Below are positions 1 through 49,080 of a stretch of 49,080 nucleotides of DNA, in pieces. This DNA is from Bacteroidales bacterium (GTDB lineage Bacteria; Bacteroidota; Bacteroidia; Bacteroidales; UBA932), in assembly GCA_017631875.1 (NCBI GenBank), contig JAGBSL010000028.1, positions 1-49,080 of the forward strand. Reading direction: 5' to 3'. Each line of letters opens with the position of its first letter. Position 1 is the stretch's first letter. The notes below the pieces were generated by a model. It ran no database searches, was not told the origin of the DNA, and saw only the letters and a program-made list of their open reading frames with translations. A program made the translations under genes and the position numbers.

Positions 1-370
1 GCATGACCGGCAGGAGGAACTTTCCTATGACGATCAGAGTGACGGCCGCCATGATCTCGTATGCCGCTGTCGCGATTCCGTCACGGAAACCCGTGCCCGA
101 CATTCCGATGAACTGCTCTGCCGAGATGTTGGCGGCAATCAGAGAAGCTCCTACTGCCCACCATGTAAGTGTATTGCCGGCAAGGAAGTAATCGTTTGCA
201 CTCTTTTCCTCACCCTTTTTAGTGCGTCCGAGGAAGAGTCCCAAGGCGACAAGGACAACGAGGTAGATCACCAGGATGATAAGATCCACCGTCCTGAAGC
301 CGGATGCACCAATGGCCTGACCCAGGTCTATGGAACTCAAGGTCTCGCCGATCTGCTGTACGAAATTCAT
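1..370 (-). CDS. Sodium:solute symporter family protein, N-terminal part (cut by window edge)
   Basis: Reading leftwards from an ATG at 368-370, an open frame runs off the window edge after about 123 residues. It begins MNFVQQIGETLSS, has a hydrophobic segment near residues 29-46, then the sequence GRTKKGEEKSANDYFLAGN, which is the usual loop after the first helix of sodium/glucose-type symporters (SSS family). It continues with LTWWAVGASLIAANISAEQF and a further membrane segment. Family knowledge says such proteins import sugars or similar solutes with Na+ across the inner membrane; the substrate cannot be told from this fragment. It is divergent from the CotH-like gene, with back-to-back promoters between them. 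Confidence 0.88.
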   Translation of the reverse strand, partial: MNFVQQIGETLSSIDLGQAIGASGFRTVDLIILVIYLVVLVALGLFLGRTKKGEEKSANDYFLAGNTLTWWAVGASLIAANISAEQFIGMSGTGFRDGIATAAYEIMAAVTLIVIGKFLLPVM

Positions 371-403
371 AATTATGGTAGTTTAGTGTATTACTCTGCG
401 GTT

Positions 404-435
404 TTTGCCAAAGTCTCACAAATATAATAAATTTG
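404..435 (+). promoter_or_regulatory. Promoter of the CotH-like lipoprotein gene
   Basis: TTTG at 404-407, exactly 20 bases, then TAAATTTG at 428-435. This is a full match to the Bacteroidetes primary sigma factor consensus (TTTG, 19-21 bases, TAnnTTTG). The ATG is at 458, leaving a leader of about 15 bases. Confidence 0.75.
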
Positions 436-447
436 CATGTCATCAAA
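419..447 (-). promoter_or_regulatory. Promoter of the sodium/solute symporter gene
   Basis: On the minus strand TATATTTG (426 to 419) fits the Bacteroidetes -7 box TAnnTTTG. A TTTG lies at 447-444, 17 bases upstream, and the T-run allows 18-19. The symporter ATG follows 49 bases downstream. The -7 box abuts the opposite-facing -7 box of the CotH-like gene. Confidence 0.5.
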
Positions 448-457
448 AATATAGAGT

Positions 458-1978
458 ATGAAAAGAATAGCACGCCTCCTCATGTGTTTGGCCGTATTGG
501 CCGGCTGCGACGGATTTATCACTCCTGACATGATCATCATGCCTGACAACAAGGACGAGGGCACCGAAAAACCGGAGCCGAAACCGGAACCGGAGCCTGA
601 GCCGGAACCCGAACCAGAGCCTGTTCCTGAGGGCATTGTGCCGTTCACTCCCGCAAGCGTCAACGATCCCGGCGTCGCATACGTATGGGACGAGAATGTC
701 ATCCCTGAAATCACCGTCCACATCACTAAGGATGAATGGAACAAACTGCTGAAGAGATTTGACGAGTTCAACAACAATGTGGACTACTTCCATGCGGACT
801 TCACATACAAGAAAGGCAGCGAGACCATATTCATCGAAGACGGAGGCCTGCGCCTTAGAGGAAACACCTCACGCCGCAGACCTGAAGGATATACGGGACA
901 GAACCACAATTCCAACAATCCCGACTGGCATCACTGCCACTTCGGCATCAATTTCAGAAAGTACCATAAGGACTCCGACCACACGATCCATGGCATCAGA
1001 AAGGTCAACCTGAAATGGTTCAAGGACGACCCTTGCTATGTGCGCGAGCTTTATTGCTATGACCTGTTCCGCCGCTACGGCATCTGGACAAGCGCATTCT
1101 CTACCTACTGCAGGCTCTGGCTTCAGGTCGGAGATGAAAAGCCTGCATATTTCGGCGTCTATAACATGATCGAGCCTATCGATGAAGAGTTCGTGGAGCG
1201 ACGCGAAGAAGGCATGTTCGAGAATGTCAAAGGCAATCTGTGGAAGTGCGTCTATGGAGCCGGAGGCATGGCTGACCTCAAACATATCGACCCGAATAAC
1301 CCCAACCAGGTCAACTGGGACCAGGACAACGGCGTAAACTACACTTATGAATTCAAGGGTGACGAGGAAGACTTTGCTGCTGCAAGGGCACAGCTGGTGG
1401 ATTTCATAAAGAACCTCAACAACAAGCACAGCATACACTTCGAGAAATGGGCAAAGGAGGTGTTTGACGTTGAGTTCCTGCTGAAGACATACGCAGTAAA
1501 CGTGGCTGTAGGTATGTGGGACGACCACTGGGGCAACGGAAACAACTTCTACCTCTACTTCAGCGGCACCGGACTGGACGACTACAAGGTTTATTTCCTT
1601 CCATACGACTATGACAACTCACTCGGAACAAGTCTGATCGTGAATGACGCAGGACGCCAGGATCCGTACGACTGGGGAAATGCCGGCATCCTCATGGAAA
1701 AGATGATGATATTCGATGAATTCAGACAGATCTACAAAGAGGCCCTGCAGGAACTCGTAGACCCGGCAAACGCACTGTTCCACATGGACGCCAGCGTTCC
1801 GAGAATCAAGGCATGGCAGGACAAGATCAGTCCATACGTATCAAACGACACAGGAGAAGACATGAGCATCAAGGACCAGCCAGCCTCATGGAGCAATCAC
1901 ACCGAGTACCGCCTCGTGGACACCGGCTCCAACAACTGGTTCCGCGTCAAGACCGAGGTCATCAACAGTATGGAGTAG
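458..1978 (+). CDS. CotH kinase-family lipoprotein
   Basis: 506 residues. The N-terminus is a lipoprotein signal: basic start, hydrophobic run, lipobox LAGC with Cys17. It is followed by a Pro-Glu repeat linker (about residues 39-57), a typical stalk carrying a domain off the outer membrane. From about residue 80 the sequence fits the CotH family (spore-coat-protein-H-like atypical protein kinases): a GLRLRGNTS segment, FGINFRK, VNLKWFKDD, an HWGNGNNFYLYF segment and LPYDYDNSLG, the last two corresponding to the aspartate-bearing catalytic region. Family knowledge: CotH proteins phosphorylate secreted proteins or are surface proteins of unknown role in Bacteroidetes. The substrate is unknown. 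It ends at a strong shared terminator facing tnaA. Confidence 0.85.
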   Translation: MKRIARLLMCLAVLAGCDGFITPDMIIMPDNKDEGTEKPEPKPEPEPEPEPEPEPVPEGIVPFTPASVNDPGVAYVWDENVIPEITVHITKDEWNKLLKRFDEFNNNVDYFHADFTYKKGSETIFIEDGGLRLRGNTSRRRPEGYTGQNHNSNNPDWHHCHFGINFRKYHKDSDHTIHGIRKVNLKWFKDDPCYVRELYCYDLFRRYGIWTSAFSTYCRLWLQVGDEKPAYFGVYNMIEPIDEEFVERREEGMFENVKGNLWKCVYGAGGMADLKHIDPNNPNQVNWDQDNGVNYTYEFKGDEEDFAAARAQLVDFIKNLNNKHSIHFEKWAKEVFDVEFLLKTYAVNVAVGMWDDHWGNGNNFYLYFSGTGLDDYKVYFLPYDYDNSLGTSLIVNDAGRQDPYDWGNAGILMEKMMIFDEFRQIYKEALQELVDPANALFHMDASVPRIKAWQDKISPYVSNDTGEDMSIKDQPASWSNHTEYRLVDTGSNNWFRVKTEVINSME

Positions 1979-2013
1979 GTATCACCTAACTAATTGTCAC
2001 ACAGATAAATTAA

Positions 2014-2049
2014 TAATTAAGGGTCGGAAAATATTCCGACCCTTAATTA
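2014..2049. terminator. Bidirectional terminator between the CotH-like gene and tnaA
   Basis: A 16-bp perfect stem (left arm 2014-2029, right arm 2034-2049, core AAGGGTCGGAA/TTCCGACCCTT) with loop AATA and AT-rich tails on both sides. It lies between two convergent genes and can serve both. Confidence 0.85.
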
Positions 2050-2088
2050 TATAAAATGCTGATTATCAGCTATATGAGTTATCCTTAT

Positions 2089-3462
2089 TTAGAGTCTCTC
2101 GAGCTTCACAGTGAAGTGACGCATGAGCTCAGTCTCCCAAGTGATCTTCACACCGCGAGTGATCTCGTGACGACGATCGTAAACGTTCTTGAGGGCTGCT
2201 GCGATCACGTCCATGTGGTTGTTAGTGTACACACGGCGAGCGATGCAGAGACGCAGAAGGTCGAGACCACCGAAACGGTTCTCACGAGTTACAGGATCGC
2301 GGTCAGCGAGGATGTAACCGATCTCACAACCACGTACACCAGCCTCGATGTAGAGCTCGATGGCGAGTGTCTGAGCTGGGAACTCCTCCTTAGGGATCTG
2401 GTCGAGAACGCGGTCAGCGTCTACGAAGATAGCGTGACCACCTACTGGACGCTGGTAAGGGATTCCGTACTCGTCGAGCTTAGCTGCGAGGTACTGAACC
2501 TGCTTGATACGAGTCTCGATTGTAGGGAGCTCAGTGTTCTCGTCAAGACCTACTGCGAGAGCAGCCATGTCACGGCCGTTCATACCACCGTATGTGAGGA
2601 AGCCCTCGAATGGGATACAGAATCTCTTTGCACCCTCATACCAGTCCTCGTGGCGTGTTGCGATGAAACCACCCATGTTGACCAGACCGTCCTTCTTTGA
2701 TGACATTGTCATACCGTCAGCGTATGAGAACATCTCCTTGCAGATCTCCTTGATAGTCTTGTCGCCGTATCCTTCCTCACGAGTGCGGATGAAGTATGCG
2801 TTCTCAACGAAACGAGCAGAGTCGAAGATCACGCGCTTGCCGTACTTGTCAGCAACTGCGCGAACCTCGCGGAGGTTCTGCATTGATACAGGCTGTCCTC
2901 CGGCTGTGTTGTTTGTTACAGTCACGATGATGAATGGAACGAGGTCAGCGTTCTCTGCGAGAACCTTCTCGAGCTTCTTAGGGTCAACGTTACCCTTGAA
3001 AGGAACCTCGAGCTGAGTGTTCTTTGCCTCGTCTACTGTGCAGTCAACTGCGAATGCCTTGCGGCTCTCGATGTGACCCTTTGTTGTATCGAAGTGTGAG
3101 TTACCTGGAACGATAGCGCCTGCCTTCACGAGGTGGCTGAAGAGCACGTTCTCAGCAGCACGACCCTGGTGAGTAGGGATTACGTACTCGAAACCTGTGA
3201 TCTTTGCGATAGTGTCCTTGAGCATGAAGAAAGATGATGAACCTGCGTAGCTCTCGTCACCCATCATCATTGCAGCCCACTGGCGGTCGCTCATAGCGCC
3301 TGTACCTGAGTCAGTAAGACAGTCAATGTAAACCTGGTCTGACTTAAGCTGGAAGAGGTTGTAGTCTGCTTCCTTGATCCACTGCTCACGCTCCTCGCGA
3401 GTACTCATGCGAAGAGGCTCGACCATTTTGATCTTGTACGATTCTGCAAAAGGTAATTCCAT
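2089..3462 (-). CDS. tnaA: Tryptophanase (tryptophan indole-lyase)
   Basis: 457 residues, the normal length. A PLP enzyme that splits L-tryptophan into indole, pyruvate and ammonia in the cytoplasm. The family is shared with tyrosine phenol-lyase, and overall wording (for example MSDRQWA, EMFSYADG) is close to the phenol-lyase branch. However, the substrate-deciding positions are those of tryptophanase: Asp125 in HFDTTKGH (E. coli Asp137; Thr in the phenol-lyase), Ile381 in GCEIG (Arg in the phenol-lyase), and His449 in RHFTVKL (E. coli His463; Phe in the phenol-lyase). The PLP lysine is Lys257 in SSKKDG. The gene stands alone: no tnaC-like leader or tnaB-type permease is adjacent, although an NSS amino-acid transporter lies 9 kb away. 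The ATG at 3462 gives the conserved MELPFAESYKIK start. Confidence 0.93.
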   Translation of the reverse strand: MELPFAESYKIKMVEPLRMSTREEREQWIKEADYNLFQLKSDQVYIDCLTDSGTGAMSDRQWAAMMMGDESYAGSSSFFMLKDTIAKITGFEYVIPTHQGRAAENVLFSHLVKAGAIVPGNSHFDTTKGHIESRKAFAVDCTVDEAKNTQLEVPFKGNVDPKKLEKVLAENADLVPFIIVTVTNNTAGGQPVSMQNLREVRAVADKYGKRVIFDSARFVENAYFIRTREEGYGDKTIKEICKEMFSYADGMTMSSKKDGLVNMGGFIATRHEDWYEGAKRFCIPFEGFLTYGGMNGRDMAALAVGLDENTELPTIETRIKQVQYLAAKLDEYGIPYQRPVGGHAIFVDADRVLDQIPKEEFPAQTLAIELYIEAGVRGCEIGYILADRDPVTRENRFGGLDLLRLCIARRVYTNNHMDVIAAALKNVYDRRHEITRGVKITWETELMRHFTVKLERL

Positions 3463-3553
3463 GATTATTAGTATTTTAAGAGTTAATTATTATAATTTTC
3501 GTGTTTACAGCCGATAAAGGTAATGATTTTTAGCGGATTAACGGATTTTCGTT

Positions 3554-5560
3554 TTACTTTTTTACAATCTTTGCAGCAAATCCGCCACCTGGTGCCATAT
3601 TGACTGTAAGTCGGCGGTCAGATGGGAGTTCCACGACCTCCTTCTTGTAATCCCTTGCGACGCGGTAGGCATTGGCTCCGTCACGATAGATCTCAACCTC
3701 GTATGAACCCTCAGGGAGGAATGTCAGGTCAAGCACCAGCTCACGTGAAGACCAGTCTGTCATAGCACCCACGTACCAGTCGTTTCCATTACGGCGTGCG
3801 ATCGCTATGTACTTTCCGACCTCGCCGCACAGACCGCGGGTCTCATCCCATACGGTCGGGATCGCCGCGATGAACTCCAGGCATTCCTGCTCCCTCATAT
3901 AGTTCGAAGGAGAGTCGCAGAGCATGTTCAGAGGAGAATTGAAGATTACGTACTGAGCGAGCTGGCGACAGCGTGTACCCTGGCTCATAGGCTCGTTATA
4001 GACAGGATGATAATTGGACTTAGTAGCATTCCTCATGGCACCCTGGGTGTAATCTATCTGACCGGCCATCATGCGGATGAACGGGAAGGTAACGTCATAG
4101 GTCACCTGATCCACGGATGCGTCGCTCCATTTCATTGTCTCAAGACCATGGACACCCTCATAGTTGACTACATTCGGATATGTCCTGTGGAGGCCTGTAG
4201 GCTTGTATGAACCGTGGAAATCCGCCATCATATGATACTTGGCAGTAGTCTCGGATGCACGACGATGGAAGTCCACCATGTACTGGTCATCGCGGTCCAT
4301 GAAGTCGATCTTGAAGCCCTTGATGCCCATCTTCGAATAATGCTCGCAGACCTTTTCCATATCACGGTCGAACGCCCAATATCCGGCCCATAGAATCAGG
4401 CCTACATTGCGCTCCGAAGCATATTCTACCAGCATCTCAAGGTCTATTTCAGGCACCACCTGGAAGAGGTCCGCAGCTCCTTTTACCGACCATCCCTCAT
4501 CGAGGATGACATACTCGATGTCGTTCTTGGATGCGAAGTCAATGTAATGCTTATATGTATCATTATTGATTCCGGACACGAAGTCTACACCGTCGATGTT
4601 CCAGTCGTTCCACCAGTCCCATGCTACCTTGCCTGGCTTCACCCAGCTCCAGTCCTTGGTCGCGTCAGCAGGAGTAGCAAGACAGTAGACCATATCATTG
4701 TCTGCCATCTGGATGTCTTCCGTAGAAACCGAGATGACTCTCCAAGGGAAGGCCTGTTCGCCACTGCATTTAGCAATGTAAGGATGTCTGCTCTGAACCT
4801 CCATCTGAAGGTCACTGTGACCTCCCTGCCTTACCTCATCAGGATAGCCCGGGAATCTTGCCTCGAGAGCGGAATCCTTCTCGCCGTCAAGATTGTCATT
4901 ATACAGATACATGCCCGGATAGTTCAGAAGGTCTGCCTCTGTGATCGCGATCTTCTTTCCGTTCGGGCCGTCGACCAGCAGCGGAAGGAATGCCATGAGG
5001 GTTTTATCCCACTCCGAAAGCGGAGTGTATGAATATCTATTCTCGAACGAGTTATAGAACTGACTTTCAAGCGTTTCTGTGTGCTGTGCGACATATGCTG
5101 CCCACATGTTCCAGTCCTGGGCGAAGTTGAATTCCGCCATCTCATACTCTACGTGATAGTCTCCCTTGAGATGCGAGATGAAGCGGTATGCCATTCCTTC
5201 GTCGTATGCACGGAAAACCACGGAGAACTGCTTGAACTTCAATGTCAGCTCATTGAATTCATCCTTGACCACATCCTTCGTATAGATTACCGGAGTGATA
5301 GTTTCCGATACGCTTCGGCGGGTCACCTTCTTCACCGTCTGAACGCCACCGAAAACATCTCCTTCGACTGTAATCATAGAGATGTTCGCCTTATCAAGAA
5401 GAAGGTCCTGACCATGGGTCAGACTGTAGTTTATTCCTTCTCCCGCTTCGATCGAAACCACAAGGTTTCCGTCCGGAGACTTCAGCTCATAGTGTTTTGG
5501 CGCAGCCGTTGCGCTCATTGTCATGAGCACTGCTGCAAGAATGGTAATCAGTTTATGCAT
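3554..5560 (-). CDS. Glycoside hydrolase family 97 (alpha-galactosidase-like, retaining type)
   Basis: 668 residues with a signal peptide (cleavage near ATAA-PKH, residues 17-20), so periplasmic or exported. The N-terminal beta-sandwich (about 25-290) and the (beta/alpha)8 barrel (about 300-570) with WDWWNDWNIDG and YVILDEGWS are GH97 hallmarks, followed by a small C-terminal beta domain. The barrel carries GIKGFKIDFMDRDDQ with Asp419, the position of the catalytic nucleophile in the retaining GH97 branch (BT1871-like alpha-galactosidases). Glu468 in NYEGVHG is the likely acid/base. The inverting SusB-type alpha-glucosidases lack this Asp. No SusC/SusD pair is adjacent. It lies 16 bases after mutS on the same strand, so it may be co-transcribed with it. 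Confidence 0.9.
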   Translation of the reverse strand: MHKLITILAAVLMTMSATAAPKHYELKSPDGNLVVSIEAGEGINYSLTHGQDLLLDKANISMITVEGDVFGGVQTVKKVTRRSVSETITPVIYTKDVVKDEFNELTLKFKQFSVVFRAYDEGMAYRFISHLKGDYHVEYEMAEFNFAQDWNMWAAYVAQHTETLESQFYNSFENRYSYTPLSEWDKTLMAFLPLLVDGPNGKKIAITEADLLNYPGMYLYNDNLDGEKDSALEARFPGYPDEVRQGGHSDLQMEVQSRHPYIAKCSGEQAFPWRVISVSTEDIQMADNDMVYCLATPADATKDWSWVKPGKVAWDWWNDWNIDGVDFVSGINNDTYKHYIDFASKNDIEYVILDEGWSVKGAADLFQVVPEIDLEMLVEYASERNVGLILWAGYWAFDRDMEKVCEHYSKMGIKGFKIDFMDRDDQYMVDFHRRASETTAKYHMMADFHGSYKPTGLHRTYPNVVNYEGVHGLETMKWSDASVDQVTYDVTFPFIRMMAGQIDYTQGAMRNATKSNYHPVYNEPMSQGTRCRQLAQYVIFNSPLNMLCDSPSNYMREQECLEFIAAIPTVWDETRGLCGEVGKYIAIARRNGNDWYVGAMTDWSSRELVLDLTFLPEGSYEVEIYRDGANAYRVARDYKKEVVELPSDRRLTVNMAPGGGFAAKIVKK

Positions 5561-5576
5561 AGTATTTTATTTGTGG

Positions 5577-8237
5577 TTAAATTCCTAATTGCTCCTTCAT
5601 GCTTCGCAGCAGGTCGAAGGCCTGAAGCGGAGTCATGTTGTTAAGGTCCGCGTTGTCAAGTTCCTCCTTCAGGGATGCCAGCAGCGGATCCTCAAGCTGG
5701 AAGAATGACAGCTGGAGGCTTCCGTCGCTCTCCACTCGGCCTTCCTTGATGTTGTGCGGCTTGACGGTGTGCTTCTTAGCAGTCTTGCTCATAGCTTTCT
5801 TCTGGTTTTCGGCAACACTGTCTCCCGATTCCAATGCAGCAAGTGTCCTCTCCGCCGACTCGAGCACCTGACGCGGCATACCCGCCATTCGGGCCACATG
5901 AAGACCGAAGCTGTGCGCCACGCCGCCTTCCTTGAGCTTGCGCAGGAAGATGACGTTCTTGCCCACCTCCTTGACCGCAATATGGAAGTTCTTCACGCGG
6001 TCGTATATGTCCTCGAGGTCGTTGAGCTCATGGTAATGCGTCGCGAAAAGGGTCTTCGCGCCGTCGCCGTATTCATGGATATACTCCACGATTGCGCGGG
6101 CTATGGACATACCGTCGTATGTGGATGTTCCTCGGCCGATCTCGTCCAGAAGCACCAGCGAACGGGACGAGAGGTTGTGCAGGATCATTGATGTCTCGAG
6201 CATCTCGACCATGAATGTGGACTCTCCGCGGGAGATGTTGTCCGATGCACCCACGCGTGTGAATATCTTGTCGCAGTAGCCGAGGGTGGCTTCAGATGCA
6301 GGTACATATGAACCCACCTGTGCCATGAGGCTGATCAGCGCTACCTGACGCAGGAGGGCCGACTTACCGGCCATGTTCGGACCCGTGAGGATGATTATCT
6401 GCTGCTTCTCGTTATCAAGGTACACGTCGTTCGGCACGAACTCTTCGCCCGGCTGCATCATGGTCTCGATCACAGGGTGACGGCCCTGCCTGATGTCAAT
6501 CACCTTGCCGTCGGTCATCTTTGGACGGCAGTAGCGGTTGCTTATCGCCAGGTCGGCGAAGCCGCTGAGCACGTCCAGACGCGCAAGGATGCGACAGTTC
6601 TTCTGGATCATGGAGATGTTGGCCTGGATCTTGGCTACCAGCTCCGCATATATCTGGACCTCAAGCGCATAGATACGCTCCTCTGCGCCGAGGATCTTCT
6701 GCTCGTACTCCTTAAGTTCCTCCGTAATGTACCTTTCGGCATTGACGAGGGTCTGCTTCCTTATCCATTCCTCAGGCACGCTGTCCTTGTGGGCGTTACG
6801 CACCTCAAGGTAGTATCCGAAGACATTGTTGAAACCGATCTTCAGGGACGAAATTCCTGTACGCTCGATCTCGCGCTGCTGCACCTCGAGGAGGTAATCC
6901 TTGCCGTGGCGGGCTATCTTGCGGAGCTCGTCCAGTTCCTCATTCACGCCGGATGCGATCACGTCTCCCTTACCCAGCTGAGCTGCGGTTTCCGGATGCA
7001 TGGTCTTGCCGAGGTATTCAAGCAGCTCGGCGCAGTCACCCATCTTCGCGATCAGCTCATCCAGGGCCTCGACGCCCTTTCCTGAGCAGAGCTGCATGAT
7101 AGGAGCGGTCTGGCTCAGACCTCTGCGCAGCTGCATGACCTCGCGTGGCGAGATCTTGCCTGCCGCCGCACGCGAAATGATACGCTCAAGGTCACCTATG
7201 TCGCCGATCATGGTCTGGATGCGCATCAGATCGTCACCATTGTCTATGAAATGCTGAACTACGGCATATCTGCTTTCAAGTTCATGAAGGTCCATCACCG
7301 GCATCGCCAGCCATGTCCTGAGCATACGAGCTCCCATCGGCGATGAGCACTTGTCCATAACCTCAACGAGCGATGTGCCCTCCTTACCTGCTGTAGAAGC
7401 GAAGATCTCAAGGTTGCGGAATGTGAAGCGGTCCATCCACACGAACGAATCCTCATCGATGCGCGAGATAGAGCAGATATTGCTCAGTTCCTTGTGCTGG
7501 GTCTGCTCCAGATAGACCAGGAGTGCACCCGCAGAAGTCACCGCCAGCGGGAACGCATCCACTGCGAATCCCTTCAGCGAATCCACCTGAAGCTGCCTCT
7601 TGAGCTTCTCTACCGCATTGTCGTATACAAATGCCCACTCATCAAGGGTGGAAACGTAGTAATGGTCTCCGTATCTCTCCTTTGTGCCTTTTTCATATCC
7701 CCTCGGCACCAGGAGCTCTTTTGGAGCGAATGAGCTGAGGAGGGTTCCGATGTAGTCAAGGGAACCTTCAGCCACATGGAACGATCCTGTCGACACGTCA
7801 AGGAATGCAGCACCGCATCTCTCCTTGTGGAACGTCAGTCCGGCAATATAGTTATGCTCCTTCTGTTCGAGCAACTGCTCGCTGAAGGCAACACCCGGGG
7901 TCACGAGCTCCGTGATTCCGCGCTTTACGATACCCTTTGCGAGCTTCGGGTCCTCAAGCTGGTCGCAGACAGCGACCTTGTATCCCGCACGGACCAGTTT
8001 CGGAAGGTATGTCTCAAGGGAATGATGCGGGAATCCCGCCATAGGTATAGCGCCCGGCGTCGCGCTGGAACGCTTTGTGAGAACGATGCCCAGAACCTTG
8101 CTTGCCACCAGCGCATCGTCTCCATATGTCTCGTAAAAATCGCCGCACCTGAACAGAAGCACTGCCTCCGGATACTCCGCCTTGAAGGCGAAGAACTGCT
8201 TCATCATAGGTGTTTCGGTCGGTTTCTTTTCTGCCAT
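5577..8237 (-). CDS. mutS: DNA mismatch repair protein MutS
   Basis: 886 residues, full length for the family. It binds mismatches as a dimer and starts methyl-independent mismatch repair. The N-terminal mismatch-wedge motif is visible as Phe34-Tyr35-Glu36 in GDFYETYG. Walker A GPNMAGKS is at 619-626, followed by the DEIGRGTSTYDG Walker B/signature region and the FATHYHEL switch. The C-terminus ends in a DLNNMTPLQAFDLLRSMKEQ segment typical of the dimerisation/MutL-interaction tail. mutL is not in the window. The upstream gap is shared with a divergent glycosyltransferase gene and contains several hairpins. Confidence 0.97.
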   Translation of the reverse strand: MAEKKPTETPMMKQFFAFKAEYPEAVLLFRCGDFYETYGDDALVASKVLGIVLTKRSSATPGAIPMAGFPHHSLETYLPKLVRAGYKVAVCDQLEDPKLAKGIVKRGITELVTPGVAFSEQLLEQKEHNYIAGLTFHKERCGAAFLDVSTGSFHVAEGSLDYIGTLLSSFAPKELLVPRGYEKGTKERYGDHYYVSTLDEWAFVYDNAVEKLKRQLQVDSLKGFAVDAFPLAVTSAGALLVYLEQTQHKELSNICSISRIDEDSFVWMDRFTFRNLEIFASTAGKEGTSLVEVMDKCSSPMGARMLRTWLAMPVMDLHELESRYAVVQHFIDNGDDLMRIQTMIGDIGDLERIISRAAAGKISPREVMQLRRGLSQTAPIMQLCSGKGVEALDELIAKMGDCAELLEYLGKTMHPETAAQLGKGDVIASGVNEELDELRKIARHGKDYLLEVQQREIERTGISSLKIGFNNVFGYYLEVRNAHKDSVPEEWIRKQTLVNAERYITEELKEYEQKILGAEERIYALEVQIYAELVAKIQANISMIQKNCRILARLDVLSGFADLAISNRYCRPKMTDGKVIDIRQGRHPVIETMMQPGEEFVPNDVYLDNEKQQIIILTGPNMAGKSALLRQVALISLMAQVGSYVPASEATLGYCDKIFTRVGASDNISRGESTFMVEMLETSMILHNLSSRSLVLLDEIGRGTSTYDGMSIARAIVEYIHEYGDGAKTLFATHYHELNDLEDIYDRVKNFHIAVKEVGKNVIFLRKLKEGGVAHSFGLHVARMAGMPRQVLESAERTLAALESGDSVAENQKKAMSKTAKKHTVKPHNIKEGRVESDGSLQLSFFQLEDPLLASLKEELDNADLNNMTPLQAFDLLRSMKEQLGI

Positions 8238-8259
8238 TTTATATCTTTTTAAAAAATTT

Positions 8260-8306
8260 CGGCCCTAGCTCGGGCCGGCTGCGAAAACTATAGTTTTCTT
8301 GCTAGG
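8260..8306. other. Nested, mutually exclusive inverted repeats upstream of mutS
   Basis: CGGCCC (8260-8265) can pair with GGGCCG (8272-8277). GAAAACTATAGTTTTC (8283-8298) is a 16-base perfect palindrome. An outer pair CCTAGC (8264-8269)/GCTAGG (8301-8306) encloses that palindrome and overlaps the first stem, so the two folds cannot coexist. Whether it is an RNA switch or a DNA element cannot be told here. Confidence 0.5.
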
Positions 8307-8337
8307 CAAATGTACTAATTTTTGTTTAAACATAAAA
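8307..8337 (-). promoter_or_regulatory. Candidate promoter of mutS
   Basis: Minus-strand TACATTTG (8314 to 8307) matches the -7 consensus. Upstream, 19 bases away, is only a TTTT (8337 to 8334), so the -33 half is weak. Confidence 0.4.
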
Positions 8338-8349
8338 TGTTTACCTTTG
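8321..8349 (+). promoter_or_regulatory. Candidate promoter of the glycosyltransferase gene
   Basis: TTTG 8321-8324 and TACCTTTG 8342-8349, with 17 bases between (slightly short of 19-21). The -7 box ends only 7 bases before the ATG at 8357, so the transcript would have almost no leader. Confidence 0.45.
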
Positions 8350-8356
8350 TGTGTTT

Positions 8357-9679
8357 ATGAAAAGGGTGCTGATAATATCGTACTACTGGCCACCGACCGG
8401 AGGATCGGGGGTACAGAGATGGGTGAAGTTCGCCAAGTATCTGCCGTCGGAGGGATGGCAGCCGGTGATCTATACGCCGGAGAATCCGGAACAGTTGGCT
8501 GTGGACGAATCTTTGGGGGCAGAGCTGCCGGCTGATACGGAAATAGTGAAGACCCGCATCATCGAGCCGTATGATCTATACAAGAAGCTGCTGCGGAAGT
8601 CTGGTCACAGCAAGGAGGCCGTGGAGGTCAATCCTGTGAATGCGCAGAACAAGTCCTTCCTGCAGAAGGTGGCGATGTGGGTGCGCGGCAACCTTTTCCG
8701 TCCGGATCCTCGCTGCCTGTGGATCGGGCCTTCGGTGAGGTTCCTGAAGAACTATCTGAAGGAACATCCTGTAGATCTGATCGTCAGCACGGGACCGCCA
8801 CAGTCCATGCATATAATAGGACGCAGACTGGCCCTGGAGACAGGTCTTCCGTGGATTGCCGATTTTCGTGATCCATGGACCAAGATATTCTATTTCAAGC
8901 ATTTGTCCATGACCAAGGCTACCCAGAGGTGGCATGAAAAAATGGAGAAGAAGGTGCTTGACGACGCCACATGCGTGGTGGCCGTATCGCCACTGGTCCA
9001 GCAGGAGTTCCAGGCGATGACCCAGACTCCGGTGGAACTGATCACAAACGGATTCGACGAATGTGACTTCCATGAGGAGCCGTTTGCCATGGCTGCCGGT
9101 GGTCCCGACATGCCGTTCACAATAACTCATACGGGACTATTCGCTGCCGACGGTAATCCGACCGTGCTTTGGGATGTACTTGCCGAGAAGTGCGCTTCGT
9201 GCCCTGAATTCAAGAAGTCACTGAGAATCAATCTCATAGGAAAGACTGACGAGCAGATCATCAAGGCTATCTGCGAGGCAGGTCTGGAAGAAAATGTTCA
9301 CGACTTGGGCTATCAGCATCATGCAAGGGCGATCGACGAGCAGAGGAAGGCGTCGCTGCTGATCCTGCCGTTGAGGAAGGAGCCGGAGTATAAGGCGGTG
9401 CTTCCGGGAAAGTTGTTCGAATATCTGGCTTCATGGAGACCGGTGCTGGGAATCGGCCAGCCTGACGGAGCCATGTCCATGATCCTGAACAACACAAAGA
9501 CGGGAGTAGTGCTGGATTGGGAGGACAGAAAGTCCATTGCAAGATACATAGACATGTGCTGGGAGAAGCACCTCAACGGTTGCCTGACGGTGGAGAATGC
9601 AGACATCTCGCAGTTCACCCGCCGCAACCTCACCCACCGCATGGCACAATTGTTTGACAGAATCACCCGAAACGGATAA
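8357..9679 (+). CDS. Glycosyltransferase, GT4-type (GT-B fold)
   Basis: 440 residues from the ATG at 8357; an in-frame GTG at 8351 is less likely because it touches the -7 box. The N-terminus MKRVLIISYYWPPTGG.GVQR is the standard start of GT4-like nucleotide-sugar transferases, with GLPWIADFRDPW near residue 170 and a C-terminal donor-binding half (LPGKLFEYLASWRPVLGIG, about 345-365). It probably adds a sugar to a surface polysaccharide or lipid-linked intermediate at the inner membrane. Acceptor and sugar cannot be read from the sequence, and no polysaccharide cluster surrounds it. Confidence 0.85.
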   Translation: MKRVLIISYYWPPTGGSGVQRWVKFAKYLPSEGWQPVIYTPENPEQLAVDESLGAELPADTEIVKTRIIEPYDLYKKLLRKSGHSKEAVEVNPVNAQNKSFLQKVAMWVRGNLFRPDPRCLWIGPSVRFLKNYLKEHPVDLIVSTGPPQSMHIIGRRLALETGLPWIADFRDPWTKIFYFKHLSMTKATQRWHEKMEKKVLDDATCVVAVSPLVQQEFQAMTQTPVELITNGFDECDFHEEPFAMAAGGPDMPFTITHTGLFAADGNPTVLWDVLAEKCASCPEFKKSLRINLIGKTDEQIIKAICEAGLEENVHDLGYQHHARAIDEQRKASLLILPLRKEPEYKAVLPGKLFEYLASWRPVLGIGQPDGAMSMILNNTKTGVVLDWEDRKSIARYIDMCWEKHLNGCLTVENADISQFTRRNLTHRMAQLFDRITRNG

Positions 9680-9687
9680 TACCTGGT

Positions 9688-9798
9688 GAGCTGTGACACT
9701 TTTTGTCCATTTTCTGACACAGCTCCGTGCAAAACAGGCCAAAACGGAGTAAAACGGGCACAGCTGTGACACTTTTCATCCAAATAATGACACAGCTC
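9688..9798. repeat. Duplicated palindromic element with three decamer repeats between the copies
   Basis: Copy 1 (9688-9725) runs from GAGCTGTGACACTTTT to TGACACAGCTC; copy 2 (9761-9798) runs from CAGCTGTGACACTTTT to TGACACAGCTC. In each the ends AGCTGTG and CACAGCT are inverted. Between them, 9731-9760 is three decamers in tandem (AAAACAGGCC, AAAACGGAGT, AAAACGGGCA). This fills most of the gap between the glycosyltransferase and YfhO genes. No transposase or recombinase lies nearby. Confidence 0.75.
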
Positions 9799-9865
9799 CA
9801 CAACATGGATGAAAACCGTCCACAAAACAGGCTGTCTTGTGGACGAGAATATAAAATATGACTAT

Positions 9866-12478
9866 ATGAACAAGACACTATTGAAGAACATCGGAATATA
9901 CGCAGGCATACTGCTGCTTTTCATCGGACTGGCATACGGATACACTCCGCAGGTGCTGGACGGCATGATCGTGAACCAGAGCGATATCGCTTCATGGAAG
10001 GGTATGGCGAACGAAGCCATGACCCACAATGCCACACATCCTGATGACCCTACCGCATGGACCAATTCCATGTTCGGAGGCATGCCGACGACTGCAACCA
10101 TCGACAGTTTCGAGGGTGACTGGACCGACGCCATCTACGACTTCCTGCTGACAGGACGCCGTCCGGCAAGCTACCTGCTCCTCGCGCTGATCGGAGGATT
10201 CCTGCTGATGCTGTCGGTGGGAACGAGCAAGGTCGTGGCTGTGGCTGGCGCAATAGCCATAGCATTCTGTTCATACAACATGCAGATTATCCAGGTAGGA
10301 CATAACACAAAGATGCAGGCGATAGCATACTTCCCATGGGTTCTGGCGGGTGTCATATTCACTTACAGGGCAGCTCTGGCTGCCTTATCAGACGAAAAGT
10401 CTTCATGGAAATCATGGCTGCCGAAGACCATTCTCGGAGCGACACTGTTCGCATTCGCACTGAGCATGCAGATCAAGGCTAATCACCTGCAGATCACATA
10501 CTACCTTGCAATCGTGATCTTCGCTTATGCAATCGGTCAGTTCATATACATCTGCCTTGACAAGGCACGTCGCAGCGCGCTCCTGAAGCGCTTCTTCGCC
10601 GCTTCCGCCCTGCTTCTTGTCATCGGAATCGTCGGAATCGCTACCAATGCAAACAAACTCATCCCGACATACGAGTACACTCCATACACCATGCGAGGCG
10701 GCTCGGAACTGTCTGCCGACAGCGACAGCCATAATGATAAGGGACTTGACCTGGACTACGCGACAGCATGGTCATACGGCATCAGCGAAATGCCTAACCT
10801 GCTGATCCCGAACTTCAACGGAGGAGCATCTTCGGGCGAACTCCCTATGGACTCGGAGACCGGAAAGCTGCTCAAGAGAGCCGGTCAGCCGAACCTCCGC
10901 CAGACACTCAAGCACATGCCTCTGTACTGGGGTCCGCAGCCGTTCACGGCAGGTCCGATGTACATGGGAGCGATCACCATCTTCCTCTTCGTGCTCGGTC
11001 TTGCACTCTGCAACGGACGTGAGAAATGGTGGCTCGTCGGCGCTACCGTGATCGCCGTTTTCCTCGCATGGGGCAATCACTTCATGTGGTTCACCAAGCT
11101 TTGGTTCGAGTATGCACCTATGTACAATAAGTTCAGGACTGTTTCAATGGCCCTGATCGTGCTGCAGGTAACCCTTCCGCTGCTGGGATTCTATGTTCTC
11201 GACAGGATCATGAAGGAGACATACGAAAAGAAGGTCTTGATGAAGGGATTATACATCGCATTCGGCATTACAGCAGGCTTCTGCGCCCTCAGCGCCCTCA
11301 TTCCGGGCATTGCCGGAACATTCGTCAGTGCATCTGACGCCGGCATGAACGAGATGATCGTCGAGACTCTCGCCGCCGACAGAGCCTCCCTTCTTGTAAA
11401 GGACGCTTTCAGATCAATGCTGCTTATAACATGTGCATTCCTTCTGATCGTCTGGGCATACAGGACACCTAAGATTACACTTAAAGGCAGGCTGACCATC
11501 GCCGGCGTAGCTGTCGTGCTTCTCGTGTTCTTCGACCTTGTACCTATCGGAAAGAGATACCTCAACGCGAGCCATTTCGTGACTCCGAAGGACTTTACAG
11601 CGCATTATGAGCCGCGCCTTGTGGACGAAATCATCCATGAGGACACCGACCCTAACTACCGCGTGCTCGATCTGAGCGTGAACACATTCAACGACGCAAT
11701 CCAGAGCTACCATCACAAGTGTATCGGAGGCTACAGCCCTGTGAAACTGCAGCGCTATCAGGACCTTATAGACAGATACATCACTGACGAGATTTATGAT
11801 GTTTATGACGTTGTAGAGAATGCGGCGACTATACAGGACGTTGAGGCCGCGCTGCCGGAACTCAAGGTGGTTTCAATGCTCAACGGCAAGTACATTATCC
11901 TTGGAGAGAACTACTCGCCGGTAGTCAACCAGCATGCATACGGCAACGCATGGTTCGTTTCTGATTTCGTATCTGCTGCCACTCCGGACGAGGAAATCGC
12001 CCTTCTCGAAGGCACCGACCTCCGCACCACTGCCGTGATCGGAGCGGATTTCCAGGATGCGGTGAAGAATGTACAGACAGAGGAAAGCACATTTGACATA
12101 CCAAGAATCAGCCTGACACACTACGCCCCTAACGATCTGAGATACAGTTTCAGTACAGGTTCCGATCGTGCGGCAATCTTCAGCGAAATCTACTACCCTA
12201 AGGGCTGGAAGGCATGGATAGAGCCAGCAGGTGCTTCCGGAGAAGTCCGTAACGGCCACTACCATCCGACAGCGGAAGGACGTCCTGTAGAACTGTTCCG
12301 TGCAGACTGGATGCTCCGCGGAGCCGTCATCCCTGCAGGAGAAGGCCAGCTGATCATGCGCTTCGAGCCGGACTCATACCAGCTCGGCGAAAACATCTCA
12401 CGCGCCAGCTCGATCCTCCTCATCCTCCTGCTGCTTGGCTCATCAGCCGGAATGATCTTCTACCGCCGCCGCAAATAA
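9866..12478 (+). CDS. YfhO family multi-pass membrane protein
   Basis: 870 residues from the ATG at 9866 (MNKTLLKNIG followed directly by a membrane helix). An upstream in-frame ATG at 9809 would add a 19-residue non-membrane leader and lies by the repeat, so it is less likely. About a dozen hydrophobic helices span residues 7 to about 560, after which a roughly 290-residue extracytoplasmic domain and a final helix before the RRRK tail follow. This is the YfhO/DUF6044-like architecture, related to GT-C glycosyltransferases. In Bacillus YfhO is linked to lipoteichoic acid glycosylation; in Bacteroidetes the role is not known. The position after a GT4 gene fits glycan transfer across the inner membrane (inference). 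Confidence 0.85.
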   Translation: MNKTLLKNIGIYAGILLLFIGLAYGYTPQVLDGMIVNQSDIASWKGMANEAMTHNATHPDDPTAWTNSMFGGMPTTATIDSFEGDWTDAIYDFLLTGRRPASYLLLALIGGFLLMLSVGTSKVVAVAGAIAIAFCSYNMQIIQVGHNTKMQAIAYFPWVLAGVIFTYRAALAALSDEKSSWKSWLPKTILGATLFAFALSMQIKANHLQITYYLAIVIFAYAIGQFIYICLDKARRSALLKRFFAASALLLVIGIVGIATNANKLIPTYEYTPYTMRGGSELSADSDSHNDKGLDLDYATAWSYGISEMPNLLIPNFNGGASSGELPMDSETGKLLKRAGQPNLRQTLKHMPLYWGPQPFTAGPMYMGAITIFLFVLGLALCNGREKWWLVGATVIAVFLAWGNHFMWFTKLWFEYAPMYNKFRTVSMALIVLQVTLPLLGFYVLDRIMKETYEKKVLMKGLYIAFGITAGFCALSALIPGIAGTFVSASDAGMNEMIVETLAADRASLLVKDAFRSMLLITCAFLLIVWAYRTPKITLKGRLTIAGVAVVLLVFFDLVPIGKRYLNASHFVTPKDFTAHYEPRLVDEIIHEDTDPNYRVLDLSVNTFNDAIQSYHHKCIGGYSPVKLQRYQDLIDRYITDEIYDVYDVVENAATIQDVEAALPELKVVSMLNGKYIILGENYSPVVNQHAYGNAWFVSDFVSAATPDEEIALLEGTDLRTTAVIGADFQDAVKNVQTEESTFDIPRISLTHYAPNDLRYSFSTGSDRAAIFSEIYYPKGWKAWIEPAGASGEVRNGHYHPTAEGRPVELFRADWMLRGAVIPAGEGQLIMRFEPDSYQLGENISRASSILLILLLLGSSAGMIFYRRRK

Positions 12479-12512
12479 CCGTGACGCACATCTCATTGAC
12501 AATCAGCCACAT

Positions 12513-12554
12513 ACAAAAACCTCATGCTCCCTTTTGGCGGCAGGAGGTTTTTGT
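12513..12554. terminator. Bidirectional terminator between the YfhO gene and the NSS transporter
   Basis: Stem ACAAAAACCTC (12513-12523) with GAGGTTTTTGT (12544-12554), continued inside by TGC/GCA. The T-run serves the plus-strand gene and the A-run serves the minus-strand gene. The two genes are convergent. Confidence 0.8.
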
Positions 12555-12588
12555 AAGCAATTGGCGGACAAGAGATTAAGCGCCACGG

Positions 12589-13932
12589 CTAAATCAAGCC
12601 GGAGATGAAGATCGCAGCGATGGCGAGAGGGCAGACGTAGCGGATGAGGAACCACAGGACGCCGAAAAGCTTGGCGTTACGGCTGAGGGTACCGCCGTTG
12701 GTGAATTCGTCGTAGACATCGGTCTTCTTGAGGCGCCAGCCGACGAAGAGAACCGTCAGGAGACTGCCAAGGGTCATGAGGATGTTTGACGAGAGGTTGT
12801 CGAAGAAGTCGAAGATGTTGCCTCCGTCAATCTTGATATCGGAGAGCGGACCGAATGAGAGAGAGCAGATTGCTCCTACAACCCAGCATACTGCAAAAAG
12901 TACCACGCAGGCCCACAGACGTGAGAATTTCTTCTCCTCGACAAGATATGCCACGGCAACTTCCAGCATAGAGATTGACGATGTAAGGGCTGCAACAAGA
13001 AGTGCAAGGAAGAAGAGGATTGCAACCACTCCACCTGCCGGCATCTGGCCGAAGACGAATGGAAGGGTCTCGAACACGAGGCCCGGACCTGACTGAGGAT
13101 TCAGTCCGAAAGCGAAAACTGCCGGCATTATGGCCATGCCTGCAATCATAGCGAACATGAGATCCGAAACCGCTGTCGCAGCACTCTGGAACATGATGTT
13201 CTCCTTCTTGGAAACATATGAGGCATAGGTCATTATGGTTCCGAAACCAAGAGACAGGGAGAAGAAAGCCTGACCAAGGGCAGCGGCTATAGCCTTACCT
13301 GTAATCTTCGAGAAATCAGGGTTGAAGAGGTAATCAAGACCAGCAGAAGCACCTGGAAGAGTCATTGAATATATAGCAATAGCCACAACCATAAAGAACA
13401 GCAGAGGCATCATCACCCTACTGAACTTTTCTATGCCATCTTTTACTCCGGTAACAACAACTAGTGTAGTCACAAGAAGGAATACAGTATGTCCAATAAG
13501 AGGAGCCCATACTGATGTTACCAGGCGTGTAAACATGGTGCTGATTGCAGCCTGCGAAACATCACCACTGAACGGAAAGTTCAGGGATTTCAGAAAATAG
13601 TCAACCGACCATCCTCCGATGACGCTATAATATGAAAGGACAATCAGCGGTACTATGATGGTGAAAAGTCCGACCCAGCGCCATGCCGAGCCACCTGACA
13701 GGTCACGAAATGCAGCGAAGGCATTCTTCTGGCTTCGGCGGCCGATCACGAACTCCGAGATGAAGATCGGAAGGCATATGATAAAGCTCAGAAGAATATA
13801 TACTATAATGAATGCAGCACCTCCGTTCTCGCCTACAAGGTAGGGAAAACGCCAGAGGTTACCTAGACCCACTGCCGAGCCGGCCATTGCCACCAGGGCA
13901 CCGAACCTGCTGCCGAAACTATCCCTTGACAT
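12589..13932 (-). CDS. Sodium-dependent amino-acid transporter, NSS/SNF family
   Basis: 447 residues and about 11-12 membrane helices, the size of bacterial LeuT/MhsT/Tyt1-like carriers. The N-terminus FGALVAMAGSAVGLGNLWRF is the first-helix signature containing the Na+ and substrate site; NGGAAFIIVYI begins helix 2. It imports an amino acid with Na+. The actual substrate is not readable, though relatives carry tryptophan or tyrosine, which would suit the tryptophanase in the same window (inference only). The start ATG overlaps the end of folA by 14 bases, suggesting translational coupling at the end of the galM-thyA-folA run. Confidence 0.92.
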   Translation of the reverse strand: MSRDSFGSRFGALVAMAGSAVGLGNLWRFPYLVGENGGAAFIIVYILLSFIICLPIFISEFVIGRRSQKNAFAAFRDLSGGSAWRWVGLFTIIVPLIVLSYYSVIGGWSVDYFLKSLNFPFSGDVSQAAISTMFTRLVTSVWAPLIGHTVFLLVTTLVVVTGVKDGIEKFSRVMMPLLFFMVVAIAIYSMTLPGASAGLDYLFNPDFSKITGKAIAAALGQAFFSLSLGFGTIMTYASYVSKKENIMFQSAATAVSDLMFAMIAGMAIMPAVFAFGLNPQSGPGLVFETLPFVFGQMPAGGVVAILFFLALLVAALTSSISMLEVAVAYLVEEKKFSRLWACVVLFAVCWVVGAICSLSFGPLSDIKIDGGNIFDFFDNLSSNILMTLGSLLTVLFVGWRLKKTDVYDEFTNGGTLSRNAKLFGVLWFLIRYVCPLAIAAIFISGLI

Positions 13933-14410
13933 ATTCTACAAATTCAAAGTCGTAGCCGGATTCTTCGTCGTGGAGGAGTTCCGAGCGCTGGGCTACCTTC
14001 CATACGTCAGGGTCGATCTCGGGGAAGAAGGTATCTGCGCCTTCGATGACCGTATGGACATGAGTCACGATAAGGCGGTCGACCAATGGGAGTGCCTGGG
14101 CATATATCTGGCCTCCACCAATGACAAAGCATTGTTCAAGATTGGTCTCCTCAGCGACCATGAAGGCAGCCTCCAGAGAACCTGTCACAGCCACTTCCTC
14201 AGCGGTACTGAATCCTCGTGAAACAACAATATTGACTCTCTTCGGAAGCGCACGGCCGATAGACTCGAAGGTCTTGCGGCCCATGATCACAGGGCTGCCG
14301 AGGGTGGTGCGCTTGAAGAACTTGAGATCTTCGGAGATGTGCCAAAGGAGCTGGTTGTCGCGTCCGATGGCATTATTATCCGAGATCGCTACTATTATGC
14401 ATTTTTCCAT
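13919..14410 (-). CDS. folA: Dihydrofolate reductase
   Basis: 163 residues. Reduces dihydrofolate to tetrahydrofolate with NADPH, regenerating the cofactor consumed by thymidylate synthase encoded just upstream. Visible family motifs are AIGRDNQLLWHISEDLKFFK (substrate pocket with the catalytic acidic residue in the helix), MGRKTFESIG (NADPH binding) and VIGGGQIY (the conserved Gly-Gly). It lies 49 bases after thyA, with a short GATCC-type repeat in that gap, and its stop codon lies inside the NSS transporter reading frame. This is a normal, complete gene. Confidence 0.97.
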   Translation of the reverse strand: MEKCIIVAISDNNAIGRDNQLLWHISEDLKFFKRTTLGSPVIMGRKTFESIGRALPKRVNIVVSRGFSTAEEVAVTGSLEAAFMVAEETNLEQCFVIGGGQIYAQALPLVDRLIVTHVHTVIEGADTFFPEIDPDVWKVAQRSELLHDEESGYDFEFVEYVKG

Positions 14411-14426
14411 AATTTTCTTTTTAATA

Positions 14427-14453
14427 GATCCCTCGACTTCGCTCGGGATGACA
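14427..14453. repeat. Short GATCC...GGATGACA palindromic repeat, copy 1
   Basis: A 27-base unit starting GATCCCTCGACTTCGC and ending GGGATGACA in the thyA-folA gap. ATCCC/GGGAT can pair. A second copy is at 44919-44944. Such units are dispersed in many bacterial genomes. Confidence 0.65.
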
Positions 14454-14459
14454 GGAAAC

Positions 14460-15254
14460 CTACACAGCTACAATTCCGGCAATATGCGGATGTGGATCGT
14501 ACTCAACGAGCTCGAAGTCCTCATACTTGAAGTCAAAGATGCTCTTGACCTCCGGGTTAATCTTCATCTTAGGGAGCTTGCGCGGCTCACGGGTGAGCTG
14601 AAGCTCCACCTGCTCGAAATGGTTTGTATAGATGTGAGTGTCACCTGTAGTGTGGATAAACTCTCCCGGCTGCAGACCGCACACCTGCGCGATCATCATC
14701 GTCAGCAGCGCGTATGAAGCGATGTTGAAAGGCACACCGAGGAACACGTCCGCACTGCGCTGATACAGCTGGCACGAGAGCTTTCCGTCAGCCACATAGA
14801 ACTGGAACATGGTGTGGCATGGCGGAAGGGCCATCTTGTCCACCTCAGCTACGTTCCATGCAGACACGATCATACGGCGTGAATCAGGACTGTTCTTTAT
14901 CTGGTTGATGACATTCGAGAGCTGGTCGATGGTGCTTCCGTCCGGAGCCGGCCAGCTGCGCCACTGGTGGCCGTAAACCGGTCCGAGGTCACCGTTTTCA
15001 TCGGCCCACTCGTTCCATATGCGCACTCCGTGCTCCTGGAGATACTTGACATTAGTGTCGCCTGCGATGAACCACAGGAGTTCATAAATGATGGACTTCA
15101 GATGAAGCTTCTTGGTCGTCAGAAGAGGGAAACCCTCGCTGAGATCGAAACGCATCTGGTGGCCGAACACGCTCTGAGTGCCGGTGCCCGTGCGGTCCGA
15201 CTTCATCGTTCCGGTCTCGCGGATGCGACGGAGGAGGTCAAGATACTGCTTCAT
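14460..15254 (-). CDS. thyA: Thymidylate synthase
   Basis: 264 residues, the same length as the E. coli enzyme. It converts dUMP to dTMP using methylene-tetrahydrofolate. The catalytic Cys146 is seen in [10 protein letters not shown]. Other conserved blocks are the N-terminal [11 protein letters not shown] phosphate-binding region, [27 protein letters not shown] and HIYTNHFEQ. The start codon lies one base after the galM stop codon, and folA follows on the same strand, so the two folate-cycle genes are part of one transcript. Confidence 0.98.
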
Positions 15255-15255
15255 G

Positions 15256-16305
15256 TTACTTTACTCCAAATGCGAAAATGATTGCCTGCTCATAAACTTC
15301 GCCCGGACGAAGCTCTGATGAAGGATACTCCGGCTTGTTAGGCGCGTCAGGATAGTTCTGGCACTCGATTGCAACACCGGTGTAGTCCTCGTACACATGA
15401 CCATTCTTGCCCGCAGGGCAGCCTGAAAGCCAGTTTCCTGTATAAACCTGTACACCTGGCTGGGTTGTATACATCTCCATCACGCGACCGCTCTCAGGAG
15501 CATAAAGCTCGCAGCAGAACTGGATCTGGCCTGGCTCGGCGCCATCAATAACCCAGCAGTGGTCGTATCCCTTGCCGATCTTAAGAGGCTCGAAATCAGC
15601 CTTGATGTCCTGTCCGATAGGCTTGCCGTTAACGAAGTCCATTGGAGTTCCGGCTACCGGAGCGCTCTCTCCAAGAGGAATCTGAGTGGCATCGGTTGGA
15701 AGGTACTCAGAAGCGTTCAAAGTGAAGATATGGCCGAGGATATCACCGTTACCCTCACCGTTGAGGTTGAAATATGCGTGATTTGTGAGGTTGATCACGG
15801 TCGGAGCATCAGACTCCGCGGTGAGAGTGAGACGAAGCTCATTCTCCTCTGTCCACTCATAGCGGGCAACGGTCTTTACAGCACCCGGATAGCCCTGCTC
15901 ACCATCCTCAGAATAATACATGAACTCGACTCCTCCCTCATGCTCACGGCTTTCCCAGACCTTGTTCTGGAAGCCCTGAGGACCTCCGTGAAGGTGGTTA
16001 GGACCGTTGTTTACAGGAAGAGTGTACTCCACTCCGTCAAGAGTGAACTTTCCGAGAGCGACACGGTTGGCATAACGGCCCGGAATCTTGCCCGAGCAAG
16101 GTCCGTCTCCGAAATAGCTTGCAGGCTCCGGATATCCGAGGACAACATCAGCAAAATTGCCTTCCTTGTCCGGAACAACAATGGAAACGATACCGGCTCC
16201 TACGGAAGAAAGCTGTACATAAGCACCTTTCTCATTCTTAAGTGTATAAAGGAATATCTCCTTACCGCATGGGGAAGTACCCCAGAGTTCTCTTGTTATA
16301 TTCAT
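15256..16305 (-). CDS. galM: Aldose 1-epimerase (mutarotase)
   Basis: 349 residues. Interconverts alpha and beta anomers of galactose or glucose, feeding the Leloir pathway; galactokinase is 7 kb away on the same strand. Conserved sugar-binding His104/His106 are in [10 protein letters not shown], catalytic His176 is in LTNHAYFNL and catalytic base Glu314 is in AIECQNYPD. There is no signal peptide, so it is cytoplasmic. It starts 19 bases after the upstream thioredoxin-like gene and is followed at once by thyA, an unusual pairing of sugar and nucleotide genes in one run. Confidence 0.95.
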
Positions 16306-16324
16306 ATGGATCAGTTTTATATTT

Positions 16325-17290
16325 CTAATTATTCAGATACATTGCTAAGGTGTCAAACACCTTATTTTCAGGGGCATCCTTCAGGATGACCCTCTTTTCT
16401 GCATCAAGCAGATACAGCGAAGGAATGGCTCTCACGCAATAGATTTCATTGCTGCGAAGCACGTAATCTGGATCGAATCCATTATACCATTCTTCCGGAT
16501 AAATCGGCATATAGTCGCGCCATGCCTGGATGTCTTCGTCAATGTAAACATTGACTACAGCAAGTCTTCCGGAGGCTATATGGGACGCTATAAGAGGCTC
16601 CTCACGCAATACATTTATAATCTGCATACAGGCCTCGCAGCCCGGATTACTGAAGAACAGAAGGGTCATTTCCGCCTTGACATCATAGAGGTTCATCATC
16701 TTTCCCCTCCTGTCGGCAAACCTGAAATCCGTCGCCTTGCTTCCTATCCTGTTCAGTGCACACAGACGCGCTTCGCGCTCATACTTGCCTCTGAGAGCAT
16801 CAGAAAGCCCCTCATAAGAAGCATATCGCGATACAAAATGGTAATACACATCCTCATTCCTCATAGGGGAATTGGGATCGTAATAGTACTTCTGGAACAG
16901 GTCGGCAAAGGTCTCGAACACCTGCGAAGTTGTGTCCTTCCTCTCGCAGGCAAGTGCCCTGTCATAGAGATTACCCACAGCCTTGGACCATACGCCATGA
17001 CCGGCATACTCCATGATGGAAGTCCAGTCAGCGAACTTCTGCTCCACATCACCCCTGCGCACTCCGCTGACCAGCAGAGAGTCCGAAGGATAGCTCCTGG
17101 ACGGGTCAGTTATGCCGTTCCAGTAGTTCACAGCCATGTATTCCAGAGCCTCCTGCTGACCGCTGATCATGCTCGGCAGCTGCAAATCGGGAAAAGGCAG
17201 AGCCGTAAACTGCTCTGCCTTCTTTTCCCTGCAGCCCACCGCAAGCAGCAGGACCGCCAGTATGAATGTAATTTTAATTCTCATGTTCAT
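16325..17290 (-). CDS. Thioredoxin-like lipoprotein with DUF5106-type N-terminal region
   Basis: 321 residues. The lipoprotein signal ends in LLAVGC (Cys20). Residues about 30-185 match the alpha-helical region seen in Bacteroidetes DUF5106 proteins. A thioredoxin-fold domain follows, with the redox pair Cys218-x-x-Cys221 in NPGCEAC and the cis-Pro region AIPSLYLLD. It probably acts as a membrane-anchored thiol:disulfide protein on the periplasmic side; partner unknown. The start overlaps the end of the Na/phosphate transporter gene by 17 bases; a second in-frame ATG two codons later is equally possible. Confidence 0.8.
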   Translation of the reverse strand: MNMRIKITFILAVLLLAVGCREKKAEQFTALPFPDLQLPSMISGQQEALEYMAVNYWNGITDPSRSYPSDSLLVSGVRRGDVEQKFADWTSIMEYAGHGVWSKAVGNLYDRALACERKDTTSQVFETFADLFQKYYYDPNSPMRNEDVYYHFVSRYASYEGLSDALRGKYEREARLCALNRIGSKATDFRFADRRGKMMNLYDVKAEMTLLFFSNPGCEACMQIINVLREEPLIASHIASGRLAVVNVYIDEDIQAWRDYMPIYPEEWYNGFDPDYVLRSNEIYCVRAIPSLYLLDAEKRVILKDAPENKVFDTLAMYLNN

Positions 17291-19037
17291 ACTTTCCTAC
17301 AACAGCCTGGGAGATATTGATAAGGAAGTCTCCGATCTTCTCAAGCTCGGCAAGAACGTCCATGTAATATACACCTGTAAGGTAGTTGTAGCTGTCGCTC
17401 TCGATGTTGACGATGTGCTCCTCGCGGAGGTGGTTGCGGCACTCGTTGATGTTATACTCACAGTTCTGAGCATTCGAGATGTCGCGAAGATTCTCGTTCT
17501 TGAGGTTCTCGATCATCACGTCATACGCCTTGATGATCAGGTCACACATCTTGTTAAGACGGTCAAGGATAGTCTTGTCGAATACCTTTCCGTGTGCCTC
17601 CTTTCTCTTGAGGATACGTCCTATAGACTCTCCTGAGTCACCCAGAGACTCCATCTCACCGATGATCTTGTACATCGCCTTGATCCTCTCGGTAGCCTCA
17701 TAGCTGATCTCGTTCTTAGACACCTCGTTGAGATATGTAGCGATCTCATACTCGATCCTGTCTGTAATCTCCTCGTACTTGATCAGCTTGTCGTTAAGGT
17801 CGTCGAACTTCTCCTTGTCCTGCTCGTTTATAGCCTCACGCACATATGTGAAACCGTTGCGGCAGATCTCAGCGAAGTGGATAAGCTCGAGCTTAGCCTC
17901 CTGGAGAGAGAGCTCTGCAGTATGGAGAGGACCACCTGAGATATATTTGAGTCTGTACTTCTCTGCCTCACCCTTAGGCTCCTTGACAAGCCATACGACA
18001 GCCTTCTCGATAAGTGGAGTGAACCATATGAGGATAAGGGTATTTGTTACATTGAAGAGGGTATGGAGCATTGCGATACCGTAAAGAAGCGAATCCTTCA
18101 GATTCGACATCACTGCCGCATCAACAGTCTCTCCGGTCTTTGCAATAGCTGCAAGCTGAGCGCTTGCCGCCATAGGATCCTGGAATCCGAGCTCGGTCAT
18201 GATCATGCAGATCAGCTTCACGATCGGACCGAAGATGCAGAGCACCCAGATTACTCCGATGATATTGAAGATAGTATGGGCGCGAGCCGCTCTCTTTGCA
18301 GAAGTATTAGCTACTGCAGCAGCGATATTTGCAGTGATGGTTGTTCCGATATTCTCACCAAGCACCATCGCAACCGCAAGCTTGAAGTCGATGAGTCCTG
18401 AAGCAGCGAGGAGCATTGTGATCGCCATTGTCGCACTTGACGCCTGGAGGACAATCGTAAGCACCGCACCTGCAACAAGGAAGAGGAGGATAGACCAGAA
18501 GCCGAAACCGTTGATGCTTCCGAAGAAGTTCATCATGCCTGTCTGGTATTCTCCGAGAATCGCATTAGAGCAGTCCTTCATGAAGGTAAGACCCACATAC
18601 ATCACGGCAAATCCCATAAGGAACTGGCCGATGTTCTTCATTGTGGCCTTCTTTGATGAATGGAGAACGAATCCTACTCCCATCATAGGCACTGCGAAAA
18701 GTGCGATATTCACCGAGAATCCGAGTGATGTGATCCACGCTGTAAGTGTAGTTCCGATGTTCGCTCCCATGATAACGCCGATGGCGTTTCCGAGAGTAAG
18801 GAGACCAGCATTCACGAAACTCACCACCATGATGGTTGTCGCAGAAGACGACTGCACGAGGCAGGTCACCACTGTTCCGGTAAGTACGCGCTTGAATGCA
18901 TTAGATGTCATCTTGGCCATGAAAGCCCTGAGTCGGTCTCCTGCAGATTTCTGGAGACCCTCGCTCATGAGTGCCATACCGTAGAGGAACATTGCAAGTC
19001 CTCCGAGTACGGAAAACACATTTAGAAATGTATTCAT
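17274..19037 (-). CDS. Na/Pi cotransporter family protein with C-terminal PhoU-like domain
   Basis: 587 residues. The N-terminal half (about 1-340) is membrane and holds two inverted copies of the NptA/PF02690 repeat with the signature QSSSATT near residue 62 and a matching QASSATM segment in the second repeat. The C-terminal half (about 370-560) is helical and PhoU-like. The family exports or exchanges phosphate with Na+ at the inner membrane. It is the first gene of the minus-strand run that continues through thioredoxin-like, galM, thyA, folA and NSS genes. Confidence 0.92.
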   Translation of the reverse strand: MNTFLNVFSVLGGLAMFLYGMALMSEGLQKSAGDRLRAFMAKMTSNAFKRVLTGTVVTCLVQSSSATTIMVVSFVNAGLLTLGNAIGVIMGANIGTTLTAWITSLGFSVNIALFAVPMMGVGFVLHSSKKATMKNIGQFLMGFAVMYVGLTFMKDCSNAILGEYQTGMMNFFGSINGFGFWSILLFLVAGAVLTIVLQASSATMAITMLLAASGLIDFKLAVAMVLGENIGTTITANIAAAVANTSAKRAARAHTIFNIIGVIWVLCIFGPIVKLICMIMTELGFQDPMAASAQLAAIAKTGETVDAAVMSNLKDSLLYGIAMLHTLFNVTNTLILIWFTPLIEKAVVWLVKEPKGEAEKYRLKYISGGPLHTAELSLQEAKLELIHFAEICRNGFTYVREAINEQDKEKFDDLNDKLIKYEEITDRIEYEIATYLNEVSKNEISYEATERIKAMYKIIGEMESLGDSGESIGRILKRKEAHGKVFDKTILDRLNKMCDLIIKAYDVMIENLKNENLRDISNAQNCEYNINECRNHLREEHIVNIESDSYNYLTGVYYMDVLAELEKIGDFLINISQAVVGKYEHEN

Positions 19038-19064
19038 ATAAGATTATGGTTGTTTTTATTTGCT

Positions 19065-19092
19065 CAAACTTAATGGGGCAATTAGGTACAAA
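19065..19092 (-). promoter_or_regulatory. Candidate promoter of the Na/Pi transporter operon
   Basis: Minus-strand TAAGTTTG (19072 to 19065) fits TAnnTTTG. TTTG lies 16 bases upstream (19092 to 19089), and the adjacent T-run permits 18-19 spacing. It precedes the ATG at 19037 by about 28 bases. Confidence 0.45.
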
Positions 19093-19107
19093 AATATAAA
19101 AAAATAT

Positions 19108-19115
19108 TAGATTTG
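19108..19115 (+). promoter_or_regulatory. -7 promoter box of the large surface protein gene
   Basis: TAGATTTG is an exact -7 box ending 4 bases before the ATG at 19120, so the mRNA would be leaderless or nearly so. No TTTG is found at the right distance upstream. Confidence 0.35.
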
Positions 19116-19119
19116 CGTT

Positions 19120-22100
19120 ATGAATGTCATAAAAAGAATAATACTTCTGCTCGCCCTGATGCTCCCTATGTCAGCATCTGCGCAATTCTTCGTGACAGGC
19201 GATGACCCCGGAAGACTCAAATGGAATTTCATAGATACAGAAAGCTACAGGGTAATATATCCGCAGGGATCGGATTCCCTTGCATTCACTTACGCACGCA
19301 AGCTTGAAATATACAAGATACCCGTATCCCGCTCGTCAGGTTATGTTACAGGCCAGGGTGACGGTAAGATCATGCCGGTGGTTATCCATGCCTACAACGA
19401 CGCAAACGGCTCTGTAGCATGGGCCCCAAAGCGCATGGACATGTTCGCCGTGCCTTCGGCATACGACCCCGAACCGTTTCCATGGAGCACCATGCTCTCG
19501 GTCCATGAATCCCGCCATGTCACACAGATGCAGTTCGGACTGACCGAAAGGCAGAAACCCGGCAAGTGGTTCCTCGGCGAAGGATGGAACATAATCACCT
19601 TCCTGCTCTATCCCGGCACAGCAAAGACTGAAGGCGACGCTGTCGTTGCAGAAACCGCCCTCACCCCTTCTGGAAGAGGCCGAATGGCCGATTTCCTGAA
19701 CTATTTCTGGGTGGCGTTCGACCAGGGTGACCACAGGAAATGGTTCCAGTGGAGATTCGTCTCGCAGCAGAGATATTCCCCTACATATTACGCTCTCGGC
19801 TACATGACCATAGGCGGATTCAGATATGTCTATGACTATCCGCTCCTTGTAAGCGATGCCCTGCACCACTCGGCAGCCCACCCGGGCGCACTCGGCTGCA
19901 TCTTCGACGCAAGCAAGAAAGTAACTGGCAAGAAATGGGAAGATATGTGGCAGGAGGTCAGCCGTTCGATGTTCGACCTATGGAAGACGGACGCCGAGCT
20001 AAGGGCCCCTTACATTCCTTATGAAAGGGTACTCCCCGAAACATCAAGATACACGGACTACTCCGGAAACCTCATCGTAGGCAAGGACATATACACCATC
20101 AAGCAAGGTCATGTAGACGCTCCTACCCTGGTAAAGATAGACAGTACAGGAGTGGAGCATAGGGTACGCAGCTTTGCATACAGCACCAGCGGACTGCGAT
20201 ACGACGCTGAGTCCGGCAGAATCTGGTGGAGCGAGAACATTCCAGACAAGAGATGGTCATTGAAATCAGGCTCAGCAGTTCGCTTCATCGACGGTGATGG
20301 AAAGACCCGCACTGTCCGCAGGGACCAGCTGCTTTATAATCCTGTAAGCTCGCGCGGTAATACGGCAGTAGTCAGATACCACACTGACGGACACTCGTCG
20401 CTGGAGATTCTTGACGGTGCTGATGGAAAGACGCTGACAAGCATCGAGGCACCGGACTCATTGCAGCTCGTAGAGACTGCATGGCTTGGTGACCATATAT
20501 ATATGACAGCGGTTTCCGAAAACGGATATGGTATATACGAAGCCGACCTTGATAATGGGTCCATCATACAGACCCTCAACCCTCAGCCGGTTATGATCAA
20601 GGACTTCGGAGTATGGGGAGACGAGCTGATCTTTGCATGCGACAGGACTGGAGTCCATGAGCTTTATCATTTCGATCCTTCGTCAGGCGAGCTTCGCCAG
20701 AAGACGTCAACACGCTACGGAGCATACGATTTCCAGTATAGCGAGGATGAAAAATACCTGTACTTTTCATCCCAGACCATGATGGGAAAAAACCTCTTCC
20801 GCACACCTGTGGACTCGCTTTTCGACAGACCTGTAAAGTTTGACAGCCTGTATAAATATCCTATAGCAGAGAAGATAACCCAGCAGGAGAAGGAACTGGC
20901 ACGCCAGCAGGGATTCTCCGATGCTGTAACCATTGCTGAGGAGGATGTAGAGGTATCGGAGCCTAAGCGCTACCGCAAGGTGCCGCACATGTTCAACCTG
21001 CACACATGGTTCCCGGCATACGTCAGCGTCGACAACATCATGAACAACCTTTCGTTCGATCCGGTATGGCAGACCATCTCTCTTGGAGTTTCAGGAGTGA
21101 TGCAGAACCACCTGTCTACAGCTACCGGAGAAGTCGGATATTCTGCCCACAAGGACTCATACGACCCGTCGAAATGGAGACATTCCGGACATTTCAAGTT
21201 CACATATTCGGGTCTCTACCCTATCTTCCAGTTCTCCGTCGACTTCAATGACAGAAGCGCAAGACAGTTCTACACTTATGCTGAAATGAAAAGCGGAAAC
21301 GTCTTCATGGTGGATTCGCGCGAACTTGATGTACCGTCTTTCAATGGAAGCGTCAGCATGTATATACCGTTCAACTTATCATCGGGAGGATGGAACAAGG
21401 GCATAATCCCTAAGCTGTCATACTCTATCACGAACGACGTATTCAATACAGGTGTAATCATGACAGAGATGCCTGAATTCGGAGGTCCGATGTCATTTGC
21501 AGGATACCAGGAAGGCAAATATAAGCTTCTACAGCAGGCTACGGCTTCCGTCAGAGGATACACCATGCTCAGCACCGCCAACTCGCAGGTCTACCCTCGC
21601 TGGGGTATCGGAGCGGAGCTCGGAGCAGTATCCCGCCTTGATGCATACAAGGTGTTCTCACCAATGGGATATGTATACACATACGGATATGCGCCTGGAT
21701 TCATAAGAACACAGGGATTCAAGTTCACGGCCATGTGGCAGAGAAAGCTGCGTGAAGACTCTCCTTTCAGCCAGCAGATCGTAAGCGTGCTTCCGAGAGG
21801 ATTCGAAGGAAGCGCGGGGCTTGGAAACCACCTCTCGCTGTATAACAGGAATCTGGTGAAGGTCACTGCGGATTATGCAATTCCTATCCATATCGGAGAC
21901 GTGACGGTTGCAGGCAACCTGCTTGCCATCAAGAGACTGGTAGCATACCCGCATTTCGACTATACATTCATAGGTAAGGAAGGACTCTGGTCGGCAGGAC
22001 TTGACCTGACGGCAGACCTCCACGCCATACTGACCCTCGAATGGCCATGTTCTGTAGGACTCACCTTCTCATGGAACGGCGGTTCCGCATGGGATAGTCT

Positions 22101-22164
22101 CACAGCAAAGGAAATATCAATGAACAAATGGTTCCTCGGACCAATATTTAACGTATCATTCTAA
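19120..22164 (+). CDS. Large exported protein: metallopeptidase-like head, beta-propeller, outer membrane barrel
   Basis: 1014 residues. Signal peptide ends at SASAQ (residues 18-22). Residues about 25-300 contain HESRH (His129-Glu130-His133), the HExxH zinc motif, followed by a GEG at 153-155 and TEGDAVVAE at 170-178, which could supply the third ligand, as in peptidase-MA-like gluzincins. The middle (about 310-600) has repeated short beta-strand patterns with aromatic and aspartate residues as in TolB/DPP4-type propellers. The last ~370 residues alternate polar and hydrophobic residues and end in NVSF, as outer membrane barrels do. I do not recognise a named family. Probably a surface-anchored protease or a catalytically altered relative. 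Confidence 0.7.
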   Translation: MNVIKRIILLLALMLPMSASAQFFVTGDDPGRLKWNFIDTESYRVIYPQGSDSLAFTYARKLEIYKIPVSRSSGYVTGQGDGKIMPVVIHAYNDANGSVAWAPKRMDMFAVPSAYDPEPFPWSTMLSVHESRHVTQMQFGLTERQKPGKWFLGEGWNIITFLLYPGTAKTEGDAVVAETALTPSGRGRMADFLNYFWVAFDQGDHRKWFQWRFVSQQRYSPTYYALGYMTIGGFRYVYDYPLLVSDALHHSAAHPGALGCIFDASKKVTGKKWEDMWQEVSRSMFDLWKTDAELRAPYIPYERVLPETSRYTDYSGNLIVGKDIYTIKQGHVDAPTLVKIDSTGVEHRVRSFAYSTSGLRYDAESGRIWWSENIPDKRWSLKSGSAVRFIDGDGKTRTVRRDQLLYNPVSSRGNTAVVRYHTDGHSSLEILDGADGKTLTSIEAPDSLQLVETAWLGDHIYMTAVSENGYGIYEADLDNGSIIQTLNPQPVMIKDFGVWGDELIFACDRTGVHELYHFDPSSGELRQKTSTRYGAYDFQYSEDEKYLYFSSQTMMGKNLFRTPVDSLFDRPVKFDSLYKYPIAEKITQQEKELARQQGFSDAVTIAEEDVEVSEPKRYRKVPHMFNLHTWFPAYVSVDNIMNNLSFDPVWQTISLGVSGVMQNHLSTATGEVGYSAHKDSYDPSKWRHSGHFKFTYSGLYPIFQFSVDFNDRSARQFYTYAEMKSGNVFMVDSRELDVPSFNGSVSMYIPFNLSSGGWNKGIIPKLSYSITNDVFNTGVIMTEMPEFGGPMSFAGYQEGKYKLLQQATASVRGYTMLSTANSQVYPRWGIGAELGAVSRLDAYKVFSPMGYVYTYGYAPGFIRTQGFKFTAMWQRKLREDSPFSQQIVSVLPRGFEGSAGLGNHLSLYNRNLVKVTADYAIPIHIGDVTVAGNLLAIKRLVAYPHFDYTFIGKEGLWSAGLDLTADLHAILTLEWPCSVGLTFSWNGGSAWDSLTAKEISMNKWFLGPIFNVSF

Positions 22165-22166
22165 TC

Positions 22167-22829
22167 ATGTCAATCATCAATGAAGCACTGGCACCATGCA
22201 GCAAATGCGGCCAGCAGACCAAAGTAACAGTCTACAGAAGCATAAACATATCAGAAAACCCCGAGCTCAAGGCTAAGGTAAAGGACGGTTCCCTTTTCCT
22301 TTGGGAATGCCCCCACTGCGGACAGGTAAACCTCGCCAAGTACGAGACCCTCTATCATGACCCTGCAGCTAAGCTCATGGTATGGCTCCTCCCTGCCGGA
22401 GAAATCTCCGAAACCCAGATGCAGGCGATCACAATGCACACAAAGGCAATGGGAGGCTATACACTCCGCCGTGTAAACGACATGGGATCGCTGATGGAAA
22501 AGGTGCTTATCAACGATGCTGGTCTTGACGATATCGTGCTGGAGATGTGCAAGTACGTGACCAAACTGGAAATGCTCCAGAAGAGCGTTCCGGCAGAGCA
22601 GAAGGATGAGTTCATGGCAGCCACATTCCACTTCTACAAATCAGAAGGCGAGGACGACGCACGCATCCTCACATTCATGTATGGTCTCGACGGACAGATG
22701 CTCGGAGTCAACATCGGCTGGAATGTCTATCAGGACTGCGCAGGCATCCTCGAGCGCAACCCACAGATCCGCCCTGCCGACGGCTTCGAAAAGATCGACG
22801 CTGACTGGCTTTCATCTAAACTCGCGTAA
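22167..22829 (+). CDS. CpXC domain zinc protein
   Basis: 220 residues, starting 2 bases after the large surface protein gene and so co-transcribed. Two Cys pairs, CSKCGQ near residue 11 and CPHCGQ near residue 50, form the CpXC-type zinc ribbon. The remaining helical region has no recognised motif. There is no signal peptide. The biochemical role of CpXC proteins is unknown. The pairing with the surface protein may be only positional. Confidence 0.8.
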   Translation: MSIINEALAPCSKCGQQTKVTVYRSINISENPELKAKVKDGSLFLWECPHCGQVNLAKYETLYHDPAAKLMVWLLPAGEISETQMQAITMHTKAMGGYTLRRVNDMGSLMEKVLINDAGLDDIVLEMCKYVTKLEMLQKSVPAEQKDEFMAATFHFYKSEGEDDARILTFMYGLDGQMLGVNIGWNVYQDCAGILERNPQIRPADGFEKIDADWLSSKLA

Positions 22830-22843
22830 TTTTCAAAAAAATA

Positions 22844-22958
22844 ATACCATCGTGACACGTTTTGACTTAAATGTGTCACGATGGTATCTATTTTGGGTTA
22901 TATCTACTATTTTTCCGTACCATCGTTAGAAAATTTACGGATATTATTTAACGATGGT
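22844..22958. repeat. Two related hairpins sharing the half-site ACCATCGT
   Basis: Hairpin 1 has perfect 15-bp arms (22844-22858 ATACCATCGTGACAC; 22873-22887) around a 14-base loop. Hairpin 2 has perfect 10-bp arms (22919-22928 ACCATCGTTA; 22949-22958) around a 20-base loop. Both sit in the gap between two convergent genes; neither has a clear T-tail, so they are not ordinary terminators. Confidence 0.7.
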
Positions 22959-22973
22959 CAGCAAAGAGTAGCT

Positions 22974-24110
22974 TTATACTAGCCTGCGGGCGCCGTCGCT
23001 GATGACGACTGGAATCTCTACTGGCTCGTGGCCGTATTTCTCTGCGAATGATGCCTTAGCCTTTGCGATAAATGCGTCGTAGAGCTCTGCCTTCACGAGG
23101 TTGATGGTGCAGCCGCCGAAGCCGCCTCCCATGATGCGCGAACCTGTCACGCCGCACTCCTGAGCCACTGTAGCGAGGAAGTCAAGCTCTTCGCATGATA
23201 CCTCATAGTCCTTTGACATGCCCCAGTGAGTCTCGTACATGCGGGCTCCTACTGTCTCATAATCGCCCTTCTCAAGAGCCTCGCACACGTCGAGAACTCG
23301 CTTCTCTTCACCGATCACATAACGTGCACGGAGGTAGTCCTCCTCTGAAATCTGATCCTTGATAGCATCAAGCTGCTCCATTGTAGCGCCACGGAGGAAC
23401 TCCTGGCCGAGAACCTTTGCAACACGCTCGCATGATGCGCGGCGGTCATTGTATGGAGAGCCTACGAGTTCGTGCTTTACACGTGAGTTGAGGAGAACGA
23501 GCTTGTAACCGTACTGCTCAGGATCGAATGGGAAATATTCAAACTCCATAGAGCGGCAGTCAAGGCGCATGAGGTGGCCAGCCTTGCCGAAGATGGAAGC
23601 GAACTGGTCCATGATACCGCACTTCACGCCGCAATAGTTATGCTCTGTGCTCTGGCCGATGCGGGCGAGTTCGAACTTGTCGATTCCGAGGTTGAAGAGC
23701 TCATTGAGAGCGTTTGCGAATGTGCTCTCGAGAGCTGCTGACGAAGACATGCCTGCTCCGAGAGGAACATCACCTGCGAATACTGTATCGAATCCACCGA
23801 TGACACCGCCTCTCTTCTGGATCTCGCGGCATACACCGAAGATGTAACGAGCCCATGCCTGTACCGGTGCGTCCTCCTCATTGAGGCCGAACTCGCAGTA
23901 CTCGTCGAGGTCAAGTGCAAACGCGCGCACTGTCTTTGTACCGTTAAGCTTGATCTCAGCGATCATTCCCTTGTCGATGGCGCCAGGGAACACGAAACCT
24001 CCATTATAGTCAGTATGCTCACCTATGAGGTTGATACGTCCTGCCGATGCGTAGAAAACGCCTTCTGTCTGGAAGAGAGTCTGGAACTTCTCTGTTATTC
24101 TTGTTTTCAT
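22974..24110 (-). CDS. galK: Galactokinase
   Basis: 378 residues. Phosphorylates alpha-D-galactose at C1 with ATP, the first committed step of the Leloir pathway. GHMP-kinase motifs are all present: GRINLIGEHTDYNGG (about 24-38, galactokinase signature), PLGAGMSSSAALE (ATP loop, near 116-128), the base-containing GIMDQFAS segment, and GGGFGGCTINLV near the C-terminus. It has its own promoter inside the end of the upstream EEP-family gene. No galT or galactose permease is adjacent; galM lies 7 kb away. Confidence 0.97.
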   Translation of the reverse strand: MKTRITEKFQTLFQTEGVFYASAGRINLIGEHTDYNGGFVFPGAIDKGMIAEIKLNGTKTVRAFALDLDEYCEFGLNEEDAPVQAWARYIFGVCREIQKRGGVIGGFDTVFAGDVPLGAGMSSSAALESTFANALNELFNLGIDKFELARIGQSTEHNYCGVKCGIMDQFASIFGKAGHLMRLDCRSMEFEYFPFDPEQYGYKLVLLNSRVKHELVGSPYNDRRASCERVAKVLGQEFLRGATMEQLDAIKDQISEEDYLRARYVIGEEKRVLDVCEALEKGDYETVGARMYETHWGMSKDYEVSCEELDFLATVAQECGVTGSRIMGGGFGGCTINLVKAELYDAFIAKAKASFAEKYGHEPVEIPVVISDGARRLV

Positions 24111-24146
24111 TTCTATATGGTTATTAGTTTATTCTATAAAATCCTT

Positions 24147-24177
24147 CAAAGATATCAATAACCGCCGAAAATACAAA
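24147..24177 (-). promoter_or_regulatory. Promoter of galK
   Basis: On the minus strand TTTG (24177 to 24174), 19 bases, TATCTTTG (24154 to 24147): a full consensus match. It overlaps the last codons of the EEP-family gene and lies 36 bases upstream of the galK ATG. Confidence 0.7.
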
Positions 24178-25123
24178 GAACAATCGGACAATGATCGCTC
24201 ACTCCCCCGACATATCGTGGCCCGGAATAAGTCCTTAGGGGCTTCATGCCGGGATATTTCTTTTCGTATGTCATGAGGAAAGGTATCTGGAGGATCTCCA
24301 TTTCGGATCCTGCCGCCAGTTCTTCAGACACCAAGAACATATCGATAAGTTCCCATACACCCTGATATCTGATGGTGCCGTAACCTTCCGTAAAAAGTCC
24401 ATCCGCCATATTTACCAAAGCACCCTCAAGAAGACTAAACTGCTCACCGTACGGAGTATCGTTGAAGTCTCCCATTGCCACAACCGGAACACCAGGGTCT
24501 GCAATTTCCAAGGAATCACACAGTCCCCTCAGCGCCGCCATGGCGGCATTTCGCCTTGACGAGGACTCCTCGGCACCTCCGTATTTGGACGGATGATGAC
24601 ACACTATCATATTTATCTTCTGCCCCATTACATCTTCTAGACACACCTGGAGCATATCCCTTGTGGACATCTTTTCACCATCCGCAACGGGCACCTTCAA
24701 AGAATGGGAAACCGCCTTAAAAACGGATTCACGATAAAGCAAAGCGACATCGATTCCCCTTCTGTCGCCCGAATCGAAATGCACTATCTTATAATCATAT
24801 TTACGCAGCAAGGTATTGTTCAGCAACTTCCACAGCACCCATCTGTTCTCGACCTCAGCAAGACCGATCACATCCGGCATCTTTCCATATTCGTCTGCTA
24901 TCCAAAGCACTGACTTGGCGATATCATCACATTTAGTCTGAAATTTCCTTTTACTCCAATGTCTCGCGCCATAAGATGAAAACTCCCTGTCTGACTCCCC
25001 CGTTCCCTGGTCCACATGATCAAAGAAATTCTCCACATTCCAGAACATCACCACAAGCGAATCCTGACCGTAAACATATTGACTAAAAACTGTCAGTAAC
25101 ATAAACACTATGAACCTTTTCAT
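24155..25123 (-). CDS. Secreted endonuclease/exonuclease/phosphatase (EEP) family protein
   Basis: 322 residues. A signal peptide (about 1-19, ending YVYGQ) sends it to the periplasm or outside. EEP-fold motifs are in order: MFWNVENFF (metal-binding Asn/Glu start), LAEVENR, the CHHPSKYGG segment, MGDFNDTP (catalytic Asp/Asn) and the closing VSDHCPIV (His). The family cleaves phosphodiesters of nucleic acids or lipids; the substrate here is unknown. The region upstream of its start is filled with palindromic repeats. Confidence 0.88.
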   Translation of the reverse strand: MKRFIVFMLLTVFSQYVYGQDSLVVMFWNVENFFDHVDQGTGESDREFSSYGARHWSKRKFQTKCDDIAKSVLWIADEYGKMPDVIGLAEVENRWVLWKLLNNTLLRKYDYKIVHFDSGDRRGIDVALLYRESVFKAVSHSLKVPVADGEKMSTRDMLQVCLEDVMGQKINMIVCHHPSKYGGAEESSSRRNAAMAALRGLCDSLEIADPGVPVVAMGDFNDTPYGEQFSLLEGALVNMADGLFTEGYGTIRYQGVWELIDMFLVSEELAAGSEMEILQIPFLMTYEKKYPGMKPLRTYSGPRYVGGVSDHCPIVLCIFGGY

Positions 25124-25174
25124 ATTACATTTCTATTTTACAGATTCTTGCGCATTCGCTCCAGCGACTTCGTC

Positions 25175-25212
25175 GATTAGCCACGGCTTCTGCGAAGCCT
25201 CGCAATGACGTA
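25175..25212. repeat. Palindromic repeat R1 (GCCACG...CGCAATGACG family)
   Basis: Starts GATTAGCCACGGCTTC and ends CTCGCAATGACGTA. GGCTTC/GAAGCC forms an inner hairpin. Nearly the same as R3 at 25592-25630. A degraded relative (AGATTCTTGCGCATTCGCTCC has 21 bases; only its flanks are conserved) appears to precede it at about 25143-25163. It faces R2 in inverted orientation. Confidence 0.75.
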
Positions 25213-25263
25213 AAACTCAGTACAAAGAACTTCAAAAACACCAATGAAGTGCAAAGTATGTCA

Positions 25264-25629
25264 TACGTCATTGCGAGGAGCGAAGCGACGTGGCAATCTG
25301 CGGCATAAGATCTTTTCTATCAGGATTCATCAAATCAATCATCTTATCCTTTCTTGATCGAGACCATGATTTTATCTGTTTCTCGCGAGATATAGCTTCA
25401 TCAATACTGCTATATTCTTCATAATAAACTAATTTATGACAATGATACCTTGTAGTAAAAGACTTAGTGTCTGGAGTTCTATGCTCTAATACTCTCCTTT
25501 CTATATTATTTGTAACACCAACATATATCGTAGAATTTGATGTATTGCTCATAACGTAAATAAAATATTTATCCATTCCATTTTGTTTTAAAGATTGCCA
25601 CGGCTTCTGCGAAGCCTCGCAATGACGTA
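25264..25629 (-). mobile_element. Candidate 366-base GIY-YIG element with 15-bp perfect terminal inverted repeats
   Basis: The ends read TACGTCATTGCGAGG (25264-25278) and CCTCGCAATGACGTA (25615-25629), perfect inverse complements. They are the outer parts of 36-39-base repeats R2 (25264-25299) and R3 (25592-25630), which match less well further in. The only gene inside is a GIY-YIG nuclease whose stop codon and last 11 residues lie in R2. No obvious target-site duplication flanks it (left TGTCA, right TAAAT). Treating it as mobile is an inference; the repeats and the gene position are seen directly. Confidence 0.5.
25268..25576 (-). CDS. GIY-YIG endonuclease domain protein
   Basis: 102 residues, a single GIY-YIG domain of the YhbQ/UPF0213 type. 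The motif is FIYV (5-8) and IYVGV (17-21), the catalytic Arg is in NIERRVLEH (about residue 27) and the metal-binding Glu is in ISREKQIKSW (Glu65). This family cuts DNA using one metal ion; small stand-alone members have poorly known biological roles. The usual end, near NPDRKDL, is here followed by MPQIATSLRSSQ, which is a translation of the flanking repeat R2 rather than family sequence. That tail suggests the gene and repeat have been joined for some time or that the gene end was replaced by insertion. Confidence 0.85.
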   Translation of the reverse strand: MDKYFIYVMSNTSNSTIYVGVTNNIERRVLEHRTPDTKSFTTRYHCHKLVYYEEYSSIDEAISREKQIKSWSRSRKDKMIDLMNPDRKDLMPQIATSLRSSQ

Positions 25630-25630
25630 T
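25592..25630. repeat. Palindromic repeat R3, right end of the GIY-YIG unit
   Basis: Starts AGATTGCCACGGCTTC and ends CTCGCAATGACGTAT. ATTGC/GCAAT form outer arms and GGCTTC/GAAGCC form inner arms. It lies 16 bases upstream of the GIY-YIG start codon. Confidence 0.8.
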
Positions 25631-25660
25631 AAATTACTACATAAAGACTACATTGTAATA

Positions 25661-25684
25661 ACTGCGAAGTCTCGCAATGACGTA
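25661..25684. repeat. Partial palindromic repeat R4
   Basis: ACTGCGAAGTCTCGCAATGA followed by CGTA matches the right half of R3. The left half is missing. It lies between the GIY-YIG unit and ychF; the rest of that gap is AT-rich and holds only the ychF promoter. Confidence 0.65.
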
Positions 25685-25779
25685 AAACAATTCCATCCTA
25701 CAAGTCACTGCAAAAGTGGAATGAAAAGACGGAAAAGTGTTTAAAAAACAGAAAAATGTCGTTTAAAAAAGAGAAATAA

Positions 25780-25812
25780 TTTAAAGAAAAAGAAAAAGTT
25801 AGCGTAAATTTG
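25780..25812 (+). promoter_or_regulatory. Candidate promoter of ychF
   Basis: TAAATTTG (25805-25812) is an exact -7 box. The -33 position has TTTA (25780-25783), 21 bases away. The ATG at 25839 follows after 26 bases. Confidence 0.55.
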
Positions 25813-25838
25813 CGCCCTGATTTAAAAGAAGATAGAAA

Positions 25839-26942
25839 ATGGCACTTAAATGCGGTATAGTAGGACTTCCTAACGTAGGAAAATCAACATTGTTCAACTG
25901 TGTAAGCTCGGGAAAGGCACAGAGCGCAAACTTCCCTTTCTGCACGATCGATCCGAACATCGGTTCGACAAACGTTCCTGATAAGAGACTCGAGGTTCTG
26001 GAAAGCCTCTGCAATCCTAAGAGAGTAGTTCCGGCAACTGTGGAGATCGTAGACATCGCCGGTCTCGTGAAGGGAGCCAGCAAGGGTGAGGGACTCGGAA
26101 ACCAGTTCCTTGCAAACATCAGAGAAACAGACGCAATCCTTCACGTACTCCGTTGCTTCGATGACCCTAACATCATCCATGTAGACGGAAGCGTAGACCC
26201 TGTACGTGACAAGGAAATCATCGACTGCGAGCTCCAGCTCAAGGACCTTGAGACAGTGGAAAACCGCATTGCAAAGGTACAGAAGCAGGCAACTACAGGT
26301 GGAGACAAGAACGCTAAGAAGCTTTATGATCTCCTCTGCAAGTATCGCGATGCTCTCCAGCAGGGCAAATCATGCCGTACCGTAAAGCCGGAGAATGCTG
26401 AAGAAGCACAGATGGCTAAGGAGCTTTACCTCCTTACCAACAAACCTGTGATGTATGTCTGCAACGTAGACGAAGCATCGGCAAAGGATGGAAACCACTA
26501 TGTAGAGCAGGTTCGCGAGGCTGTAAAGGACGAGGATGCTGACATTCTCGTTATCGCAGCCAAGATCGAGTCAGACATCTCAGAGCTCGAGAGCTACGAG
26601 GAGCGCCAGATGTTCCTTGAGGAGATGGGACTCGAAGAGTCAGGAGTCGTAAGACTTATCCAGCATGCATACGCCCTCCTCAACCTCCGTACATACTTCA
26701 CAGTAGGAGTAGAAGAGTGCCGCGCATGGACTATCAACGTGGGTGACAAGGCTCCTCAGGCGGCAGGTGTGATCCACTCAGACTTCGAAAGAGGATTCAT
26801 CCGCGCAGAGGTAATCAGATACGAGGACTTCATCCAGCTCAAGTCAGAGGCAGCATGCCGCGCAGCAGGTAAGCTCGGAATCGAAGGAAAGGAATACGTC
26901 GTTCAGGACGGCGACATCATGCACTTCCTTTTCAACGTATAA
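25839..26942 (+). CDS. ychF: Redox-regulated ATPase YchF (Obg family)
   Basis: 367 residues, the normal size. It is a universally conserved P-loop protein of the Obg group that prefers ATP and associates with ribosomes. Motifs are G1 GLPNVGKST (8-16), the G2/G3 region with VDIAGLVKGASKGEGLGNQF, the unusual specificity loop CNVDE in place of NKxD, and the C-terminal TGS-like domain ending in DGDIMHFLFNV. Its 3' end overlaps by 11 bases with a convergent thioredoxin-like gene. Confidence 0.97.
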   Translation: MALKCGIVGLPNVGKSTLFNCVSSGKAQSANFPFCTIDPNIGSTNVPDKRLEVLESLCNPKRVVPATVEIVDIAGLVKGASKGEGLGNQFLANIRETDAILHVLRCFDDPNIIHVDGSVDPVRDKEIIDCELQLKDLETVENRIAKVQKQATTGGDKNAKKLYDLLCKYRDALQQGKSCRTVKPENAEEAQMAKELYLLTNKPVMYVCNVDEASAKDGNHYVEQVREAVKDEDADILVIAAKIESDISELESYEERQMFLEEMGLEESGVVRLIQHAYALLNLRTYFTVGVEECRAWTINVGDKAPQAAGVIHSDFERGFIRAEVIRYEDFIQLKSEAACRAAGKLGIEGKEYVVQDGDIMHFLFNV

Positions 26943-27435
26943 GCGATTCGATAGAATACATAAGATCATCATAGGTAGGGATGGGATCATCGGTAAAGAT
27001 ATATCTGATGATTCCATCCTTATCGCATATATATACCCTTGGAATACGTGAGGAGGCAAACTTATTATAGACTTTACGGTCCTTTTGGGCAGAATAAGGC
27101 ATATTAAAGGAATGTTCAGTCCAATAAGACTCTATTTCCTCCGAACACTCATCACGGCTTACAAGGGCAAATCTGACCCCTTTTTGAGCATATATGTCAT
27201 ATATCTCCTGGATAACAGGGAGGGTCTGCTGACAATCCGGGCATGTGGTATGGAAAAACATTATAAAGGATACATTTCCAATCAAAGACTGGTCTGAAAC
27301 AGCAGTTCCGTCATTCATCATGACACTGAACTCCGGAATCATATCCCCTACCTTAAGATCAGAAGCTTGAGGATTTTCCTTTATACACCCTATGAATGAG
27401 TAAATGAATGTCAATATTATAACAAAATATTTCAT
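26932..27435 (-). CDS. Thioredoxin/TlpA-like lipoprotein
   Basis: 167 residues from the ATG at 27435. An earlier in-frame start at 27465 would overlap the upstream HAD gene and add a non-signal leader. From MKYFVIILTF the lipobox SFIGC gives Cys17. A redoxin fold follows with Cys65-x-x-Cys68 in HTTCPDC and the cis-Pro loop SRIPRVYICD. It probably sits on a periplasmic face of a membrane and reduces disulfides; the substrate is unknown. Base composition is more AT-rich than ychF. It begins 4 bases after the HAD gene and is probably co-transcribed with it. Confidence 0.8.
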   Translation of the reverse strand: MKYFVIILTFIYSFIGCIKENPQASDLKVGDMIPEFSVMMNDGTAVSDQSLIGNVSFIMFFHTTCPDCQQTLPVIQEIYDIYAQKGVRFALVSRDECSEEIESYWTEHSFNMPYSAQKDRKVYNKFASSRIPRVYICDKDGIIRYIFTDDPIPTYDDLMYSIESLIR

Positions 27436-27439
27436 TCCA

Positions 27440-28177
27440 TCATGGTTTGAAATTCTCAAAAACATGATAAATCTCGCTCCATCTGCTGTTCAACTCGACA
27501 AGCGACTTGAATACGATATCCGCCCCCGACATATACAAGGTTTCATCAGACAAAGGACCGGTATTTACCGCAATAACAAAAAGTCCTGCAGCCTTGGCCG
27601 ATTGTATTCCTAATGGGGCATTTTCCACTACAATAGCCTGATTCACTGACAGATTTCCCTTCTTCAACGCCATCAGATATGGTTCAGGATCCGGTTTGCC
27701 TATACGCACATCATTCCCATTCACAATGGAGTCATCATTGAAGAAACTCCCATATATTTCCTTTATTCTTGCCAGAGAACATATCTGCTTCGAACCGGTG
27801 ACAATCATGCTTCGTATACCATATCCACTTATATTCTCAAGAAAGCCATTGGCTCCTTCCATCACTTTACCTACGGGTAATCCTTCAAAAATCTTCTTCT
27901 TGAAAGCGTAAATAGAACTGATTTCATCTTCGGAAGCATCCCTTCCATACTGCCTGCGTACAGCAAACTGTATTGTGCCCCTGCCTGTCCGTCCTTCATG
28001 CATATACGCATCCTCCTCATAAAAACACACTCCATGTCTGTTCATACTCTCCATCCACGCTGTCGCATGGTTAGGCATAGTGTCGAACAATACTCCATCC
28101 ATGTCGAAAATTACCGTTTTAAGATCAAAGTGACATAGATTATTTTCTATTAGATATTTTTTGAACGAAGTCTTCAT
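27440..28177 (-). CDS. HAD superfamily phosphatase/phosphomutase (beta-phosphoglucomutase-like)
   Basis: 245 residues from ATG 28177; a start at 28219 (259 residues) is possible but would run through the -7 box of the divergent TIR gene. HAD motifs are FDMDGVLFDT (nucleophile and acid Asp two residues apart), VTGSK (motif II), KPDPEPYL (motif III Lys) and VENAPLGIQSAKAAG (motif IV). The cap type is that of subfamily IA, beta-phosphoglucomutase-like. Cytoplasmic; substrate likely a sugar phosphate, but not readable. It is divergent from the TIR/IMPase pair and shares a short regulatory gap with it. Confidence 0.85.
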   Translation of the reverse strand: MKTSFKKYLIENNLCHFDLKTVIFDMDGVLFDTMPNHATAWMESMNRHGVCFYEEDAYMHEGRTGRGTIQFAVRRQYGRDASEDEISSIYAFKKKIFEGLPVGKVMEGANGFLENISGYGIRSMIVTGSKQICSLARIKEIYGSFFNDDSIVNGNDVRIGKPDPEPYLMALKKGNLSVNQAIVVENAPLGIQSAKAAGLFVIAVNTGPLSDETLYMSGADIVFKSLVELNSRWSEIYHVFENFKP

Positions 28178-28205
28178 TTTGCTGTTTTTCCAAGAATCCT
28201 TTTCA

Positions 28206-28213
28206 TATATTTG
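28206..28213 (+). promoter_or_regulatory. -7 promoter box of the TIR/IMPase operon
   Basis: TATATTTG is an exact TAnnTTTG box, 23 bases before the TIR gene ATG. TTTG at 28177-28180 is 25 bases upstream, too far; a TTTT at 28184-28187 has 18-base spacing. Confidence 0.4.
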
Positions 28214-28236
28214 CATCAAATATAAGCTTATCTGGG

Positions 28237-29286
28237 ATGTTCACAAAATTTTACGATGTATTTATCGCCTATCATGGAAGTTACGACAACAACGGTTCTA
28301 TTGATATTGCGGGTGAATTATATGAATATTTAACGCAAAGAAACCTCAAGGTGTTCTTCTTCCCCAGATGCGGAAGAGATATATATAAGGCAAATATCAT
28401 TGACGTGATGAAATCGAAGACATTCATCCTTATATGCAATGAGTATCTCAACACTTTAGAGAACGGAAAAATCAACCCCTCTTTCCATTATGAGCTGTCC
28501 ACTGAGATAGATGCGTTTTACGCACTGACACAGACAGGAAAGGATGCAAGCGTATCGGAATCAAAGATCCTGGTATGCGGAAACTGCAATAAAGGACAGG
28601 AATCCAGACTTCACGAATTGTTTGCCAACAGGACACACAATTTTCTTAATGAAGAAAACAGAGAAGAATCATACCAAAATTTATACGAGTGGGTATGCCA
28701 TCGTCTTAAGAACAAGTACAATACAGCAAGCGCCTGGGCTGCAAAACAGACGACAAATGAGATTACGGAAGTTTTTGCTAAAAGATCTTCTATGAGCCAG
28801 ATGTGCAATCTTCCTGAAATGGTGGCAAACGCCAAAAGCATAAGATGTCTAGGCATTTCAAACACTGAAATGACAGTAAGAATTGACCCTGAAGCCATAA
28901 GGTTTGCGTTGAATAACGGTGCTGACATAGAAATCCTTTTTCTTGACCCTGTATCAGAATACACATCACAAAGAGAAAAGGAAGAAGGCACCAGAGACAA
29001 TAAGATAAAGACAATCACTATTAACAACATCGAAGCGGCCAATGACCTGAAGGACGATCTGCCTGATAACTTTAAAGGTTTCTATAGGCTATACCTATAT
29101 GATGCACTTCCAAGGATGAATCTTATCATCATAGATGATACAATCATATTACAATACTACGCAAACAAGGTAGCGGGTATGTCAAACCCATGCTTTCTCA
29201 TAAAAAGACAAAATGAATCACCGCTTTATGAATTCTGCGTCAAGACATATGAATCAATCAAAAATACCGCAAAAGAAATAATATAA
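28237..29286 (+). CDS. TIR-domain protein with PLD/DUF5919-like C-terminal domain
   Basis: 349 residues, no signal peptide or membrane segment. Residues 5-150 read as a TIR domain: YDVFIAYHGS (strand A and loop), LKVFFFPRCGRD (strand B/BB-loop), SKTFILICNEYL (strand C) and FHYELSTEIDAF with Glu86, the place of the catalytic glutamate in NAD-cleaving TIRs. A linker follows, then a second domain (about 198-325) with SIRCLGISNTE, GADIEILFLDPVSEY, MNLIIIDDTIILQYY, resembling C-terminal domains of the PLD-like/DUF5919 kind as I remember them (uncertain). Bacterial TIR proteins often act in phage defence by cleaving NAD or making signals. The IMPase gene begins 2 bases downstream. Confidence 0.72.
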   Translation: MFTKFYDVFIAYHGSYDNNGSIDIAGELYEYLTQRNLKVFFFPRCGRDIYKANIIDVMKSKTFILICNEYLNTLENGKINPSFHYELSTEIDAFYALTQTGKDASVSESKILVCGNCNKGQESRLHELFANRTHNFLNEENREESYQNLYEWVCHRLKNKYNTASAWAAKQTTNEITEVFAKRSSMSQMCNLPEMVANAKSIRCLGISNTEMTVRIDPEAIRFALNNGADIEILFLDPVSEYTSQREKEEGTRDNKIKTITINNIEAANDLKDDLPDNFKGFYRLYLYDALPRMNLIIIDDTIILQYYANKVAGMSNPCFLIKRQNESPLYEFCVKTYESIKNTAKEII

Positions 29287-29288
29287 CA

Positions 29289-30062
29289 ATGACATACGAA
29301 AAGGAACTTGCATACATAAGAGACAAAGTAAGAAAGGCATTCAGTCTGTATGCCGGATTGTCCGAAGAAGATATTCATCAGAAATCCACCTTTGATATTG
29401 TTACGGAAACTGATCTGAATATTGAAAAATACCTCATTGGAGAAATTCTTTCCTGTTTCCCGGCTGACCATATCCTGAGCGAGGAATATAATTCTGAAAA
29501 ACTCATAACAGACAGAACATGGATCATCGACCCTATTGATGGAACATGTAATTTTAAACAGGAAATACCTCTTTTCGGTATCCAATGTGCACTAGCAGAG
29601 AACGGAAGAGTGGTAATGTCATACATTTACCTTCCTATATATGACGAGGAATATTATGCCGTTATAGACAAAGGAGCATGGATGAATGACAATAAGATAT
29701 CTGTGAAGAACAATCCCCTTAACCACTCTATCGTAAGTTTCGGCGATTATCCACATGACTCGTCTGTCTATTCAGCTGTCCAAAATAAAGCCATAGGGTA
29801 TATAATGGACAAGATAGCCAAAATCAGAATGTTTGGAGCCGCATGCATTGACTTTGCATGTGTAGCCTCAGGAAAGACAAACGGATGCGTTCTTATAACA
29901 CGAAACTCATGGGATATCCTGCCGGGAATGTTCCTTTGTAAAGAAGCTGGAGCTGTAATTACAAACTTGAAAGGCGAAGAATATAATTTCTACGATGACG
30001 GTATAATAATAGCGGCAGACAAGGAACTACACTCAGTTCTCACAACAGCGATGAAATTATAA
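29289..30062 (+). CDS. Inositol monophosphatase family protein
   Basis: 257 residues. Motifs of the Li+-sensitive Mg2+ phosphatase family are complete: VTETD (38-42), Glu65-Glu66 in LSEEY, DPIDGT (81-86) and WDILPG with Asp209. Members remove phosphate from inositol phosphate, 3'-phosphoadenosine phosphate, fructose bisphosphate or NADP. The substrate cannot be chosen from these motifs. It is tightly joined to the TIR gene (2-base gap) and shares its AT-richer composition, so the two probably work together. A strong terminator follows at once. Confidence 0.88.
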   Translation: MTYEKELAYIRDKVRKAFSLYAGLSEEDIHQKSTFDIVTETDLNIEKYLIGEILSCFPADHILSEEYNSEKLITDRTWIIDPIDGTCNFKQEIPLFGIQCALAENGRVVMSYIYLPIYDEEYYAVIDKGAWMNDNKISVKNNPLNHSIVSFGDYPHDSSVYSAVQNKAIGYIMDKIAKIRMFGAACIDFACVASGKTNGCVLITRNSWDILPGMFLCKEAGAVITNLKGEEYNFYDDGIIIAADKELHSVLTTAMKL

Positions 30063-30096
30063 AAAAAGAAGGCGACATGTGAGTCGCCTTCTTTTT
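30063..30096. terminator. Bidirectional terminator between the IMPase-family gene and ppiD
   Basis: Perfect 14-bp stem: AAAAAGAAGGCGAC (30063-30076) with GTCGCCTTCTTTTT (30083-30096), loop ATGTGA. It has an A-run on one side and a T-run on the other, between convergent genes. Confidence 0.9.
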
Positions 30097-30111
30097 ACTA
30101 TTTAATTTCTA

Positions 30112-32076
30112 TTAATAGAATCTTGCAGTGTTGTCCTTAACCTCAGCCTGATCCATCATTACAGGGAGGAGCATCTGCATAGCTGAATAGCTCATCTGCT
30201 GCTCACGGAGAGCTGCGTCATCCTCAGTGAAGAAAGCACCTTCTGAACGGTCTGTAACAACGTATACATATACTCCTGTGTTACCCTGGAGAGGTCCGTT
30301 GAGAGCACCTACCTCAGCAACTGAAGCTGCACCGATGAACTTATTGTCAAGACCTGTAGAAGTGAATGATGCGAATGTAACATCCTCCTTAGTGCTTACT
30401 GTAGTACCAAGAGCCTCAGCAACTGCAGCGAGGTCTGTAAGACCGTTGATCTTCTCAGCTACCTCTGCAGCCTTCTTTGCGGCAGCCTTCTCCTGATAAA
30501 GCACTGGCTTGATACGTGCTGCAACCTCCTCAACTGGAGTGAAGCCTTCCTTGTGGATACCCTTAAGGGCAGCAACAACATAGTACTTGTTATCAATAGA
30601 GATGATGCCTGAAACCTGGCCAACCTTAGCCTCGAAAGCCCATCTTGTAACCTCCTTAGTGTGCTCTACAGAACCAAGTCTGCTTGCGCTCTCAGGCATT
30701 CTGTTGTAAGGATGTGCGTAAAGACCATCCTCCTCTACTGCCTTCCTGAAGCCCTCAAGCTTTCCACCTGCCTTAGAAGCTACTGAGTTAGCCTTAGCAT
30801 AGCAAGCGCTTCTTGTAGCGTCGCTTGGCTGAGCTGTTTTCTCAAGGATAGCCACTCTCTTCTTAGCAACCGGATCCTGAGTAGCAACGACCTCGAAAAG
30901 CATTCCGTTGATTGTAACCTGCTGACCTACTGCTGTAGTCATGAGATCCTCGAAGCCGTCCATCTGAGAGATCCACTGTGGCTCAGCAGCTGCAAGAGCC
31001 TCTGCAGCTCCCTCAACACCTGCCTGAGTGTACTTCACCTGAACCTGCTCCGGAACCTGTGCTGACTCCATAACCTTTACAGCATAGAATGAGTTGCCGT
31101 TCTGGAAGATAGGAGAAACATCACCAACTCTAGCTGAATTTACGAATGCCTCAACCTCAGATGAAAGAGTGTTGAGCTCACCAGCCTTATACCATCTATT
31201 CTCAAGCTGACGCTCTGACTTCGAAAGAAGGAAAGTCCTCATGTTCTCAGCAGCTACGAACTCATCGTATACAGCAGCGATAGCGTTGTTAGCCGCTGTA
31301 ACATCGTCAGCTGAAGGAACGATATCGATTACGATGTACTCGATGTCTCTGCTTGCGATCTGCTTGTAGTTATCCTTGTGCGCATTATAGTAATCCTTGA
31401 TTTCCTTATCAGAAACAACGATAGTGCTGTCCTGAGCGAAACCGAAAGGAACCACAACGAACTCCACATCGAATGTAGTGTTGTTACCCTTAACCTGCTC
31501 AGCAACTGCAAGAGCATTGTTGAATGAGCTCTTAGCGAAGAGTGACTGATACTTAGTATAGAACTGGTCTGTGTAAACAGTCTCGAGAAGGTTGTCCCAG
31601 AAAAGTCTCATGCGACCTGTCTCGTCAGCCTCTACCTGAGCCTCGATTTCCACGAGAAGCTCCTTGTTGAGCTGACCCTGGAACATCTGCATAAGGAAAC
31701 CTGAGAGCATCTCGCCTGAGAGAAGCTGGTACATCTCCTCCTCACCTACATTGAAACCTGCTGCCTTTGCAGAAGGAATAAAGAGATAATCGTTAATGAA
31801 CTGCTGCCAAGCCTGCTGTCTTACCATTGCAAGAGCCTCGTCACCCTGTACAGGATTACCGTTCATCTCGCTGATAGCTGTGATCTTCTCTATCTCAGCC
31901 TGGAAATCAGTATAAGAAATAGACTTACCGTCAATTTCACCTACATCATACTTTGAAGATGTCGATGAAAGTGACTGAATAGTGCCGAAATCGACAATAA
32001 ACGACAAAAGCGCTACTGCGATAAGCACTGAAATCAGAATTCCGAATTTAACTCGGATTGTTTCAAGAACTGCCAT
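30112..32076 (-). CDS. ppiD: PpiD/SurA-like peptidylprolyl isomerase (membrane-anchored chaperone)
   Basis: 654 residues. It has a single N-terminal membrane anchor (about 12-30, GILISVLIAVALLSFIVDFG), then a SurA_N-type helical chaperone region (about 45-230) and parvulin-like segments (about 230-350 and 355-560; NKYYVVAALKG and the HP(Y)NRMPESASRLG region recall rotamase domains). It faces the periplasm and helps outer membrane proteins fold. It ends the mfd-coaX-OMP-TPR-lptC run after a 78-base gap. Catalytic activity of the parvulin domain cannot be judged. Confidence 0.85.
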   Translation of the reverse strand: MAVLETIRVKFGILISVLIAVALLSFIVDFGTIQSLSSTSSKYDVGEIDGKSISYTDFQAEIEKITAISEMNGNPVQGDEALAMVRQQAWQQFINDYLFIPSAKAAGFNVGEEEMYQLLSGEMLSGFLMQMFQGQLNKELLVEIEAQVEADETGRMRLFWDNLLETVYTDQFYTKYQSLFAKSSFNNALAVAEQVKGNNTTFDVEFVVVPFGFAQDSTIVVSDKEIKDYYNAHKDNYKQIASRDIEYIVIDIVPSADDVTAANNAIAAVYDEFVAAENMRTFLLSKSERQLENRWYKAGELNTLSSEVEAFVNSARVGDVSPIFQNGNSFYAVKVMESAQVPEQVQVKYTQAGVEGAAEALAAAEPQWISQMDGFEDLMTTAVGQQVTINGMLFEVVATQDPVAKKRVAILEKTAQPSDATRSACYAKANSVASKAGGKLEGFRKAVEEDGLYAHPYNRMPESASRLGSVEHTKEVTRWAFEAKVGQVSGIISIDNKYYVVAALKGIHKEGFTPVEEVAARIKPVLYQEKAAAKKAAEVAEKINGLTDLAAVAEALGTTVSTKEDVTFASFTSTGLDNKFIGAASVAEVGALNGPLQGNTGVYVYVVTDRSEGAFFTEDDAALREQQMSYSAMQMLLPVMMDQAEVKDNTARFY

Positions 32077-32154
32077 TGTATTAATATTTTTAGAATTTTA
32101 TTCCTTTTTGGACATTAAGGGTGCGAATATAGTAATTTTTTGATTCAAATACTA

Positions 32155-32778
32155 TTATTTAAGGAGTGGGCCAATGAAATTGACTGTATCTATAACCACT
32201 TCTGTGGTATCCTGTACAACAATTCCATAGCTGTTGAACGGATTGAATATAGTGTGGTCTCTCGCCCGCTGGTCCGACTCCATTCCATATCCCTGCATGA
32301 ATCCGTCCGGAGAATACAACTTGACATAGCAGTGGGTGTATATCCTCTCGTTCTTCTGGTCCCAGTAAAGCGTATCGGTCTCTATAGTCTCCTGCTTGAT
32401 CAGATTCTTGACCACGACATTACCGAATGCCTCCCAAGTCTCCCTTCCGTCCTCATATTTCACATGACGGGCATTGTCGGCTACTATTTCAGTTTCCAAC
32501 AATCCTTCATCGGTATATCCATATACGGCAAAACCCTCAGGGAAAAGCTCATACGAGAGAGTATCCCTCTCATACTTCTCCATCAGATCAGCAGATGCGC
32601 GCATCTGAATTTTACCGTTTTCTGACTGCACGACAAACATATCCCTGACCGTCTGTACAGGGGTTTCATTCAATTTCAGTGCAGCTGCTTCACCCAATTT
32701 ACCCTTACATGAATAAACGACGAAAGCAACCGCCAAAGCGGTTGCTGACATCTTCAATATATGAAGTACTCTGTTCAA
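32155..32778 (-). CDS. lptC: LPS export periplasmic protein LptC
   Basis: 207 residues. N-terminal hydrophobic segment with a lipobox-like VVYSC (Cys24), as in many Bacteroidetes LptC proteins. The rest is the LptC/OstA beta-jellyroll, with repeated short strands (VYGYTDEGLLETEIVADNAR; AFGNVVVKN; TDTLYWDQKNERIYT). It takes lipopolysaccharide from the inner-membrane LptBFG transporter and passes it to LptA. It lies 4 bases after the TPR gene in an envelope operon. Confidence 0.9.
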   Translation of the reverse strand: MNRVLHILKMSATALAVAFVVYSCKGKLGEAAALKLNETPVQTVRDMFVVQSENGKIQMRASADLMEKYERDTLSYELFPEGFAVYGYTDEGLLETEIVADNARHVKYEDGRETWEAFGNVVVKNLIKQETIETDTLYWDQKNERIYTHCYVKLYSPDGFMQGYGMESDQRARDHTIFNPFNSYGIVVQDTTEVVIDTVNFIGPLLK

Positions 32779-32782
32779 TCTG

Positions 32783-34111
32783 TTACTTCTGTGTTCTGAC
32801 TGTAGTCACAGCCCTCATACCACCGCATGAAACTGTATATGACTGACCGTCTACAACATCATACATGAACGCCTCAGAAGCAGCAGGATAGTAGTTTGCA
32901 TACTGTCTGATGTAGTTGTTTGCATCCTCTGCGAGAGAAGGATCGGCGTTCTTTGCCTTTGTCATGAAATCAACTGCAACCCAGTAAGGAGCTCTTCTCT
33001 CGATCTCGTTACCGCCACATACTGTAGATCCCCAGATTGTACCCATGAGCATGTAGCACTTACCAGCGATTGCAGAATCAAGTTCTACTGCCTTCTGTGC
33101 AGCCTCGTAAGCCTTAGCACTCTTTCCGTTCTTGAAGCTATATGCTGCAAGCTCGAAGTAATAACCAGCATCTGCAACATTGTCTGAATCTACAGAGTTG
33201 ATTGCCTCTTCCATATACTTGACAGCGTTATCGAAGTCACCTCTGTTAGAGTAGAGCTTGTAGAGATTATATGCCGCAGTGTATGTAGGCTCGAGGTTGT
33301 ATACTGTCTGTACTGCATTGATGAACAGGTCGTTATCCATACATCCCTCTGTCATGCTCATCATCTTTACGATATTCTTTGAAAGAGCAAGATCCTGTGG
33401 GTTAGCCTCATATCTTGGAGTGAAGAGGGCGAGAAGGTTGTCACAGCTTGCTACCTGGCTTGTGATGAAGATGCTCTCGAAGTCAGTCTTTGTCTTCTCG
33501 ATGCTTCTTGCCTCCACGTCATTCTTAGGAGTGATTTCACCAAGATACTGGATACCTGTCTCATAGATCTCGATGACAGACTCAGGATCAAGCATACCGC
33601 TCTTATATAGCTCTACAGCAGTGCTGATCTGGAACAGGAAGATGTTAGGTCTTGTCTGTGCCTTAGTCTGGTTTACAACATTTGTAAGACCCTCAAGAAG
33701 CTTAGCTGGCTCGTCTTTGAGATAATTATACATATCAAGAGCCATGTTATTGAGCGAGCTTACTCTATATTTAGGCCAGAACTCCACTCTCTGATTGTAA
33801 ACTGTCATAAGAGAATCGACGAGCTGCTGCTTGTATACAGGGTTGTTCTGATTCTTCTGGATAAGGTTACGAAGAAGAGTTGTACCGTCTGAAAGCATAG
33901 AATACCTTGATGTAGGAGGACAGTACTTGTATGCCTGTCTCCAGTTAGGAAGGGCTGCATCATAGTTCTTCTGCTTGTAGTACTCAGTGTAGTACGAGAG
34001 ATACTTGATACATTCTGTGCTGTCAGGACCATATTTACCCTGAGCAGATACCTTGCTGCTGCCGAGAAGAGCCATAGCAGCTACGGAAATTAACAGTACG
34101 AATTTTTTCAT
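32783..34111 (-). CDS. Exported tetratricopeptide-repeat protein
   Basis: 442 residues with a signal peptide (ending KVSAQG, about residue 24). TPR-like helix pairs are visible: YKQKNYDAALPNWRQAYKYC near 45-64 and several later ones (GDFDNAVKYMEEAIN; NGKSAKAYEAAQKAVELD). A Cys-containing C-terminus ends in YTVSCGGMRAVTTV. The role is unknown; by position between an outer membrane barrel and lptC, it may be an envelope scaffold. This gene order is common in Bacteroidales. Confidence 0.8.
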   Translation of the reverse strand: MKKFVLLISVAAMALLGSSKVSAQGKYGPDSTECIKYLSYYTEYYKQKNYDAALPNWRQAYKYCPPTSRYSMLSDGTTLLRNLIQKNQNNPVYKQQLVDSLMTVYNQRVEFWPKYRVSSLNNMALDMYNYLKDEPAKLLEGLTNVVNQTKAQTRPNIFLFQISTAVELYKSGMLDPESVIEIYETGIQYLGEITPKNDVEARSIEKTKTDFESIFITSQVASCDNLLALFTPRYEANPQDLALSKNIVKMMSMTEGCMDNDLFINAVQTVYNLEPTYTAAYNLYKLYSNRGDFDNAVKYMEEAINSVDSDNVADAGYYFELAAYSFKNGKSAKAYEAAQKAVELDSAIAGKCYMLMGTIWGSTVCGGNEIERRAPYWVAVDFMTKAKNADPSLAEDANNYIRQYANYYPAASEAFMYDVVDGQSYTVSCGGMRAVTTVRTQK

Positions 34112-34136
34112 GGTGTAATTATGTGTTGTTTATCTT

Positions 34137-35453
34137 TTACTTATACTGAACCTTCTGGAACCATATATCATGGATGTTGAAACCTACCACAAACGTTGCA
34201 TATCGTTCCCTGATCATGTTGTTTCTTGTGCTTGCCCTCTGTCCGAGATCCACTCCAAGAGTGAGTCCGTTATAAAGTCTGAAGACAGGAAGAGTGACTC
34301 CAAGAGTAATACCCATCGAATTGATATTGTTGCCGTTAAGCTTATAATACGACTGATCGTAATAGACTCCTGCCCTATATGCACACCTTCTCAGATAATA
34401 CCTAATGTCATTTCGGTTAGGCACGATCTCGAATCCTGCACGGAAGGACTGTGAAACAGCAGATGAGAAAGTCTCCATATCACTCTTTACCGAGAATCCG
34501 CTTGCGGAATCAAATCCTGAATTTCTCCAGTCTGACCTGAGGTAGTTGAACTCAGCGCTCCACTTCTCTCCACCCTTGAAGGAAATTCCTACTCCAAGTT
34601 CATCTGCAAACTTCAAACCCGACTTACGCAGATCCAACGACTCATTCTTCAGTGTGTCAGTCACGCTGTCCTGATTAGCGTATCTGTAGTTGAGAACAGT
34701 TCCCTTCAAAGAGGTGCTCAACCTGTAGGTGGCTCCTATGATCATCGAAACATCACCTCCGAGCTTCTGCTCATACTGCAGACCGAACTTTCCTGTAGTT
34801 CCTCTCACCATAAGGTCGCTTCCGCTGTTCACTGACCTGTATGAAGAGTTGGAATAGTCCATATTTGTAACCTTATCTATGTTACCGAAGTAATAGATCG
34901 CCTCAGCACCTAAGGAAAGACGTTTCCAGAAAGTGACTCCAGCACCGGCAAACACCTGATATACGCTACCTGTACCATATGAGTCGTATGATATGTTTCC
35001 TGTCTGTCCGATGATGTTCGGATCTGTCTCGATAGAAGAGAAGTCATATCCCACATCACTGAAAGGAGTTATACCGACCATAAAGGCAGAAGAGCGGTAG
35101 ATAGGGAAGCTCATCACGAAATTGTAGATGTTAAACGTGTTATGAGCGGATCTGAGGTCTCCCTGTCTGTAAACCTTATTGCTCTGCTGCAGACCGAAAT
35201 CGGCCATGAAAGAGAGAGAGTCTCGCGCTGTTACTGCCGCAGGATTTAGATAATTGATGAATCTCCTGTTCCTTGTAGCCAGACCCACGCCTCCCATGCT
35301 CTTATTGAATGCCGTGCCTTCCTGCGATATGTCACCTATTCCATAAATGGAATAAGGCGAATACGCACCATAAGTGCCATCCTGCGCAGACACGCAGACA
35401 CTTATGATGAGAAACACTGACAGCAAAAATATTCGTTCAATCCTTCTAATCAT
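34137..35453 (-). CDS. Outer membrane beta-barrel protein, FadL-like
   Basis: 438 residues with a signal peptide (ending CVSAQD). After it, YSPYSIYGIGDI and LNPAAVTARDSL (an NPA motif as in FadL/OMPP1 barrels), then alternating beta-strand patterns to the end. It is probably an outer membrane channel for hydrophobic or small molecules; substrate unknown. It overlaps the 3' end of coaX by 8 bases. Confidence 0.75.
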   Translation of the reverse strand: MIRRIERIFLLSVFLIISVCVSAQDGTYGAYSPYSIYGIGDISQEGTAFNKSMGGVGLATRNRRFINYLNPAAVTARDSLSFMADFGLQQSNKVYRQGDLRSAHNTFNIYNFVMSFPIYRSSAFMVGITPFSDVGYDFSSIETDPNIIGQTGNISYDSYGTGSVYQVFAGAGVTFWKRLSLGAEAIYYFGNIDKVTNMDYSNSSYRSVNSGSDLMVRGTTGKFGLQYEQKLGGDVSMIIGATYRLSTSLKGTVLNYRYANQDSVTDTLKNESLDLRKSGLKFADELGVGISFKGGEKWSAEFNYLRSDWRNSGFDSASGFSVKSDMETFSSAVSQSFRAGFEIVPNRNDIRYYLRRCAYRAGVYYDQSYYKLNGNNINSMGITLGVTLPVFRLYNGLTLGVDLGQRASTRNNMIRERYATFVVGFNIHDIWFQKVQYK

Positions 35454-36153
35454 ATTGTAAAGCTATTAAAGCCAACCCCATAAGCACAAGGTTACAAACT
35501 ACAAAGATGGAGTTTTTCCTCCTTTTTGCAAAATAAATCGCGTCTCCACCGGTAAAAACACAGATATTTTCGGGTTTGCGCGCGACATATCCGTCAATTT
35601 CGAACATTATGCCCGAAATGACACCGGAATTAATGGACGATACAATATCCGTACCAGCCTCAGGAACATCCTCCGGAGCATCAAGCAGAGGAAGTGACTT
35701 GGAATACCTGTAAAGAGATCTGAACCTGGTATGGCATCCAGGCGAAATGCAACCACCTTCAAAGTTTCCGTCCTTATCAAGGAAGTCTATCGTAAAGGTT
35801 GTTCCGAAATCGAATATAGTGCATGGACGGCTCTTGAAAAGATAGCGTGCAGCTATAACGGAAGCGGCCCGGTCAGGGGTAAGGTACGTAGGTATCGCAT
35901 ACTTCTGCTCAAGCATGTCGCTGTCGAGTATGATCATCCTTCCGCACTCCTTCTTTAGCCTTTCCACATTCTGCTCTGAAAAATACCTCACGCTGCTGAG
36001 GACTATCTTTTCAGGTTTTTCCTTTGCGATAAGCGAAAGGATGAAGTCAAACATCCTTTCACCCTGGTATCTGAAAGTCTTTCCAAGGGTCATACCGTCT
36101 GCCCATGACGCCTTCAAGGCAGTATTTCCTATGTCTATCAACAGATTAGCCAT
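35446..36153 (-). CDS. coaX: Type III pantothenate kinase
   Basis: 235 residues. Catalyses ATP-dependent phosphorylation of pantothenate, the first step to coenzyme A. ASKHA-fold motifs are LLIDIGNT (4-11, phosphate 1), LTPDRAAS near 92 (the type III G/PxDR motif) and IFDFGTTFTIDF near 114 (phosphate 2; DxGTT rather than the more common DxGTA). The start lies 2 bases after mfd. The end overlaps the outer membrane protein gene. Confidence 0.95.
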   Translation of the reverse strand: MANLLIDIGNTALKASWADGMTLGKTFRYQGERMFDFILSLIAKEKPEKIVLSSVRYFSEQNVERLKKECGRMIILDSDMLEQKYAIPTYLTPDRAASVIAARYLFKSRPCTIFDFGTTFTIDFLDKDGNFEGGCISPGCHTRFRSLYRYSKSLPLLDAPEDVPEAGTDIVSSINSGVISGIMFEIDGYVARKPENICVFTGGDAIYFAKRRKNSIFVVCNLVLMGLALIALQYD

Positions 36154-36155
36154 AA

Positions 36156-39100
36156 TTACAGCATCTTTAATATCTTATAAGCCTTTTCAAGGCTGTCTAC
36201 ATTCCTTACCACTATCCTGAGCCTTCCGTCAGGCTGCTTCACCTCGAACACATTAGGATGTGCGCTGACATTCTCCAGTACCTTGGAGAATTTATTGGAC
36301 CTGTAATACTGAGACAGAGGATTAGATATGAAGAAGGCGATAAGGACGCCATTCTTTACTATTATCTTCTCGAAACCGAGACTCTTTCCCAACTGCCTTA
36401 TCCTTACTATATCAAACAGCCTCTCAAGCTCCACCGGCATGGTTCCGAAACGATCCGTTAGCCTTGACTTCATGTCCAAGAGTCCCTTCTCGGAAGAAAT
36501 GGAATCCAGTTCCTTGTATATCCTAATTTTCTCTGCCGTCATGTCTATATAACTGTCCGGAATGAGAGCCAGCTGATCCGTCTCGATAGTACAGTCCGAG
36601 ATGAAGTTCTCGGTAGTGGTCTTGGTAGCGATGCCGGTCTCCATACCGAGTTCCTCCATTGCTTCCGCAAGGATCTTCTGATACGTTTCAAAGCCCATAT
36701 CGGTGATGAATCCGCTCTGCTCGGCTCCCAGAAGGTTTCCGGCACCACGGATATCCAAGTCCTGCATCGCGATATTGAATCCACTACCTAGGTCGGAGAA
36801 CGACTCGATCGCCTTGAGACGGCGTCGGGCATCGTCCGAAATCGACACCAGAGGAGGAACTATCAGATAGCAGAATGCGCGGCGGTTGGAACGGCCGACG
36901 CGTCCGCGAAGCTGGTGCAGGTCGCTAAGACCTATGTTCTGCGCCTGGTTGATGATTATAGTGTTGGCATTAGGGATATCGAGACCACTCTCGATGATCG
37001 TAGTACAGAGAAGCATGTCATAATCCCCTGCCATGAACTCAAGGATCTTGTTTTCAAGAACCTTAGCTTCCATCTGGCCATGAGCCACACATATCTTCAT
37101 ATCCGGCACTATCCTATGCAGAATATCATGGACGGACTGAAGTTCCTCCACTCTATTATGAACGAAGAATATCTGTCCTCCCCTGTTGAGCTCATATCTG
37201 ATGATCTTCCTGATCTCATCATCGTCAAAGAGCATGATTTCAGTCTGCACCGGAATCCTGTTAGGCGGAGGAGTCGAGATTATCGACAGGTCTCGCGCAC
37301 CCAGGAGCGAGAACTGGAGGGTTCTCGGAATCGGAGTAGCCGTCAAGGTAAGAGTGTCCACCGAAGCCTTGAGCTGACGCAGCTTCTCCTTCGCGCTCAC
37401 ACCGAACTTCTGCTCCTCATCGATGATCAGCAGACCGAGATCTTTGAATTCGAATCCCTTTCCTATAAGCTTATGGGTACCTATCACGATATCTAGAGTA
37501 CCCGCCTTGAGCCGTTTCTGGATATCCGCAATCTCTTTCGCTGTCCTCAGACGACTGACATAATCCACGTTACAAGGCAGATCCTTCAAACGGCTCTGGA
37601 ATGTCTTGAAATGCTGCAGGGCAAGGATTGTGGTAGGCACAAGGACGGCCACCTGCTTACTGTCTGCAACAGCCTTGAACGCAGCACGGACTGCAACCTC
37701 TGTCTTTCCGAATCCAACATCTCCGCAGACAAGTCTGTCCATAGGACAATCGTCCTCCATGTCCCTCTTGACAGCCTGCACAGCCTTCTCCTGATCCGGG
37801 GTATCCTCATACATGAACGAAGACTCGAGTTCCTGCTGGAGATATGAATCCGGAGAAAAAGCAAAACCTTTGGAGCTCTTACGCCTCGCATACAACTGTA
37901 TGAGGTCCTTGGCGATATCCTTCACTTTGGACTTTGTGCTTGCCTTGAGGTTCTGCCATACCTTCGATCCTAGCTTATGTATCTTTGGAGGCTCGGAATC
38001 CTTTGATTTATAGCGTGATATCTTATGGAGCGAATGCACTGATACAAAGACTACATCGTTGTCTTTGTATGTAAGCTTCACGACCTCATGCATCCTTCCC
38101 TTGTCATCCCTCATGCGCACAAGACCTCCGAAGATACCTACTCCATAGTCGATATGCACTATATAATCCCCTATCGAAAACGACGTAAGATCATTGATGG
38201 TCAGCTGCTCGCTCTTCTCCACAGTACGCCTGATTGTCACCCTGTGGAACCTGTCGAAGATCTCATGGTCACTGTAGCAGCAGACCTTGTTCTCATGGTC
38301 TATGAATCCGTTATGGATATTGCACTGGGGAACGAACTCAGGCATTATGCCGGAATTCTGGGACAAAATAGACTTGAGTCTGTCCAGCTGAGACTGCTTT
38401 TCACCATAGATGCGCACCCTATAGCCCTCTTCAAGACGCTTCCTTATGTCTTCTGTAAGAAGTTCGAAGTTCTTGTTGAATGTAGGCTGTGGAGCTATGC
38501 TGAACCTTATAGATGGCTCATTCTGTCTTGAAAGAGGCACCTCCAGATAAATCTTCCTGAAACGCTCGAGGAGCGGAAAGAACGCCCTCTCCTTATACAT
38601 ATCCGACGAATCCAGCCACAGAAGCGTATCCGGAGGCAGGATATCAGCAATCTGGACACAAGTCTCCCCTTCCTCATCTGACGGCGCCAGATCCGGATAG
38701 ATTTCCGCAGAGACAACCTTCTCTTTAGAAAGCTGAGTGTTGCAGTCAAATATGTTTATAGAATCAATCTCATCACCGAAAAACGAGATACGGAACGGAT
38801 CGTTATAAGAATATGAGAATATGTCTACGATAGCTCCTCTTATGGCGAACTGTCCAGGTTCTGCCACAAAATCGACCCTCTCGAATCCGCTGTTGAAAAG
38901 AGACTCTACAATGCTCTCATGGCTTATTTCATCACCTACATTGAGCTTTAGCAGCGAATCCTTGATGCTTGAGGGAGCCGGTATCCCTTCCTCAAGAGCG
39001 GAAGGATAAGTAACGATGATCAGCTTACCCTCCTTATTATTTATGATGCTGCCCACGGCAGCGGTCCTCTGGACACTGAGAGAAGCCTTATAATTACTCT

Positions 39101-39344
39101 TTTCAAGGCGCCTTCCAGAATCAGGAAGAAAGAATACGCAGTCTCCCTCTATAAGATTATAAAGGTCCACCGCACAATACTCGGCAGATTCCCTGTCCGG
39201 CATCACTATCATCTGAATACCGTCATGATCGAGACCGGCCACGACGAACCAACGGGCCGAAAGAAAAAGCCCGCTGCAGAAGGTTTCCGACTTGCCGGAA
39301 ATTTCCGTCGCAAGTGCGTTTATGGATTTTGTACTTATTAACAT
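36156..39344 (-). CDS. mfd: Transcription-repair coupling factor Mfd
   Basis: 1062 residues. Removes RNA polymerase stalled at DNA damage and recruits UvrA. The order is a UvrB-homology region (to about 330), then the RNA-polymerase-interacting (CarD-like) domain around GDYIVHIDYGVGIFGG, a superfamily 2 translocase with VCGDVGFGKTEVA (Walker A), IIDEEQKFGV (DEEQ box), QLRGRVGRSNRRAFCYL (motif VI), and the C-terminal TRCF domain. It is a little shorter than the E. coli protein. It heads the envelope operon to its left, and its start flanks the proposed oriC. Confidence 0.97.
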   Translation of the reverse strand: MLISTKSINALATEISGKSETFCSGLFLSARWFVVAGLDHDGIQMIVMPDRESAEYCAVDLYNLIEGDCVFFLPDSGRRLEKSNYKASLSVQRTAAVGSIINNKEGKLIIVTYPSALEEGIPAPSSIKDSLLKLNVGDEISHESIVESLFNSGFERVDFVAEPGQFAIRGAIVDIFSYSYNDPFRISFFGDEIDSINIFDCNTQLSKEKVVSAEIYPDLAPSDEEGETCVQIADILPPDTLLWLDSSDMYKERAFFPLLERFRKIYLEVPLSRQNEPSIRFSIAPQPTFNKNFELLTEDIRKRLEEGYRVRIYGEKQSQLDRLKSILSQNSGIMPEFVPQCNIHNGFIDHENKVCCYSDHEIFDRFHRVTIRRTVEKSEQLTINDLTSFSIGDYIVHIDYGVGIFGGLVRMRDDKGRMHEVVKLTYKDNDVVFVSVHSLHKISRYKSKDSEPPKIHKLGSKVWQNLKASTKSKVKDIAKDLIQLYARRKSSKGFAFSPDSYLQQELESSFMYEDTPDQEKAVQAVKRDMEDDCPMDRLVCGDVGFGKTEVAVRAAFKAVADSKQVAVLVPTTILALQHFKTFQSRLKDLPCNVDYVSRLRTAKEIADIQKRLKAGTLDIVIGTHKLIGKGFEFKDLGLLIIDEEQKFGVSAKEKLRQLKASVDTLTLTATPIPRTLQFSLLGARDLSIISTPPPNRIPVQTEIMLFDDDEIRKIIRYELNRGGQIFFVHNRVEELQSVHDILHRIVPDMKICVAHGQMEAKVLENKILEFMAGDYDMLLCTTIIESGLDIPNANTIIINQAQNIGLSDLHQLRGRVGRSNRRAFCYLIVPPLVSISDDARRRLKAIESFSDLGSGFNIAMQDLDIRGAGNLLGAEQSGFITDMGFETYQKILAEAMEELGMETGIATKTTTENFISDCTIETDQLALIPDSYIDMTAEKIRIYKELDSISSEKGLLDMKSRLTDRFGTMPVELERLFDIVRIRQLGKSLGFEKIIVKNGVLIAFFISNPLSQYYRSNKFSKVLENVSAHPNVFEVKQPDGRLRIVVRNVDSLEKAYKILKML

Positions 39345-39624
39345 TTGCCCTTATTTTCTGTTGATAACCTGTTGGTAACCCTGTTGAAATCTAATGAAAA
39401 CTAAATTCTCCAAATAATTATTTTCCGTATATTACGGTACCTGAAGTCAAATTCAAAATAATTTAGCAAGATTTTTCCAAGAACTTCACAATAGGCTTAT
39501 CAACAGTTATACACATTGTAAGTATTTGATTGTCAGCGCACATTTTCGGTTATCAACATATTAACAGCAAAATAATCAAAAACATACTTTAAATAAATAT
39601 ATCTATATTTGTATATATTTTTTG
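39345..39624. other. Candidate chromosomal replication origin (oriC)
   Basis: A 280-base AT-rich gap between divergent mfd and ruvB. DnaA-box-like 9-mers (consensus TTATnCACA): TTATCAACA inverted at 39359-39367, TTATCAACA at 39497-39505, TTATACACA at 39507-39515, TTATCAACA at 39550-39558, plus weaker TTACCAACA inverted at 39370-39378. TTATACACA is a classical box; the other three share one deviation (A for C at position 6). From 39570 to 39625 the sequence is almost only A and T, suitable for unwinding. Two parS-like sites lie 8-9 kb away and gene strands diverge from here. dnaA is not in the window, which is common in Bacteroidetes. Confidence 0.65.
39604..39611 (+). promoter_or_regulatory. 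-7 promoter box of ruvB
   Basis: TATATTTG matches TAnnTTTG, 13 bases before the ATG at 39625. No TTTG is seen at the proper distance. Confidence 0.35.
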
Positions 39625-40659
39625 ATGATTATGGCAACTGACTTCGACCCGCACAACGCCAACGAGGGCAAAGATAAAGATTTCGACGGAATAATCCGTC
39701 CGCAGGACCTTGAAGATTTCACCGGTCAGGACAAGATCGTGGCCAACCTGAAGATCTTCGTTGCGGCCGCAAAAATGAGGGGTGAATCCCTTGACCATGT
39801 GCTCTTTCACGGTCCTCCGGGACTGGGTAAGACTACCCTTGCTCACATCATAGCCAATGAGCTCGGTGTGAACATGAAGGTTACTTCCGGTCCGATCCTG
39901 GACAAGCCAGGCGATCTTGCCGGTCTCCTTACATCACTTGAGGAGGGAGATGTGCTCTTCATTGATGAAATACACCGCCTCTCCCCTGTCGTCGAGGAAT
40001 ATCTCTACTCGGCTATGGAGGATTTCGTTATCGATATCATGATAGACAAGGGACCTGGTGCACGCTCTGTCAGGATTTCACTCAATCCGTTTACACTTGT
40101 CGGCGCGACAACCAGAAGCGGACTCCTTACTTCTCCTCTGAGGGCGCGTTTCGGTATCACCTGCGCGATGGAATACTATGATACCGCAACTCTGGTCAAC
40201 ATCGTAAAAAGAAGTGCTAATATATTAAAGGTAGGAATCGAGCAGGACGCCGCCTATGAGATTGCCCTCAGAAGCCGAGGAACGCCGCGTATAGCGAACT
40301 CTCTGCTGCGAAGGGTACGTGACTTCGCACAGGTCATGGGAAGCGGCTCCATCGACCTTAAAATCGCCCGATATGCGCTTGATGCCCTTAACATAGACAA
40401 GAGGGGACTTGACGCCATAGATAATAAGATCCTGAAGACTATCATTACCAAGTTCAAGGGTGGTCCGGTAGGTGCGAATACGATTGCAACAGCGGTAGGA
40501 GAGGATCAAGGAACGCTTGAGGAGGTTTACGAGCCGTTCCTTATCAAGGAGGGCTTCATCATGAGGACTCCGCGAGGTAGGGAAGCGACGGATCTCGCCT
40601 ACAAGCATCTAGGCCTTGAAAAAGGCCATATAAATATGGATGATCCGGAGTTATTTTAA
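39625..40659 (+). CDS. ruvB: Holliday junction branch migration helicase RuvB
   Basis: 344 residues from ATG 39625; an in-frame ATG at 39631 is equally usable and a TTG at 39622 is unlikely. Hexameric AAA+ motor that drives branch migration with RuvA, which is also encoded in this window. Walker A GPPGLGKT (about 63-70), Walker [10 protein letters not shown], sensor 1 LVGATTRSG, arginine finger region SPLRARFG and the C-terminal winged helix with [10 protein letters not shown] are all present. It is divergent from mfd across the proposed origin. Confidence 0.97.
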
Positions 40660-40662
40660 TTT

Positions 40663-40695
40663 AACAAGGCTAAACTGAACCGGTTTAGCCTTGTT
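40663..40695 (+). terminator. Hairpin after ruvB, probable terminator
   Basis: 13-bp perfect stem: AACAAGGCTAAAC (40663-40675) and GTTTAGCCTTGTT (40683-40695), 7-base loop. Only three T residues follow, so termination may be weak. Confidence 0.6.
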
Positions 40696-40698
40696 TGG

Positions 40699-40734
40699 CA
40701 ACAAATACCTATCACATGTGATAGGTGTTTGTTG
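40699..40734. repeat. 36-base near-perfect palindrome upstream of frdA
   Basis: Two 18-base arms without a loop and with one mismatch (a G-T pair in RNA). The core ACCTATCACATGTGATAGGT (40707-40726) is a perfect 20-base palindrome. It lies 56 bases before the frdA start. It could be a regulator's operator or a second termination hairpin for ruvB. Confidence 0.6.
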
Positions 40735-40790
40735 CATTATATATATAATATATATAAATTCGCGCTGAAATTTCACTAACACTCTATAAA

Positions 40791-42737
40791 ATGGCCGAAA
40801 AACTTATTTCTAAGATTCCTGAGGGTCCTTTGGCCGAGAAATGGACAAAGCACAAATCTCAGATCCGTGTTGTCAGCCCTGGCAACAAAAGAAAAATGGA
40901 AGTCATCGTAGTCGGTACAGGTCTCGGTGGAGCATCTGCAGCTGCTTCACTCGGAGAGCTCGGCTACAACGTGAAGGTGTTCTGTATCAGCGACTCACCT
41001 CGTCGTGCTCACTCAATTGCAGCACAGGGTGGTATCAATGCAGCTAAGAACTACCAGAACGACAACGACTCTGTTTACCGTCTCTTCTATGATACAATCA
41101 AGGGAGGAGACTATCGTGCACGCGAGGCAAACGTTTATCGTCTTGCTGAGGTCAGCAACAACATCATTGACCAGTGCGTTGCACAGGGTGTTCCTTTTGC
41201 AAGGGAATACGGCGGACTTCTCGCCAACCGCTCTTTTGGAGGTGCGCAGGTTAGCCGTACCTTCTACGCCCGCGGTCAAACCGGACAGCAGCTCCTTCTC
41301 GGTGCTTACGCTGCGCTCAACCGCCAGATCGCTGCCGGTACAGTAAAGAGCTACCCACGCTACGAGATGCTCGACGTAGTTCTCATCAACGGTGAGGCTA
41401 AGGGTATCATCGCAAGAAACCTCGTGACAGGTAAGATCGAGAGATTCGGTGCACATGCAGTGGTTATCGCTACAGGTGGTTACGGTAATGCTTACTTCCT
41501 CTCTACCAACGCAATGAACTCAAACGGTTCAGCTGCATGGCAGTGCTACAAGAAGGGTGCATTCTTCGCAAACCCTTGTTTCGCTCAGATCCACCCTACA
41601 TGTATCCCTGTACACGGTGACCAGCAGTCTAAGCTTACACTCATGTCAGAGTCACTCCGTAACGACGGACGTATCTGGGTACCTAAGAAGATGGAGGACG
41701 TAAAGGCTCTCCGCGCTGGTACAAAGAAGCCTTCTGACATCGCAGAAGAGGATCGCGACTACTACCTCGAGCGTCGTTACCCTGCATTCGGTAACCTCGT
41801 TCCACGTGACGTTGCTTCACGTGCGGCTAAGGAGCGTTGCGACGCAGGTTACGGTGTGAACAACACTGGTCTCGCAGTATTCCTTGACTTCAAGACAGCT
41901 ATCGAGCGCCTTGGTAAGGACGTTATCGCTGCAAGATACGGTAACCTCTTCCAGATGTATGAGAAGATCACTGATGTGAACCCATACGAGGAGCCAATGA
42001 TGATTTACCCTGCTATCCACTATACAATGGGTGGTATCTGGGTAGACTACAACCTCCAGACAACAGTTCCTGGTCTCTACGCTATCGGTGAGGCTAACTT
42101 CTCTGACCACGGTGGAAACCGTCTCGGTGCATCTGCCCTCATGCAGGGTCTTGCTGACGGTTACTTCATCCTTCCTTATACTATCGGAGATTACCTCGCA
42201 GGCAAGTTCAAGGAGCCTAAGACAGACATCAACGCACCAGAGTTCGTTGAGGCTGAGAAGGCTATCACTGACAAGATCGCTAAGCTCTTTGCTGTGAAGG
42301 GTAAGAGATCTGTGGATTCATTCCACAAGGAGCTCGGTCTTATCATGTGGAACAACGTAGGTATGGCTCGTAACGAGGCTGGTCTTAAGGAAGCTATCGC
42401 TAAGATCCAGGCACTCAAGGCTGAGTTCTGGAAGAACGTATTCGTAGCAGGCGAGAACAACGAGTTCAACCAGGAGCTCGAGAAGGCTCTCCGCCTTGTC
42501 GACTTCTTCGAAATCGGTGAGCTTATGGCTCGCGACGCTCTCAACAGAAACGAGTCTTGCGGAGGTCACTTCCGTGAGGAGATGCAGACTGAAGAGGGTG
42601 AGACCAAGCGTGACGACGAGAACTACATGTACGTTGCAGCATGGGAGTACAAGGGTGAGGGTGTTGAGCCAGAGCTCCACAAGGAACCGCTTGTATATGA
42701 GAACATTAAGATCGCTACCAGAAACTATAAAGACTAA
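40791..42737 (+). CDS. frdA: Fumarate reductase/succinate dehydrogenase flavoprotein subunit
   Basis: 648 residues. Catalytic subunit that reduces fumarate to succinate, the terminal step of anaerobic respiration in Bacteroidales. FAD dinucleotide fold [12 protein letters not shown] (about 40-51); the flavin-attachment His74 is in [11 protein letters not shown]; substrate-binding segments are HPTCIPVHG and SESLRNDGR; a late [10 protein letters not shown] and the [20 protein letters not shown] segment are typical. Codon use is strongly biased as for a highly expressed gene. frdB follows 5 bases later. No gene for the membrane cytochrome b subunit (frdC) precedes it. Confidence 0.96.
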
Positions 42738-42742
42738 TTGAC

Positions 42743-43522
42743 ATGGATTTGACATTGAAAGTATGGCGTCAGAAAAACGCCAAGGCACAAGGACATTTTG
42801 AGACCTATCAGGTTAAGAATATCTCCTCTGACAGCTCATTCCTCGAGATGCTCGATATCCTCAATGAGCAGCTTATCGCTGAGGGTGTAGATCCGGTAGC
42901 TGTCGAGAAGGGATGCAAGAGCAGCGGTCCAGTATCATTCGATCACGACTGCCGCGAGGGTATCTGCGGAGCATGTTCACTCTACATCAACGGCCGTGCA
43001 CACGGACCAGACGATGAGGTTACAACATGCCAGCTTCATATGCGTAAGTTCAAGGACGGTGACACAATCACTATCGAGCCTTGGAGAGCAAAGGGATTCC
43101 CTGTAATCAAGGACCTCGTTGTAGACCGTCAGGCATACGACAAGATCCTCCAGGCAGGTGGATACGTATCAGTAAGAACAGGTGGTGTTCCAGATGGAAA
43201 CGCTATTCCTATTCCTTACGAGCAGGCTGAGGAGTCTATGGACGGTGCAGCTTGTATCGGTTGCGGTGCTTGTGCTGCAACATGTAAGAACGGTTCTGCA
43301 ATGCTCTTCGTTGCAGCTCGCGTGAGCTCACTCGCTCTCCTTCCACAGGGTAAGGTCGAGGGTGCTAAGCGTGCTAAGGCGATGGTTGCTAAGATGGATG
43401 AGCTCGGATTCGGTGCTTGTACTAACACACGCGCCTGCGAGATGGAGTGCCCTAAGCACATCACAGTATCTCACATCGCTCGCCTGAACCGCGAATTCCT
43501 CTGCGCAAAGCTTCAGGACTAA
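42743..43522 (+). CDS. frdB: Fumarate reductase/succinate dehydrogenase iron-sulfur subunit
   Basis: 259 residues. Carries electrons from the membrane quinol site to FrdA. The N-terminal ferredoxin domain binds the 2Fe-2S cluster with Cys70, Cys75, Cys78 and Cys96. The C-terminal domain has Cys171, Cys174, Cys177, Cys181 and then Cys226, Cys232, Cys236 for the 4Fe-4S and 3Fe-4S clusters. High-expression codon use as in frdA. It is followed directly by a terminator, so the transcript is frdA-frdB only. Confidence 0.96.
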
Positions 43523-43543
43523 GTATTTGATACTTAAATAATT

Positions 43544-43571
43544 AAGGTGGTCATTCTACAATGACCACCTT
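43544..43571 (+). terminator. Terminator of the frdAB transcript
   Basis: 12-bp perfect stem AAGGTGGTCATT (43544-43555)/AATGACCACCTT (43560-43571), loop CTAC, followed by TTATTTTAT. Confidence 0.9.
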
Positions 43572-43582
43572 TTATTTTATAT

Positions 43583-43708
43583 TACTTACTATAAAAGTCA
43601 TGATTGATGGAGTTGACATGCCACCCCCGGCCAGGGGGTGCCTGAGTACCGAAGGTACGGGGCGGGGGTCAACGGAATCAATTATGACTTTTATTTCTTT
43701 GATAAGTA
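43583..43708. repeat. GC-rich, highly structured element downstream of hflX
   Basis: Outer arms ATAAAAGTCAT (43591-43601) and ATGACTTTTAT (43684-43694) continue inward as GATTGAT/ATCAATT and GTTGAC/GTCAAC. TACTTA/TAAGTA extend them outward. Inside are two hairpins: CACCCCC-GGCCA-GGGGGTG (43622-43640) and GTACC-GAA-GGTAC (43646-43658), then GGGGCGGGG. Together they make a three-way junction. The G+C-rich core stands out against AT-rich flanks. It may be a structured RNA, a terminator of hflX, or a small palindromic mobile element; I do not recognise it. Confidence 0.65.
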
Positions 43709-43712
43709 TGTA

Positions 43713-44903
43713 TTACCACAAGAAATTATCGAATGGATAGCGGCCGGCGTGAATTTCGGCTACCATCTTGTAGAGGTCGCCACGGAGTTTGTCGATACCG
43801 ATCTTCTCGCGTGCAGAGATGAAGATACAAGGTGTATTCTCCTTGGCAATCCAGCTGTTCTTGAACTCATCAAGCGTGTAGTTTTCCTGTCTCTTAGGTT
43901 TAAGTGAGAATTCGTCATACTCCTCGTATCTGTAAGCATCTATCTTATTGAATACCACAAAGATAGGCTTATCTATTGCCTTGATATCCTTGAGGGTTTC
44001 CTCTACCACTCTGATATGATCCTCAAAGTTAGGATGTGAGATATCTACCACATGCATGAGGATATCTGCCTCGCGAACCTCGTCAAGTGTACTCTTGAAC
44101 GCCTCCACCAGCTGATGTGGCAGTTTACGGATGAATCCTACGGTATCGCTGAGAAGGAACGGTACGTTCTCAATAACTACCTTTCTTACCGTAGTATCAA
44201 GTGTCGCAAATAGCTTATTCTCCGCGAAAACGTCGCTTTTAGCCAGTAGATTCATCAAGGTACTCTTTCCTACGTTCGTGTATCCTACGAGTGAAATACG
44301 CACCAAAGACCCCCTGTTTCCGCGCTGTGATGCCATCTGTCTGTCGACCTTTTTCAGCTGCTCCTTCAGCTTTGAAATTTTGTCCTGGATTATACGGCGG
44401 TCAGTCTCGATCTGTGTCTCACCTGGACCACGCATACCGATACCTCCTTTCTGTCTTTCAAGGTGTGTCCACATCCTTGTAAGTCGTGGGAGAAGATACT
44501 GATACTGAGCAAGTTCTACCTGCATCTTTGCGTATGCTGTCTTTGCTCTCTGCGCGAAGATATCAAGAATCAGGTTGGTTCTGTCAAGGATCCTGATGTT
44601 GAGTTCACGCTCGATATTTCTGAGCTGGGTAGGGGAGAGCTCGTCATCGAAAATCACAACCTCTATCTCATTTTCCTCACAATACTCCCTTATTTCCTGG
44701 AGTTTACCGCTTCGGATATAAGTTCTTGAGTCTGGTCTGTCAACCTTCTGGATAAACTTCTTGACGCCTATGGCTCCCGCTGTCTCAGCGAGAAATTCCA
44801 GTTCGTCAAGGTATTCCATGATCTGGCGCTCGTCGTCATTCTGCTTGATCACGCCGACAAATACCGCCTTTTCCTGATGCTGTGCTTCTGTAATTTTTGC
44901 CAT
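43713..44903 (-). CDS. hflX: Ribosome-associated GTPase HflX
   Basis: 396 residues. Splits stalled or stress-inactivated ribosomes. The N-terminal HflX domain (about 15-190) with DDELSPTQLRNIE and the GMRGPGETQIETDRRII linker helix region is followed by a GTPase domain: G1 GYTNVGKST (207-215), G3 DTVGFIRKLP, G4 FNKID and a short C-terminal tail. Complete and ordinary. Its 3' end abuts the structured element, and a GATCC-type repeat lies just upstream of its start. Confidence 0.96.
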   Translation of the reverse strand: MAKITEAQHQEKAVFVGVIKQNDDERQIMEYLDELEFLAETAGAIGVKKFIQKVDRPDSRTYIRSGKLQEIREYCEENEIEVVIFDDELSPTQLRNIERELNIRILDRTNLILDIFAQRAKTAYAKMQVELAQYQYLLPRLTRMWTHLERQKGGIGMRGPGETQIETDRRIIQDKISKLKEQLKKVDRQMASQRGNRGSLVRISLVGYTNVGKSTLMNLLAKSDVFAENKLFATLDTTVRKVVIENVPFLLSDTVGFIRKLPHQLVEAFKSTLDEVREADILMHVVDISHPNFEDHIRVVEETLKDIKAIDKPIFVVFNKIDAYRYEEYDEFSLKPKRQENYTLDEFKNSWIAKENTPCIFISAREKIGIDKLRGDLYKMVAEIHAGRYPFDNFLW

Positions 44904-44918
44904 TTATAAATAGGATTA

Positions 44919-44944
44919 GATCCTTCACTTAGTTCAGGATGACA
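44919..44944. repeat. Short GATCC...GGATGACA palindromic repeat, copy 2
   Basis: A 26-base unit starting GATCCTTCACTTAG and ending CAGGATGACA, the same family as 14427-14453 with a few changes. It lies between hflX and tonB. Confidence 0.6.
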
Positions 44945-44952
44945 TTAGAATA

Positions 44953-44987
44953 AATAAGTCCGGTCAAATATATTGATCGGACTTATT
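44953..44987 (-). terminator. Terminator of tonB
   Basis: 15-base arms AATAAGTCCGGTCAA (44953-44967) and TTGATCGGACTTATT (44973-44987) with one G-T pair and a 5-base loop, 22 bases after the tonB stop codon. Confidence 0.75.
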
Positions 44988-45008
44988 ATATATTTGAAAA
45001 TCAAATAA

Positions 45009-45701
45009 TTATCTAAGCTGGAAGATAACAGGGAAGGTATAGGTTACAGGAACCGCACGGTCTCTCTGCTTTCCTGGCTTCCACTTTGGAGACATAGATA
45101 CTACGCGAACAGCCTCCTTGTCAAGTGATGGGTCGACGCCACGGAGCACCTTTACCTTTGTTACAGTACCGTCCTTCTCAACAGTAAACTGGAGAGTCAC
45201 ACGACCCTGTACGCCGTTCTCCTTTGCAATCTCAGGATAAACGAGTCTTGAGTTTACCCACTTTGAGAACTGGTTTGCGTCTCCACCCTGGAAAGATGGC
45301 TTCTCCTCTACGAGCTGGAAAGGAATAGCCTCCTCTTCAACAACCTCTTCCTCAACAACCTCTACGTAGTCCATGATTTCAACTCCGAGGCTTGCGTCGT
45401 CCTCAAGGTTCATGAACATATCGTCCTCGATTTCGATTTCGTCGTCAACGATGTCGATCTGGTCTGAAAGCACAGGAATCTTTGGTGCTTCTGGTGGCGG
45501 TGGAGGAGTCTCCATCTGAGTAGAAATGATCTCTTCCTCGATCAAAATCTCGGTTGTGTCCTCGAGAAGAGCAGTTTCAGTCTCAGTGCTTGTCCACTCG
45601 AATGCGAAGAGTGTGATTGCAAGAGAAACTACAAGTCCGATTTCAACAAACAGCAGCTTCTTGTTCTCCAAGCTGGCTTTTTCTGTTTTTTTGATTTCCA
45701 T
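45009..45701 (-). CDS. tonB: TonB-family energy transducer
   Basis: 230 residues. N-terminal membrane anchor (about 15-35) after a short basic cytoplasmic start, then an acidic/proline linker across the periplasm (PPPPPEAP near 66-73, followed by Glu/Asp/Val-rich stretches at 80-127), and a C-terminal TonB domain (about 140-230) with FSKWVNSRLVYPEIAKENG, GRVTLQFTVEKDG and the closing VPVTYTFPVIFQL. It passes proton-motive energy from ExbBD to outer membrane receptors. exbBD are not adjacent. The gene is monocistronic, with its own promoter and terminator. Confidence 0.92.
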   Translation of the reverse strand: MEIKKTEKASLENKKLLFVEIGLVVSLAITLFAFEWTSTETETALLEDTTEILIEEEIISTQMETPPPPPEAPKIPVLSDQIDIVDDEIEIEDDMFMNLEDDASLGVEIMDYVEVVEEEVVEEEAIPFQLVEEKPSFQGGDANQFSKWVNSRLVYPEIAKENGVQGRVTLQFTVEKDGTVTKVKVLRGVDPSLDKEAVRVVSMSPKWKPGKQRDRAVPVTYTFPVIFQLR

Positions 45702-45737
45702 ATCGTGTTAATGTTTTTATATTCTCATTTTGCCCGG

Positions 45738-45768
45738 TAAAGTTAGAAATTATATTTTTTATTTCAAA
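45738..45768 (-). promoter_or_regulatory. Promoter of tonB
   Basis: Minus-strand TTTG (45768 to 45765), 19 bases, TAACTTTA (45745 to 45738), one base off TAnnTTTG. It lies 36 bases upstream of the ATG. Its -33 box overlaps that of ybeY on the other strand. Confidence 0.6.
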
Positions 45769-45792
45769 CTTTTTATACATTTTGTAGTTTTG
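45762..45792 (+). promoter_or_regulatory. Promoter of ybeY-mnmG
   Basis: TTTC (45762-45765), 19 bases, TAGTTTTG (45785-45792), an exact -7 box. The ATG follows at 45809. Confidence 0.6.
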
Positions 45793-45808
45793 CATAAAAT
45801 TTCACTCT

Positions 45809-46228
45809 ATGATATCATATTATTTCGAGGACATTGATTTTATTTTCAAAGGTAAGACACTGAATAACCGTTGGCTACGCCTGGTTGCAGAGAGCGAGAT
45901 ACGCAGAATAGGGGATATATCGATCATATTCTGTTCCGATAATTATATATTGGATGTAAATCAGCAGTACCTTCAACACGATTACTTTACCGATATCATC
46001 ACTTTCGATTATTGTGAAGGCGATAAGCTTTCAGGTGATCTCTTTATCAGTGTTGATACAGTAAGGGAGAATGCGATCGAATATGGAACCGAGTTCAAAG
46101 ACGAATTGAATAGAGTAATTGTACATGGTATCCTTCATCTGATCGGTTACGATGATCATGAAGAAGATGATATCAAGGTAATGAGAAGTAAGGAGAATTA
46201 TTACCTTTCATTGAGAGAGCTTGTGTAG
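45809..46228 (+). CDS. ybeY: rRNA maturation endoribonuclease YbeY
   Basis: 139 residues, usual size. A zinc RNase that matures 16S rRNA 3' ends and takes part in ribosome quality control. The metal motif is [12 protein letters not shown] (His106, His110, His117), the family pattern H-G-x-L-H-L-x-[14 protein letters not shown] is the conserved strand preceding it. mnmG starts one base after its stop codon, so the two are co-transcribed. Confidence 0.95.
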
Positions 46229-46229
46229 T

Positions 46230-48335
46230 ATGCAGAGAAACTATGATATAATAGTAGTCGGTGGAGGACACGCAGGATGTGAGGCAGCCATGGCTGCTTC
46301 GCGAATGGGCTCGTCTGTTCTTCTTATCACGATGGACATGAATAAGTTCGGACAGATGTCCTGCAATCCAGCAATCGGCGGAATTGCCAAGGGACAGATT
46401 GTTCGTGAGATAGATGCGCTCGGAGGTTACACCGGAATCGTAACTGATGCTTCGACTCTCCAGTTCCGCATGCTTAACAGGTCAAAAGGTCCGGCAATGT
46501 GGAGTCCCCGTGCTCAATGCGATAAAATCCAGTTTTCTCTATATTGGAGAAAAATCCTTGAAAGTGCCTGTAAATTAGATATTTACCAAGATACAGTCGT
46601 TAATTTCCTCTTTGAGAATTCAAAAATTACGGGCGTCCGTACGACTACAGGGGCAATTTTCAATTCTCAGGCGGTTATTTTGACTGCCGGAACCTTCCTT
46701 GACGGCAAGATGTTCATTGGTCGCAACATGTTCGAGGGAGGAAGGATCGGAGAACTTCCGTCGCATGGTCTGACTCAACAGCTGGTTGAGATGGGAGTTG
46801 CAACAGCTCGTATGAAGACTGGTACTCCTCCGAGAATCGATATTTCATCTGTCGATACTTCTTCGCTCATTCATCAGTTCGGTGACGAGCGGCCAGACAA
46901 GTTTTCTTATCTTCCTTTCCTTTCGACAGCTCAAAACGGAACTCCTCAGATGCCGTGCTTCGTAGTCCATACAAACGAAAAGGTTCATGAAACTTTAAGA
47001 AGCGGTTTTGCGGATTCTCCTCTCTTCTCAGGAATGATTACAGGAATAGGTCCGAGGTACTGTCCGAGCATTGAAGATAAGCTCAGGACATTTGCCGGAA
47101 AGACGGAACATCAGCTATTCCTTGAGCCGGAGGGTAGGGGAACGAACGAGTACTATCTTCAGGGATTTTCGTCGTCACTTCCGCTCGATGTGCAGATGGA
47201 AGCACTCCATCAGATCAAGGGACTTGAGAATGCAAAGGTTTTTCGTCCAGCGTATGCTGTTGAGTATGATTACTTTGACCCAACTCAACTTAAAGCGACA
47301 CTTGAGTTAAAGAATATTGAAAATCTGTTCTTTGCTGGTCAGATTAATGGTACAACCGGTTATGAAGAGGCTGCTGCTCAGGGACTTATGGCTGGTATTA
47401 ATGCTCATTTGAAGGTGACTGGACAGGATCCGTTTATTCTGAAGCGCGATCAGGCGTATATAGGTGTACTTATTGATGATCTTATTACCAAGGGAGTAGA
47501 CGAACCTTATCGTATGTTTACATCAAGAGCGGAGTATCGTATCCTTCTGAGACAGGATAATGCTGATTTGCGACTTACTCCTTTATCATATAAATATGGT
47601 CTTGCAGATGCATACAGGTATGATTATACAATGCGCAAGTACGATTCTGTCGAGCGCTTCAATCAGTTCTTTGCTGATGCAGCTGTTAAACCAGAGCATG
47701 TGAATTCATATTTAACAGGAGTTTCTTCTGCTGAAATCGGTTCACGTAAGCGTATAGCAGAATTGATATCTCGTCCGCAGACAGATATTCATTCTTTATT
47801 TGATTTAGTTCCACGTGGAACATTTATCAAGTTTAATATAGATATTGAGAGCGAATTTGCTTCGCCTTTGAAAGGTTTATTAGCTGCTGAATCTAAGTAC
47901 TCAGACCTTATACAGTATAATAATTATAAGGATCTGAATGTACATTTTTCTCCGAAATATGCATGTAATCTGTCTTATAAGGATGCAGCTTATGTCCTTC
48001 AATTTAATTCTGAATATCCTGTATCGAAGCTTGATCAGGATTCACTGGATAAGGTCATAGAGGAAAATTACAAGAGGGAGATACTTGACTCGTCAGAGAT
48101 TTCCATCAAGTATAAGGGTTATATCCAGCGTGAGCAGCAGATGGCTGATAAGATCATGAGGCTGGAGAATCTCATAATTCCTGATGATTTTGATTTTGAT
48201 AGGGTAGAGAGTCTCTCGATAGAGTGTCGTCAGAAGTTGAAGAAATATGCTCCTAAGACTATCGCCCAGGCATCCAGAATATCAGGAGTTTCTCCTGCAG
48301 ATATATCAGTATTGTTGGTCTATTTTGGCAGATAA
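46230..48335 (+). CDS. mnmG: tRNA uridine-5-carboxymethylaminomethyl enzyme MnmG (GidA), with extended C-terminal region
   Basis: 701 residues from ATG 46230; a TTG at 46221 lies inside ybeY and is unlikely. With MnmE it modifies U34 of certain tRNAs. The FAD motif [12 protein letters not shown] (9-20) and [26 protein letters not shown] and [16 protein letters not shown] segments are conserved. The C-terminal MnmE-binding region is recognisable from KYKGYIQRE to [10 protein letters not shown]. The family is usually about 620-630 residues; the extra ~70 lie between about 528 and 605. The second half of the gene is visibly more AT-rich. A parS-like palindrome lies in the coding sequence at residues 527-531 (VPRGT). 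Confidence 0.93.
47807..47822. other. parS-like ParB binding site inside mnmG
   Basis: AGTTCCACGTGGAACA contains the perfect 14-base palindrome GTTCCACGTGGAAC (47808-47821), matching known parS sites (TGTTnCACGTGnAACA) at all but the first base. It lies at the edge of the extra segment of MnmG. Confidence 0.65.
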
Positions 48336-48339
48336 AATA

Positions 48340-48393
48340 GAATGTAAATAAAAAAAAGTGTTCCACGTGGAACACTTTTTTTTATTTACATTC
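48340..48393. terminator. 54-base perfect palindrome: bidirectional terminator of mnmG and ruvA
   Basis: 27-bp arms (48340-48366 and 48367-48393) with no mismatch and no loop. It contains an A8 run and a T8 run on either side of the core, so it can end transcripts from both convergent genes. The ruvA stop codon (48386-48388) lies within it. The centre is a parS-like site. Confidence 0.85.
48359..48374. other. parS-like ParB binding site between mnmG and ruvA
   Basis: TGTTCCACGTGGAACA, a full 16-base match to the parS pattern TGTTnCACGTGnAACA and perfectly palindromic. It lies at the centre of the terminator palindrome. Confidence 0.75.
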
Positions 48394-48973
48394 GCTTGAG
48401 TGCAAGTTTTATTATTTCCTCCAGAGTTGCAGTTGGTTTTTCTTTGAGAACTGCGCTGACTGCTTTTGTGACATTGGCTTTTGTGAATCCAAGCATTACG
48501 AGTGCTGTCGTCGCTTCGTCGACTGCCGGGTTTGAAGCTGGAACAAATAGGGTAGTCTTGTCTGTACCTGCACCACTTGAAACCTTGTCTTTGAGTTCAA
48601 GAATAAGTCTCTGGGCACTCTTCAAGCCAATTCCCTTGATGCTCTTGATCTTGTTTATATCCTCCGCCAGAATAGCGTTTCTAATTTCATCTGAAGTGAG
48701 TGATGATAACATCATTCGTGCGGTTGAAGCACCGATTCCTGACACTCCGATAAGGAGTCTGAACAGTTCTCTTTCGTCTTTTGTTGCAAATCCGTAGTAC
48801 AGTTCCTCGTCCTCTCTGAGGTAGTGATGTATGTAGATTTTTGTCTCTTTGGTGCCGTTCAGAGCCTCGTATGTCTGCAGTGAAATGAGAATCTTGTATC
48901 CGATTCCATTGTTTTCTACAGTCGTTTCTGTGGCCGTAAGTTCTTCGATTGTGCCTTTGATGTAATCTATCAT
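48386..48973 (-). CDS. ruvA: Holliday junction branch migration protein RuvA
   Basis: 195 residues. Tetramer that binds the four-way junction and loads RuvB. The N-terminal OB-fold (about 1-62, MIDYIKGTIEEL...YIHHYLREDEELYYGF) is followed by two helix-hairpin-helix motifs (LIGVSGIGASTARMML near 76-91 and IKSIKGIGLKSAQRLILELK near 108-127), then a linker and the small C-terminal domain III that contacts RuvB (ATTALVMLGFTKANVTKAV). ruvB is 8 kb away across frdAB, hflX, tonB, ybeY and mnmG. Confidence 0.96.
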   Translation of the reverse strand: MIDYIKGTIEELTATETTVENNGIGYKILISLQTYEALNGTKETKIYIHHYLREDEELYYGFATKDERELFRLLIGVSGIGASTARMMLSSLTSDEIRNAILAEDINKIKSIKGIGLKSAQRLILELKDKVSSGAGTDKTTLFVPASNPAVDEATTALVMLGFTKANVTKAVSAVLKEKPTATLEEIIKLALKRM

Positions 48974-49039
48974 GTCTTCGTATGGTTATTGTCTATGCAA
49001 AATTATGATAAAATCCTGTAAAAGACGGATAGTTTTTGC

Positions 49040-49047
49040 TAAATTTG
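49040..49047 (+). promoter_or_regulatory. -7 promoter box of the gene at the right edge
   Basis: TAAATTTG matches TAnnTTTG and ends 9 bases before the ATG at 49057. No clear TTTG at 19-21 bases upstream. Confidence 0.35.
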
Positions 49048-49056
49048 CAAGTTATT

Positions 49057-49080
49057 ATGAATGTACGCGAAATACGATCA
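49057..49080 (+). CDS. Start of an unidentified gene, cut by the window edge
   Basis: ATG at 49057 opens a frame reading MNVREIRS to the end of the window, preceded by a -7 promoter box. Eight residues are too few to name a product. It is divergent from ruvA. Confidence 0.4.

Follow-up and report, generated by a model that had tools for sequence, protein, structure and literature searches.

A probable chromosomal replication origin between the divergent mfd and ruvB genes of a Bacteroidales lineage

The window analyzed here, a stretch of 49,080 nucleotides from a Bacteroidales bacterium, contains a 286 bp gap (39345..39630, no strand assigned) between two divergent genes, and the question is whether the chromosome of this lineage begins its replication there. 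A sequence-only reading had proposed the gap as a probable oriC, and its naming of both neighbors held, since each scored above its NCBIfam cut-off. The gene on the minus strand (36156..39344) is mfd, encoding the transcription-repair coupling factor (TIGR00580, 947.6 bits versus a cut-off of 800), and that on the plus strand (39631..40659) is ruvB, encoding the Holliday junction helicase (NF000868, 505.7 bits versus 282). The list of open reading frames begins ruvB at a TTG at 39622; we chose 39631 because a 342-aa RuvB query starting there aligned from residue 1 in many relatives. The proposed switch of gene strand at the gap was seen as a trend, with 19 of the 27 genes to the left on the minus strand and five of the eight to the right on the plus strand, although these counts from our own gene list differ from the earlier 21 of 29 and six of nine, and the genes are too few to prove anything. 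A search of 39000-40000 for structured RNA gave no Rfam match at the gathering threshold. Elsewhere in the window, the G+C content falls from about 50% to 38-47% across 24001-36000, as if this region had a different history.

The gap carries a series of DnaA-box-like elements, and the 9-mers read earlier were all found at their positions. At the mfd end there is a tandem series on the minus strand with an 11-bp step. Its first member is the DnaA box GGTTATCAACA (39359..39369), which contains TTATCAACA at 39359 and appears as a conserved GTTgAtAAcct in the alignment of relatives; the second and third, supported by pattern search and alignment, are the degenerate boxes TTACCAACA (39370..39380) and ATTTCAACA (39382..39390). 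A weak box, TTATTAACA, overlaps the start of mfd (39335..39343, plus strand). The remaining boxes all lie on the plus strand. A second TTATCAACA occupies the middle of the gap (39497..39505), where many close relatives read TTTTCAACA, and is followed by TTATACACA (39507..39515), which is not conserved among relatives. Toward ruvB, the core box TTATCAACA (39550..39558) adjoins the proposed unwinding region and is overlapped, with an 8-bp step, by a second core box, ATATTAACA (39558..39566), for which the family consensus is ATATCAACA.

These boxes are concentrated in the gap to an unusual degree. All three copies of TTATCAACA in the 49,080 bases fall within the 286 bp, and none of 5000 dinucleotide shuffles of the gap contained two or more copies (mean 0.013). 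The box TTATCCACA occurs in the window as single sites at 14651 and 29747. When seven box variants were counted in six long stretches (the window and contigs of five relatives, G006, G166, G171, G018, and G012), the densest 300 bp was the mfd-ruvB gap in every one, which is the denser-than-elsewhere cluster of DnaA boxes looked for in an oriC. A genome-wide count gave a different picture: the genomes of 10 relatives each carry 10-31 copies of TTATCAACA, compared with 13-28 for a reversed control. Thus, the expected clustering at the gap was borne out while enrichment across the genome was not, and because the box does not outnumber its reversed control over the genome, it is clustering and not copy number that counts.

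To compare the gap among related genomes, genome contigs were searched with RuvB and the best 80 loci were used, mostly from Bacteroidales metagenome assemblies, many of them from ruminants and several assigned to Candidatus Cryptobacteroides. Divergent mfd stands beside ruvB in 78 of these best 80 loci, with a gap of 215-355 bp; the two exceptions are a contig ending 20 bp upstream of ruvB (L028) and a locus with mfd 3.3 kb off (L077). At least one exact TTATCAACA is present in 65 of the 78 gaps and none in the other 13. Alignment of the gaps (78 distinct sequences, including the window) showed a shared layout: the tandem series of box-like elements with its 11-bp step next to mfd, a conserved core next to ruvB, and between the two a middle box, for which many close relatives read TTWTCAACA. 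In a wider sample of the family, mfd was beside ruvB in 17 of 35 other fetched loci and was not seen in 18, where 1.4-1.9 kb beside ruvB had been fetched; the core box pair was nonetheless kept upstream of ruvB in some of the loci without visible mfd, at 17 of 17 bases in L219 and 16 of 17 in L229. Hence, the position is conserved among the closest relatives and in about half of the other family members sampled. At the level of the order, mfd and ruvB lay side by side in two of 119 sampled genomes, namely G006 and G028. Of the 119, 104 yielded both proteins, and contig breaks could hide further cases. The pattern TTWTCAACAWWTYNACA, considered as a wider Bacteroidales signature, matched 35 of the 119 order genomes versus 15 for its reversed control, and the search missed G028 although that genome has the mfd-ruvB locus. 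One genome yielded two ruvB matches of equal score with equally spaced TTATCAACA pairs upstream (G004:C5:262166-263191 and G004:C13:1669-2694), probably reflecting assembly redundancy.

The conserved core has a fixed order: the box pair TTATCAACA-TATCAACA, 4 bp, triplets with a conserved A, and the A/T stretch. Its statistics were taken from 52 non-redundant sequences (less than 85% identity over 45 bases), the underlying score filter having been passed by 77 of 78. In the window, the spacer between the core box pair and the triplets is at 39567..39570 on the plus strand (alignment positions 18-21, with G at 0.42 and then C at 0.58 in the first two). It is followed on the same strand by five trio-like triplets (39571..39585) with the conserved A at 39572, 39575, 39578, 39581, and 39584; the corresponding core positions 23, 26, 29, 32, and 35 hold A at frequencies of 0.96, 0.90, 0.92, 0.87, and 0.79. 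The contrast in conservation with period 3 was equalled by 18 of 5000 column permutations, so the signal is strong, not beyond doubt.

Next to the triplets lies the A/T stretch (39586..39625, no strand assigned), the proposed unwinding region. Bases 39567-39625 are 86% A/T, a composition matched in the window only by 59-base segments starting at 39558-39575 and at 45743-45744, so that an A/T-rich region does stand beside the boxes as looked for in an oriC; the earlier description of it as almost pure A/T was slightly too strong. The stretch also contains the octamer TATATTTG (39604..39611, plus strand), conserved at 0.91-1.00 per base in the 78 aligned gaps and also present ahead of rpsL in relatives. 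As judged also from its resemblance to TAnnTTTG, the Bacteroidota promoter consensus, TATATTTG is the probable -7 element of the ruvB promoter. The A/T stretch therefore probably includes promoter sequence, and unwinding, though still proposed for it, would not be its sole role.

GC skew was then considered over longer distances. Within the window, the cumulative minimum is at 40138, 0.5 kb to the right of the gap, and since the third-codon skew of single genes there showed no clean switch, the origin could not have been decided from the window by itself. Chromosome-size contigs were available for two family members, G018 (2,657,245 bases) and G012 (2,229,011 bases). In G018, where 237 kb around ruvB were joined across the contig ends, the cumulative G-C minimum was at 16396 and so within the gap, which spans about 16.19-16.6 kb. 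In G012, with 290 kb around ruvB, it was at 671968, no more than 10 bp from where the gap, spanning about 671975-672406, meets mfd. The whole chromosomes of these two were covered by coarse samples of 20 kb each, which placed the minimum at 31 kb in G018 and at 676 kb in G012. The maxima of these sampled curves, at ~1.85 Mb and ~2.12 Mb, give arms of unequal length, from which nothing is drawn because the 20-kb samples lie far apart. One contig each was read for three further relatives. The minimum in G171 (220 of 232 kb read) was at 74085, again inside the gap (about 73848-74139), and G006 (257,776 bases) gave a clean V whose lowest point, at 141652, missed the gap by 5.6 kb. No clear V was seen in G166 (172 kb), where the gap is at about 42.1 kb and the minimum, at 115687, falls 73 kb away from it. 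Thus, it is in relatives that the skew minimum lies inside the gap (G018 and G171) or at its edge (G012), and together with the box cluster and the conserved gap and core, this supports the proposed oriC.

The pooled loci agreed with the single contigs. C-rich left flanks were seen at 63 of 73 loci and G-rich right flanks at 53 of 58, and in pooled 1-kb bins the G-C value went from -38.5 to +29.9 across the gap, with a sharp switch there. Where 9 kb were available to the left and to the right of the gap, 32 of 41 loci rose to the right; the nine that did not are all more distant (L048, L068, L071, L072, L073, L075, L078, L079, and L080). In a set of more distant loci (L072, L073, L075, L078-L080, and G166:C1), the gap and the boxes are kept and the GC skew is flat or reversed. 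Because coding-strand bias tends to put a skew minimum at divergent gaps, the exact local coincidence is worth less than it appears. The weight is carried by the long-range V, as coding-strand bias makes no V over 200 kb.

A related element was observed upstream of rpsL in relatives. This 45-bp element, TTATCAACA-N27-TGTTGATAA, precedes the rpsL start by 74-75 bp and is just upstream of the promoter-like TATATTTG at all 17 sites read (18 were found; L284-L300, three of these sites being also covered by L101-L103). When a spacing of 20-34 bases was allowed in the search, the pattern occurred in 17 of 33 close genomes and its reversed control had no matches. The element may tie transcription of the str operon to DnaA.

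The strongest of the other explanations is that the boxes are sites at which DnaA or another regulator controls the divergent mfd and ruvB promoters, the origin lying elsewhere. The near-invariant TATATTTG begins 50-64 bp downstream of the first base of the core box, DnaA-box pairs occur at the rpsL promoter in this lineage as well, and mfd and ruvB are both repair genes for which co-regulation is possible. The skew switch over long range, at the gap in G018, G012, and G171 and near it in G006, counts against this explanation because promoter control does not cause such a switch. Besides, the run of triplets and the box pair exceed what a promoter needs, and the core pair persists upstream of ruvB in some of the loci where mfd was not seen. 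We therefore regard promoter control without an origin as improbable.

It is less probable still that the origin is close by and outside the gap, for example, beside mnmG (gidA) or dnaA. mnmG is an origin neighbor in other bacterial phyla, and here (46221-48335) a distance of 6.6 kb separates it from the gap, while two weak TTATTTACA sites closely follow its end (48343 and 48382); the skew minimum of the window, at 40138, is likewise not exactly in the gap. Against this, the window holds no TTATCAACA outside the gap, box density is highest in the gap itself, and the skew minimum is inside the gap or at its edge in three relatives. As an origin neighbor, mnmG was rejected, with neither TTATCAACA nor TTATNCACA and only the two weak sites beside it. 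The dnaA gene was rejected as well. It is distant from the gap, at 76,214 in G012 (about 0.6 Mb away) and at 1,631,981 in G018 (1.0-1.6 Mb away, depending on contig circularity), and it has no box cluster: at most one box was found at each of 20 family dnaA loci, with flanks of up to 1.5 kb, and at each of nine loci searched with a looser pattern (L236-L243 and L083).

That the gap is a reservoir of boxes titrating DnaA is hardly credible, for although clustered boxes alone cannot separate a reservoir from an origin, the skew switches at the gap and an ordered box pair, spacer, and triplets stand beside the A/T stretch. Taken together, we consider the gap at 39345-39630 to be very probably the chromosomal oriC of this Bacteroidales lineage, with a probability of roughly 0.93 as judged from sequence comparison.

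An origin of this kind has precedents. The passages available on Prevotella intermedia describe an oriC with multiple DnaA boxes and a clear GC-skew transition and with dnaA not near, and the expectation that Bacteroidetes origins are often away from dnaA is likewise in print there (PMC4755523). The proposed origin resembles that of P. intermedia in having a box cluster at a skew transition with dnaA distant. It is flanked by mfd and ruvB, whereas those same passages name no flanking genes. No description of the mfd-ruvB gap as an origin was found in the literature searched, which comprised the main texts of openly available papers.

In the E. coli oriC, 9-bp DnaA boxes are clustered and the ACA end of the proximal box points toward the A/T-rich unwinding region. 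The gap shares this arrangement, with clustered 9-bp boxes and the proximal ACA end facing the A/T stretch. It differs from E. coli in the box itself, TTATCCACA there, and in the location, which is between gidA and mioC (PMC10225481); neither applies here.

The closest likeness is to the basal unwinding system (BUS). As described in the published account, this consists of a box pair, a distance of 10-13 bp to the first trio as the reported peak, and a central A (PMC8287927). The core has the same co-oriented box pair with the upstream box closer to consensus (compared with excerpts of PMC8287927, PMC10721633, PMC10201434, and PMC8235120). Its distance from the end of the upstream box to the first triplet, 12 bp, falls within the reported peak, and it likewise has a short spacer and a triplet run with a conserved A followed by A/T-rich DNA (PMC8287927). 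When triplets on either strand were allowed, all 52 sequences had, on the box strand, a run of three or more central-A triplets no farther than 16 bp from a box, a pattern that arises easily in A-rich DNA, so that conservation is the better evidence.

The strand is where the core departs from the known module. The boxes of B. subtilis point in the same direction as those here. In B. subtilis, the trios are read on the bottom strand, the top strand being CTACTATTACTT... (PMC10201434, with the same convention in PMC8235120), whereas the conserved A of the core is on the strand carrying 5'-TTATCAACA-3'. Triplets of the form 3'-NAN-5' opposite the box strand made a run of three or more in only 16 of the 52 sequences, and the window has two. 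A classical DnaA-trio on that strand was thus rejected as a conserved feature.

The DnaA proteins differ as well. The recognition helix reads HATV in all 28 proteins from relatives, within the pattern GG[KR][DN]HATV, and HTTV in the B. subtilis chain (PDB). The first Thr of HTTV is one of the base-reading residues, T435 in E. coli (PMC7561715). HATV would agree with the changed box, which has A for C at position 6; this fits and does not prove the point. In addition, Asn187 of B. subtilis contacts the trio adenine (PMC10721633), whereas the aligned residue is Thr in 22 of the 28 proteins (as in the L238 alignment). Combining these differences, we tentatively suggest, as a doubtful possibility, that the DnaA of this family opens its origin through a strand-flipped trio-like element with A on the box strand, together with the change of T435 to A (box position 6 from C to A) and of Asn187 to Thr.

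How such an origin may work is inferred from what the comparison shows: which elements are present, how they are conserved and spaced, and where the skew switches in relatives. DnaA, through the helix GG[KR][DN]HATV, would bind TTATCAACA-type boxes in the tandem series next to mfd (11-bp step), in the middle of the gap, and at the core pair (39550-39566), whose members follow each other with an 8-bp step and have their 3' ends directed toward the A/T stretch. Starting at this pair, DnaA would spread across the 4-bp spacer onto the triplets with the fixed A (39571-39585); the A/T stretch would open and the helicase would be loaded there. Two forks would then depart, one through mfd and the other through ruvB.

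Bacteroidetes origins far from dnaA have already been reported (PMC4755523); an oriC between mfd and ruvB is possibly new, as is the variant of the unwinding element. If true, the strand-flipped element would be a distinct version of a conserved unwinding module, and the core offers a way to see how much variation the DnaA-box/trio unwinding code allows. The proposed origin would place the start of replication in Cryptobacteroides-type Bacteroidales, uncultured gut bacteria whose sequences in this comparison came mostly from fragmented metagenome assemblies. An origin fixed between mfd and ruvB would allow growth rates to be estimated from metagenome coverage and assemblies to be rotated and checked, and the gap becomes a candidate when a shuttle vector needs a replicon.
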